In this document: one piece after another, positions 1 to 43,739 of the stretch
How the letters are laid out: every line of letters starts with the position of its first letter
How positions within the stretch are numbered: position 1 is the stretch's first letter
Position numbers and translations under genes: made by a program
DNA from: a virus
Reading direction: 5' to 3' (one strand)
Length of the DNA stretch: 43,739 bases
Virus record (IMG/VR): IMGVR_UViG_3300021139_000035
Span: 1-43,739 of that record
The notes under the pieces: model-generated
The model's input: only the letters and a program-made list of their open reading frames with translations
What the model was told of the DNA's origin: nothing
Database searches by the model: none

Positions 1-47
1 TTGGTTCAGCAGTAGCAAACACAACAGTAACAATCGACAACGGTTAA
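1..47 (+). CDS. 3' end of an upstream structural gene (partial)
   Basis: The third forward frame reads GSAVANTTVTIDNG and then TAA at 45-47. The Ala/Thr/Val/Asn composition matches the fibre proteins that follow, so this is probably the C-terminus of another virion protein whose body lies left of the window. The other two frames end in less fibre-like sequence. Only 14 full codons are visible, so neither family nor function can be assigned. Confidence 0.5.
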   Translation, partial: GSAVANTTVTIDNG

Positions 48-56
48 TAAACTAAC

Positions 57-74
57 GGGGGACTTAGGTCCCCC
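57..74 (+). other. Intergenic GC-rich hairpin
   Basis: GGGGGAC and GTCCCCC form a perfect 7-bp stem around a TTAG loop in the 40-nt gap between the upstream stop codon and the next start. No U-tract follows, so it is not a textbook intrinsic terminator. It could protect a 3' end, be a processing site or weakly terminate transcription. The ribosome-binding site of the next gene (AGGA, 78-81) is just downstream and outside the stem. Confidence 0.5.
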
Positions 75-87
75 TACAGGATTCTAA

Positions 88-1104
88 ATGTCAAGAATAT
101 TAAAGGTTAGCGGTGGTGATTATAGACTGCAAGTTCAGACTGGCGGTAATATCATTTTGGACACACAGTCCACCAATGGCAAAGTTCTAGTAATAGGCAA
201 TCTTGACGTTCAAGGTGCTTTGACTTATATAGAAAGTACCAACACACAAATTACCGACAACATAATTCAATTAAATTATGGTCAGACAGGTAACGGTATC
301 AGTAGTGCCAATAGTTATGTTTCAGGTATAGAAGTAGAGCGAGGAAATTATAGTCCAGCACAATTATTGTTTAGCGAACAAGTTACACATTATGATTCAA
401 CTACAAGTTCGAACATTAGCGGAACATGGAGCGCACGAACAGCAGATGGTAAACTTAACGGAATACAACTAAGAACAATTACAAATGATGGACTTGGTAA
501 TTTAGTTTTTGATTTACAAAATTCAACAGTGACATTGCGTATTGCAAACAGCACAAATTACTATCTTAATGTATTAAATTCCAACGATATTCCAAATCTA
601 CAATACTTACAAAAATATGTTGCCACAACTTATGTAGGTGGAACCACTACACAAGGCGTTGCGATTGTAGATAGAGTTTTATATCCAGGTGTGGCAGGAA
701 CAACTATAGCAAATGCCAATAGCTCGATTGAAGCAAATGCTACAAATATTGTGTTTCAAATCTCTCAAGCTACACAATTTACAGTAAGCGGTAATGGAGC
801 TCTTGCAGGAAATGTACAAATAGGTGGAGGACTTTCAACCAGTCCTCAATATAATACAATTACCAATACAAGCACTAATAATTTAATTATAACAGCCAAT
901 AACGGATATGTAGAAGTAAATGCAGTTACACAATTTGACAATGTATCTACTAATGTTACCTATAATAGTACTGGTACTCAAATTTGGTCTAGCTCTACAG
1001 TAGGACCAGCAAAGACAGGTTTATATTTTATAAATTCTAGTAACCGTACAGCTGATGAATTGATAAGTAGAAACAGAGCAGTGCTTTATAGCATTTTACT
1101 TTAA
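88..1104 (+). CDS. Tail-fibre-like virion structural protein
   Basis: A 338-aa Asn/Thr/Ser-rich beta protein with few charged residues and no enzyme motif. Residues about 38-63 carry the pattern GNLDVQGALTYIEST followed by ITDNIIQLN. This pattern is typical of T4-superfamily fibre or baseplate-attached proteins, where it forms repeating beta-strands in a trimeric stalk. The ATG follows an AGGA ribosome-binding site by a few bases. A small beta protein follows 9 nt downstream, so the two are probably co-transcribed. The virion role is inferred from composition and context. Which fibre it belongs to cannot be told from sequence. Confidence 0.7.
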   Translation: MSRILKVSGGDYRLQVQTGGNIILDTQSTNGKVLVIGNLDVQGALTYIESTNTQITDNIIQLNYGQTGNGISSANSYVSGIEVERGNYSPAQLLFSEQVTHYDSTTSSNISGTWSARTADGKLNGIQLRTITNDGLGNLVFDLQNSTVTLRIANSTNYYLNVLNSNDIPNLQYLQKYVATTYVGGTTTQGVAIVDRVLYPGVAGTTIANANSSIEANATNIVFQISQATQFTVSGNGALAGNVQIGGGLSTSPQYNTITNTSTNNLIITANNGYVEVNAVTQFDNVSTNVTYNSTGTQIWSSSTVGPAKTGLYFINSSNRTADELISRNRAVLYSILL

Positions 1105-1113
1105 GGAATAAAA

Positions 1114-1446
1114 ATGGCATTAACATCATATCAAATAGGTACAGCAAACACTAATTTTACAGTATATACTAGTGCAACTAGCGGAAGTCAAACTGGTAAT
1201 GCTATTACTTGCATGATCATTTGTAATACCAGTTCAAGTACACTAGCTACAGTAACTTTGTATGCAGTTACTAGTGGAAGTAGTGCAACAGCAACTAACA
1301 TGATCATAAATGCATTGAGTATTCCAGGTGGCGAAACTGTAAGTTTAGATCAAGAAAAATTAGTTTTAGGAGCAGGCGATTTTATTGTAGCTCAAAGCAA
1401 TCAAGCCAATGTAATTTCAATAACTATTAGCACTTTACCAACATAA
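1114..1446 (+). CDS. Small beta-sandwich fibre-accessory protein
   Basis: A 110-aa protein predicted to be almost all beta. The pattern is ICNTSSSTLATVTLYAV, then IPGGETVSLDQEKLVLGAGD, then an alternating hydrophobic C-terminal strand. The C-terminal half of the protein at 5940-6500 (VPVPANQSLRIVTGGEKLIL) and the protein at 28179-28511 look like relatives. Each of the three directly follows a long fibre-like gene, suggesting a protein that decorates, caps or helps fold a fibre. Its final A is also the A of the next ATG (TAATG), so translation of the next gene is probably coupled. A virion role is likely; the exact function is unknown. Confidence 0.65.
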   Translation: MALTSYQIGTANTNFTVYTSATSGSQTGNAITCMIICNTSSSTLATVTLYAVTSGSSATATNMIINALSIPGGETVSLDQEKLVLGAGDFIVAQSNQANVISITISTLPT

Positions 1447-2486
1447 TGAGATATCTAAAACGTCAAACTCTAAATCGCAGGGTTGCTAATGATACAACTT
1501 TGTATTCAGATACAGCCAATGCTAACGTCTATATTGCTCCAATAGGCAATGGTAGTGTGGTTCTGCCAACCGGTAATACGGCGTCTCGTCCAGGTAGTCC
1601 AGTAAATGGAATGATGCGTTACAATACTGATATCGACACTGGTGGCGAAGTAGAAGTTTATCAAAACGGTAGTTGGCGCAGTCTAAGATTCAAAGAATCT
1701 ACAGGTATTACACAACAAAATTTAGGTGCTGGTGACAGCACACAAATTTATTTTGGACCGTTAAACCCAGCACCTCCTACGACTGTACAGAGTGGCGCAA
1801 CATGGGGCGGCCAAAATATTTTAGTCATAGTTGAAAATGTTATACAACTAAACAATATCAACTATACTGTGGTACAAAATCCTAGTATTGGTGCCGATAC
1901 TAGCGCAGTTGGCACATTAAGCGTTGCAGGTTCGACAGGTTCTAAAACATTATACTTCAACACCAGTTTGAATGTTAGTAATGCTAGTTGGGCAGGCAGT
2001 GTTGCAACATTAACACTATTGAATTCAAGCTCAACAGGAGTTCCATTCGCAGTAGGATCAACTATTACTGTGACAGGAATGAGTCCAACTGGCTATAATG
2101 GAGTATACACAGTAACAGGCGGTTCAGCTACAACAGTGACCTATACTCTAGTAAGTAATCCAGGAACTTTTCAATATGCCGGCACTGTAACTGCTAGCGG
2201 AACTACTCCAGCAGTATTTGCCAGTTTAGCTAATTTAATAGGTGCTAGTGTTACAGGAACAGGTATTGCCGCTAGTAGTACAGTGGCTAGTTATACTGTA
2301 GATCCAAATACCGATGCATTGACTAGCATTACAATGAATAATTTTCCTAGTAGTACTATTGCTATAAACACAGTTAATATCACCATTAGTGAAACTGCTA
2401 TTACTGGTTCTGGATACTATTTGAAATTCAGCACTCCAGTACCTTACGGAAAAGTTGTCGTAGCTTTAATCGGTTTCGATCAATAA
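1446..2486 (+). CDS. Tail-fibre-like protein with an inserted GYNG module
   Basis: A 346-aa structural protein. Residues about 46-80 contain RPGSPVNGMMRYNTD followed by an EVYQNGSWRSL strand pair, a unit common in phage fibres; the halves at the C-termini of 2499-4304 and 4440-5936 are similar. The middle holds a module at nt about 1990-2200 (VGSTITVTGMSPTGYNG, then VYTV), also found in the genes at 5940 and 14949. Next comes a degenerate VTGTGIAASSTVASY segment resembling the GTGI/AGT module of the gene at 4440. Start and stop overlap or nearly touch the neighbouring genes. Probably a minor fibre or baseplate-rim protein. Confidence 0.65.
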   Translation: MRYLKRQTLNRRVANDTTLYSDTANANVYIAPIGNGSVVLPTGNTASRPGSPVNGMMRYNTDIDTGGEVEVYQNGSWRSLRFKESTGITQQNLGAGDSTQIYFGPLNPAPPTTVQSGATWGGQNILVIVENVIQLNNINYTVVQNPSIGADTSAVGTLSVAGSTGSKTLYFNTSLNVSNASWAGSVATLTLLNSSSTGVPFAVGSTITVTGMSPTGYNGVYTVTGGSATTVTYTLVSNPGTFQYAGTVTASGTTPAVFASLANLIGASVTGTGIAASSTVASYTVDPNTDALTSITMNNFPSSTIAINTVNITISETAITGSGYYLKFSTPVPYGKVVVALIGFDQ

Positions 2487-2498
2487 TAGGAGTAACAT

Positions 2499-4304
2499 AT
2501 GGCCCAGATAGGTAGAATCGGCGGCCCGTTACTAGCAGATAATTTATTACGTAACGGCAATAATCTAGCATTTGAAACCAAACTACTTTACTTTGACGTA
2601 GCAAACAATCGTATAGGAATTAATACTGCTAGTCCTAGTGTAGATCTACAAACTCCTACATCTCTACAGACGGTAAATCTACAAGTTAATAACAATTTTG
2701 AAGTTCAAAACAATACATTAATAAATGGAGATACCATTTACCATTATTACGGTAATTTGAATTTTATTCCTAATCAGTCGAGTAATCCTACTATTAATTC
2801 AAGTGAACAAATAGCAGGGTCTTTTGATGTTTTTGATAACACTATATTTGTCGACGACGGTACGGGAAATACTGATCTAAATATTAGCCCTAACGGAAGC
2901 GGGCAAACAGTATTCGGTTCTGTGCCATCACCTACTAATGTATTAATTAATGGTAATCTTCATGCTACGGGCAATATAACTTGGGACGGAAATATTACAC
3001 TAGGTTCAGCACCTATAGATACTATTACAATTACAGCAGAAGTTAATAGTAATATTTTACCAAGCACAAACAATACCTATACCTTAGGATCATCTGTTGA
3101 TCCAAAAATCAGTGTGGGTAGTGTTTCATTATCATCGGCGTCAAGCCAATTCCTTTCAATAGCTCCGTATCGTACTAATCCGTCTACTACTGCACTTAAT
3201 CTCAGTGCAAGATCAAGTTGGACTGTAGAAGCTTGGGTGTATTATGACGGAACAGCACCTTCTGGTGATATTTTACAAAAAGATGAGGTAATAGCAGTTA
3301 GAGTTGCCCAATACGGCCTGAGATTAGATGGTAACGGCTACTTACAAGGAAGAGTGGGCGGAGGCAGTAGTTCGCAACTAATATTGTCGTCAGTTCCTAT
3401 GACCGTAAATTCATGGACCCATGTAGCGTTAGTATTAAGCTCATCAACATTATCTTTATATCAAAATGGAGCAAGGGTAGCTAGTGCTTCCTTAAGTGTT
3501 TCATTAACTGATTCTGGAGGATATTTTACCGTAGGAGGTACAGGAAACACCTTGACCACCAGTGTTGGAACTTGGAGCGGATATATTTCAAATGTGCGTG
3601 TAGTAGGCGGAACAGCAGTCTATACTGGGGCATCATTTACACCTCCTAGCACTGTACTTACGAGAATATCAGGAACAGCTCTTTTGTTAATAATGAGTTC
3701 CAATGCAACATTATTGCAAGATGGTTCTATTAATAATTTTACAGTAACAAATATTAATTCAGCAGTATGGTCTTCATCGAGCCCTGTGCCTATTCCGTCA
3801 CTAAATTGGGCAAATTTATATGCTAATAATTTTATTGTAGGAAGTACAAGTCCTAACACTATAAATGCTACCACATTAAATTCAGGAAATTTAAGTATTA
3901 CAGGAACAACAATTACTAATACTCTTAGTAATTCTAACTTGAATTTTGCACCTAACGGAACAGGTAAAGTTTTAGTCAACGGTAGTTCTATTCAATATGT
4001 AAACGGAAATAATATTGTAAATCCTATAGCAGGTGCTGATCTTATTTTTAGTTCTTATAATAGTGGAGCTTCATCGGGTCACTATAAAATTTCTGGAAAA
4101 TCAGGAGTAGGAATTCCTACGGGAACATCTACGCAGTATCCTAGCAATCCAGAAAAAGGTGCTTTCAGATATAATATACAATTGGGTTATGCAGAAATTT
4201 ATAGCGGCTCTGTTTGGCAACCTGCCTACGGTATTGCCGCAAATGCTACCAGTCAAAACGTTAGCGATTTATCTACTTTATACTCCATCGTATTTGGGTT
4301 TTAA
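2499..4304 (+). CDS. Tail fibre protein with inserted LamG-type lectin domain
   Basis: A 601-aa protein. The N-terminus (GRIGGPLLADNLLRNG, then LAFETKLLYFDV) and the sections NGNLHATGNITWDGNITLG and EVNSNILPSTNNTYTLGS are shared with the next gene, so the two are paralogues. Residues about 199-436 have no counterpart there. They read as a laminin-G/concanavalin-A-like fold: SSWTVEAWVYYDG, YGLRLDGNGYLQGRV, SWTHVALVLSSSTLSLYQNG and GYISNVRVVGGTAVY. Such domains usually bind glycans. The C-terminus returns to the fibre pattern (GAFRYN, YAEIYSGSVWQPAYG). The start is supported by AGGAG just upstream. Likely a host-recognition fibre component. Confidence 0.75.
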   Translation: MAQIGRIGGPLLADNLLRNGNNLAFETKLLYFDVANNRIGINTASPSVDLQTPTSLQTVNLQVNNNFEVQNNTLINGDTIYHYYGNLNFIPNQSSNPTINSSEQIAGSFDVFDNTIFVDDGTGNTDLNISPNGSGQTVFGSVPSPTNVLINGNLHATGNITWDGNITLGSAPIDTITITAEVNSNILPSTNNTYTLGSSVDPKISVGSVSLSSASSQFLSIAPYRTNPSTTALNLSARSSWTVEAWVYYDGTAPSGDILQKDEVIAVRVAQYGLRLDGNGYLQGRVGGGSSSQLILSSVPMTVNSWTHVALVLSSSTLSLYQNGARVASASLSVSLTDSGGYFTVGGTGNTLTTSVGTWSGYISNVRVVGGTAVYTGASFTPPSTVLTRISGTALLLIMSSNATLLQDGSINNFTVTNINSAVWSSSSPVPIPSLNWANLYANNFIVGSTSPNTINATTLNSGNLSITGTTITNTLSNSNLNFAPNGTGKVLVNGSSIQYVNGNNIVNPIAGADLIFSSYNSGASSGHYKISGKSGVGIPTGTSTQYPSNPEKGAFRYNIQLGYAEIYSGSVWQPAYGIAANATSQNVSDLSTLYSIVFGF

Positions 4305-4312
4305 GCATATTA

Positions 4313-4325
4313 GCTAAATACTATT
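4313..4325 (+). promoter_or_regulatory. T4-type late promoter
   Basis: GCTAAATACTATT matches the T4 late-promoter consensus TATAAATACTATT at 11 of 13 positions, including the TAAATA core. It lies just after the stop codon of the previous fibre gene and about 115 nt before the next ATG. In T4 these sites are read by host RNA polymerase with the gp55 sigma factor. Transcription would start near 4332, inside the first hairpin of the leader. Confidence 0.65.
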
Positions 4326-4328
4326 ACT

Positions 4329-4395
4329 GTAGAGTTTGACCAAAGCTCTACGATATCAAACTGTGGTAAACCCGCAAAGAACCGTAAAAGCGGTT
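4329..4395 (+). other. Structured 5' leader with two hairpins
   Basis: Within the 135-nt gap, 4329-4337 pairs with 4343-4351 (GTAGAGTTT with AAAGCTCTAC minus the end base, one G-U wobble) around a GACCA loop. Separately, AACCG at 4380-4384 pairs with CGGTT at 4391-4395. Further on, GAGT and ACTC flank GGTTATCCGTGAA. Most other gene gaps here are 3-37 nt, so this long structured leader stands out. It may tune translation or stability of the fibre message, or be a small RNA. No tRNA cloverleaf was found. Confidence 0.45.
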
Positions 4396-4439
4396 GAAAG
4401 AGTGGTTATCCGTGAAACTCGGTGTATATGGGAGCATAA

Positions 4440-5936
4440 ATGGCTGTTGGTCGAATTTCGGGTCCGCTCTTAAAGGATAATTTGCTTCGTAACGGGCAAA
4501 ATTTAGCCTTCGAGACGAGCCTACTATACCTAGATGTTGTTAACAGCCGTGTGGGCATTAATACAGCAACGCCTCAATATGATCTCGATGTAAACGGCAC
4601 CGTTCAAACAACAAATTTATATGCTACCGGTCAAGCGAATATCGGTACATTCACTATTTCTGGAAATAATATAACCAGTAGTAGCGGAGTTATTAATTTA
4701 TCAACGCAGGCTAGTTACAATATTGTATACCAGGGTGCGCTAAATGTAGGCAATTTACAATTAGCTACTAATATAATAAGTTCGACAAACACTAACGGAA
4801 ATATCAATTTAGATCCAAACGGATCTGGACAAGTAGTAGTAAATTCTAACGCCTTAGTTAACGGCAATTTACATGCTACTGGTAATATTACTGCGGACGG
4901 TAATATTCAATTAGGTGCCGCAACTAACGACACAATTACCTTTGGTGGAGAAGTTAATAGCAATATTCTTCCGTCAACTTCAAATACTTATAATCTAGGA
5001 TCAAATGCCTTACAGTGGAACAATGTATATGCTACCACAGGAACGATTGGCACTGTAACTGCTAACACAGTTACAACAACTGATTTTCAAACTAGTGGTT
5101 TAGACATTAGCGGTAATACAATAACTGCTTTATCGACCAACAGTAATATTAGCTTTGTTACTACTGGAACTGGCGGTATTGTTCTAAATAACTTAAAGTT
5201 TTATCAAAATACCATTACTAATATAAGTCCTGGAGCTATAACTAGTTTTGTTGAAAGTACTAATACTGTTACATTTACAGGTAGTATTGCTAATGGTACT
5301 AATGTAGTTTTTACAGGTAGTATTACTAATTCAGTTCTGAATGTAACAAGCACACCATCAGGATCTGGACTAGCAGTTGGTCAAATTATTACCGGAACAG
5401 GAATAGCAGCCAATACCTATATTATTTCTAATATTTCAGGAACAGGTACTAGTTCAACTAGTTCGTGGACAATAAGCAATTATCAAACTGTTGCATCGGG
5501 AACAATAACTGCAACATTTACCATCCTAACAGTCACAGGAACACCAAGCGGAACAATACAATCTGGTATGGCTATCACGGGCGGGACTGTAAGTGCAGGA
5601 ACAAGTATTATTGCATTAGGATCAGGTTCCGGTGGTGCTGGAACATATTATGTAACGCCAGCACAAACTGTAACTTCTACTAGTTTAACTGGAACTGTGA
5701 CAGGATTTGTTAATTTTACAGGCACAGCAGGTATAGTTATTCCGTCAGGAAATAGTACAACTGACAGACCAAGTATTGCAACTACTGAGACTGGAATGGT
5801 ACGTTTTAATACAGATCAACAGTATGTCGAAGTATATAATGGAACTGCTTGGACAAGTATTGCTGGTGCAAGTAGTGGTGTAAGTATTAGCTCAGCTACA
5901 GATATTGCATTGGGTATCGTTATAAGTTTAGGATAA
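4440..5936 (+). CDS. Tail fibre protein, paralogue of the LamG-bearing fibre
   Basis: A 498-aa protein starting GRISGPLLKDNLLRNGQNLA, matching the gene at 2499. It shares NGNLHATGNITADGNIQLG and EVNSNILPSTSNTYNLGS. Here the last segment runs directly into LQWNNVYATTG, so this copy has no lectin domain. It has gained another module in the C-terminal third: VGQIITGTGIAANTYIIS followed by a second unit with GMAITGGTVSAGT and LGSGSGGAGTYYV. A DRPSIATTETGMVRFNTD segment closes the protein. GGGAG lies before the ATG. It probably assembles in the same fibre as, or as an alternative to, its paralogue. Confidence 0.72.
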   Translation: MAVGRISGPLLKDNLLRNGQNLAFETSLLYLDVVNSRVGINTATPQYDLDVNGTVQTTNLYATGQANIGTFTISGNNITSSSGVINLSTQASYNIVYQGALNVGNLQLATNIISSTNTNGNINLDPNGSGQVVVNSNALVNGNLHATGNITADGNIQLGAATNDTITFGGEVNSNILPSTSNTYNLGSNALQWNNVYATTGTIGTVTANTVTTTDFQTSGLDISGNTITALSTNSNISFVTTGTGGIVLNNLKFYQNTITNISPGAITSFVESTNTVTFTGSIANGTNVVFTGSITNSVLNVTSTPSGSGLAVGQIITGTGIAANTYIISNISGTGTSSTSSWTISNYQTVASGTITATFTILTVTGTPSGTIQSGMAITGGTVSAGTSIIALGSGSGGAGTYYVTPAQTVTSTSLTGTVTGFVNFTGTAGIVIPSGNSTTDRPSIATTETGMVRFNTDQQYVEVYNGTAWTSIAGASSGVSISSATDIALGIVISLG

Positions 5937-5939
5937 AAA

Positions 5940-6500
5940 ATGACAACAGTATTCAAAAATCAAATACAAAATAATTTAGGTCCCACTGCATCAGTGACTG
6001 TAACAGCTACACAAGCAAGTACTCCAAGTGCAGGTTCTGTGACTTATACATTTGCAACACAAACAACTGCGCTATTTCCAGTTGGTTCTTATATCCTAAT
6101 ATCGGGTAGTAGTGTTTCTGGTTATAACGGAACATTTGGTCCTGTCACGGCGTCAACTACGGGATCGGTAACTGTTGCCAACACAACAACTGGAGCAGCC
6201 ACAGGGGGAACTATTTCAAATGTCTTTTGGTCCACTAATCCTAGTGCTAAAACAACAGTTATTGGATTTAGTTTAACAAACACCACAGGATATCTAGTGA
6301 CAGCAAACGTGCAAATATCAGATACGGTGGCTGGAACAACAGCAAACTATATTAATAATGTTCCTGTCCCAGCTAATCAAAGTTTGCGTATAGTTACAGG
6401 TGGAGAAAAATTAATTCTAGGACCGAGTACAAATGTTATAGTAAGTAGTAATCAAAGTTCTAGTCTAGATGCTCTGTTGAGCTTTGTTGAAATCAGTTAA
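5940..6500 (+). CDS. Fibre-accessory beta protein with GYNG insertion
   Basis: A 186-aa protein in two parts. Residues about 17-95 are a copy of the GYNG module: AGSVTYTFATQTTALFPVGS, then SGYNGTFGPVTAS. Residues about 100-186 (IGFSLTNTTGYLVTANVQIS, NQSLRIVTGGEKLILGPS) match the small beta protein at 1114-1446. The gene therefore looks like the small accessory protein with an extra module added near its N-terminus. It begins 3 nt after the preceding fibre gene and is probably translated with it. A virion role is likely; its partner fibre is presumably the protein encoded immediately upstream. Confidence 0.62.
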   Translation: MTTVFKNQIQNNLGPTASVTVTATQASTPSAGSVTYTFATQTTALFPVGSYILISGSSVSGYNGTFGPVTASTTGSVTVANTTTGAATGGTISNVFWSTNPSAKTTVIGFSLTNTTGYLVTANVQISDTVAGTTANYINNVPVPANQSLRIVTGGEKLILGPSTNVIVSSNQSSSLDALLSFVEIS

Positions 6501-6511
6501 GGAGTGATATA

Positions 6512-6898
6512 ATGGGACCACAATATGTAGGTGCAATAGGTGAACAAAATGTGTTTGGAGATAATAAAAGATTTTTCTACGCATTGTATCGTGACGACGT
6601 CGGCAATCTATACTATTGGAAAATTGATCAATTAACGGATACAGCTAGCTATGTTGTAAATAATCCAGGGCTAGCACAGAATGATTTTCAAGAATTCGAA
6701 TATGGCGTAGATTTCTTTGATGGAAGATTAGCAACTGATCATAGTCGCCCTTATAGCAATTTGGCATTTGATCAATATAGATGGGATACACAAAACATTA
6801 ATTATTATATCAGTACTGCATCAGGCAGCACAAAAGGACAATTTGTTGCTAGAGTAAATCAACCATATACCTATAGTGCCGGACAACAATTATCATAA
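6512..6898 (+). CDS. Hypothetical virion-associated protein
   Basis: A 128-aa protein with many aromatic residues, unlike the Thr/Asn-rich fibres around it. Visible segments are RFFYALYRDDVGNLYYWKID, EFEYGVDFFDGRLATDHSRP, FDQYRWDTQNINYYIS and a C-terminal RVNQPYTYSAGQ. The tyrosine-rich strands and compact size suggest a small globular beta domain. A good AAGGAGTGAT ribosome-binding site precedes the ATG. It sits between a fibre pair and the first giant gene and so is probably a structural or fibre-junction protein. I do not recognise a family and assign no function. Confidence 0.55.
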   Translation: MGPQYVGAIGEQNVFGDNKRFFYALYRDDVGNLYYWKIDQLTDTASYVVNNPGLAQNDFQEFEYGVDFFDGRLATDHSRPYSNLAFDQYRWDTQNINYYISTASGSTKGQFVARVNQPYTYSAGQQLS

Positions 6899-6920
6899 TT
6901 AAAGAATAAGGAATAAAGAC

Positions 6921-9900
6921 ATGGCAGAGTTCAAATTAGCTAGATTAAGATTTACCTGGAATGGTACTTGGGCACCTAGCACAGTATACAATCGAGATGC
7001 TATTGTGCAGTACAATGGTAAAACTTATGTATGTCTAGTTCCTAATACTTCTAGTTCTGCATTTACAACAGACCTAAATGCTCCAATACCTTTATGGAGT
7101 TTATTAATTGACGGTAAAAGTTGGCAAGGTGCATGGACGGCCAATGGCACATACTATACAGTAGGCGCTATTGTTACATTTGGCGGTGCAGTTTATATAT
7201 GTACAACTTCAAACACAAGTAGTAGTAGTTTTGCAAGTGATCAGACCAATTGGACTTTGTATGTTCAAAATGACAAATGGGAAGGTGCTTGGGCAGCCAA
7301 TACACAATACGGTATTGGAGATATTGTAAACTTTGATGGAATTGTTTATCGTTGTATAGTAGATCATACATCTTTATCTAGATTAGATGCTAATCCTAGC
7401 TATTGGTCAATTTATGATAATGGTGTTATGTATAGAGGAAATTTTACTGCTAATACACAGTATAATCTCAATGACATCGTTAAATTAAATGCCGAATTAT
7501 TCATTTGTTCTACTGCACATTTATCGTCGGGAGCATTTGTTACAGCATACTGGACTTTGTGGATGCCAGGCGAAGATTGGCAGGGAACTTGGTCATCAAG
7601 TACAATCTATCAAATTGGTGATATAGTTAGTTATGGCGGATACGATTATGTTAGTCTTACAGCCAATAATTCTGCTAACAATCCTGTAACTAGTGTAGGA
7701 GTAAACTGGAATACTATTGCTACTGGCTACAGCTTTCAACAAGAATGGTCGGCCAGCACAAATTATAAAATTGGCGCAGTAGTTACTCGACATGGTCAAG
7801 TATTTGATGCTACCGCAGATAACAGCAATCAAGACCCCACAGGCGGTCTGGCAGTTGCCGCTACTTATGTAAGCGGTAGCGGAAACACTATCAACGTTAC
7901 TGGTGTTTACTTGATACAAATTGTGCCAGGCATGACCGCAACTGGTCCTGGTTTTGCCAGCGGACAAACTGTTATTAGTAATGTAGGTACTGCTTATGCG
8001 GCCGCAATCACTCTTAGCGGACCTCCAGATTCTACTCCAAGTAGTATTAGCTTTATCGGTATTAATCAAGGTTTTTGGAAACTAGTAACACCTGGTGTAC
8101 AGTGGAGAGGTTTCTGGGCACAAGGTATTAATTTTGTTCCAGGAGATTTAACTGTTTGGCAAAACGCCACATATCGTTGTATTCTAGCACATACAAGTAT
8201 TCCAGGGCTTCGTCCTGATTTAGATAATAATAATACTTATTGGGTAGTATATCTATATCATGCAAGACACAATGCTGGACAAACCACCGGTGATCTAACT
8301 ATTAACAATAATGGTTCTAATATTGCATTACCAATTGGACCTAATACTTATAGTTTAAGAGCTACAAATAATCTTCCAGGATGGAGATACATACTTCCAA
8401 TTGCTAATGTTTATTATGTTGATACTGCTATTGGACAAGACAATAGCACTTATGGTACAACTTATGATCAGCCTTGGAAAACTATTGCTTATGCTTGCGC
8501 AACTTTATTAAAAGGTACACAAAATCAAAACGCTGTAGGATTTTTAACAGCTAATAAACAGTTTATTATTACAGAAATGTATCAATGGATGTTGTATCAA
8601 GTTGCTCAACAAATCAGCCCTTTTACTTCATCTAGTGTATTTGATGCTACTAAGACTCAGCGCGATGCAGGATATATTATTGATGCAGTTGCTTATGATT
8701 TGGGTCGCGGTGGCAATAGCCAAACAGTGGCAGCTACCTTAGCATATTTTAACACAGCTGGAACTTATTACAATACAGCAGTGACAACTGAAATATCTTA
8801 TTTTATTGCTTCAATAACTTATTTAGGTTCGTTAATTCAATACGTACTAAACAATACAGCAGTTCCTGTAAGTTATCAATTAGTTAACGGTATATCTGTT
8901 GGCAGCAGAATAAGCCAAATAATTAATAATTCTACAGCAGTTTCAGAAACAGGATCAGCAACACCTGCAAATGGTGCAACTATTAATGTAGGTAACTATG
9001 CTAATATTGCATGGACATTGAATGGAATCAACAATCAACAATTAAATTTAGTAAGAGGCAATACATATTATTTCTATCTAAGTCTTGCAGGACAAACATT
9101 TAATATACAAACTACAAATAATGGTTATGTAGCATTAAATCAATGGACACAAGGTGTAACTGGTAACGGATCTACAACAGGAACTGTGACATTTACTGTA
9201 CCTTATAGTGCTCCAAATAGATTGTATATTCAAGATACTAATCAATCAACTTTGTTTACACAATTAAACATTTATGATTCAAGTGCAACAATTACAACAC
9301 AAGCAAGTGCTGTAAGTCAAGCATCTACATTAATTAATATTCTTACTACAGCATTGAGTCAACAAACTACTGCAAGTGTTCCTCCTTCTAATTCAGGAAT
9401 CAGCGCAACAATTTTTGTAAAGACTGGTACCTATAATGAAATATTACCAATTAGTGTTCCAGAAAATGTAGCTATTGTAGGCGACGAGCTTCGCGGAGTA
9501 GTTGTACAACCAAGTATTATTATCAATACATATACTACACAAAATACATCAGCAACATTTACCGTGAGTTCAACTGCTGGTATGTATAATAATTGTCCAG
9601 TTCAGTTTTCAACTGGAGGAACTAGTGCATTAGGAACAGTATTTGGTGGTGTTACAATTGGACAGACATATTATGTTGTTGGTTCGAGTATCACAGCAAC
9701 ATCATTTGGAATTAGTTCTACTCCAAGCGGACAGCAAATAACTCTAACAACAGGCGGTTTAGGTGCTATGTATGTCTATGGTGGATATGCTCTAAGCAAT
9801 ATGTTCCAAATGCGTAACGGTACTGGTTTAAGAAATTTAACATTAAACGGTTTGTTAGGTACACTAGGCGCACAAAACGCATATCAGACACAACGACCTA

Positions 9901-12900
9901 CAGGTGGTGCTTATGTAGCACTAGATCCGGGCCAAGGTCCAACTGATACTAGTGTTTGGATTTTTAGACGCAGTCCGTATATTCAGAACGTTACAACATT
10001 TGGCACTGGTTGTGTAGGTATGAAAATCGATGGTACACTACATAACGGCGGTAACAAGTCAATGGTTTCCAACGACTTTACACAATTAGTTAGCGACGGA
10101 ATTGGTATCTGGTGTTATGGCCCAGATTCTAAAACAGAAGCAGTATCTGTGTTCTCATATTATGCCTACGCTAGTTATTTTGCTGAGAATGGAGGACGTA
10201 TCCGTGCTACTAACGGTAACTCATCATATGGTACATACGGTGTTATTGCCGAAGGCTATGATACTACAGAAGTTCCTGCAACCGGCACAGTGTTTAATCG
10301 TTCAAGTCAAGTTCAAGCAAACGTACAAAGTAGTTTAGGTCTAAATGCAACTTTACTTAAATTGGCGTATGCAAATGCAGGAAGTGGTTATACTTCTACT
10401 ACAACTAATATGTTGTATTATAGTAACAATCTTGTAAACAATAATTGGACAAATGATGGTTACTTATCTTTACAACAAAATAGTATTGCTCCTACAGGTA
10501 ATGCAGAAGCGTGGACTTTAACTAGTACTACAGGAACTGCCGGCCAAGGATATGTTTATCAAAACGTTGCAGTACAACCAGCCGCGGCAGTTTATACTGG
10601 TTTAACTGGTAATAACTTATCTGGTTCAGGAACTGGTGCTACATTCAACGTAAACGTTACTAGCACTACTTATATCGTAACAGTTAACAACGGTGGTTCA
10701 GGCTATGTTACAACCAATCAAATTTTAATTACTGGTAGTACATTAGGAGGAGTTACTGGTTTGAACGATTTGACTATTACAGTAGCTAGTGTTAACGGTA
10801 GTACAATTCTTACTGTTACATCTGCTGGTACTGTACCTAGCGGAGCAAGTAAAACTTATTTTATTAGTACCTATGTTAAACAAGGTTCTGCACCAACTAT
10901 AGATGTTTATGCTTTATTCAGTGGTAGTGTTGGCAATAGTGTTGGTAGTCATATGACATTTACATTTGCTACTGGTGCATTAACAGTAAGCAACACAAAT
11001 AATCCAAGCGGATATAATAGTGGATTAATTCCAACTGGTTACGGTGCTATTCCGCAACCAAGTTCAAGTACTGCTACAGCAGGATGGTATAGAATTTGGA
11101 TGAGTGTTTACGATAGTACAGCACAGAATAATGTTTTGCAATTCAGAATTTATCCAAGAGGGTTTAATGGATCCGCTGGTAATTCAGTAGTCTATGGTAA
11201 TCAAGTTCAAACAGATAATAGTACACTCAGTTATTATCTTGAAACACAAAATACTCAATGGACTGCTTATGCTAACTATCAGGTTACTGGTTCAGGAGTT
11301 GGCGCCATTGTTGTTGGAGATGAGATACGAAGCGGTAGTGTATTCCAATCTTATGTTAATTTTGGAGGTTCGGGATATTTAACAGCTAGCAATAATGCTC
11401 AGTCTGGTACTACTACACAAATTGCATTATCGCAATCTGATACCAATGCTTCTAGTAACTATCTAGGCATGCGTGTTTTCCTAAATTCAGGAACAGGCGT
11501 TGGACAATACGGATATATTGCAACGTATAATTCTTCTACAAAAGTTGCTCAAGTTATTCAAGAATCATTTAATAACATAAATGTTTCTGCAACTAGTTCA
11601 GGAACTAATCAGTTTACAATAGCTAACGGTTTTGATACTACACAGTTATACGTTGGACAATTAATTACATTTATTCCAACTTATAATATTGCTAGTATTA
11701 CTCAATCTAGTTATGGAACTACTGGGGTTACTGCTATTACTGGAGGTATTACAAACGTATTAAGTATTGCAAGTACAGCAGTTTTACAACTTAATATGCC
11801 AATTACATTTAGCGGGGTAGGATTACCGCTTGCTAATTTAACTAGCAATTATCAATATTATGTTTCAAGTATTAGTGCTAACGGAACAGATTTTAGTATT
11901 ACTACAAGCATATACGGTGCTACATGGCCGTTGACCACTCCAGGAAGTTATACTTCGGGAAGTATTGTAATGACATATCCAACTAATACTGGATACCTGT
12001 ACGGATTAAATTCTACAGCAAATATGTCTGTTAATCAGCCAGTTGTATTTTCTGGATCATTAATTGGTGGTGTTAGTTCGGCAACTACATATTATATTAA
12101 TGATATTTTTGACGCAAATACATTTACAATTAGTAATACACTTTTAACTGTTAACTGTAATGCTACAAGCAGTGCTGGTGTTATTACACTGGCATCTGGC
12201 ACTACTGCAAGTTTATCAACTTTTAATCCCATTTATTTTTCTAGTAATGCAATTGGCGGATTAAGCACATCAAAATATTATATTAATAGAATCGTAAATT
12301 CAACACAATTTACAGTAAATTCTGGACTGATAGTAACAACTGCAACTGCTAGTGCGGTAACAAGTAATTTGATTACTGTAACAAGTACATCAGGATTTGT
12401 AGTAAATCAACCAATTGTATTTACAGGACAAACATTTGGTAATATTGCAGTCGAAACAGTCTATTACATTTTGGCTATTAACAATTCAACTACATTTACA
12501 ATCAGTCAAACACAAGGCGGCAATGCCGCAGTATTATCTACAGGAACTGGTAATCTGGTAGCAAGAACAAGTCCAGGAGATCAGACATTAACTACAGCCG
12601 GACCAAGTGCATTTACAGCAACTACAACCAGTGCTAAACGTTTAGTAACTTTTGGTGTAGGAACTATGAATGCTACACTATCTACTAGTTTATTTGGTAA
12701 TGTTACATCTGGCGGTCTTTATTATGTAGCTACAATAGGCAGTAATTATATTACAGTCAGTGCAAATTCTAATTTAACACCGACATTTACATTAACAACA
12801 GCATCAGGAACAATGAGTATTGCAAGTCCTGGTTGGGATCATGTGATTCCAGGCACTCCTATTCCAACTTCTTTAGATACAACTACGATTTATTATATTG

Positions 12901-14921
12901 AACCAAGACCTATATTCAGTGATCCTCCGTTCACTCAATCAAGTGTTTCTTTAATATCGCAAGGTATTGGTGTTGCTTATGTTTCTATAGCCTATGGTAA
13001 TAATTATTGGATTGCAATTCCAAATGCCAATAACATTGCGGCAGGATCAAGTAATGGCTCTACATGGACTACTATTGCATTACCTATTACAGGTACATGG
13101 ACTGGTATTGCTTATGGAAATAGTTACTGGGTAATAGTTGGATCAGGATCAAATCAAGCATTGTATTCGGCTGCCGCAGGAGCCGGCTGGAAAACTAGTA
13201 CTTTGCCACAATCTACTAGCTGGAGTCAAGTTGCTTACGGTATAGGTATATTTGTGGCTATAGCAACAGGTACTAATTTCTCTGCTTACAGTACAAATTA
13301 TGGCGCAACTTGGCAAGCAGGTACTGGAATGCCAAGTGGTACTTGGACCAGTTTGACATATGGTGGCGGTATATTCCTAGCGGTATCGGCAGCATCGGGC
13401 ACAACAGCATATAGCACAAACGGTTCATCATGGACACAAGGTTCTCTTCCTTCGGCTACTACATGGTCTAGTGTGACTTATGGTAACGGTCGTTTTGTTG
13501 CTGTATCTAGTACGGCTAGTACTACTGCTTACAGCTTTAATGGTATACAATGGTATTCATCTAATTTGACAATTACTGCAACTAGTGTTGTTTACGGTCA
13601 AGGTGTATTTTTAGCAACTAATAGTGGCGGAACTAGTGCATACATTAGTGATGATGGATTTACATGGAAAACAAAAACTGTATCTGCTAACACTATTGGA
13701 GCATCATCGTTTGGTTATATTGGTACATCGGGTGCAACACAATATAATGGAGTGTTTATAACAGTAGGTGGGCAAAGTGTTGGTAGTAATATTTCAGCAG
13801 GTATTAGACCTAAAGGTCGTGCTACAGTTGTAGCTAATACAATTACTACAATTAGTGAATGGGAACCAGGTTCAGGATATACCAGTGCTCCAACATTGGT
13901 ATTCACTGATCCAAATGCTACAAGTATTGCAACAATTACACCTCGTATTAGTAATGGAAGTTTAGGAAACCCAACAATTACTGTAAGAGGTTTAGGTTAT
14001 AGTGTTAACTCAACTTACATTGCTATTTCTGGTAATGGATATGCTAATACATATCAGACTGGTTATATTTTAATTGTTAATAATTTAACAGCCCTGCCTA
14101 GTCCAGGTGCCAACATAACTATCACAGGTAATACTAATGTCTATAAAGTCTCTAGTGCAACTGCAATATTTGGAACAACCGCTCCTAACATTGAAGCTAA
14201 CATACAGTTAAATCCAAATATTACCACAGTACTAAGCCCGGCAGATGGAACCGTGGTCAGCATCAGAAGCAAATATAGCCAAGCACGTTTAACCAATCAT
14301 GACTTCTTAAATATTGGGTTTGGTAATTTTGTTAATGCAAATTATCCTAATCAGTCTTTAATTGTTACTAATTCTATTCAAAGTAACCAAACAGTAGAAA
14401 ACAATTATGGTCGTGTGTTCTACACCAGTACAGACCAAGACGGAAATTTCAAAGTAGGCGGCTTGTTTGGCGTTCAACAATCGACAGGTATTATTACACT
14501 AAGCGCGGCAAATTTTGGATTAAACGGATTGAGTAGTTTAAGTTTAGGCGGTATTGCAGTTGGCGGGTCAAGTGTAGTTATTACACAGTTTAGCACAGAT
14601 GCAACATTTGCCGCAAATAGCGATAGTGTAATTCCAACTCAAAAATCAATTAAAACTTATTTGGCAAGTCGTTTAAGTCAAGGTGGTAGTAATACATTTA
14701 CTAACCAGCTAGTTGCAGGTGTCGTAAGTGTAGGTAATCCTAATATTCTAGGAGACCAAATTCCAAAAGGTCTTGCATATTCGGCATTACAAGTTAAGCC
14801 AAAAATGAAAATTTTGAGTGTAGACGGTGGATTAACTGCTCTAAACTTCTTTATGTCGCATACTTGGAATCTCAATTATCAAGCACCGGCAAACTACACT
14901 TCGACACAGAATCAAGTATAA
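6921..14921 (+). CDS. Giant multidomain tail-fibre/adhesin protein (2666 aa)
   Basis: Domains in order, by nt. Seven carbohydrate-binding-like repeats (about 6939-8250; WQGAW..Y..GDIV.YNGKTYVC) resemble family 5/12 chitin-binding modules. A beta-helix opening (8410; YYVDTAIGQDNS) is followed by a helical RDAGYIIDAVAYDL motif (8650) and KTGTYNEILPISVPENVA (9420). The beta-helix core (9788-10275) has GGNKSMVSNDF and ATNGNSSYGTYGV. A lectin-like insertion (about 10407-11270) follows, then YYV-type repeats (11690-12830), a six- to seven-blade Asp-box-like propeller (12955-13790), a GSGYTSAPTL module (13866) and the C-terminus GRVFYTSTDQDGNF (about 14410). No lytic active site is evident. The last domain is typical of marine T4-like fibres. 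Probably a long fibre or adhesin that binds surface glycans. Confidence 0.8.
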   Translation: MAEFKLARLRFTWNGTWAPSTVYNRDAIVQYNGKTYVCLVPNTSSSAFTTDLNAPIPLWSLLIDGKSWQGAWTANGTYYTVGAIVTFGGAVYICTTSNTSSSSFASDQTNWTLYVQNDKWEGAWAANTQYGIGDIVNFDGIVYRCIVDHTSLSRLDANPSYWSIYDNGVMYRGNFTANTQYNLNDIVKLNAELFICSTAHLSSGAFVTAYWTLWMPGEDWQGTWSSSTIYQIGDIVSYGGYDYVSLTANNSANNPVTSVGVNWNTIATGYSFQQEWSASTNYKIGAVVTRHGQVFDATADNSNQDPTGGLAVAATYVSGSGNTINVTGVYLIQIVPGMTATGPGFASGQTVISNVGTAYAAAITLSGPPDSTPSSISFIGINQGFWKLVTPGVQWRGFWAQGINFVPGDLTVWQNATYRCILAHTSIPGLRPDLDNNNTYWVVYLYHARHNAGQTTGDLTINNNGSNIALPIGPNTYSLRATNNLPGWRYILPIANVYYVDTAIGQDNSTYGTTYDQPWKTIAYACATLLKGTQNQNAVGFLTANKQFIITEMYQWMLYQVAQQISPFTSSSVFDATKTQRDAGYIIDAVAYDLGRGGNSQTVAATLAYFNTAGTYYNTAVTTEISYFIASITYLGSLIQYVLNNTAVPVSYQLVNGISVGSRISQIINNSTAVSETGSATPANGATINVGNYANIAWTLNGINNQQLNLVRGNTYYFYLSLAGQTFNIQTTNNGYVALNQWTQGVTGNGSTTGTVTFTVPYSAPNRLYIQDTNQSTLFTQLNIYDSSATITTQASAVSQASTLINILTTALSQQTTASVPPSNSGISATIFVKTGTYNEILPISVPENVAIVGDELRGVVVQPSIIINTYTTQNTSATFTVSSTAGMYNNCPVQFSTGGTSALGTVFGGVTIGQTYYVVGSSITATSFGISSTPSGQQITLTTGGLGAMYVYGGYALSNMFQMRNGTGLRNLTLNGLLGTLGAQNAYQTQRPTGGAYVALDPGQGPTDTSVWIFRRSPYIQNVTTFGTGCVGMKIDGTLHNGGNKSMVSNDFTQLVSDGIGIWCYGPDSKTEAVSVFSYYAYASYFAENGGRIRATNGNSSYGTYGVIAEGYDTTEVPATGTVFNRSSQVQANVQSSLGLNATLLKLAYANAGSGYTSTTTNMLYYSNNLVNNNWTNDGYLSLQQNSIAPTGNAEAWTLTSTTGTAGQGYVYQNVAVQPAAAVYTGLTGNNLSGSGTGATFNVNVTSTTYIVTVNNGGSGYVTTNQILITGSTLGGVTGLNDLTITVASVNGSTILTVTSAGTVPSGASKTYFISTYVKQGSAPTIDVYALFSGSVGNSVGSHMTFTFATGALTVSNTNNPSGYNSGLIPTGYGAIPQPSSSTATAGWYRIWMSVYDSTAQNNVLQFRIYPRGFNGSAGNSVVYGNQVQTDNSTLSYYLETQNTQWTAYANYQVTGSGVGAIVVGDEIRSGSVFQSYVNFGGSGYLTASNNAQSGTTTQIALSQSDTNASSNYLGMRVFLNSGTGVGQYGYIATYNSSTKVAQVIQESFNNINVSATSSGTNQFTIANGFDTTQLYVGQLITFIPTYNIASITQSSYGTTGVTAITGGITNVLSIASTAVLQLNMPITFSGVGLPLANLTSNYQYYVSSISANGTDFSITTSIYGATWPLTTPGSYTSGSIVMTYPTNTGYLYGLNSTANMSVNQPVVFSGSLIGGVSSATTYYINDIFDANTFTISNTLLTVNCNATSSAGVITLASGTTASLSTFNPIYFSSNAIGGLSTSKYYINRIVNSTQFTVNSGLIVTTATASAVTSNLITVTSTSGFVVNQPIVFTGQTFGNIAVETVYYILAINNSTTFTISQTQGGNAAVLSTGTGNLVARTSPGDQTLTTAGPSAFTATTTSAKRLVTFGVGTMNATLSTSLFGNVTSGGLYYVATIGSNYITVSANSNLTPTFTLTTASGTMSIASPGWDHVIPGTPIPTSLDTTTIYYIEPRPIFSDPPFTQSSVSLISQGIGVAYVSIAYGNNYWIAIPNANNIAAGSSNGSTWTTIALPITGTWTGIAYGNSYWVIVGSGSNQALYSAAAGAGWKTSTLPQSTSWSQVAYGIGIFVAIATGTNFSAYSTNYGATWQAGTGMPSGTWTSLTYGGGIFLAVSAASGTTAYSTNGSSWTQGSLPSATTWSSVTYGNGRFVAVSSTASTTAYSFNGIQWYSSNLTITATSVVYGQGVFLATNSGGTSAYISDDGFTWKTKTVSANTIGASSFGYIGTSGATQYNGVFITVGGQSVGSNISAGIRPKGRATVVANTITTISEWEPGSGYTSAPTLVFTDPNATSIATITPRISNGSLGNPTITVRGLGYSVNSTYIAISGNGYANTYQTGYILIVNNLTALPSPGANITITGNTNVYKVSSATAIFGTTAPNIEANIQLNPNITTVLSPADGTVVSIRSKYSQARLTNHDFLNIGFGNFVNANYPNQSLIVTNSIQSNQTVENNYGRVFYTSTDQDGNFKVGGLFGVQQSTGIITLSAANFGLNGLSSLSLGGIAVGGSSVVITQFSTDATFAANSDSVIPTQKSIKTYLASRLSQGGSNTFTNQLVAGVVSVGNPNILGDQIPKGLAYSALQVKPKMKILSVDGGLTALNFFMSHTWNLNYQAPANYTSTQNQV
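10407..11270 (+). other. Lectin-like domain inserted in the giant fibre gene
   Basis: This segment opens with NMLYYSNNLVNNNWTNDG, continues with KTYFISTYVKQGSAPTIDVY and AGWYRIWMSVYDS, and ends near LSYYLETQN. The order N-LL-YS-N-W, then Y-FS-YVK-G, then WYR is a common phage carbohydrate-binding-like beta-sandwich. The paralogue at 14949-28166 reads straight from NAGINYTNS to GSGYNAATVQDEF at the same place, showing an uninterrupted site. A further GSGY module lies inside this domain at about 10590-10810. Confidence 0.6.
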
Positions 14922-14934
14922 GATAAATATTATC
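14922..14934 (+). promoter_or_regulatory. T4-type late promoter
   Basis: GATAAATATTATC begins one base after the stop codon of the first giant gene and matches 10 of 13 positions of TATAAATACTATT. The expected start of transcription is only a few bases before AGAGGA, the ribosome-binding site of the 4405-aa gene at 14949. Short late leaders of this kind occur in T4. It would give the second giant gene its own late transcript. Confidence 0.6.
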
Positions 14935-14948
14935 AGAGGATATATAAA

Positions 14949-17900
14949 ATGGCAGAATATTTACTAGGTAGAATTAAATTCGTATGGCAAGGTGCATGGG
15001 CTACCAGCACAAGTTATTTGGTTGACGACGTAGTCAGTTATAATGGAAAAACTTATATCTGCGTTGTAGCCCACACAGCTTCAGCTTTATTTGATACGGA
15101 TTTTCAGAACGTAGTTCCAAGATGGAATTTGATGTCCGATGGTGTTACCTGGAGCGGCAACTGGACCAATGGTACATATTACGATATAGGAAGCCTAGTT
15201 AAATATGGCGGCACAGTTTATGTTTGTACAACCGGTCATAGTAGCGCGGCAAGCACAGCTTCATTAACAACTACTGCTGCCACAGCTACTGGTGGAACTG
15301 CAACATTAACATTTGCTACCCAAGTAGTACAACCATTTTTAGTTGGAGCAAGTATAACAGTTGCAGGTATTACTCCTAGCAATTTTAACGGAACATATAC
15401 AGTCACCGCATGTTCTACTACTCAAGTATCATATGCGTTAATTGGTACATACGGACCACAGACTGTAGCTGGTACTGTTTCTGGAACAAGTCAATTAGGT
15501 CTAGAATTAAATTCAGGTTCTTGGAATCAATTTGCCACAGCATTTAATTGGACAGGCGCTTGGGCTGTTAATACTCGATATAAAGCACAAGATTTAGTAA
15601 GTTATGGCGGATACACATATATTTGTACAACTGGTCACGTTAGTGCCGCAACCACATCATTAGGTCTTGAAGTTAATTCAGGAAACTGGCAAACATTTAA
15701 TGCTGGTGTAACTTATCTAGGATCATGGAATACTGGCGGTGGTGTACACTATAGATTAAATGATGTTGTAAAATATGGTGCTGACTTATGGATTTGTACA
15801 ACTGCACACAATTCAACTACAACATTTGACACTAGCAAATTTGCAGTATTTGTAAACGGTTTTGAATTTGTTAACAGCTGGTCTAGTAGTTCAAACTATG
15901 AAATTGGTGATACAGTAACTTATGGTGGTTACACTTATGTTGCTATATTAAATAGCACAAGTGCAAGCCCACAAACTCCAAGTACATCTGGCACATACTG
16001 GCAGCCATTCACAACAGGCTTTACCTTCCAAGGCGACTGGCTAACTGGAACAACATATCAGATTGGTAGTGTTGTTAGATTAAATGGCTATACATATCTT
16101 GCTAAAGCAGATAATACTAGCCAACAACCTCCTAATAGTACTTACTGGTTCCAATTGAATAGTGGTCTAAAATGGAGTAATATACAACAAACTTATACAG
16201 GTGTTAGTGGTACTAACGTAAGTGGTACAGGAACTGGCGCCACATTTAACGTTGTAAGAAATGCCACAGTATATTCTGTAACTGTAAATGCTGGCGGTAG
16301 TGGTTATGCAACTGGTAATCAGATTAAAATTCTTGGTACAAGTCTTGGCGGGTTAACTCCGGTCAATGATTTGTTAATGACTATTACAGCACCAAGTGGT
16401 GCTGTTACTGCAATTTCTTCAGTTAACAATAGTATCGCGGTGAGCTGGACAAGCGGTACTGGTTATGTATTGGGAGATGTTGTATTATACGGTGCTAACA
16501 GTTATATCTGTGTTCAAGCACATACAGCCAGTTCTGGCAATACACCGGTAACAGATACAACTGGTACATATTGGAACTTGTTAACAGCTGGTGCTGAATC
16601 AGCACAGTTAAGTGTGACAGGTGACATGTTCTATTATAGTGCTACTGGACCAGCTCGACTACCAATCGGTAAAGAAGGTCAGGTATTGCGTGTTCAAAGC
16701 GGACTACCAGCATGGCAGTATTTTGGATTGATTAATAATGTAGTATACGTATCATCTGCTCAAGGTACAGATCGTCCTGATTTTGGTATTACTCCAGAAA
16801 ATCCATGGGCAAGTGTTCGTTATGCTTGTCAACAAGTTGAAGCAGGTTATCTAAATACCAATGCTGGAACATTGTTAACCATGAACAAACAGTTTATGGT
16901 CAAAGAAGTTAACAACTATGTTCAAAATCAATTTAGTTTTTATGTAACTTCAACAACAGGAACTACTTTAACTGTTGGTGGCGGTGGCACAACAGCACAA
17001 ACAGTAACAACCAATTTATATCTTGGGATGCCAATCAGTTTTTCAGCAAGTGTTGGCAATATTGTAGCAGGAACTACCTACTATGTACAAGCAATCGCAA
17101 GTACAACACAGTTTTCAATTAGTACCACAAGCGGTGGTAGCGTATTTACAGTAGGAACAGGCGGCGCTACAATTGGCACTTATGTTAATATTCCTTCAAA
17201 ATCAGAAAGAGATTCAGGATTAATTATTGAAGGAGCAATTTTTGACCTTACACATAGCGGTAATTATAAGACACTAACTAATGCTAAATCATTCTTTACC
17301 TCTACAGGTAATTCTTATATTACAGGTGTTAATAGTTCTGACATTCCTCCATTTACAGCATCTCTAAACTATTTGAATAATACATTAATTCCAAATGTAT
17401 TGTCTAATACAACAATATCACTAGCTAGTACATATCAAACTATCATGAATCCAGCTATTGCAACAACAGGTGCAAGTGGTACTGGTTCGGTAGCTACTAT
17501 AACATACAGTGGCGGCGCATTTACTGTAGGAAGTTTTATTACAGTAGCCGGTGTGACTCCTGCAGGCTATAACGGCACATGGCAAGTAACTGCTAGCAGT
17601 TCAGGTAGTGTAAGTTTTGCAAGTACAACAACTGGTAGTCAAACAGTTGCAGGTACTGTACAAACACAAAAAGCCTTGCAACAAGTTAACACAAGTTATA
17701 CAGCTGAATCAGGCTCTACAACTACTGTACAAAATTTAATATCAGTAGTTGTTAGTGCCTTAACAGCAGGTACAACTGCGGGATTACCAAATCAAGCAAC
17801 ACCAAATACTACTATTAGTATTAAGACCGGAACATATAACGAAGTACTCCCAATCAATGTTCCAATCTTTACAGCTTTAGTAGGAGATGAATTACGTAGT

Positions 17901-20900
17901 ACTGTTGTTCAACCATTCCAAGCTGATCCACAGCTTGCAACTGTTGTGCCAAAAGCACAGGCAGCATTGAATCGTATTAGAAGTTTAATTCCAAACTTGT
18001 TAACTAATACTGCAATTACTCCTTCAAGTGGTAATACTGCAACACAAGTTACTACATTGCCAGCGGCTTCTACTGGTAGTACAACAGCAGTAAGTAACGT
18101 ACAAAATACCTATGCTGTTTTATATCAACTAGTTTCAAGCGGATTAACAAATGAGCCAGCTATTGTTATGCCTCAACCAACAGGTTATAATACAAGCTCA
18201 TTAACCAATACTGCGTATGCAACTACAACAGGTAGTAACTCAACTGGGGATACAACTGGTTACGGTTATGCAGTTGCTCAAATTCAACAAAATTATCAGT
18301 TCCTAATATCGGATACATTACAATATTTGATCAACAATCCAGGTACTAGCGGCTATACTGGTCAAGCAAGTCAGATTGGTTTAGGTTATAGAGATATACA
18401 ATATATTTTAGATAGTGTTTGTTATGATTTAACATACGGTGGTAATACACAAAGTCTAATTGCTGGCGCGGCTTATTATTCATTATATAATTTGCAAATT
18501 ACTTCAGCACAAACTGCGGCCTATGTAAATGCATTAACAGCTCGTCTAAAAGTAATTATTGGTAATATTGTTACAAAAACAGCAACATCTTCTCAGTCAG
18601 GCAACAACATTGTACAAGTTACAACTGGTACTGCTGGCTCTACGGCTGCCGCAGGTTTTGCACAAGATCGTGTTCAGAATGTTATTAATTGGATTAGTAA
18701 TGCGGCAGCAGATGCAACTATTGCTCCATATTATGGTTGGGTAAGTCAGCCTTTACAAACTGCTTATACAGCGGTTACTAGCAAAGTAACAGAAATTGCC
18801 AGCGATGCAACTGTATGGGTCAGCAAATATTATCAATCAACAACATTTACTAATCCTTCTTTGATTAATCGTGATGCTACATTGATTGTTAACAATCTAG
18901 CATATGATATGATGTATGGCTCAAACTTTAATGCTATACAAGCAGGTCGTGCATTCAATCGTGCTAATACTAGTGCTACAAATTTACGTAGTGCTAGTAG
19001 TGGTGAATTACCTCCAACACTGGGTGCAATTAATTTCTTAAGTTATAAAGTTAAGCAAATTGCGGCTAGTGGTGCAGTTGTTCAAGTTCAAGCAAATATT
19101 GATGATATAGTTAACTTCTTACAAGTTGGAAATGCTAGTACAGGTTATACTGTAAGTAGTGCTCCTCCACAAATCATTTATCCGCAACCAGCATTACCAG
19201 CAACTTCTTATAGTGCAGTAAGCGGCATTACACTTACCGGCTCTGGTTCTAGTGCTACATTTACTATTACTCGTACAACAAATGGTAATGGTTATTATAA
19301 TTATTTGATACAACCAACTGGCGGCAGTTCAGGTACTAATTATGCTGTAGGTAATACAATAAGAATTTATGGAGACACCATCGGCGGTGTACGTTCTACA
19401 AATGATATTGTAATCAACGTTACACAAGTTGTTGCCGGTGCTATTACAGCCGCTACATATTCAGATGTTCCAGCAACTATTGGTATGTTAGAAGCTAACC
19501 GTGCATTCTTCTTAGCTGAATTAATTGCATATATCAATGCTAACTATTCAAGTATTACAACAAATCCTAACTACACAGTCGCTAAAACACAGCGTGATGC
19601 AGGGTATGTATTAGATGCTATACACTATGACTTACAGTATGGCGGTAACTGGGCAAGTCAAAATGCTGGTATGGCCTATTATTCAGCATTATATGGATCA
19701 CAAATTGCTAGTAGTTTAACACCAGCATTTGCTAATTCTCTAAACTACATTACTACATTAGCTCAATCGGTTATTGTAGGAACAACAGTAGCAAGTCCTT
19801 TACAGTCAACAGTTACACAGGTAAAACCAACAACAGCAGGCCTATATGGAAGTGCTCGTGACGCTCTACGTTTTGCTACATTAATGGGCGGAGTTACTGC
19901 AATCATCTATAATGGATTGACTACTGGTACCCAAACATTATCTATTTCAACTATTTCTGGAACAAATACGTTTACTACGGCTGCTGGTACTAACACAATT
20001 ACCAATACTAACGGAACCGCAGTAACTTTATCTAGTTCTGGTAGCTATGTTCAAGGCACTCCTTTTACTACAGGTTCAAGTATTACTACAACTAGCGGTT
20101 TAGCTGCCAATACAACTTATTATGTGGCCGCAACAACTTCAGCTTCTACCACCGTAACACTTGCAACTAGTTCATTAAATGCTTTCCTTGGAACTGCAAT
20201 TACATTTAGTGGTGGTTCAACAGCTATTAGTAATGGCACAGTTACAACAGGATCAGCTAATCATGGATTAAGTGTTGGCGATATTATTATCCCACAAACT
20301 ACAAGTAACGGTCTTGTATCAACAATTATTGGTTCTGGAACTCCTTATTTTGTCGCAAGCACCCCAACAACTAGTACATTTACATTAAATGCAAGTTATA
20401 ATGGTAGCACATTGTCTTCATTTACTAACGGCACTGGTTTGTCATTGGTAGTTCAAGCACTTAACATGCCGTATATTGGTTGGGCAAGTAGTGCCGCTCT
20501 AAATGCTTATCAAACAGTAACCGCAAATATTACCAATTATCAAACTGGTGCTACAGCATCCTTTACAGCTAGTCTAAACGGTACAACTACTATTAACGTA
20601 ACAGCAGTTGCATCGGGAACTATTGCTATAGGTATGCAGTTAACTGGTGCCGGTATTGTTGGCGGAACAACTATTACTGCATTAGGAACTGGTTCTGGTA
20701 GTACAGGAACTTATGTAATAAGCAATGCAACTACTACTGGTACAGTTACTGGAGTTAGTGTAACAGCGGCCACATCAGGTGTTATTACATTCCTAAATAC
20801 AAACTATCCAGCATTAACATATAATCAAACTTATGCAAGCCGAGATACATTCAATGTAACATTGGCTGCAATGCTTGATGCAGTGACTGGTAGTAATTTT

Positions 20901-23900
20901 GCAACTGTTCAAGCGGGTCGTGCTTACAACAGAACACAAGATTATCAAGTTGTTGGTTACGAAAAAACTGCAACTATTGCTTCATTAAATTATTTGCAAA
21001 CATTAATTGCAGGTACATTATCTAGTGCAACATATTCTGCTCAATTAACATCTGCAACTAACAGTATCTATCAAGTTATTGCTATGTTGACTAACGGACA
21101 GTATGTACGCCCTGAAGTCAATGGTACAGTTACCTATAACAATAATTTAGGTATAATTAATGGTGCTGAAATCTTACGTGCTAATATTCCATTCTTGCAA
21201 GCAGAAATTGTAGCATGGTATAATGTAACTTACTCATGGACCGTAAGTTCGTTGTCTAGTACTGGTAACTTAATTACAACTAGTTCTGCTCATTCGTTAG
21301 TGGTAAATGATCCTGTAGTATTTGCAGGAACAAGTGCAGGTGGAATTACTACTGGTACAATTTACTATGTTGCAAGTGTACCAAGTACTACTACATTTAC
21401 AATTACAACAGCTGAAGGATATCTAAATGCTAATACAGGATCTACATATTCAACAGTAGTATTAACTAACGTAGCAAGTCCAACATTGACTGCAAGTTAT
21501 TATTTCCAAGTTAGCGGAACTCAAAGTGATATCAGCTATTACTTAAATGCTATCATACTTGATTTGCAGTATACAGGAAATTATAGAAGTCTGCGTTATG
21601 CAAACGTATTACTAAATTCAGTTTACGGATCTGCCGGTAGTAACATGTGGTTAGTACGTAATGCTTGCGGTGTACGTAACATGACTATGAATGGATTAAC
21701 TGGTACATTAACTAATCCAAGTTTAGCTTATGGTACAAAACGTATTACGGGCGGAGCATATACAAGTTTAGATCCAGGATTTGGACCAAACGATAGTAAT
21801 GCATGGGTTAACACACGTTCAACATACGTACAAAACTGTACAATGTTTGGATATGGCGTGAGCGGTGCTAAAGTTGATTCTGCACTACACGCCGGTGGTA
21901 ATAAGTCTATGGTTTCTAACGACTATACATGTATTATTAGTGATGGTATCGGTTGGTGGACTACTGGTTCTGGTGCATTAGCCGAACTTGTTTCAGTGTT
22001 TAATTACTATTGCTGGGCAGGTTACTTAGCCGAGCTAGGCGGACGTATGCGAGCAACTAATGGTAACAGTTCATATGGTGTATATGGTGTTGTTGCCGAA
22101 GCTACTGATACATTTGAAATACCATTAGTAGGTACTGTAAATAATCACTATAATCAAGCTCAAATTACCAATACTGTTACAGACGGAACTACACAAATTT
22201 TACGTTTAGAATTTGTTAATGCAGGTATAAATTATACTAATTCTTCAACAACTATCAGTGGTTCAGGATACAATGCGGCTACAGTTCAAGATGAATTCCG
22301 TGATGCCGCTATTTTTGAAACTCGCTTAATTGACCTAAATAATGGTCAAGGTGTTGGAGGATCAAGTTATGTATCAGTTAGTAATACTTCGCAAGGTACA
22401 ACATTATCTGGACCATATACTATATCATTAGCCGCAACAGATACTGCATTATCTGGAGCATATAATGGTATGCGTGTTCAATTGGTTGCAGGTCTAGGTG
22501 TTGGCCAATATGCAAATATTTTGACTTATACCAATGCAAGTAAAATAGCTACTGTGATACGAGATAGTGTTCCACCTGTACAGATTATTTCTACACAAAC
22601 AACTAATAATTTAATTACAGTATCAAGCACAGCTCAATTATATGTCGGACAAGCAGTTTATTTTGGCATAGCTACAGGTTCTTTGGCAGCTGGTACTCTA
22701 TATTATATTATTAGTGCAAACTTCTCATCAACACAATTTGCAGTTAGCACAACTTCTGGCGGTTCAGCAGTAACTTTATCAAGTACAGTATCACAAGCTA
22801 CTGCAACTGTAACTGCAACAGCTAGTACAAATAATTTGATAACTGCTACAAATACATTTGTAGCTGGACAGATGGTTACCTTTAGTTCTAGTTTCAATGG
22901 TATTAACGCAGGACAAGTGTACTATGTATTAGGGAACAATTTGTCAGGAAGCTCATTTGCAGTTAGTGTCAGTGCATTTAATTCAACACCAGTTACAATT
23001 ACTGCAACTGGTAGTGCTAGTGCAACTGCTACAGCATATTATCCAATGTATGTAGCTGGTTGGGATCATGTTGTTCCAGGAACAACTATTACTAACACAC
23101 TAGATGTAACTTCTTACTATATTGTTGAACCTCGTATTCAATATTCAAGTCCAGGATTTACAAGTACACCACGTACACTACAAACTGCTGGTACATATCC
23201 AACAGTTGCTTACGGTGCAGGATATTATGTAGCAGTAGGTCAAAACTCTACTACTTCACAATACAGCTCAAATGGCAAAACATGGAATGCTGGTGGAGCA
23301 ATGCCAAGTAGCTCAAACTGGGTAGATCTAGTTTATGGTGGCGGTTATGGAGCAACAGCAACCGCAATCGTTGGAGGCTTAGGTGGTTCTGGAGCAACAT
23401 TTACAGCAGTATTAGGTTCAGGATTAACAGCTGGGCAAGTTGTAAGCGTAATTGTTACAAATGGCGGTATTAATTACAGTAGTCCTCCAACAATTACATT
23501 TACAGGTGGTAGCGGTTCAAATGCTGCCGCAGTTGCTACTGTGTTAAATGGTGTGATTCAATCAGTTACAATGACTGTAACTGGATCAGGTTATACTAGT
23601 GCTCCAGCAGTGGCCGCAGTAACTAGTATTATTACAAGTTTTGTAGTTACTAACTATGGACAAAATTACTATAATCCACAAGTAACAGTAACAGGTGGCG
23701 GCGCAAGTGTTCAAGCGACGGCAGTTGCAAGTACAACTAATGCTGGTGTTACATCTATATCTGTTTCAACAGGCGGTACTGGATACACATCACAACCAAC
23801 TGTAACAATCGTAGATTCTGGTGCTAGATTTGTGGCAATTGCCGGCGGAACTACTAGTGCCGCAAACGTTACTGTAGCTAACTTAATAGCAGGAACTACT

Positions 23901-26900
23901 TGGTCATCTAGCTCATTACCTGCTTCTAATTTCTTAGCATTGGCTTATGGCTCTGGTATTTACGTGGCAGTTGGTGGTACTGGTACTAGCCCAGCGATTG
24001 CATCAAGCGCAGATGGTGCTAGCTGGATTAACAGAACAGCAGTTGGTACAGTAACCTACACAGCAGTTGCATATGGTAATGGTTATTTTATTGCAATCGC
24101 AAGTGGTAGTACAGTAACAGCATTGAGCACAAACGGTGTTGCATGGGCGTTAGGCGGAGCTTTACCAAGTGCCGCTACATGGACAAGTATTACATACGGT
24201 AACGGACGTTTTGTTGCAGTAGCTAGCGGTAGTAACACAGTTGCTTATAGTTATAATCAAGGTACAACATGGTATGCAAGTACTAATGCAGGAAGTGTAG
24301 GTTTACCTTATGTACAAAACTGGAGCAAAGTACGTTACGGTGAAGGTCAATTTATGGCAGTAGCTACAAGCCCTGCATCAGTAACATTGACTGCAACTAG
24401 CGCAAGTGGTAATTTGGTAACATTAAACAGCGTTAGCAACTTAAACGTTGGTAACAGTTTAATTCCAACAAGTGTAACAGAATCTCCAACAGCTACAGCT
24501 ACAACTCACTCAACTGCAACCAGCGCAAGCGGTGCTATTATTACCAATGGTGTTTTAACAGCTAGCAATTCAACTGGTACATTGACTAATGGTATGCTAT
24601 TGACAAGTACTGGCGGTATTGTTGCTGGTACGTATATTCAAAGTACAAATACTGTTTCATTCAACAGTATGATTAACACTACTTTGATGACAGTATTCAG
24701 CGGTACCGCTCCAAGTATAGGAATGACCATAACTGGAGGTTCTTATGCAAGTGGTACATACATAACTGCTATAAACGTAGCATCAATTACTGGTTTTATT
24801 AGCAATGGTTCTTCAGGTACTAGCGGTACATTATTAACTCCGGTAGTAATTAATAGTGGAGCACCAAATACTTACATGTTAATTACTGGCGGCAGCACAA
24901 GTGCTAATACTTATATTAGTTCTAATACACAATTTTCTGCTACCGGCGGCAGTTTAACCAGTTCAACTTTAACATTAGGGTCAGTATCTGGTACTGTTGC
25001 AGTAGGACAGATGGTAAGTGGTACTGGTATTCCAGTAGGTACATATATTACTGCATTTGGTTCAGGCGGCTCGGGCGGTGGTGGTACATACACCGTTGCT
25101 GGTGCAAACATTCCGGTAGGAACCCCAACAGGAACTATTTCAGTGGTTGGTGTTGTATATAATTTGAATAATAGTCAATCAGTAGGTACTTCCGGTTCTC
25201 AAGTAACATTTACAGGAACAAGTTATAACGTAACTAATAGTCAAACAGTTGGTAGTGCAGGTGCGCAAGTTTCTTCAACTGGCACAAGTTATAACTTATC
25301 AGGCCCAACTGGTGCAAGCACTCAAACTCAGACCTCAGCAACTATTACTGGTACATTAGATTTAGTTACAGTTGGTAGCACTACAGGTATGACAATTGGC
25401 GAGCCAATATCGTTCTTATATAGTTCAGTTAATACTACATTGTCGGTTGTAAATAGTGCAAATAATTATCTAACGGTTGCTAGTACAACAGGTATGTCTG
25501 TTGGCACTAGTATTATCTTTACAGCAGTAACACAAAGTGGTTTGATATCTGCAACTTCTAGTACTGGCAACTTGATAACAGTAAGCAATACTACTGGACT
25601 TGTAGTTGGCGAAAGTATTGTGTTTACAGCAGTCACACAAACAACTACATTGACAGCAACTACTCCAAGTAGTTCTACAATGGTTGCTTATATCAGCGGA
25701 ACTACCCTATTTGTTGGTTCAGTTGGTTCAGGTACTGTTGCTGTTGGACAAGTTCTAACTGGTTCAACAACTGTAGCTGGAACATATATTGTTTCTAATA
25801 TTAGTGGTTCAGGTGCTGGTTCTCAATGGACTGTAAGTGTAAGCCAAACAGTGGGTTCAAGCGGATCACAACAGGCATTAACTGGAACTGGTAATTTGAT
25901 TACATTGAACACAACAACCGGTATGGTTGTTGGTGAATCATTCACAGTGGGTACAAACGTAGGCAACTTGCTAACATCAAGTACATATTATATTACTAAG
26001 ATTATTGGCAACCAAATTGCAGTTGGTACTAGTTCAGGAGCTACTAGCGATTTTACAGTATCTAATACAACTGGTCAAAGTGTATCAGTAACTGCTGGTT
26101 CAGTATTTGGTGGTATTACTAGCGGTAGTACATATTATGTAACAAGTATTCCAACACCAGGAACTAACGGTACAATTACAATCAGTACTAGTTATGGTGG
26201 TGCTAACCTTACATTAACAAATGCTACAGGATCATGGACATGGATAGCTGGTGCCGCATTTGGTAACTTATCAGCTGGAACAACTTATTACATTACAAGT
26301 ATTCCAACACCAGGAACAAACGGTACAATTACAATTAGTACTACAGTTGGTGGATCTACTTTTGTAGTTGGTAATAGTTCAGGCGGTGCATGGACAGCAC
26401 TTGTAGGTAGTGTATTTGGTAACTTAGTTTCAGGTAATACGTATTACATTACTGAAATTTTATCAGGTACTAACCAAATTGCTTTAGCAACAACTTATGG
26501 TGCAACCAGTAACTTTACACTAGTAACACAAACTGGTAGTTGGGCATCTACTGCGGGTAACATATTAGGTAATTTATCATCAGGTGCTACTTATTATATT
26601 GCAAGTATCAACAGCAATACTAATCAGGTAACATTAAGTGCAAGTCCTACATTATCACCAGTAGTAACATTAATAAATGATACAGGTGCATGGACTGCGG
26701 TGATTGGTAACAATTATGCGGCTACAAGTCCAGACGGTATTAACTGGAGTACACAACTGTTAGGTTCTTACAATAGTTGGAGTTCAACAGTATTTGGTAA
26801 TCCAATTAGTGCAACTTTAGGTGCGCAACCAACTTGGGTATCTATTAGTAGTGCTACAAATACAACTACAGCAGTAAGTACTCGAGCTGGTGCAACACCA

Positions 26901-28166
26901 TTGGGACGTATGAAAGTAACTGCTGGTGCAATAAGCGAAATTCGTTTAATTGAACCAGGTAGTAACTTCCCTAAAGGAAACGTTACAGCAACCACTATCA
27001 GCACTAATGTAATTACAGTTGATGACACAACTAATTTGGTAAATGGACAACCAGTTATATTCAATCAAACTACAGGTGGCATTACAGCTGGTACATTATA
27101 TTATGTATTGTGGGGTAGTATTACTGCATCATCATTCCAAATTACTGCAACACAAAATGGTACAACAGCAGTATCGTTAACTACGACTGCACCAACTGGT
27201 ATGATTTATCGTGCAGGTTCTATTGTTACACAAATTGATCCTAACAAAGTACTGGTAGCGGCAGTAAATCCACGTCAAGGTGATGGAGCTTTAGCCAATC
27301 CTAGCTTTAGCAATAGGGGTAGTGGCAATTCTACTGCAAGTGCAAGTACACTAGGCGATGGATATGCTGATTTATTCCAAACAGGCGGCTATTTGAACGT
27401 AGCTAACTTGTTTAGTTTACCAACACCAGGTTCGAACATTCAGTTTGGTACTATTCCAGGCGTATGGTATAAATTAGTTACAGTTACAAACGTATTAGGA
27501 ATAGCAGGTGCTTATACAGCACAGCTACAGATTAATCCAAATATGACAACCTTGTTAGCACCACCACACGGTGATACAGTAACCACAAGATTGAAATATA
27601 GTCAGGTTCGTTTAACTGGACACGATTTCTTGTACATTGGTACTGGCAATCAAGTACAAACTAACTATCCAAACGTTATTACAACCAATGCAATCCAAGC
27701 TAACCAAACTTATGGATTGGGAGGCGGTCGTGTGTTCTATACCAGCACTGACCAAGACGGTAACTTTAACGTTGGTGGATTATTCGGAGTTCAGCAAGCA
27801 ACTGGTACTGCTACATTGAACGCTAGTGCGTTTAACTTGTCAGGATTACAATCGTTGCAGTTGGGTGCTGTGAGTTTAGGTGTTGGTTCTGCGACTGTTA
27901 CACAGTTCTCGACAGATCCATACTTTACAGCTAACAGCGATAATATTGTTCCAACACAAAAAGCTATCAAATCGTACATTACCAGTCAAATTGGTGGTGG
28001 AGCAAGTACATTGAACGTAAATACGTTGACTGCGGGTGTAATCCAGTTGAGTGGTAATACCATTACAACTACATCAGGTGGACAAATCATTGTAACAGCA
28101 AAAATTAACTTCACAGGTGGCTTAGACGGCAGCCCTGTGTCTTTAGCATACTTTATGACAAAATAA
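14949..28166 (+). CDS. Very large multidomain tail-fibre/adhesin protein (4405 aa)
   Basis: A 13.2-kb gene with the same plan as 6921-14921. Seven carbohydrate-binding-like repeats (about 14965-16600) are followed by the beta-helix opening (16740), KTGTYNEVLPINVPIFTALV (17820) and a long section with six RD..Y.LDA..YDL.YGGN-type helical motifs (17200-21620). Next come the beta-helix core (21640-22130; GGNKSMVSNDYTCIISDGIG), YYV-type repeats (22600-23000), a propeller (23190-26850) interrupted by two large insertions, and the C-terminus GRVFYTSTDQDGNF (about 27730) with NIVPTQKAIKSYI. AGAGGA precedes the ATG. It is unusually long for a phage fibre. There is no frameshift across the whole span, so it appears functional. 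Probably a principal adhesin. Confidence 0.8.
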   Translation: MAEYLLGRIKFVWQGAWATSTSYLVDDVVSYNGKTYICVVAHTASALFDTDFQNVVPRWNLMSDGVTWSGNWTNGTYYDIGSLVKYGGTVYVCTTGHSSAASTASLTTTAATATGGTATLTFATQVVQPFLVGASITVAGITPSNFNGTYTVTACSTTQVSYALIGTYGPQTVAGTVSGTSQLGLELNSGSWNQFATAFNWTGAWAVNTRYKAQDLVSYGGYTYICTTGHVSAATTSLGLEVNSGNWQTFNAGVTYLGSWNTGGGVHYRLNDVVKYGADLWICTTAHNSTTTFDTSKFAVFVNGFEFVNSWSSSSNYEIGDTVTYGGYTYVAILNSTSASPQTPSTSGTYWQPFTTGFTFQGDWLTGTTYQIGSVVRLNGYTYLAKADNTSQQPPNSTYWFQLNSGLKWSNIQQTYTGVSGTNVSGTGTGATFNVVRNATVYSVTVNAGGSGYATGNQIKILGTSLGGLTPVNDLLMTITAPSGAVTAISSVNNSIAVSWTSGTGYVLGDVVLYGANSYICVQAHTASSGNTPVTDTTGTYWNLLTAGAESAQLSVTGDMFYYSATGPARLPIGKEGQVLRVQSGLPAWQYFGLINNVVYVSSAQGTDRPDFGITPENPWASVRYACQQVEAGYLNTNAGTLLTMNKQFMVKEVNNYVQNQFSFYVTSTTGTTLTVGGGGTTAQTVTTNLYLGMPISFSASVGNIVAGTTYYVQAIASTTQFSISTTSGGSVFTVGTGGATIGTYVNIPSKSERDSGLIIEGAIFDLTHSGNYKTLTNAKSFFTSTGNSYITGVNSSDIPPFTASLNYLNNTLIPNVLSNTTISLASTYQTIMNPAIATTGASGTGSVATITYSGGAFTVGSFITVAGVTPAGYNGTWQVTASSSGSVSFASTTTGSQTVAGTVQTQKALQQVNTSYTAESGSTTTVQNLISVVVSALTAGTTAGLPNQATPNTTISIKTGTYNEVLPINVPIFTALVGDELRSTVVQPFQADPQLATVVPKAQAALNRIRSLIPNLLTNTAITPSSGNTATQVTTLPAASTGSTTAVSNVQNTYAVLYQLVSSGLTNEPAIVMPQPTGYNTSSLTNTAYATTTGSNSTGDTTGYGYAVAQIQQNYQFLISDTLQYLINNPGTSGYTGQASQIGLGYRDIQYILDSVCYDLTYGGNTQSLIAGAAYYSLYNLQITSAQTAAYVNALTARLKVIIGNIVTKTATSSQSGNNIVQVTTGTAGSTAAAGFAQDRVQNVINWISNAAADATIAPYYGWVSQPLQTAYTAVTSKVTEIASDATVWVSKYYQSTTFTNPSLINRDATLIVNNLAYDMMYGSNFNAIQAGRAFNRANTSATNLRSASSGELPPTLGAINFLSYKVKQIAASGAVVQVQANIDDIVNFLQVGNASTGYTVSSAPPQIIYPQPALPATSYSAVSGITLTGSGSSATFTITRTTNGNGYYNYLIQPTGGSSGTNYAVGNTIRIYGDTIGGVRSTNDIVINVTQVVAGAITAATYSDVPATIGMLEANRAFFLAELIAYINANYSSITTNPNYTVAKTQRDAGYVLDAIHYDLQYGGNWASQNAGMAYYSALYGSQIASSLTPAFANSLNYITTLAQSVIVGTTVASPLQSTVTQVKPTTAGLYGSARDALRFATLMGGVTAIIYNGLTTGTQTLSISTISGTNTFTTAAGTNTITNTNGTAVTLSSSGSYVQGTPFTTGSSITTTSGLAANTTYYVAATTSASTTVTLATSSLNAFLGTAITFSGGSTAISNGTVTTGSANHGLSVGDIIIPQTTSNGLVSTIIGSGTPYFVASTPTTSTFTLNASYNGSTLSSFTNGTGLSLVVQALNMPYIGWASSAALNAYQTVTANITNYQTGATASFTASLNGTTTINVTAVASGTIAIGMQLTGAGIVGGTTITALGTGSGSTGTYVISNATTTGTVTGVSVTAATSGVITFLNTNYPALTYNQTYASRDTFNVTLAAMLDAVTGSNFATVQAGRAYNRTQDYQVVGYEKTATIASLNYLQTLIAGTLSSATYSAQLTSATNSIYQVIAMLTNGQYVRPEVNGTVTYNNNLGIINGAEILRANIPFLQAEIVAWYNVTYSWTVSSLSSTGNLITTSSAHSLVVNDPVVFAGTSAGGITTGTIYYVASVPSTTTFTITTAEGYLNANTGSTYSTVVLTNVASPTLTASYYFQVSGTQSDISYYLNAIILDLQYTGNYRSLRYANVLLNSVYGSAGSNMWLVRNACGVRNMTMNGLTGTLTNPSLAYGTKRITGGAYTSLDPGFGPNDSNAWVNTRSTYVQNCTMFGYGVSGAKVDSALHAGGNKSMVSNDYTCIISDGIGWWTTGSGALAELVSVFNYYCWAGYLAELGGRMRATNGNSSYGVYGVVAEATDTFEIPLVGTVNNHYNQAQITNTVTDGTTQILRLEFVNAGINYTNSSTTISGSGYNAATVQDEFRDAAIFETRLIDLNNGQGVGGSSYVSVSNTSQGTTLSGPYTISLAATDTALSGAYNGMRVQLVAGLGVGQYANILTYTNASKIATVIRDSVPPVQIISTQTTNNLITVSSTAQLYVGQAVYFGIATGSLAAGTLYYIISANFSSTQFAVSTTSGGSAVTLSSTVSQATATVTATASTNNLITATNTFVAGQMVTFSSSFNGINAGQVYYVLGNNLSGSSFAVSVSAFNSTPVTITATGSASATATAYYPMYVAGWDHVVPGTTITNTLDVTSYYIVEPRIQYSSPGFTSTPRTLQTAGTYPTVAYGAGYYVAVGQNSTTSQYSSNGKTWNAGGAMPSSSNWVDLVYGGGYGATATAIVGGLGGSGATFTAVLGSGLTAGQVVSVIVTNGGINYSSPPTITFTGGSGSNAAAVATVLNGVIQSVTMTVTGSGYTSAPAVAAVTSIITSFVVTNYGQNYYNPQVTVTGGGASVQATAVASTTNAGVTSISVSTGGTGYTSQPTVTIVDSGARFVAIAGGTTSAANVTVANLIAGTTWSSSSLPASNFLALAYGSGIYVAVGGTGTSPAIASSADGASWINRTAVGTVTYTAVAYGNGYFIAIASGSTVTALSTNGVAWALGGALPSAATWTSITYGNGRFVAVASGSNTVAYSYNQGTTWYASTNAGSVGLPYVQNWSKVRYGEGQFMAVATSPASVTLTATSASGNLVTLNSVSNLNVGNSLIPTSVTESPTATATTHSTATSASGAIITNGVLTASNSTGTLTNGMLLTSTGGIVAGTYIQSTNTVSFNSMINTTLMTVFSGTAPSIGMTITGGSYASGTYITAINVASITGFISNGSSGTSGTLLTPVVINSGAPNTYMLITGGSTSANTYISSNTQFSATGGSLTSSTLTLGSVSGTVAVGQMVSGTGIPVGTYITAFGSGGSGGGGTYTVAGANIPVGTPTGTISVVGVVYNLNNSQSVGTSGSQVTFTGTSYNVTNSQTVGSAGAQVSSTGTSYNLSGPTGASTQTQTSATITGTLDLVTVGSTTGMTIGEPISFLYSSVNTTLSVVNSANNYLTVASTTGMSVGTSIIFTAVTQSGLISATSSTGNLITVSNTTGLVVGESIVFTAVTQTTTLTATTPSSSTMVAYISGTTLFVGSVGSGTVAVGQVLTGSTTVAGTYIVSNISGSGAGSQWTVSVSQTVGSSGSQQALTGTGNLITLNTTTGMVVGESFTVGTNVGNLLTSSTYYITKIIGNQIAVGTSSGATSDFTVSNTTGQSVSVTAGSVFGGITSGSTYYVTSIPTPGTNGTITISTSYGGANLTLTNATGSWTWIAGAAFGNLSAGTTYYITSIPTPGTNGTITISTTVGGSTFVVGNSSGGAWTALVGSVFGNLVSGNTYYITEILSGTNQIALATTYGATSNFTLVTQTGSWASTAGNILGNLSSGATYYIASINSNTNQVTLSASPTLSPVVTLINDTGAWTAVIGNNYAATSPDGINWSTQLLGSYNSWSSTVFGNPISATLGAQPTWVSISSATNTTTAVSTRAGATPLGRMKVTAGAISEIRLIEPGSNFPKGNVTATTISTNVITVDDTTNLVNGQPVIFNQTTGGITAGTLYYVLWGSITASSFQITATQNGTTAVSLTTTAPTGMIYRAGSIVTQIDPNKVLVAAVNPRQGDGALANPSFSNRGSGNSTASASTLGDGYADLFQTGGYLNVANLFSLPTPGSNIQFGTIPGVWYKLVTVTNVLGIAGAYTAQLQINPNMTTLLAPPHGDTVTTRLKYSQVRLTGHDFLYIGTGNQVQTNYPNVITTNAIQANQTYGLGGGRVFYTSTDQDGNFNVGGLFGVQQATGTATLNASAFNLSGLQSLQLGAVSLGVGSATVTQFSTDPYFTANSDNIVPTQKAIKSYITSQIGGGASTLNVNTLTAGVIQLSGNTITTTSGGQIIVTAKINFTGGLDGSPVSLAYFMTK
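23346..23825 (+). other. GSGYTS-module block inserted in a propeller blade
   Basis: The blade reads NWVDLVYGGG, leaves the propeller pattern for about 160 residues, then resumes as ARFVAIAGGTT. The block contains four related units: VIVTNGGINYSSPPTITF, MTVTGSGYTSAPAVAAV, FVVTNYGQNYYNPQVTV and ISVSTGGTGYTSQPTVTI. In the other giant gene the same blade position reads YGGGIFLAVSA without interruption. Confidence 0.6.
24372..26705 (+). other. 778-residue insertion inside a propeller blade
   Basis: The blade starts KVRYGEGQFMAVATS and ends GNNYAATSPDGINWS, the two halves of one Asp-box-type blade. About 2.3 kb of low-complexity Ser/Thr/Gly/Val coding sequence lies between them. It is made of GTGI/AGTYIT units, three NSQ.VG..G.QV..TGTSYN units, GMVVGESIVF units and a final run of about 50-residue YYIT repeats. 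The frame is kept throughout. Confidence 0.6.
25951..26705 (+). repeat. Tandem about 50-aa YYIT repeats
   Basis: Five consecutive coding units follow the pattern G..FGNL.SG.TYYIT.I.....I.IST..G....L....G.W. They begin at GNLLTSSTYYITKI, GSVFGGITSGSTYYV, GAAFGNLSAGTTYYI, GSVFGNLVSGNTYYI and GNILGNLSSGATYYI. The second and third also repeat at DNA level: 26142-26190 and 26295-26343 are nearly identical over 49 nt, offset by 153 nt (51 codons). This indicates recent in-frame duplication. Confidence 0.7.
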
Positions 28167-28178
28167 CGGAGAAATAAA

Positions 28179-28511
28179 ATGGCAACAGGACGTCAAGCAT
28201 CAGTATCACCCAATGCAACAACATTGAGTACAATCTACACAGCACCGTTGGGATATTATGGTATCTACAACATCAGTATTACTAACACCAATACTACACC
28301 GGTAACTGTTCGTTTAGCAATTTCAACTTCTGGCGGTGCTACCCCCACTCCAGCGGCTTACGAATATATTGAATTTAATTCAACCATTGTAGGTTCAGGT
28401 GTATTAGAGCGTACTGGAATTGTTGTAGGTAACCAATTAAACATTGTGGGTTACGCAAGTAACTCAGGCGTTAATTTTAACGTTTGGGGAATCGAGACAT
28501 CAACATCATAA
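28179..28511 (+). CDS. Small beta-sandwich fibre-accessory protein
   Basis: A 110-aa beta protein, 12 nt after the 4405-aa gene. The strand pattern IYTAPLGYYGIYNISITNTN, VTVRLAIST, then ERTGIVVGNQLNIVGYAS resembles the small proteins at 1114-1446 and in the second half of 5940-6500. In each case a long fibre gene lies immediately upstream. The ribosome-binding site is CGGAGA. A decorating, capping or trimerisation role for the giant fibre is a reasonable inference but is not shown by the sequence. Confidence 0.6.
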   Translation: MATGRQASVSPNATTLSTIYTAPLGYYGIYNISITNTNTTPVTVRLAISTSGGATPTPAAYEYIEFNSTIVGSGVLERTGIVVGNQLNIVGYASNSGVNFNVWGIETSTS

Positions 28512-28523
28512 GCGAGAAATTAA

Positions 28524-29393
28524 ATGGCAAGATATAATACGCAGTTGCCTATGGCTTTTGCACCAGCTACAGGGCTGATTCAAACCGTAAATAGCAACAC
28601 AACAATTACAACACCTTATCAAGGACTGTATACAGAAATTTCATCGACAACTTCTGCAACGTTTACTATTACCTTGCCAGCACCGGCAAGTTTTCCCGGT
28701 ACTACACAGACCTTTTTTAATAACTCGTCATATTCGGTCACACTAAGTTCTTCGGCAAACTTTGTAGGCAGTATTGGTTCAAATTCAACTAGTCTTACAC
28801 TATTCCCAACTGGTACAGTTTCAATATTTTCTGATGGAACATATTATGTATGTATGGCAGGAACTGGAGGCGGTTTAACTGCGAGTACTTTAAGTGCTAG
28901 TTCAACAGTTACATTAAGCCCAGCTAATGCTAACGTAACACTTAGTCCAACTGGTTCTGGTCAAGTAACAATTAGTCCGGCAACAACTGGTTCTATTACT
29001 AACATGACTTTTACTGCTGGCGGATTAACAACATTACAACAAACTACTGAAGTGTTGGTAACTGCGGCAAGTCCAGGAGGTACAGTAAGTTTGAACTATA
29101 ATACTTCAGACATTGTTTATGTGACAGGTATGAGTTCAAACTTTACGCTTGCACTTACTAACGTACCTAGCACACTATTAAGAACTATTACAATCACATT
29201 GATTATGGTACAAGGTGGTACACCTTATATTCCAAGTTCAGTTTCAATAAACGGAACTGGTGCAAGTATTACATGGCCAGCTGGTATTACTCCAAGCGGT
29301 ACAGCCAACAAGGTTAACATTGCCACTTTCTTTATTGTCAATGCAACAGCCACTCCTAACTATGTGTTAGGTCAGATCAGTGAATACGGATAA
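28524..29393 (+). CDS. Tail-fibre-like structural protein
   Basis: A 289-aa protein. The N-terminal half has strands separated by Thr/Ser-rich loops (FTITLPAPASFPGTTQTFFN, TLFPTGTVSIFSDGTYYVCM). The middle holds VTLSPTGSGQVTISP, recalling the NGSGQV motif of the fibres at 2499 and 4440. The C-terminal domain (residues about 185-289) runs SLNYNTSDIVYVTG, FTLALTNVP, TITITLIMVQGGTPYIPSSV, then ITWPAGITPSGTANKVN. This last domain is widespread in marine T4-like fibre proteins and probably forms the tip or a trimeric knob. The gene begins 12 nt after the previous stop, consistent with one late operon. Confidence 0.65.
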   Translation: MARYNTQLPMAFAPATGLIQTVNSNTTITTPYQGLYTEISSTTSATFTITLPAPASFPGTTQTFFNNSSYSVTLSSSANFVGSIGSNSTSLTLFPTGTVSIFSDGTYYVCMAGTGGGLTASTLSASSTVTLSPANANVTLSPTGSGQVTISPATTGSITNMTFTAGGLTTLQQTTEVLVTAASPGGTVSLNYNTSDIVYVTGMSSNFTLALTNVPSTLLRTITITLIMVQGGTPYIPSSVSINGTGASITWPAGITPSGTANKVNIATFFIVNATATPNYVLGQISEYG

Positions 29394-29415
29394 TCAATAA
29401 TTTAGGAGAATAAGA

Positions 29416-31089
29416 ATGCCAATTACAAGTACCGTGGGAGGAAGTGTTGAGTTAAAAGGACTTGGCGGCGCTCACCCAGGAGTTGCACCAATAGATACCA
29501 GTGCAAGCACTGCGGCTGGATCCATCGGAACTATGACAGTATCATCCGGCGCCTGGGTAAGTTCAGGAACTACTCCACCAGGCTACCCATCTGGATATTA
29601 CCCTCTTAGTATTTCTAGTGTGTCGGGGCAACGTGTAGCATTTGATCCATTCGGACAAGGTGCAATTACATATAGCATTCCAAATGCAACTAGTGGCACA
29701 ATTAGTAGTGTGAGCGGAACTACAGTTACTATCAGCGGCAATACAAGTGGTATGAGCCAAGGTAGTGACTTTACAATCACGCTGCCTGGCGGCGGCACTG
29801 GTTCTAATAATTATGTATTTGGACAATTATATCCAGGAACATATTATGTTGCATCTGTATTAACCAGCAATCAAATAACTCTAGCAAGCAGTTATTCAAA
29901 CGCTATAGCTAATAGTCCTATAACATTTACTGGTACCTATAATACTAGTTATGGTTACACTGGTATGCAATATATCAGCGGAGGGTTGCCCAGTGGACTT
30001 ACATTTACTGCAAGTACTGGAACAGTGAGCGGAACTATACCAATTAACAGTAACTCAAATCCAGGTTACAATAATGGTATGATATTGAATTATCCACCAA
30101 CGGGCGGATTGTATTCAGGACAACCAGTTCCGTCTACCGCTTACGGATTCAAAGTTCGCGCTACCGATGCACTTGGCATTAATACTACGGATCGTACTTA
30201 CAGTATTAACTTGAGTGTGCCTTATGCATATCGTCAAGTTATTACTACAACATATCTACAAGCTGGTTATGCCAATAGTGCAGTTTGGCAAACTACTTGC
30301 CGCGTTACAAATTCAACAGACACTTCTATCGACTTAGGATCTGCAGGATATCAAGAAGTTGCCCATAATTATCAAATGAGCGCACACAACTATACACGCA
30401 GTTTTACATTTGGTGCGGCTGGAACTCATTGCGGTGCTGCCAGTAACGTTATTGCATTTAATATGCGCACTGAAACAGCTAACACTGCTGGTTACTCACG
30501 TAGTTATCCTGTAAGTCAAAACAACTGTTCTACCTTACGTCAAGAATATTACTTTGCATGGTGTACAAGTCCTGCAAGTGCAACTTGTTATGAAATGAAC
30601 CTATCAACCGAACAGGGTTATACTGCTCCAACTAGTTGTCCGGGAGGTAATGCATTGACCGGCAATAGCTGGGACGGTTACGGAGTTTGGATGAGTCAAA
30701 ATTATAATATGACTTATGCTACTCGTAGTGTTACAAGTCGTGGAGGTACTAATGTTTCAGGCGATGCCCAAGGTAAAGTAATGGAAGGTAAAATCAACGC
30801 TTATGGTGGTCGAGAAGGTTGTCCAAGTACTAACTGGCGCAGAACTGTTCAAAGTACTAACACTACAGTTGATGCCGCAGGCGCTAAACCCTATAACTCA
30901 GGCGAAGAAAACCATATGACTGGTCAAGATTGGGGGTATTGTGTTGGATTCTACGGCCCAGCCGGTCACGTTAACACTGCATACAAGTTTATCTATGCTA
31001 CAGAAGCTGGTTACGGCACTAATGCTAGTTTAGAAGCCAAAGGCGGCCACCCAGGAAATAGTTCAGGAACTTGTTGCTGGCGAGATTAA
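29416..31089 (+). CDS. Putative adhesin with Ig-like domain and cysteine-rich C-terminus
   Basis: A 557-aa protein, last of the fibre block. A putative Ig domain of the He_PIG type is visible: GAITYSIPNA, then GGLPSGLTFTASTGTVSGTI at residues 189-208. Its two halves are separated by a YYV-type module (residues about 91-185). RATDALGINTTDRTYSINLS follows. The C-terminal 260 residues contain all ten cysteines (295, 339, 371, 383, 391, 408, 469, 509, 553, 554) and many His, Trp and Tyr, and end in CCWRD. No other protein of the block is like this. It may be a receptor-binding tip stabilised by disulfides or metal. GGAG precedes the ATG. Confidence 0.65.
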   Translation: MPITSTVGGSVELKGLGGAHPGVAPIDTSASTAAGSIGTMTVSSGAWVSSGTTPPGYPSGYYPLSISSVSGQRVAFDPFGQGAITYSIPNATSGTISSVSGTTVTISGNTSGMSQGSDFTITLPGGGTGSNNYVFGQLYPGTYYVASVLTSNQITLASSYSNAIANSPITFTGTYNTSYGYTGMQYISGGLPSGLTFTASTGTVSGTIPINSNSNPGYNNGMILNYPPTGGLYSGQPVPSTAYGFKVRATDALGINTTDRTYSINLSVPYAYRQVITTTYLQAGYANSAVWQTTCRVTNSTDTSIDLGSAGYQEVAHNYQMSAHNYTRSFTFGAAGTHCGAASNVIAFNMRTETANTAGYSRSYPVSQNNCSTLRQEYYFAWCTSPASATCYEMNLSTEQGYTAPTSCPGGNALTGNSWDGYGVWMSQNYNMTYATRSVTSRGGTNVSGDAQGKVMEGKINAYGGREGCPSTNWRRTVQSTNTTVDAAGAKPYNSGEENHMTGQDWGYCVGFYGPAGHVNTAYKFIYATEAGYGTNASLEAKGGHPGNSSGTCCWRD

Positions 31090-31092
31090 TCT

Positions 31093-31105
31093 ACTAAATA
31101 TTCTA
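31093..31105 (+). promoter_or_regulatory. Possible T4-type late promoter
   Basis: ACTAAATATTCTA starts three bases after the previous stop codon. It contains the TAAATA core and matches 8 of 13 positions of the extended T4 late consensus. A ribosome-binding site (GAGGA, about 31118-31122) and the ATG at 31127 follow at suitable spacing. The position, at the border between the fibre block and a different gene group, supports it. Confidence 0.5.
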
Positions 31106-31126
31106 CAATTTTAGTACGAGGAACTT

Positions 31127-31990
31127 ATGATAGACAGGATCAAACAATTTAATGACAGAAGCGTAACAGTAGATTTGCAATCAGACACTAGTATGTTGTC
31201 TGAAACCGATAAACAACATGTTATTAAAGCATTGAACAAAGAATGGACCAATCCAAAATTCAAAATGCGTTGGTTTGTGGGTCAAGCACAGGTTACAATA
31301 TATGCCAAATATCGTCAATTTTTAATGGAATTAAAAAGTCGAGAAGAAGGTATTGAAGATCTCGAATATAAAATGGAACAATGGGAAATTGATATCGCTC
31401 GTCATGAAATGATTGCGCAAGAAGCTGTAGATGAACTAGATAAGCGATTGGCAAAACTTGAAATTAAAAAGTTAACACGAGATTTAACACGCAGTCGCCG
31501 TATTGTTGAAGGTTGGTATTTAGAGCGCCAGCTGTATTGTGATTTAATTAATGAGTTTTTAGCAAGTCCGGAAGCATTATTGCCAGATAATAGCGGAAGA
31601 ACTTATGCAGATATTATCAACACTGATGAAGAAGATATCTACGAAGAATTGCTATGGACACATAGATTAGCAAAACAAGCATCTTGCGATATATTATTTT
31701 ATGGAAAAATCAATAGTGGTAACATGGATGCTATTCTTAGCATGAATCCCGAGCAACAAGCGCAGACATTTGCCTTAGCTACAAATTTTAGCATGCAAGT
31801 TCAAAATTATCTGTTAGAATTACAGGATCAGGCACATAAACATGGATCTGCAGGCCTTTCTTTCAATAATGGAGATCTGTTGATACCTAAACAAACATTA
31901 ATGCCTAAGGCAACAGAAACAAATCTAGGTAACACAGAAACAACAAAAAATGACGAAGTCAAGGATATGTTAAATGTATATTCTATATGA
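31127..31990 (+). CDS. Hypothetical protein with coiled-coil segment
   Basis: A 287-aa charged protein, very different from the Thr/Asn-rich fibres before it. Residues about 60-135 are a long helix rich in Glu, Lys and Leu (ELKSREEGIEDLEYKMEQWE, then LDKRLAKLEIKKLTRDL) and probably form a coiled coil. A second helical part covers about 135-235. The last 45 residues are polar and probably flexible. There is no catalytic motif. The place directly after the fibres and the helical build would suit a fibre-assembly chaperone or connector, but this is a guess. It overlaps the next gene by 17 nt. Confidence 0.6.
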   Translation: MIDRIKQFNDRSVTVDLQSDTSMLSETDKQHVIKALNKEWTNPKFKMRWFVGQAQVTIYAKYRQFLMELKSREEGIEDLEYKMEQWEIDIARHEMIAQEAVDELDKRLAKLEIKKLTRDLTRSRRIVEGWYLERQLYCDLINEFLASPEALLPDNSGRTYADIINTDEEDIYEELLWTHRLAKQASCDILFYGKINSGNMDAILSMNPEQQAQTFALATNFSMQVQNYLLELQDQAHKHGSAGLSFNNGDLLIPKQTLMPKATETNLGNTETTKNDEVKDMLNVYSI

Positions 31991-32528
31991 ATCTAAAAGA
32001 CATAAAATAGAACAACTTAAAGACTATGGTAAATTTTGGTTTTATGTCATAGGATATATTGCCCCAGAAGATCAAACAACTGTTGATTTATTTGATTTAT
32101 CCTACACAGAAATTTCTCAAGAAGTAGCTGATTGTGATCTGTTAGCTCCATCTAATGATGGTGTAGCTATCGTCAAACAACTTACTGAATCTATGAAAAG
32201 AGCAGATTTTGTTGGCCCAACGGGTGTTAACTACACCGAAAACGATGGTAAAAAATTCTATTATCATTTAACAGAAGAAGACAAAATTAATAGTTGTACT
32301 TTACTTAGAGAAATAATGAAGTTACAAATCCGTAATCACGGTCACCGTAAAGATCCGGTAGAATTGGCAGCTTTGTCAACAGCTATTGATCAGCTGCCAA
32401 CAAACGATTTGAATATTACGCAAATGTTTATGAGTACTTATTTTGAATTTGAAACAGGTTATACACAATTTAAGACTAAAGTTCCAATTATCAATATTAA
32501 ATTCAAATATGACGGAGAAGGGTTCTAA
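31974..32528 (+). CDS. Hypothetical protein of the fibre-flanking pair
   Basis: A 184-aa mixed alpha/beta acidic protein starting MYILYESKRHKIEQL. Its ATG lies inside the end of the previous gene with AAGGAT upstream, so translation is probably coupled and the two products may act together. Visible segments include FWFYVIGYIAPEDQTTVDLF and a helical region around EEDKINSCTLLREIMKLQIR. It ends with a beta hairpin (KVPIINIKFKYDGEGF). I do not recognise the family. A strong terminator follows 24 nt after the stop codon, closing this transcription unit. Confidence 0.6.
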   Translation: MYILYESKRHKIEQLKDYGKFWFYVIGYIAPEDQTTVDLFDLSYTEISQEVADCDLLAPSNDGVAIVKQLTESMKRADFVGPTGVNYTENDGKKFYYHLTEEDKINSCTLLREIMKLQIRNHGHRKDPVELAALSTAIDQLPTNDLNITQMFMSTYFEFETGYTQFKTKVPIINIKFKYDGEGF

Positions 32529-32552
32529 CCAATTCACTTCTATAAAATTAAG

Positions 32553-32588
32553 AAAGATGCTATACTAAGTAAGATAGCATCTTTTTTT
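32553..32588 (+). terminator. Intrinsic terminator after the fibre-flanking genes
   Basis: AAAGATGCTAT (32553-32563) pairs perfectly with ATAGCATCTTT (32574-32584) around a 10-nt loop, and the right arm runs into a stretch of seven T. It follows the stop at 32528 and precedes the ATG at 32599. It therefore separates the structural genes from the enzyme cluster. Confidence 0.85.
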
Positions 32589-32598
32589 ACGGCTGTTT

Positions 32599-34281
32599 AT
32601 GTCCAAAATTTTTAGTATCCCAATTAATCCAAAACTGAATGTTGATCAATTTAATCAGTTTTATAAATTCTTATCTGATTATAAGGAGTACATTCGTGAC
32701 ATTTATTTTACCAGTCGCATAGCACCATTCATGCAAGATGCGATGGGCGATGTATTTGTTATACAAGAAGATCAGTCGCATCTTATTGAAACAGCACTAT
32801 ATATACAAAGAACTTTGGGTATTCCAATTAGTGCAACATTCAATAATATACAAGTTGCACCTACACAAAAAAATCTAGATATCTTTATTAAAAATTTTAA
32901 GACATTATATGATGCCGGTATACGTAGTGCGACGATTCCTCATACACACTGGATGGCAACAGGACAAATTAAAGCCGCATTTCCTGACCTTTATGTTAAA
33001 AATACAATATTACGAGAAGTAACTACCGCACAGGAAGTAGTTAATCTAGCACAATACGGTTTTGATTATATAAATCTTGATAGAGATTTGATGAGAGATC
33101 ACGATCGTTTACGAGAAATAAAAAAAGCAAAAGAATATATTAAGAAAACATTAGGTAAAGATATAGCAATTAGCTTGTTGGCAAATGAAGGGTGTGCTGG
33201 CGGATGTAGTATGATGGAAGAACACTTTCATTTTAACAATGCAAGAGAAGATGCAAACAGTCCGCAATACTTTAATGATACTATTAGCCGTGTAAGTTGT
33301 CCTAACTGGAATGTACAAGATTCGTCTATCTTTCTTAAACAAGCTAATTTTACTCCTTGGCGAGAAGACTGGGACGAATTTATTAACGATCTTGGGATAG
33401 ATAGTATTAAAATGCATGGTAGAGAAGGCATAACTAGATTGTTTGAAACTATGGAAATTGTTCGTAGATATGCAGCCGGTGAAGAATTTTTATATCCAGG
33501 GTTTGAAAGATATTTAGAAGAAACTAATCTTGTTGAAAAACCTATTAATATATGGCGAAATAAAATTAAAACATGTAGGTTTGAATGTTGGGATTGTAAT
33601 TATTGTGACAAAGTGTATGAAAAAAAATCTGATATAGAGTTTTCAGAACTAGTAAAACATGCCGCCGATTGTGTGTTACGATCAGGAGTACCAACTGTCC
33701 GTGTCAATGCCCCAGGATTGACCAGTATTAGAGTGCAAACTTTACTAAATTTACTAGCGCAGGGTGTAAATACATATTTAGAAATTGGTGCGGCACAGGG
33801 TGCAACATTTTGTGCAGTATTAAAAAATAACCCTATTAGGGCTATTGCCATAGATAATTGGCAACAAAATATACAACCGGCTAACGGGCAAGTTACTATG
33901 CCTAATAATAGTATCAACACTTTTATCAAAAATTTTGAACAGTACAAAGGAAAATCACAAATAAGTATTATAGATCAAGATCTATTTGATGTAGATGTAA
34001 CACCTTTTGCTAATTCGGTTGGCATGATGTTCTATGATGGTCCCCACGATAAAGAAGTTACAAAACGTGCAGTAGTACATTATGCACCGGCATTGACAGA
34101 TGAAGCCATAGTAGTATTTGATGATGCAAATTGGCCGTCAGTTGTAGCAGGCGCAAAAGCAGGTATAAAAGCGGCAGGTTTTGAAGTAGCTTATGAAAAA
34201 TTAATGTTAAATGACTTAGAAGATCCCAATGCTTGGTGGAATGGGGTGTTTGTTACCGTCATAAGGAGACTAAATGATTAA
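32599..34281 (+). CDS. U32-peptidase-like Fe-S domain fused to a SAM methyltransferase
   Basis: A 560-aa two-domain enzyme. Residues about 1-300 resemble the U32 TIM-barrel family: a YINLDRDL strand, NEGCAGGCSMMEEHF (Cys199, Cys203), SCPNW (Cys234) and DLGIDSIKMHGRE, matching the U32 signature around GIDS.KIEGR. U32 members such as UbiU/UbiV, TrhP and RlhA bind a 4Fe-4S cluster and act in hydroxylation of quinones or RNA. A second Cys set, CRFECWDCNYC (326, 330, 333, 336), precedes the C-terminal class I methyltransferase: motif I LEIGAAQG (394-401), acidic loop AIDNW, then FYDGPHD and VVFDDANW. The fusion is unusual. First gene of the seven-gene cluster; its end overlaps the next gene by 8 nt. 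The substrate is unknown. Confidence 0.7.
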   Translation: MSKIFSIPINPKLNVDQFNQFYKFLSDYKEYIRDIYFTSRIAPFMQDAMGDVFVIQEDQSHLIETALYIQRTLGIPISATFNNIQVAPTQKNLDIFIKNFKTLYDAGIRSATIPHTHWMATGQIKAAFPDLYVKNTILREVTTAQEVVNLAQYGFDYINLDRDLMRDHDRLREIKKAKEYIKKTLGKDIAISLLANEGCAGGCSMMEEHFHFNNAREDANSPQYFNDTISRVSCPNWNVQDSSIFLKQANFTPWREDWDEFINDLGIDSIKMHGREGITRLFETMEIVRRYAAGEEFLYPGFERYLEETNLVEKPINIWRNKIKTCRFECWDCNYCDKVYEKKSDIEFSELVKHAADCVLRSGVPTVRVNAPGLTSIRVQTLLNLLAQGVNTYLEIGAAQGATFCAVLKNNPIRAIAIDNWQQNIQPANGQVTMPNNSINTFIKNFEQYKGKSQISIIDQDLFDVDVTPFANSVGMMFYDGPHDKEVTKRAVVHYAPALTDEAIVVFDDANWPSVVAGAKAGIKAAGFEVAYEKLMLNDLEDPNAWWNGVFVTVIRRLND

Positions 34282-35800
34282 AAAAATTAAAAAAATTATA
34301 GTATTTGGTGGCGGCACAAGTGGATGGTTAACTGCGGCCTATATGGTTAAGAATCTTAATATACCAGCAGAAATAGTTTTAATTGAAGATGCTAGTGCTG
34401 GTCCCATCGGAGTAGGCGAAGGAACACAACCTTTTACTGCTAGATTTTTATATGAAGCTGGAATTCCTCCAAAAGACTGGATGAAATCAAGTCAGGCAGT
34501 ATTCAAATATGGAGTTGAAATTTCGGGATTTAACGAAGAACCGTATTTTGTAGACAACGATGTTCCTACAAACTGTATGATAGGGCAAGGTTTATTCACA
34601 AGCGATTATTTTGTAGACAGACCTTATAGTGAAGTAAGAGACTGGCACCCTGCATACCAACTAGCTAAAGCCAATGTTAGTAGTAAGTATGACGAATATC
34701 TAGATGCTAACCATGGCTCTGGACCCGAAAGCTACGGCGCTGTTCATTTCAATGCGTTTGATATTATCAAAACTATTAAAAATATTATTATAGATAAAAT
34801 TACTTACGTTGATACAAGGATTACAGATATCCAACAAGATAAAGATGGTATATCAAAATTAGTTGATCAGAACGGTAAAGAATATACAGCAGATTTATAT
34901 CTAGATTGCACTGGATTTTCTAGTTTATTAATAGAAAAAACATTAGGATCTCCTTTTACAAGTTATGCTCCTTGGTTGCCATGTGATAGTGCAGTTGCAA
35001 TGCCTACAGAATTTAAGGATCCTGTGAATGAAATGCACCCTTATACTAAGTCAACCGCAATGACTTCAGGCTGGCGCTGGACTATTCCTACGTTTACTCG
35101 CATTGGTAATGGATACGTGTATAGCAGTAAGCATTTGACTCCTGAACAAGCTGAACAAGAATTAAGAGAAAGTATTGGAGAATTTAATGCTCCAGCTAAA
35201 CACCTTAAAATGAAGTGTGGAGTTCATAAAGAAATCGCTGTAAAAAATGTTTGTGCAGTCGGACTAAGTGCTGGTTTTATCGAACCACTGGAAGCAACCG
35301 GTATAACTTTTACAACAGCCACAGTACAAAGTATTGCTGAGGTGTTAAATCTAAATGGAAATGTTTGGAATGATTACGCCAGAAAAAATCTTAATGCTGG
35401 TTTTTATGAAATGACTACTGAAATATTTGCGTTTGTATGGGCACACTATTATTTCAGTAGCAAAAATGACACACAATTCTGGCAAGATATCAGAAAAATG
35501 AAAATTTCTGATTTACCTAAAGAAGTACAAGATATATTAAATGTATTTTTAGAACGTCCATTGCCTTATATTTTCTTAAAACCAAACAGTATGTTTTGTA
35601 CTTTTCAATGGTTTACTATGTTGCATGCTGGCGGCGCTTATAAAAATGTCACCAGTAATTTAACTCCTAAACAAAAACAATATAGTAAATATTTTTTAGA
35701 TTCACACACTGCAAGAGTTAACCTAGCAAAAACAATATTTCCTAATCAATATCACTATTTAAGGTCTTGGTATAGTGATTGGGAATCCGAGGAGATCTAA
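34274..35800 (+). CDS. FAD-dependent tryptophan-halogenase-family enzyme
   Basis: A 508-aa protein of usual length for the family. The FAD-binding GGGTSGW is at residues 12-18 and GVGEGTQPF at 46-54. Lys78 in AVFKYG aligns with the catalytic Lys79 of PrnA and RebH. The halogenase signature W-x-W-x-I-P is intact (W267, W269, I271, P272), and Glu340 in EPLEATGI matches the conserved catalytic Glu. Family members use FADH2, O2 and chloride or bromide to halogenate an aromatic ring and need a separate flavin reductase, none of which is seen here. AAGGAG precedes the ATG, inside the end of the previous gene. The substrate could be free or protein-bound; neither is shown. Confidence 0.85.
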   Translation: MIKKIKKIIVFGGGTSGWLTAAYMVKNLNIPAEIVLIEDASAGPIGVGEGTQPFTARFLYEAGIPPKDWMKSSQAVFKYGVEISGFNEEPYFVDNDVPTNCMIGQGLFTSDYFVDRPYSEVRDWHPAYQLAKANVSSKYDEYLDANHGSGPESYGAVHFNAFDIIKTIKNIIIDKITYVDTRITDIQQDKDGISKLVDQNGKEYTADLYLDCTGFSSLLIEKTLGSPFTSYAPWLPCDSAVAMPTEFKDPVNEMHPYTKSTAMTSGWRWTIPTFTRIGNGYVYSSKHLTPEQAEQELRESIGEFNAPAKHLKMKCGVHKEIAVKNVCAVGLSAGFIEPLEATGITFTTATVQSIAEVLNLNGNVWNDYARKNLNAGFYEMTTEIFAFVWAHYYFSSKNDTQFWQDIRKMKISDLPKEVQDILNVFLERPLPYIFLKPNSMFCTFQWFTMLHAGGAYKNVTSNLTPKQKQYSKYFLDSHTARVNLAKTIFPNQYHYLRSWYSDWESEEI

Positions 35801-36234
35801 TGTTAAACCAACTAAATTCAAATTCGTATGCAACCTATACTGTAAAAAATAGACAGCCTAAGGGAGATAGTTACATAGATGCCAAAATTGATAAAGATCG
35901 ATATAAGCTAAGACGATGGATACAAACATTATTAGCAGATCGAGAAGTAATTGTTTTCTGGACTGAAGACGATAAAGATTATGTAATGATAGGAACTACA
36001 AATGTAAATCCAGGCGAGGGTTATGGAGAATTGCCAACTAATTTACCAACGGTAAAATGTAATATCAATGGTACTGAAGTAGACGAACCACAATTTATTA
36101 CATTTCATTGCGTACCAGGTAGAGAAATTGCTACAGTAGATGTTGATCACATAACTAAATTCATAGTCAGCATTGACGGACTAGTTGAATTAACAGAAAA
36201 AGCATTAAAGGAAGAAGCAAATGGTAAGGGATGA
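35800..36234 (+). CDS. Hypothetical protein in the modification cluster
   Basis: A 144-aa protein. The start chosen is the ATG at 35800, which shares its A with the stop codon of the halogenase (TAATG) and has GAGGAG 6 nt upstream; an upstream TTG in frame would add only seven residues. The sequence is mixed alpha/beta and acidic: YSIDAKI-like start (SYIDAKIDKDRYKLRRWIQT), EVIVFWTEDDKDYVMIGTTN, FITFHCVPGREIATVDVDHI. There is no known catalytic motif. Its place between a halogenase and a hydroxylase and the 14-nt overlap with the next gene suggest it works with them, for example as a substrate carrier or recognition factor. That is inference only. Confidence 0.6.
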   Translation: MLNQLNSNSYATYTVKNRQPKGDSYIDAKIDKDRYKLRRWIQTLLADREVIVFWTEDDKDYVMIGTTNVNPGEGYGELPTNLPTVKCNINGTEVDEPQFITFHCVPGREIATVDVDHITKFIVSIDGLVELTEKALKEEANGKG

Positions 36235-36793
36235 TTTTATCGGAGTGTTTGATAATATATTTTCTCCTCAAGAATGTGACGACATTATTGCCTATTATAA
36301 CGAGTTAAAAAAATTAAATCTTGTATTCAATCGTCCAGACAACGCCCACGATAAAAAAGATGAAACATTGTATTTGTTTGAACCAGATACATTGTATATG
36401 AAATCTACAAATCCTGTGATACAAACTATAATGGAAAGAGTTTGGAAATGTTATGCAGAGTATCAGGATACTTACAGCATTTTAAGATTAAAAAATGAAC
36501 AAGGCATCACAGGAATTAAAATTCAAAAAACTGAACCAGGTGGCGGATATCATCTTTGGCATTATGAAAATCAGGGAAGGATGCACTCTGATAGATTTTT
36601 AGTATTTCAAGTTTATCTTAATTCTGTAGAAGCTGGTGGCGAGACTGAATTTTTATATCAAAAAATACGAGTAAATGCACAACAAGGCAGAGTGGTGTTA
36701 TGGCCGGCAGGTTTTACACATACTCATAGGGGTAATCAACCATTAAGTGGTGACAAATATATCATTACTGGTTGGATTGAATACTTAAATTGA
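36221..36793 (+). CDS. 2OG-Fe(II) oxygenase, prolyl 4-hydroxylase type
   Basis: A 190-aa single-domain dioxygenase. The iron-binding triad is visible as His114-x-Glu116 (LWHYEN) and a distal His in FTHTHRGN (His169 most likely, His167 possible). Lys179 in GDKYIITGW fits the 2-oxoglutarate carboxylate contact. The double-stranded beta-helix core spans about 97-188, with a helical N-terminal part (SPQECDDIIAYYNELKK) typical of the P4H family. Related enzymes hydroxylate prolines or other side chains. AAAGGAAG within the preceding gene is the ribosome-binding site. Fibre-linked phages often carry such genes, but the substrate cannot be read from sequence. Confidence 0.8.
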   Translation: MVRDDFIGVFDNIFSPQECDDIIAYYNELKKLNLVFNRPDNAHDKKDETLYLFEPDTLYMKSTNPVIQTIMERVWKCYAEYQDTYSILRLKNEQGITGIKIQKTEPGGGYHLWHYENQGRMHSDRFLVFQVYLNSVEAGGETEFLYQKIRVNAQQGRVVLWPAGFTHTHRGNQPLSGDKYIITGWIEYLN

Positions 36794-36794
36794 T

Positions 36795-37976
36795 ATGAAA
36801 AAACGCTTAGGAATCATCGGATTAGGGTCTGCAGGTGTGTTGAGCCTAAGTTATTTTTGCGCACATTTAGATAATACTTGGGAAATTATTAGTATCAATG
36901 ATCCTAATGGAAAAATACTAGGTGTAGGCGAAAGTAGCAATCCAAGTTTTATACAAGCATTAGAAGCAGGACTCGGTTTTAATATGCACGAGGACGTTGA
37001 CAAACTTGATGCTACATATAAATTTGGAACTAAATGGAAATCTTGGCGAGATCAAGACTGGCTTGGACCACTGTTAGGCGGCAATACTGCTATTCATTTT
37101 AATAACTTTAAGTTAAAAGAATATGCTATTCCTAGATTACTAGCTAAATGGCCAACTAAATTTTCCGAACTACAAGGTAAGGTTGAACTATTAACTAACC
37201 ATGAAACTCATGTTGATGTTATTGTCGACGGCATGAGTTATAACTTTAACTATGTTATAGATTGTAGAGGATTTCCAACTAACTGGGATGATTATAATGT
37301 CTGTGACAACATGCCAGTAAATCACGCACTTGTACACAATAAACAAATACCTGGCGATTGGATGTATACTGGTCATCGAGCCCACAAAAACGGATGGATG
37401 TTTGAAATTCCGTTGACCAATCGACAAAGTTATGGATATCTGTTTAATGATACTATAACTAGTGTAGAGGATGCCAAGTCAGATTTTAGCCAAGAAATAA
37501 ATGTTCCTGTAGAAGAACTAGAAGGAATTGAATATAAATTCAAAAGTTTTTATACTACAAAATTACTGGACGGGAGAATTCTAAAAAATGGAAATAGAGC
37601 CATTTTCTTTGAACCTATCAGTGCTACAAGTCTATATATGTATGATCAAGCTAACAGAATATTTCTTGCTTATCTGAAAAATACCATAGATACACCAGAT
37701 TCAGTTAATAAAGAATTTACTAATATAGCCTCTGCCTTGCAAGAATTAATTTGTTGGTTTTATCACGGTGGAAGCATTTATGATACTGAATTCTGGCAAC
37801 AAACTAAAATCAAAACTGCTACTGTTGTTGCAAACAGTAAAATGATGCAAATTCTAAAGTCTAGCTATAAAGAATGGTTAGAAAAAGACAGTCCGATATA
37901 TGCCGATAAATTTTTCTTTGAGCCTCATTTAATGCTACAATTAGATAAAAATTTTCAATATAATTATTTCAAATGA
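36795..37976 (+). CDS. Halogenase-like flavoprotein with altered active site
   Basis: A 393-aa relative of the halogenase at 34274, about 115 residues shorter. It keeps the dinucleotide motif GLGSAG (9-14), LGVGESSNPSF (42-52) and Lys76 in ATYKFG. The W-x-W-x-I-P signature has become W201-M-F-E-I-P206, and the position of the catalytic Glu is Ser276 in FFEPISATS. It may therefore carry out flavin-dependent oxidation or hydroxylation, act on another substrate or serve as a partner of the intact enzyme. It follows the P4H-type gene by one base and overlaps the next gene by 4 nt (ATGA). Confidence 0.72.
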   Translation: MKKRLGIIGLGSAGVLSLSYFCAHLDNTWEIISINDPNGKILGVGESSNPSFIQALEAGLGFNMHEDVDKLDATYKFGTKWKSWRDQDWLGPLLGGNTAIHFNNFKLKEYAIPRLLAKWPTKFSELQGKVELLTNHETHVDVIVDGMSYNFNYVIDCRGFPTNWDDYNVCDNMPVNHALVHNKQIPGDWMYTGHRAHKNGWMFEIPLTNRQSYGYLFNDTITSVEDAKSDFSQEINVPVEELEGIEYKFKSFYTTKLLDGRILKNGNRAIFFEPISATSLYMYDQANRIFLAYLKNTIDTPDSVNKEFTNIASALQELICWFYHGGSIYDTEFWQQTKIKTATVVANSKMMQILKSSYKEWLEKDSPIYADKFFFEPHLMLQLDKNFQYNYFK

Positions 37977-38590
37977 CCTATAGACTAACTAATGATCCTT
38001 ATCTAACTGCCGCAACCATGCCGCCTTTTGCTAAATTGTCACAGGTGTTTACTGCTACAGAACTTGATAGAATGTGTGCTTATTTCTCTAGTAAAGGTAT
38101 TGAAGCCGGTCTTGTAGGTAAGACCGGTGGAGACACTATGGAATTAGAATTACGTAAATCAGGGATTAAAATGCACGAATACACAGCGGAAACATCGTGG
38201 ATTTTTGAAAGATTAAACGATGCTATAGAAAAAGGTAACAGTCATTTTTTTAGATTTAATCTCGTAGGTTATGATTATCTACAATATACCGAATATAAAG
38301 CACCTGATGAAAAATACGGCTATCATACAGATATGCCTTACGGACCAAATCATTCTTTAGAAAAACATCTAATGCGTAAACTTTCATTTAGTTTGATCTT
38401 AAGTGAACCGTCAGACTACGAAGGCGGCGAATTTGAATTTATGATAGAGTCAGATAAACCCTGGCCCATTCCACAAACTCGGGGAGATTTAATAATGTTT
38501 CCTAGCTGGTTATTGCATGAAGTAAAACCTGTAACCCGGGGTATACGTAAGAGTTTAGTAGGATGGGTGTTGGGGCCTAAATTTATATGA
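37973..38590 (+). CDS. 2OG-Fe(II) oxygenase, PKHD-type hydroxylase
   Basis: A 205-aa dioxygenase. The metal triad is His118-x-Asp120 in YGYHTDMP and His182 in WLLHEV. Arg192 in GIRKSLVGW would hold 2-oxoglutarate. EGGEFEF (150-156) and GDLIMFPSWLLHEVKPV (171-187) are characteristic of the P4H/PKHD group. It differs from the enzyme at 36221 in the Asp ligand and in using Arg rather than Lys, so it is a separate lineage and not a recent copy. Its ATG overlaps the stop of the previous gene and its own stop overlaps the next ATG, both as ATGA. Probably hydroxylates a peptide or small molecule. Confidence 0.82.
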   Translation: MTYRLTNDPYLTAATMPPFAKLSQVFTATELDRMCAYFSSKGIEAGLVGKTGGDTMELELRKSGIKMHEYTAETSWIFERLNDAIEKGNSHFFRFNLVGYDYLQYTEYKAPDEKYGYHTDMPYGPNHSLEKHLMRKLSFSLILSEPSDYEGGEFEFMIESDKPWPIPQTRGDLIMFPSWLLHEVKPVTRGIRKSLVGWVLGPKFI

Positions 38591-39165
38591 TAAAACGTTT
38601 TCCTTTATACCACAGTGATTTATTTGTATTAGAAAATATTGGCACAGATAATCAAGTAAACGCACTTGTCGAACAAATTAAAAAAGAAAAGCAACAATCT
38701 CCTGCAACAGATTTAACTAATCGGGGTTGCTGGCGTAGCATAAAATGGTGGAACGATGTTGATTGGTTAGGCCAGGCAGTTTGCACTTTAGCAGAAACAG
38801 CTAGTACACATTATAAAGAATTAGACCCTAATTTTGAAAAGGGATCTAAATTCAAATTAGGTATGTGGACTAATGTTAATGATCCTAACAGTAAAAATGT
38901 AATGCATAATCATGTTAGAGATGTGTTTGCCGCAGTCTATTATGTACAAGGCGAAGACACTGGTGATCTAAGACTTGTCAATGCAAGTAATACCATGCAA
39001 GATCTAAATCCTTTTTCTCCTTTTAGCAGAGATTTTAGATACGCTCCTAAAAATCGTAGTTTAATTTTATGGCCAGCATGGGTTCCCCATGAAGTAGAGA
39101 CCAATTTAAGTAATAAACAGCGCATCAATATTGCATTTAATGTAAATTTTGACAATGAACTATAG
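38587..39165 (+). CDS. Putative 2OG-Fe(II) oxygenase (TIGR02466-like)
   Basis: A 192-aa protein with the pattern of the third oxygenase group found in marine phages. It has MWTNVNDPNSKNVMHNHVRD, then AAVYYVQGEDTGDLRLVNA, then SLILWPAWVPHEVETNLS and RINIAFNVNF. His107/His109 and His168 are the likely iron ligands and Arg179 the 2-oxoglutarate contact. This is the last gene of the cluster; a 96-nt gap follows, with only a weak GTAT/ATAC hairpin near the stop. Three distinct oxygenase families in one operon suggest three different hydroxylation steps or sites. Confidence 0.75.
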   Translation: MIKRFPLYHSDLFVLENIGTDNQVNALVEQIKKEKQQSPATDLTNRGCWRSIKWWNDVDWLGQAVCTLAETASTHYKELDPNFEKGSKFKLGMWTNVNDPNSKNVMHNHVRDVFAAVYYVQGEDTGDLRLVNASNTMQDLNPFSPFSRDFRYAPKNRSLILWPAWVPHEVETNLSNKQRINIAFNVNFDNEL

Positions 39166-39230
39166 TATTTTTTATACAAAAATTTGATGCAGATTACCTT
39201 CCAATTCAAAGATTTTACATGATTTAAGTT

Positions 39231-39243
39231 GGTAAATATATTT
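39231..39243 (+). promoter_or_regulatory. Possible late promoter for the membrane-protein pair
   Basis: GGTAAATATATTT contains the TAAATA core and matches 8 of 13 positions of the T4 late consensus. It lies in the 96-nt gap after the enzyme cluster. A start near 39245 would leave a short leader with the AAAGGAAA ribosome-binding site at 39249-39256. In such AT-rich DNA a chance match is possible. Confidence 0.35.
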
Positions 39244-39261
39244 TCATGTAAAGGAAAAAAA

Positions 39262-40317
39262 ATGGAAATTTTTAACTATTTAAGTGATGAGATTTATCTT
39301 TTTGTATTAATCTCTATTATGTTAGTTAGCGGTATTGCCAAGGACAAGAGCTTATTTGCTGGAACTTATGGATTTCTAAAAAGCAAATTCAAAAGTAATA
39401 GACTAGTTATTATGTTGTTAAGTTTTGTAAGTGGTATACTACCGATCGAAGGTCGTGCTACTGTATCAGCTGGTATATTAGATACAGCAACTGGCACTAA
39501 CGGAGATAATGCTAGTCGCAAAAAATTAGGCATTATTGACTTTTTGACCACGCACCATTTTTATATGTGGAGTCCAATTGAAAAACCAGTATTGTTGCCT
39601 ATGGCGGCATTTGGTTTAGGTTACAGTGCTTGGATTGGTATGCTATGGCCGTTACTATTAGTCAGTGCTGTGTTTATTGTTTCTTATTGCTGGTTAGCAG
39701 TTGACGAACATGAAGTAGTTATTTCGGAATGTCCAGAGTCTTCTACACTATGGGACTTTGTTAGGAATACATTACCGTTCTTAGCGGCCATTGTGGCTTA
39801 TATGTTAATGGGCGGTGAAGGCCCCGAAGCAGTATTTCCAGTATTTGGATGTTTATTAATTTATTATATTTGTATCACCAAAAGTTTTGACATTAAGAAG
39901 TTAAACAGTTATATTAACTGGACTACTGTTACAATAGTAGCAGTGGTATTTGCGAGTTCAGGCTATATGCAAGAACATCGCGCATGGTTTGAGGAAGTTG
40001 TTAAGAGTATTGGTTTGGATATGCATACTTTCAAAGGTGTGTTTTATATCAGCTTACTTACGTTTTTAGCAAGTTTCTCAATGGGGTCGGACGGCAAGTT
40101 TGCCGCCTTGACCGTTTTAATGGCAAGTGCCTTCGGTAAGGAATACTTACTGTGGTTCTTTGCTTTGGATTATTGTGGTTACTTGTTAACCCCAATGCAC
40201 GAGTGCGTTATGATAGGCAAACGTTATTTTGGTACCAGCCTAACTACATATTATACCGCACTTATAGCCTGGGCTGTTCTACTTCTATCAGTCGCAGGCG
40301 TTTTTACATTCTTATAA
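39262..40317 (+). CDS. DUF401-like polytopic inner-membrane protein
   Basis: A 351-aa protein with about nine to ten hydrophobic segments. The ATG at 39262 is preferred because AAAGGAAA precedes it; the longer reading starts with TTG and lacks such a site. Two family-type motifs appear in the two halves: ILPIEGRATVSAGILD (59-74) and GYLLTPMHECVMIGKRYF (306-323). They resemble the DUF401 patterns P..GGA..SAP..D and GYMLSPVH.CL....YF. DUF401 proteins are predicted carriers related to the ion-transporter superfamily; no substrate is established. It lies 11 nt before an outer-membrane barrel gene. A phage transporter of this type is unusual. Alternative: a membrane exclusion or lysis-control protein, less likely given the transporter-like motifs. 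Confidence 0.68.
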   Translation: MEIFNYLSDEIYLFVLISIMLVSGIAKDKSLFAGTYGFLKSKFKSNRLVIMLLSFVSGILPIEGRATVSAGILDTATGTNGDNASRKKLGIIDFLTTHHFYMWSPIEKPVLLPMAAFGLGYSAWIGMLWPLLLVSAVFIVSYCWLAVDEHEVVISECPESSTLWDFVRNTLPFLAAIVAYMLMGGEGPEAVFPVFGCLLIYYICITKSFDIKKLNSYINWTTVTIVAVVFASSGYMQEHRAWFEEVVKSIGLDMHTFKGVFYISLLTFLASFSMGSDGKFAALTVLMASAFGKEYLLWFFALDYCGYLLTPMHECVMIGKRYFGTSLTTYYTALIAWAVLLLSVAGVFTFL

Positions 40318-40328
40318 GAGGAAACAAA

Positions 40329-40913
40329 ATGAAGAAAATCGTAGCAATCTTAGCCCTAGCGGCTGTAACATCTGCTTTTGCAGACACTGGCATTAACGTT
40401 GAACTAGAACGTGAAAAGGATAAGTCAACAAACGCTTATTCTAACACAGTTAAAGTAGCACCTTTTACAACTATCGAAGGTTTCAAGGTTGATGTACAAT
40501 TAGGCGCAGAACGTCAAGACGGACAAGTAAATGGTAATAATAACCCATTGACTAATACAGCTGAAGCTCGTGTTCAAAAGATGTTTGAAGTTTATCCTGG
40601 TCTACATTTAGGCGGACGTTTAGGTGTTGGTGAAGTTTTCAACGGTGTTGATCAAGCTGGCAAGACAGTTGACTTTGGTTACTACACAGCTGAACCAAAA
40701 GCCGAGTATATGCTTACTGACAAATTGTCAGCATTGGCAAGCTGGAGATTCCGTGACAGCTTCAAAGATAACAATGAATATCTAACACGCACATGGAAAG
40801 CTGGTTTTGGTTACGATGTAACTAAGAAAGACTTAGTTGAAGTTAAGTACTTCAAAGAGCGTGGTGACACACGTTCAAACGGTGTTGCTTTAGAGTACAC
40901 ACGCGGTTTCTAA
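40329..40913 (+). CDS. Small outer-membrane beta-barrel protein
   Basis: A 194-aa protein. The ATG at 40329 follows AAGAGGAAA and starts a clear signal peptide, MKKIVAILALAAVTSAFA, with likely cleavage after AFA. The longer frame from a GTG at 40152 would run through the previous gene and is rejected. The mature part has alternating strands (FTTIEGFKVDVQLGAERQ, HLGGRLGVGEVF, GYYTAEPKAEYML, ALASWRFRDSF, TWKAGFGYDV, LVEVKYFKERG) and ends VALEYTRGF. A terminal Phe is the hallmark recognised by the BAM machinery. The size suits an eight- to ten-strand barrel. It may be a porin, a receptor mask or a superinfection-exclusion protein. Confidence 0.75.
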   Translation: MKKIVAILALAAVTSAFADTGINVELEREKDKSTNAYSNTVKVAPFTTIEGFKVDVQLGAERQDGQVNGNNNPLTNTAEARVQKMFEVYPGLHLGGRLGVGEVFNGVDQAGKTVDFGYYTAEPKAEYMLTDKLSALASWRFRDSFKDNNEYLTRTWKAGFGYDVTKKDLVEVKYFKERGDTRSNGVALEYTRGF

Positions 40914-40930
40914 TCTAATTAGAACTTAAT

Positions 40931-40956
40931 AAAAATGGACCTTCGGGTCCATTTTT
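40931..40956. terminator. Bidirectional intrinsic terminator
   Basis: AAAAATGGACC (40931-40941), TTCG loop, GGTCCATTTTT (40946-40956), with more T to the right. Because the stem is flanked by A on the left and T on the right, it gives a U-tract in both directions. It ends transcription of the barrel gene from the left and of the Nudix gene from the right. The UUCG tetraloop adds stability. Confidence 0.9.
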
Positions 40957-41406
40957 TTATATTAAATCAACTAGATCGAATACAGTTTGAAGTTTGGTAC
41001 GAATTGTTTTGCTCGAAAAACTATTACGCAACCCTTGATGTAATGGTTTTGGAGCACGGTCTATTGTAGCCCACGACCAGCCCATGTGTTCGTCGCTTAG
41101 TATAGGTACAAACTCGGTATCTATTACACACAAATAAGTGTGAAAATTAAACACTCGGTCGTTGCTAACAAAAGTTTCAAGAGGAATTGTTTTGATTATT
41201 TCAGGGCAATGACCAATTTCTTCATTGATTTCTCTAACTAGACCTTGCCATGGTGTTTCACCTTGTATGTTGGTGCCACCAACTAACCCCCAAGTACCTT
41301 CATGTTTGCCATGAGCTTTTTGTAATAGTAAGAATCGTCGTGTAGATTTAGCGTAGAATAATGCTCCGCTACATACTATCTGCTCTGTTATAATTCTATT
41401 CTCCAT
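40957..41406 (-). CDS. Nudix hydrolase
   Basis: A 149-aa Nudix-family protein. The box G44-x5-E50-x7-REINEEIGH (58-66) carries all metal-binding glutamates (G..E..RE..EE.G). Upstream, RFLLLQKAHGKHEGTWGLVG gives the usual strand and substrate loop. Such enzymes cleave nucleoside diphosphates linked to other groups (NTPs, NAD-type compounds, ADP-ribose). T4 also carries a Nudix enzyme, NudE. The start lies 19 nt inside the end of gene 15, so translation is probably coupled. The stop codon falls within the right-hand T-run of the bidirectional terminator. The precise substrate cannot be deduced. Confidence 0.85.
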   Translation of the reverse strand: MENRIITEQIVCSGALFYAKSTRRFLLLQKAHGKHEGTWGLVGGTNIQGETPWQGLVREINEEIGHCPEIIKTIPLETFVSNDRVFNFHTYLCVIDTEFVPILSDEHMGWSWATIDRAPKPLHQGLRNSFSSKTIRTKLQTVFDLVDLI

Positions 41407-42836
41407 TGGCCTACTTCATACATTCCGTCAAAACTCTTGTTCCAGGAAATACCGTCCCATTTGTATTGAACTCCAGTGTATATATTCGTTTGCCAGATCA
41501 TGGTGTTAGTTTCTTGGCTAGCATTAAAAATTACTGTCCATTGACTACCGCTCCATTCTATAATATCATTAGCTAGAGCTACTAATGATCCCCATACTTC
41601 AGTAGTTATTCTAGTAGAACCTATATCTTCTATAATGAGATATCGAGTGCCAACAGATAAATTTGTTGGTGTATATGTTTGCGGATTAACAATAGCATCA
41701 AATGTTCCGGTACTGTTAGGTCTATAACTACCCGCACGATTATATGAAGGACTAATGTCTAAATTACCTTGACTATCGATACCAGTATTAGATACTAAAG
41801 TATCGGGATCCCAATTTACATGAAGTATGCTTGCATCAACCGGATCAACTGCAATAGTACCAACCACTTGTGTTCCATCGGTTTGAGTCAAATAAATTCT
41901 GCTAGATCCTGCAAAATATTGTCCAGGATAAGCACTAAAAACGCTGTTCCAATCTATAGGTTGTCCTACTCGTGCTGGAGCAGAATCTAAGGTTGGCTCC
42001 GGTGGATACGTTGAAGATCCAGGTGCTAATAAAATAACAGTACTAGCATAAACTTCGATTCTATAATCAGTAATAGTAGTGATTTGCTGACTCAGCAAAT
42101 CACTCATTGTAGTAGTTCCTGCTATTGGATCTGTTCCGAGTCCTTCTATATAAGTTCCGCTAGTTGTTTCTTTACCATATAAACTAGTAATAATTTTTGT
42201 AATAACTCCCAGATGTTTAACCTTAACAGGAGGATTTATCCATATAGGAGTTTTCAAAGTAAGTGTGGCTATTTCATTTGGAGTATCGTTACCAACAGGA
42301 ACCTGTCTGCTTGACCAATTTATATCTGTTAAATCTAAAACAGTTAAACTAGTCCAGTCAATATAATTGTCAGTCGTCTGTAATTCTAAACTTGGATTAA
42401 ACAATACAAGTATCTGTTCAAGTATTTGTAATTTTTGTTCGGTGCTACTTGACCATATGTCAACTTTGAAAGTTAGATCAAATGGTGTTGGCATTAGTCT
42501 TTCAACTGTATAGTTTTTGCCTTGCGATTGAGTATATAGACCGCTAGTACTATCTATATCTCTTTCTCTTATATGGACTTTGCCCACAAAAGTTTGGTCG
42601 CTTAATCGATCACGACTTAGTGCTAGGCTGGTTATATATACAGCAATACGAGGAACGCTATTCACTGCATTTTCACTGTTCATTCGTATGATGCTGGCTA
42701 CTTGTCGATCTGGATCTCCGTACATCACTGGTATCTGATGTAGAGAACCATCTCCATATTTGACTACAAAATTACTAAAAACACGAACAACTTGTGTAAT
42801 ATAACGTCGTATTTGGCCGTCGTAGAAAAATTGCAT
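41388..42836 (-). CDS. 15: Tail sheath stabilisation/terminator protein, T4 gp15-like
   Basis: A 482-aa homologue of T4 gp15. From memory, the T4 protein has the same order of landmarks: FFYDGQIRRY near the N-terminus, VFSNFVVKYG, IPVMYGDPDR, VPRIAVYITSLALSRDR, then PTPFDLTFKVDIWSSSTEQK with QILEQILVLFNP, and NWSSRQ...PIWINPPV. gp15 caps the tail tube and sheath and joins the tail to the head. T4 gp15 is about 270 aa; here an extra C-terminal part of about 210 residues includes GTRYLIIEDIG, NDIIEWSGSQW and TGVQYKWDGISWNKSFDG. The start overlaps the stop of the upstream structural gene by one base (TAATG), fitting the T4 14-15 order. Confidence 0.85.
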   Translation of the reverse strand: MQFFYDGQIRRYITQVVRVFSNFVVKYGDGSLHQIPVMYGDPDRQVASIIRMNSENAVNSVPRIAVYITSLALSRDRLSDQTFVGKVHIRERDIDSTSGLYTQSQGKNYTVERLMPTPFDLTFKVDIWSSSTEQKLQILEQILVLFNPSLELQTTDNYIDWTSLTVLDLTDINWSSRQVPVGNDTPNEIATLTLKTPIWINPPVKVKHLGVITKIITSLYGKETTSGTYIEGLGTDPIAGTTTMSDLLSQQITTITDYRIEVYASTVILLAPGSSTYPPEPTLDSAPARVGQPIDWNSVFSAYPGQYFAGSSRIYLTQTDGTQVVGTIAVDPVDASILHVNWDPDTLVSNTGIDSQGNLDISPSYNRAGSYRPNSTGTFDAIVNPQTYTPTNLSVGTRYLIIEDIGSTRITTEVWGSLVALANDIIEWSGSQWTVIFNASQETNTMIWQTNIYTGVQYKWDGISWNKSFDGMYEVGQWRIEL

Positions 42837-43739
42837 TATAAATCCGCCTTAGGTCTTAGTGCTTTAGAAATACTTTGTCTCTCGGCTTCTCTGTAATTGT
42901 ATAAAGTTACAGTCCATTCGCCAGTTACTGGAATAATTTCTTGACCATTTGTATCATCTAAAACAACTGTTGGAATTCTAGATCCAGCAGTTCCTCCGTC
43001 TTCAATTTGAGTAGAAGGAGGAGGATAACTTTGGAATGCACCAGCTCCATCCACTACAGTTGTATTACTTGGAATGGCCGGTAAATTGATTTGTACACAA
43101 GCAGTAGTTACTCCTGTTTGAGGATTGGTGTAGTTATAACTAGAATATAAATTAGGATATGTTGCAAGATCGTATTCTAATTTAGTTGTTTCATATTTTA
43201 ATACAGCATATAAGGCAGTGCTTCCTTGAGAATAAGTTATTCTTGTTTGTACAACATATTGACCAGATGTTAATTTAACTACATCACTGGCCACAGCATT
43301 GTTATATGTATAATTGGTATTATTGATAAATCCAGTTTTTAGTGTAGCTCTTGTATCATTGTTGGTCATATTCATACGTACTGCATCTTCAACTGCAATC
43401 CATGCTTCTTGTTTACCATCAAATCGAAATAATCTGTTAGGTAAGAAATCTGTACGTAAAAAGAAATCATCACCGGCAGGACTTGAAGGAAATTGTATGC
43501 CAAACCCAAACTCATAACCGTTAACTGGATACCCATCTCCTAACAAATATCCTGTATAACCACTACGTTGAGGCACACCTGCTTTGGCGCTGGCATTTAA
43601 GTTTTGTGCAACAGTACTGGCTAAGATATCTGTTTCATCAGCAGTTGTTAAAACAGGTTTACCATTTGTAGGATCAACTGCTAGTGTATAAAATTGTCTT
43701 GTTTCGTAACCACTTTTTGGAGCATCTGCTTCGGCCTGT
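42836..43739 (-). CDS. Neck/connector-type virion protein, gp14-like by position (5' end missing)
   Basis: The frame stays open to the right edge of the window. A GTG at 43576 is internal: codons upstream continue without a stop, reading GYETRQFYTLAVDPTNGKPV and later LASTVAQNLNASAKAG. At least 300 residues are visible. Segments include SGYTGYLLGDGYPVNG, FFLRTDFLPNRLFRFDGKQE, AWIAVEDAVRMNMTNND and, at the end, GEWTVTLYNYREAERQS. The NRLFRFDG...W..VED.VR pattern occurs in neck-type proteins of marine T4-like phages. Its place just before gene 15 matches T4 gene 14. The identity is inferred from order and pattern; a different head-tail connector remains possible. Confidence 0.65.
   Translation of the reverse strand, partial: QAEADAPKSGYETRQFYTLAVDPTNGKPVLTTADETDILASTVAQNLNASAKAGVPQRSGYTGYLLGDGYPVNGYEFGFGIQFPSSPAGDDFFLRTDFLPNRLFRFDGKQEAWIAVEDAVRMNMTNNDTRATLKTGFINNTNYTYNNAVASDVVKLTSGQYVVQTRITYSQGSTALYAVLKYETTKLEYDLATYPNLYSSYNYTNPQTGVTTACVQINLPAIPSNTTVVDGAGAFQSYPPPSTQIEDGGTAGSRIPTVVLDDTNGQEIIPVTGEWTVTLYNYREAERQSISKALRPKADL

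Follow-up and report, generated by a model that had tools for sequence, protein, structure and literature searches.

A fibre-linked phage cassette of predicted halogenase, oxygenase and methyltransferase genes that may modify a virion adhesin

Of the unexplained "auxiliary metabolic" genes that T4-like aquatic phages carry, those for halogenases and 2-oxoglutarate (2OG) oxygenases are among the most often repeated. Published readings of these phage genes are metabolic, invoking metabolite halogenation or the modulation of 2-oxoglutarate levels, the latter proposed for cyanophages (PMC3037559). VirX1, the iodinating halogenase of cyanophage Syn10 (PDB 6QGM), is reported to have an open active site and no known native substrate (PMC8407142). 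Flavin halogenases also act on peptide tryptophan, C-terminal tryptophan included: SrpI halogenates a C-terminal Trp, and the substrate of ChlH ends in Leu-Trp-Asp (PMC12518702). The U32 proteins TrhP and RlhA hydroxylate RNA (PMC6599085), and the cysteine motif of the U32 family is CX6CX15CX3/4C (PMC6747719).

Here, we describe a cassette of seven open reading frames (A to G) in IMG/VR virus record IMGVR_UViG_3300021139_000035, from an aquatic T4-like phage; the whole 43,739-nucleotide stretch of this record is referred to as the window. All seven lie on the + strand at 32599-39165, 3' of two giant fibre genes, and the cassette occupies the site between the fibre block, which ends at 31089, and a gp15-like sheath stabiliser (41388-42836). 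The genes are tightly packed, with junctions from A to G of -8, -1, -14, +1, -4 and -4 nt in order; the second value takes the ATG at 35800 as the start of C and becomes -22 with the longer TTG start at 35779. A 96-nt gap separates G from the next gene, which begins at the ATG at 39262. On the left, a + strand terminator hairpin (32550..32585) has a stem of about 14 bp followed by seven T, a loop region containing CTAAGTA and a folding energy of -15.7 kcal/mol. It was not among the calls of a generic terminator scan, and comparable hairpins sit 5' of A in most relatives. An earlier note on this DNA had described seven packed genes bounded by a left terminator and a 96-nt right gap, and the coordinates, junctions and hairpin were all borne out; the seven genes are plausibly a co-transcribed enzyme cassette tied to the fibre genes. 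Late expression cannot be argued from the T4 late promoter because TATAAATA is absent from the window (0 occurrences against 8.2 expected). A weak late-promoter-like motif, CTAAATA, is present at 31094..31100 (+), 33 nt 5' of the phrog_1409 gene, and [AC]TAAGTA, which several relatives have ahead of A, is no more than suggestive. No tRNA or Rfam match was found within the window.

The genes preceding the cassette, all on the + strand, include the giant fibre genes and a virion-protein candidate. The two giant fibre proteins, of 2666 aa (6921..14921; PF02839 E 4.2e-37, 7 stretches) and 4405 aa (14949..28166; PF02839 E 2.1e-26, 6 stretches), carry about seven and about six CBM5/12-type repeats, respectively, near their N-termini, those of the former being Trp/Tyr repeats in a repeat alignment. 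The CBM5/12 Trp repeats also track the cassette; as a universal halogenase substrate they were rejected, because such repeats are missing from halogenase-bearing isolates. Downstream lies a phrog_1417-like virion-protein candidate of 557 aa (29416..31089; phrog_1417 E 9.1e-21) that ends in SGTCCWRD. It is followed by a phrog_1409 protein (31127..31990; phrog_1409 E 2.6e-36), a possible assembly factor, and by a protein at 31974..32528 that is conserved in position between phrog_1409 and A and has no Pfam or PHROG match. The phrog_1409 protein is a constant partner of A: apart from one truncated contig, every record searched that has A also has phrog_1417 and phrog_1409, and six relatives without A have no phrog_1409.

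By profile and catalytic motifs, B (34274..35800, +; PF04820 E 1e-92) and E (36795..37976, +; PF04820 E 1.2e-30) are predicted flavin-dependent halogenases, E being a second, short one. Their Trp_halogenase (PF04820) scores are 311.9 and 107.3 bits against a cut-off of 21. The residues G12, G14 and G17 of the GxGxxG FAD motif and the catalytic K78 and E337 are invariant in 24 aligned sequences including B and E, and the WxWxIP position reads WRWTIP in B and WMFEIP in E, where the second Trp is replaced by Phe. Three further enzymes, all on the + strand, are predicted 2OG-Fe(II) oxygenases: D (36221..36793; 2OG-FeII_Oxy_3 E 3.7e-10; phrog_61 2.3e-47), the PKHD-like F (37973..38590; PF13640 2.7e-13; NF003974 2.9e-18, below its cut-off) and the 2OG-FeII_Oxy_5/TIGR02466-like G (38587..39165; PF13759 1.6e-15; TIGR02466 2.8e-14, below its cut-off). 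Their profile scores are 41.1, 51.1 and 57.7 bits, respectively (cut-off 27). Both histidines of the HxD/E...H iron triad are conserved in the alignment, with the acidic position reading HYE in D, HTD in F and HNH in G, and the set is related to prolyl hydroxylases. C (35800..36234, +) is a small protein with a weakly SH3/WYL-like fold and no family match in Pfam and PHROG profile searches.

Gene A (32599..34281, +) encodes an N-terminal alpha/beta barrel with seven invariant cysteines and a C-terminal part that, by profile and fold, is a class I O-methyltransferase of predicted activity. The Methyltransf_24 match (E 3.9e-9) scores 37.8 bits against a cut-off of 26.3, a phrog_1458 match covers nearly the full length, and the C-terminal predicted fold is a Rossmann methyltransferase with O-methyltransferases at the top of the Foldseek list. 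Two rows from isolate phages were left out of the alignment behind this structure model. A phage "Peptidase" is also among the fold matches of A. The earlier note had listed a U32-type member of the set, and for A this label lacked support above the family cut-off: the PF01136 Pfam profile did not match A itself, the best A homologue reached only 14.4 bits (cut-off 22.4; E=0.024), and the spacing of the invariant cysteines (C199, C203, C234, C326, C330, C333 and C336) does not fit the U32 motif, so that A was not confirmed as a canonical U32 protein. Comparison of the barrel with four E. coli U32 members gave a weak, in-register match (hhalign probability 1.7, E 0.028). The methyltransferase, halogenase and three oxygenase families named in that note stand, with two halogenases rather than one. 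Only two loci gave bacterial homologues of A; the first appears to be a MAG-binned phage contig, and the second, a barrel-only copy, has genes for sulfotransferase, ATP-grasp and sulfate assimilation nearby.

A new feature of these phages is a correlation between the C-terminal tag of phrog_1417 and the presence of halogenase B. In the 16 phages with halogenase B, all 25 copies of phrog_1417 end in WRD, WRDN, WAD or F[HQ]RD, while these endings were found in 0/10 copies from nine halogenase-free relatives. C likewise occurs where the terminal Trp of phrog_1417 occurs (one contig stops before C) and is absent where this Trp is absent. Both are single-clade correlations: on the A tree, one change is enough to account for each, and shared ancestry may be the explanation.

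We regard the chances as about even that the products of the cassette are enzymes that modify proteins: made along with the tail-fibre block, they would decorate an adhesion protein of the virion, possibly at the C-terminus of phrog_1417. The DNA itself shows which genes are present, their catalytic motifs, the purifying selection on them, their conservation and linkage to fibres, and the conserved C-terminal tag; what we infer is that a protein is the substrate, where it is modified, by which reactions and in what order, and to what benefit. Decoration would precede or accompany assembly. Our most specific substrate candidate is the phrog_1417 protein, at or near its C-terminal WRD, and the giant CBM5/12 fibres are a second. 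Halogenation of an aromatic residue would fall to B, perhaps together with E, and hydroxylation of residues to D, F and G; A would add methyl groups or oxidize, with the phrog_1409 protein and C as putative assembly or recognition helpers; the benefit may be changed binding or stability of the adhesin. The narrower proposal of a multi-enzyme system acting on the defined WRD tag, yielding particles with halogenated, hydroxylated or methylated residues, we consider rather unlikely. We count in favour of virion-adhesin modification the fibre linkage, the phrog_1417/phrog_1409 partnership, the WRD tag, the tracking of C with Trp, the catalytic residues kept in the halogenases and, for both histidines, in the 2OG enzymes, the clustering of 2OG genes at halogenases, the precedent for peptide Trp and the kinship to prolyl hydroxylases. 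Against it count the possible origin of the WRD and C correlations in shared ancestry, one B-bearing clade whose tag lacks Trp (F[HQ]RD), the lack of CBM5/12 repeats in halogenase-bearing isolates, the position of the short halogenase away from the fibres in S-SSM5, MS29 and P-TIM40, a transporter gene that recurs beside A and the failure to identify a flavin reductase. Among the targets that the earlier note had listed, modification of the fibres or an adhesin fits best, with less support for RNA or for a small halogenated compound.

A small-molecule reading, in which the enzymes would build or alter a halogenated or hydroxylated compound out of host metabolites during infection and the neighbouring transporter would move it, is doubtful. 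The solved structures closest to B are free-tryptophan halogenases, and the gene following G encodes a DUF401-type membrane transporter (39262..40317, +; PF04165 E 5e-10) that adjoins A in several loci, A-only loci included; all nine isolate records with such a transporter are phages that also carry A. However, many cassettes lack an adjoining transporter, genes that would make a scaffold (NRPS, PKS or a precursor pathway) are absent, and the cassette is tightly linked to the fibre genes, phrog_1417 and phrog_1409.

The pattern of conservation bears on whether the region behind the fibres is simply a hot spot of gene exchange that has gathered auxiliary genes with unrelated roles, for example ones that alter 2-oxoglutarate levels as already proposed (PMC3037559), which we judge quite unlikely. 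Membership and order vary among relatives, with extra 2OG and halogenase genes that come and go; E and F occur only in close relatives plus a few others. In contrast, the core A-B-G-C-D is kept together, always behind fibre genes, in about 15 divergent IMG/VR phages, and A and B stay adjacent, and A, phrog_1409 and phrog_1417 stay grouped, at protein identities as low as 53-60%. The genes overlap, and dN/dS of 0.03-0.13 across all seven indicates purifying selection. The 2OG genes cluster around A and also around halogenases, with 28 observed within 6 kb of 13 full-length halogenases against 7.3 expected when kinship is ignored. A 245-aa extra gene of relatives (phrog_7084) has no Pfam match and no useful PDB match. 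The conserved, fibre-linked cassette of the earlier note stands, and the refuting condition that the note had set, a gene set not kept together in related phages, does not apply to the core A-B-G-C-D; the combination of a halogenase with multiple 2OG oxygenases beside fibres is not unique to it, since it is present in isolate phages.

Methyltransf_24 and 2OG enzymes are able to act on sugars and lipids, and an outer-membrane-barrel-like gene (40329-40913; match below cut-off) lies near the cassette. Both are consistent with modification of a host surface glycan, lipid or outer-membrane component, for superinfection exclusion or receptor alteration, rather than of a virion part. We find this decidedly unlikely: the cassette contains no glycosyltransferase or lipid enzyme, sits inside the late virion block and covaries with the virion-protein candidate phrog_1417. 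RNA as the substrate, with A hydroxylating and methylating it as a U32 enzyme and the others assisting, is highly improbable, for although TrhP and RlhA provide a precedent and A resembles U32 proteins weakly and in register, U32 membership fails on score and cysteine spacing, the position is fibre-linked and we know of no RNA role for halogenases.

If fibre-linked copies do decorate virion proteins, the metabolic reading of halogenase and 2OG-oxygenase genes would be wrong for those copies, and the natural substrate of viral halogenases such as VirX1 would become directly testable.

The locus resembles several described systems in part. Like the U32 hydroxylases TrhP, RlhA and UbiU/UbiV, A has a barrel with conserved cysteines and a KxxGR-like motif, but it differs in its sub-cut-off score, its cysteine spacing and its methyltransferase fusion. 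B, like VirX1, is a viral flavin-dependent halogenase, but it is not specially close to it, and a close relationship was rejected: bacterial Trp halogenases score higher, and the high VirX1 score obtained with one alignment (A2) is biased because the cyanophage rows in that alignment are probably near relatives of VirX1. The peptide-modifying SrpI, ChlH and MibH are PF04820-type enzymes like B and E, with natural-product precursors as substrates, whereas the substrate proposed here is a large virion protein. In the Kyanoviridae islands of the isolate cyanophages syn9 (gp41-gp60), P-TIM40 (gp046-gp054) and Sf-CH11 (92-96) and of pelagiphage HTVC008M (gp068-gp079), one or two full-length PF04820 halogenases and several 2OG oxygenases likewise lie beside the fibres, in the fibre-to-neck region. 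These islands are looser, lack A, phrog_1409, C and CBM5/12 fibres, have different 2OG subsets and encode halogenases about 26-32% identical to B. Finally, the A-bearing cyanophages P-HM2, Syn19, P-RSM1 and S-CAM4 differ in having no halogenase and no WRD tag at the end of phrog_1417, yet they resemble this locus in the order phrog_1417, phrog_1409, A behind the fibres, and most of them also have 2OG genes close by.

The window, which spans the whole of an IMG/VR virus record of 43,739 bp, is presumed to be part of the genome of a T4-like myophage because it encodes a T4-type tail sheath stabiliser (41388-42836) and two fibre genes with products of 2666 and 4405 amino acids; its isolate relatives are distant and chiefly cyanophages. 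Seven plus-strand genes, A to G, occupy 32599-39165, and inspection of ORFs and junctions bore out both their number and their close packing. For gene C, the ATG at 35800 is the preferred start; there the overlap with the stop codon of B reads TAATG. The terminator reported to the left of A was likewise found, as a hairpin of approximately 14 bp followed by seven T, and similar hairpins precede A in most relatives. The T4 late promoter TATAAATA occurs 0 times on both strands of the window (1-43739), with 8.2 occurrences expected, as if it were avoided; CTAAATA lies 33 nt ahead of position 31127 and CTAAGTA 34 nt ahead of A.

The enzyme set proposed in the earlier note stands with respect to three oxygenases (D, F and G, all 2-oxoglutarate-Fe(II) or 2OG oxygenases), a methyltransferase and a halogenase, of which there are two. 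Both B and E are flavin-dependent halogenases that retain the FAD motif, the catalytic Lys and the catalytic Glu, E being of the short S-SSM5/MS29 type. Gene A encodes an unclassified barrel domain fused to a Methyltransf_24 methyltransferase; the "U32" label formerly attached to it was not confirmed, as its family score is under the cut-off, its cysteine spacing is unlike the published U32 motif, and a profile comparison was not significant, with the matched segment in a plausible register. The same barrel, lacking the methyltransferase, is present in a Syntrophaceae MAG (L052:7589-8689), in the vicinity of genes for a sulfotransferase, for an ATP-grasp protein and for sulfate assimilation. 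C is predicted to be a small mixed beta protein weakly similar to SH3/WYL-like phage proteins.

The cassette is a real finding. All seven genes are clearly maintained: in comparison with two close relatives their dN/dS lies between 0.03 and 0.13, values that are approximate because dS exceeds 1 in every pair. The core of the set recurs in viral genomes: A (58-91% identity) is followed by B, adjacent or one gene apart, in about 15 distinct IMG/VR phages, usually with G, an extra 245-aa gene, C and D in that order, and always behind fibre genes, phrog_1409 (31127-31990 in the window) and one more conserved protein. E and F are limited to the nearest relatives and scattered cases. In the records searched individually, A is accompanied by both phrog_1409 and phrog_1417, contig G005 being the one exception. 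Six relatives lacking A have no phrog_1409, and some of these six give weak matches, confined to the N-terminal part of phrog_1417. A occurs in 123 isolate records, all cyanophages, and phrog_1409 in 123 with an equal organism breakdown; judged by these totals and breakdowns, the two sets are probably identical.

Several other genes lie nearby. A DUF401-type transporter recurs as a neighbour of A (window 39262-40317; compared records L019:6965-8005 and L024:2878-3912), even where there is no halogenase, and all nine isolate records with this transporter are phages also carrying A. In the window the transporter gene is followed by genes for an outer-membrane-barrel-like protein whose start resembles a signal peptide (40329-40913; PF13505 just under cut-off) and a NUDIX hydrolase (40957-41406). 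Two relatives (L016:15589-17076 and L018:16809-18287) have one more full-length halogenase downstream of the cassette, encoded on the opposite (minus) strand and sharing about 31% identity with B.

Post-translational modification of a virion adhesin by the cassette enzymes is the most economical reading. The 2OG set of D, F and G is related to solved prolyl hydroxylases, enzymes that act on proteins. Flavin halogenases can act on peptide Trp, including C-terminal Trp, and the halogenase substrate ChlA ends in Leu-Trp-Asp (PMC12518702). The halogenases would have to rely on a flavin reductase that is supplied by the host or encoded in unsampled phage sequence.

Two kinds of substrate candidate emerged, by exploration rather than prior prediction. 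The phrog_1417 protein (29416-31089), encoded just upstream of phrog_1409 and A and often present as two tandem copies in phages with halogenase B, ends in WRD, WRDN, WAD, FHRD or FQRD in 25 of 25 distinct proteins from 16 of 16 distinct such phages. A WRD-type end was found in none of 10 copies from nine B-free phages, nor in other ORFs of the scanned fibre regions. The nearest B-free relative, L019, is a 10.5-kb contig, so its status covers that contig alone and a halogenase could lie elsewhere in that phage. C is present in phages with the terminal Trp (contig G008 stops before its place) and absent from the four with the F[HQ]RD end. The two associations, of the tag with halogenase B and of C with the terminal Trp, are suggestive rather than replicated, since each pattern fits a single change on the tree of A. 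The second candidate is the pair of giant fibres (6921-14921 and 14949-28166), both of which start with Trp/Tyr-rich arrays of CBM5/12-type repeats (WxGxW...Y...V.Y.G..Y.C), a chitin/glycan-binding kind of module. Such repeats occur in 6 of 6 tested cassette-bearing contigs and are weak at most elsewhere, an association that again is confounded by clade.

In the literature reached, which included few subscription journals, the halogenase and 2OG genes of such phages are classed as auxiliary metabolic genes, and fibre modification is not proposed for them. The 2OG genes cluster at 13 full-length halogenases: 28 of them lie within 6 kb, where 7.3 would be expected. For 10 copies of A the corresponding figures are 16 and 3.6. 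Neither count was reached in 5000 simulations; the p-values are optimistic because related phages were treated as independent. Around short halogenases the same simulation gave no significant clustering (p = 0.18). In cyanophage fibre-to-neck islands, several genes annotated as "DNA endonuclease V", "ferrochelatase" or "minor coat protein" (L042:21913-22431, L042:23036-24159 and similar isolate records) look like 2OG oxygenases, with Pfam 2OG matches falling on some. Halogenase/2OG islands near fibres are, as a general kind, already visible in public genomes: in syn9, P-TIM40, Sf-CH11 and HTVC008M, one or two full-length halogenases and several 2OG oxygenases are encoded close to fibre or neck genes. 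To these the present analysis adds a core cassette that is conserved, the constant partners of that cassette, and a hypothesis on the substrate that is specific, testable and of low probability.

Follow-up and report, generated by a model that had tools for sequence, protein, structure and literature searches.

A phage gene family that encodes a U32-like barrel and a class I methyltransferase in one chain

The U32 proteins are a poorly understood class tied to O2-free hydroxylation, and the activities described in PMC6747719 and PMC6599085 act on RNA or on quinone precursors. The O2-free hydroxylation ascribed to TrhP and RlhA is prephenate-dependent. During ubiquinone synthesis, the product of the anaerobic hydroxylase UbiU-UbiV goes on to O-methylation. 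In Bacillus subtilis, the U32 proteins TrhP1 and TrhP2 (YrrO and YrrN) and the methyltransferase TrmR (YrrM) are encoded in one operon and act in sequence: TrmR methylates the tRNA U34 hydroxyl that is formed with the help of TrhP1 and TrhP2, converting ho5U34 to mo5U34, and E162 is essential in TrhP (PMC6599085). Fusions of TrmR to a different hydroxylase, TrhO, have been reported in three species (Phytophthora, Phaeodactylum) (PMC6599085). Fe-S clusters are general among U32 proteins, and the UbiU-UbiV heterodimer carries the motifs CX6CX16CX38C and CXnCX12CX3C (PMC6747719).

The phage protein described here resembles each of these systems in part. Like TrhP1/TrhP2-TrmR, it combines a U32-superfamily protein with a COMT-like O-methyltransferase, but the B. 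subtilis proteins are separate, have the canonical U32 motif and use a tRNA substrate, whereas the phage version is a single chain with a different cysteine pattern, an acidic surface and a tail-region setting. With UbiU-UbiV, for which an Fe-S cluster has been shown, it shares the U32 superfamily and conserved cysteines. Like the TrhO-TrmR fusions, it joins a putative hydroxylase to a TrmR-type methyltransferase; TrhO, however, is an O2-dependent rhodanese-family protein and not a U32 protein.

The window (the whole stretch of 43,739 nt that was analysed, a 43.7-kb virus record) encodes a T4-like tail sheath stabiliser, gp15 (4e-23). There is an ORF at 32599-34281 on the plus strand, starting with ATG, whose 560 aa product carries a U32-like barrel and a class I methyltransferase in one chain, as seen in both sequence and fold. 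Comparison with relatives that are 90-91% identical gives a dN/dS of 0.03-0.06 in both domains, so the gene is real and functional. The domains co-evolve (distance correlation 0.95) and are under strong purifying selection.

The fusion protein is not unique but is a member of a large, widespread and unnamed phage family, carried by hundreds of aquatic viruses, many of which have cyanobacteria of the ocean as hosts. It matches phrog_1458 (1.6e-166) and phrog_36869 (4.8e-74), both of unknown function. A tblastn search locates it in 123 phage records, every one from a cyanophage, and the match covers at least 80% of the query in 121. Annotated cyanophages label the family as hypothetical, T4-LIKE GC 354; these phrog_1458 proteins are 42-46% identical to the fusion protein and have the same two-domain architecture. 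The N-terminus occurs in at least 564 viral contigs, and among the best 80 the methyltransferase extension is present in all that are not cut by the locus end. In one contig, L148, the two domains are overlapping adjacent genes (5992-7008 and 6920-7612); as this is a single contig, a sequencing frameshift is possible. A literature search found no paper linking U32 proteins to cyanophages.

The C-terminal half was described as a complete class I methyltransferase in an initial annotation made from the sequence alone, and the Pfam search agrees: Methyltransf_24 matches residues 394-509 (33778-34125, plus strand) above the cut-off, at 3.9e-9. Motif I (ExGxxxG) has its conserved glycines, G397 and G401, and three invariant aspartates that are putative metal ligands, D480, D508 and D509, line up with IDAAKG and TDN in TrmR. 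COMT-like structures match the domain at Z 14-16 (up to 16.4). The closest solved protein by profile is TrmR/YrrM of B. subtilis (1.9e-5), with 3ntv (0.0016) next among the methyltransferases, while by fold TrmR is one of many COMT-like structures with a similar Z. By sequence and fold the domain is an intact COMT/TrmR-type O-methyltransferase, and is probably Mg2+-dependent.

The N-terminal module (residues 1-345; 32599-33633, plus strand) is harder to place. The U32 hallmarks on which the initial annotation was based, NEGC...C and GIDSIKMHGRE, are both present as described, and the second aligns with the canonical U32 motif GVD(A/S)IKIEGRMKS. The HMM searches that it had proposed nevertheless recovered the methyltransferase and not U32: there is no match to PF01136 (Peptidase U32) at E up to 1 in the fusion protein, nor any across the whole record, and no U32 match in NCBIfam. 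Single-sequence and profile searches of the phage N-terminus against the PDB also found no U32 protein. Weak PDB profile matches to the PG1 light chain (0.14-0.22), OMP decarboxylase (0.064) and nsp3 (0.0016) were treated as chance.

The connection to U32 is made through bacterial proteins, which the family profile reaches at about 1e-10 to 5e-14. Four bacterial NEGC proteins (L120, L121, L124 and L125) pass the Pfam Peptidase_U32 cut-off, the best at 1.8e-13. In profile-profile comparisons the phage set matches the bacterial NEGC set at 8e-21 over residues 4-342, and the bacterial NEGC set matches TrhP, UbiU, UbiV and three other U32 proteins at 2.9e-10; the direct match between the phage set and canonical U32 is weak (0.0015).

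When the whole protein was modelled with AlphaFold2, confidence near the cysteines was low (pLDDT below 50). A domain-only model from 71 sequences was better (pLDDT 88.5, pTM 0.88) and has eight strands in TIM-barrel order. Of the solved folds, the one closest to this model is that of the U32 protein Mk0906 (5d88; Z 16.1, rmsd 3.4, 229 residues aligned), with MTHFR as runner-up (Z 13.2) and aldolases also among the matches, and 5d88 is rank 1 in Foldseek (4.4e-7). No solved structure of UbiU, UbiV, TrhP or RlhA is in the structure match lists, an absence that carries no weight. The prediction had been proposed as a way to reveal a missing U32 barrel, and with 5d88 ranking first it leaves the initial annotation standing on that point. 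Taken together, the bacterial intermediates with the same seven cysteines and the modelled fold show that the N-terminal domain is a divergent member of the U32 superfamily.

The cysteines all lie where the initial annotation had placed them. Cys199 and Cys203 form NEGC-x3-C (33193-33207), Cys234 follows (33298-33300), and Cys326, Cys330, Cys333 and Cys336 form C-x3-C-x2-C-x2-C at the end of the U32-like module (33574-33606), all on the plus strand. None of these seven varies across the 25 full-length relatives, nor among those of the 71 N-terminal sequences that extend to them; Cys358 and Cys405 are not conserved. The loop with Cys199 and Cys203 comes after barrel strand 7 (residues 190-195 in the model) and is where the alignment places the first cysteine ligands of canonical U32 proteins. 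Invariance of this kind is compatible with the one or two metal centres that had been suggested, and a role for the cysteines in binding metal is likely.

The last four cysteines had been taken for an extra cluster at the fusion junction. Bacterial relatives that have no methyltransferase carry the same NEGC-x3-C, the lone later cysteine and the C-terminal C-x3-C-x2-C-x2-C, and the stand-alone viral protein of L148 retains the C-terminal four. The cluster therefore belongs to the U32-like module, as its C-terminal part, and did not arise through the fusion. The phage pattern, CX3CX30C plus CX3CX2CX2C, differs from both motifs of the UbiU-UbiV heterodimer, and the canonical four-cysteine U32 motif CX6CX15-16C...C (CX6CX15CX3/4C) is absent from the phage protein. 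So is the essential glutamate of TrhP, since the position aligned with E162 is Ser192 in the phage protein and lysine in L132. These differences, with the failure of direct U32 searches, do not bear out a close kinship to UbiU, UbiV, TrhP and RlhA, and the chemistry of the phage barrel may differ because the canonical cysteine motif and E162 are missing.

The bacterial NEGC proteins (L120, L121, L124, L125, L127, L129 and L115) have full-length homology and share all seven cysteines with the phage protein but are stand-alone, with no methyltransferase. Some of their genes adjoin a canonical U32 gene or molybdopterin-oxidoreductase-like genes. At L138:6517-8873 and L140:5885-8346, NEGC U32-like genes are directly downstream of a canonical U32 gene, gene pairs that recall UbiU-UbiV and TrhP1-TrhP2. 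At L131:1432-3576 (minus strand) a bacterial radical SAM N-terminus is fused to an NEGC U32-like C-terminus, and there is a second radical SAM-like ORF beside it. The homologue at L115:7589-9520, from a Syntrophaceae MAG, is stand-alone and 44% identical, and is followed by a short NAGC-x3-C protein; there are sulfate-activation genes in the region. The short protein (L115:8744-9520) was considered as a partner subunit and rejected, as it matches weakly (probability 52). L113 (labelled Euryarchaeota) and L114 (Dehalococcoidia) are short contigs with phage-type proteins that are probably mis-binned, and these were not counted as cellular. Finally, a 269 aa protein of Escherichia phage OLB35 (BFVD A0A3G3MCS7), annotated as a peptidase, shares this barrel at 19% identity (Foldseek 1e-11), so U32-like proteins may occur in other phages without the methyltransferase.

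The fusion gene region comes after the tail-fibre genes in several cyanophages. The gene p287 (31127-31990, plus strand; phrog_1409), which encodes a helical protein, is upstream of the fusion gene on the same strand, separated from it by 0-3 genes, in 94 of the 98 informative loci, a set that includes some contigs counted twice. It is present in 123 phage records with the same organism breakdown as the fusion gene, and the named phages listed for the two genes coincide, whereas the neighbouring halogenase is present in only 77. In S-RIM14 about 6 kb of sequence separates p287 from the fusion gene, yet both are retained. Part of this co-occurrence could come from vertical descent within one phage clade. 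Residues F50, Q64, E68, E133, W177, R180, Q184, G193, G198 and N199 of p287 are invariant. The gene p184 (31974-32528, plus strand) usually lies between p287 and the fusion gene (57 of 106 loci). Further upstream, p557 (29416-31089, plus strand) encodes a protein rich in Gly, Ser, Thr and Tyr, of tail type by its composition, and is found in 90 of 106 loci. In isolated phages, tblastn finds nothing that matches the C-terminal region of p557, so the association of p557 with the fusion gene could be assessed in viral contigs only. Two further ORFs of the window, within 6921-28166, are very long (2666 and 4405 aa) and encode fibre-type proteins rich in Ser, Thr and Gly.

We tentatively propose that the protein is a two-domain modifying enzyme of T4-like phages, in which an Fe-S barrel hydroxylates a tail-region substrate without O2 and the methyltransferase then O-methylates it; of the readings considered this is the one we favour, as a possibility well short of a firm assignment. 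Cys199, Cys203 and Cys234 together with one or more of Cys326-Cys336 would hold a [4Fe-4S] cluster, and there may be a second metal site as well. The barrel would add a hydroxyl without O2, as is thought for the U32 proteins TrhP, RlhA and UbiU-UbiV, and the fused domain would then methylate that hydroxyl as TrmR does ho5U. The substrate may be an adjacent protein of the tail-fibre region, with p287 (a candidate substrate or adaptor) or p557 as candidates, rather than tRNA, although this step is proposed more weakly. That the protein could hydroxylate and then methylate was already raised in the initial annotation, and the argument for it is by analogy: among solved proteins TrmR comes nearest to the methyltransferase domain, and its action after TrhP1 and TrhP2, with the TrmR-TrhO fusions, provides a precedent for this order of events. 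Against the mechanism, the named relatives infect cyanobacteria, which evolve oxygen, and a hydroxylase that uses an Fe-S cluster and works without O2 would be surprising there.

The barrel may be no hydroxylase at all, but may carry out other metal chemistry or bind and position a substrate, leaving the methyltransferase as the sole active unit. The loss of the canonical ligand spacing and of the TrhP glutamate would fit this, as would the many chemistries hosted by TIM barrels, MTHFR and aldolases included. However, the barrel is the more conserved half of the protein (mean distance 0.36 vs 0.57 for the methyltransferase half) and has, besides the seven cysteines, three invariant histidines (H115, H209 and H273). 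A catalytic barrel therefore fits better than a passive one, and we consider the absence of hydroxylation rather unlikely.

It is unlikely, too, that the enzyme modifies RNA, as a fused analogue of TrhP-TrmR that, in the infected cell, would introduce 5-methoxyuridine or a different methoxy base into tRNA or rRNA of the phage or its host. The kinship of the methyltransferase domain to TrmR points this way, one bacterial relative matches the TrhP model (8.3e-8), and the U32 proteins TrhP and RlhA have tRNA and rRNA as their substrates (PMC6599085). But both domains are acidic in all 25 full-length relatives, no added RNA-binding domain is seen in the fusion protein, no tRNA gene was found in the window, and the conserved linkage is to tail-region genes and p287. 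The partner gene p287, the locus and the uniformly acidic domains modestly favour a tail-region protein over RNA as the substrate in the proposed mechanism.

The genes on the other side of the fusion gene raise the possibility of another substrate. Genes for halogenases and 2OG oxygenases are its neighbours in about 60 of 106 loci and thus appear to be optional. In the window, 34274-35800 and 36795-37976 encode flavin-dependent tryptophan-halogenase-like proteins (Pfam 1e-92 and 1.2e-30). Of these, the first is a relative of VirX1, a phage halogenase (6qgm, 4.8e-52), and keeps a WRWTIP motif; the second has WMFEIP in its place. Three 2OG-Fe(II) oxygenase-like genes surround the second halogenase (36221-39165), so that hydroxylase-, halogenase- and methyltransferase-like genes are together downstream of the fibre genes. 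With these neighbours, the fusion protein might tailor a small molecule or glycan, for example by O-methylation of a sugar or quinone, to decorate the virion or host surface. Fold matches of the methyltransferase domain include MycF and SpnH, which are sugar O-methyltransferases, and the substrates of UbiU-UbiV are quinone precursors (PMC6747719). However, no glycosyltransferase or carrier gene was recognised among the scanned neighbours, and in the cyanophage loci examined the halogenases and oxygenases are not beside the gene while p287 is kept. This makes such tailoring improbable. It is very improbable that the barrel is a U32-type protease that cleaves tail or fibre proteins and has a methyltransferase joined to it: U32 was originally named as a peptidase family and the gene sits in a tail-fibre region, but the U32 members described in PMC6747719 and PMC6599085 are hydroxylation or Fe-S proteins, and neither the O-methyltransferase fusion nor the invariant cysteines point to proteolysis.

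In its most specific form, the proposed mechanism is a single-chain O2-independent hydroxylase and O-methyltransferase with a new seven-cysteine metal arrangement that puts methoxy groups on phage tail proteins, and in that full form we think it quite unlikely to be correct. If it is true, U32 chemistry would be modifying virion proteins after translation, in phages whose hosts evolve oxygen. A phage-borne fusion with a cysteine pattern of its own, conserved across 123 records of cyanophages and at least 564 viral contigs, provides a one-protein system for testing U32 chemistry coupled to methylation. It would also assign a function to a widespread aquatic phage gene that is annotated only as hypothetical, and could reveal chemical decoration of the adhesion machinery in these phages, alongside the halogenases and oxygenases.
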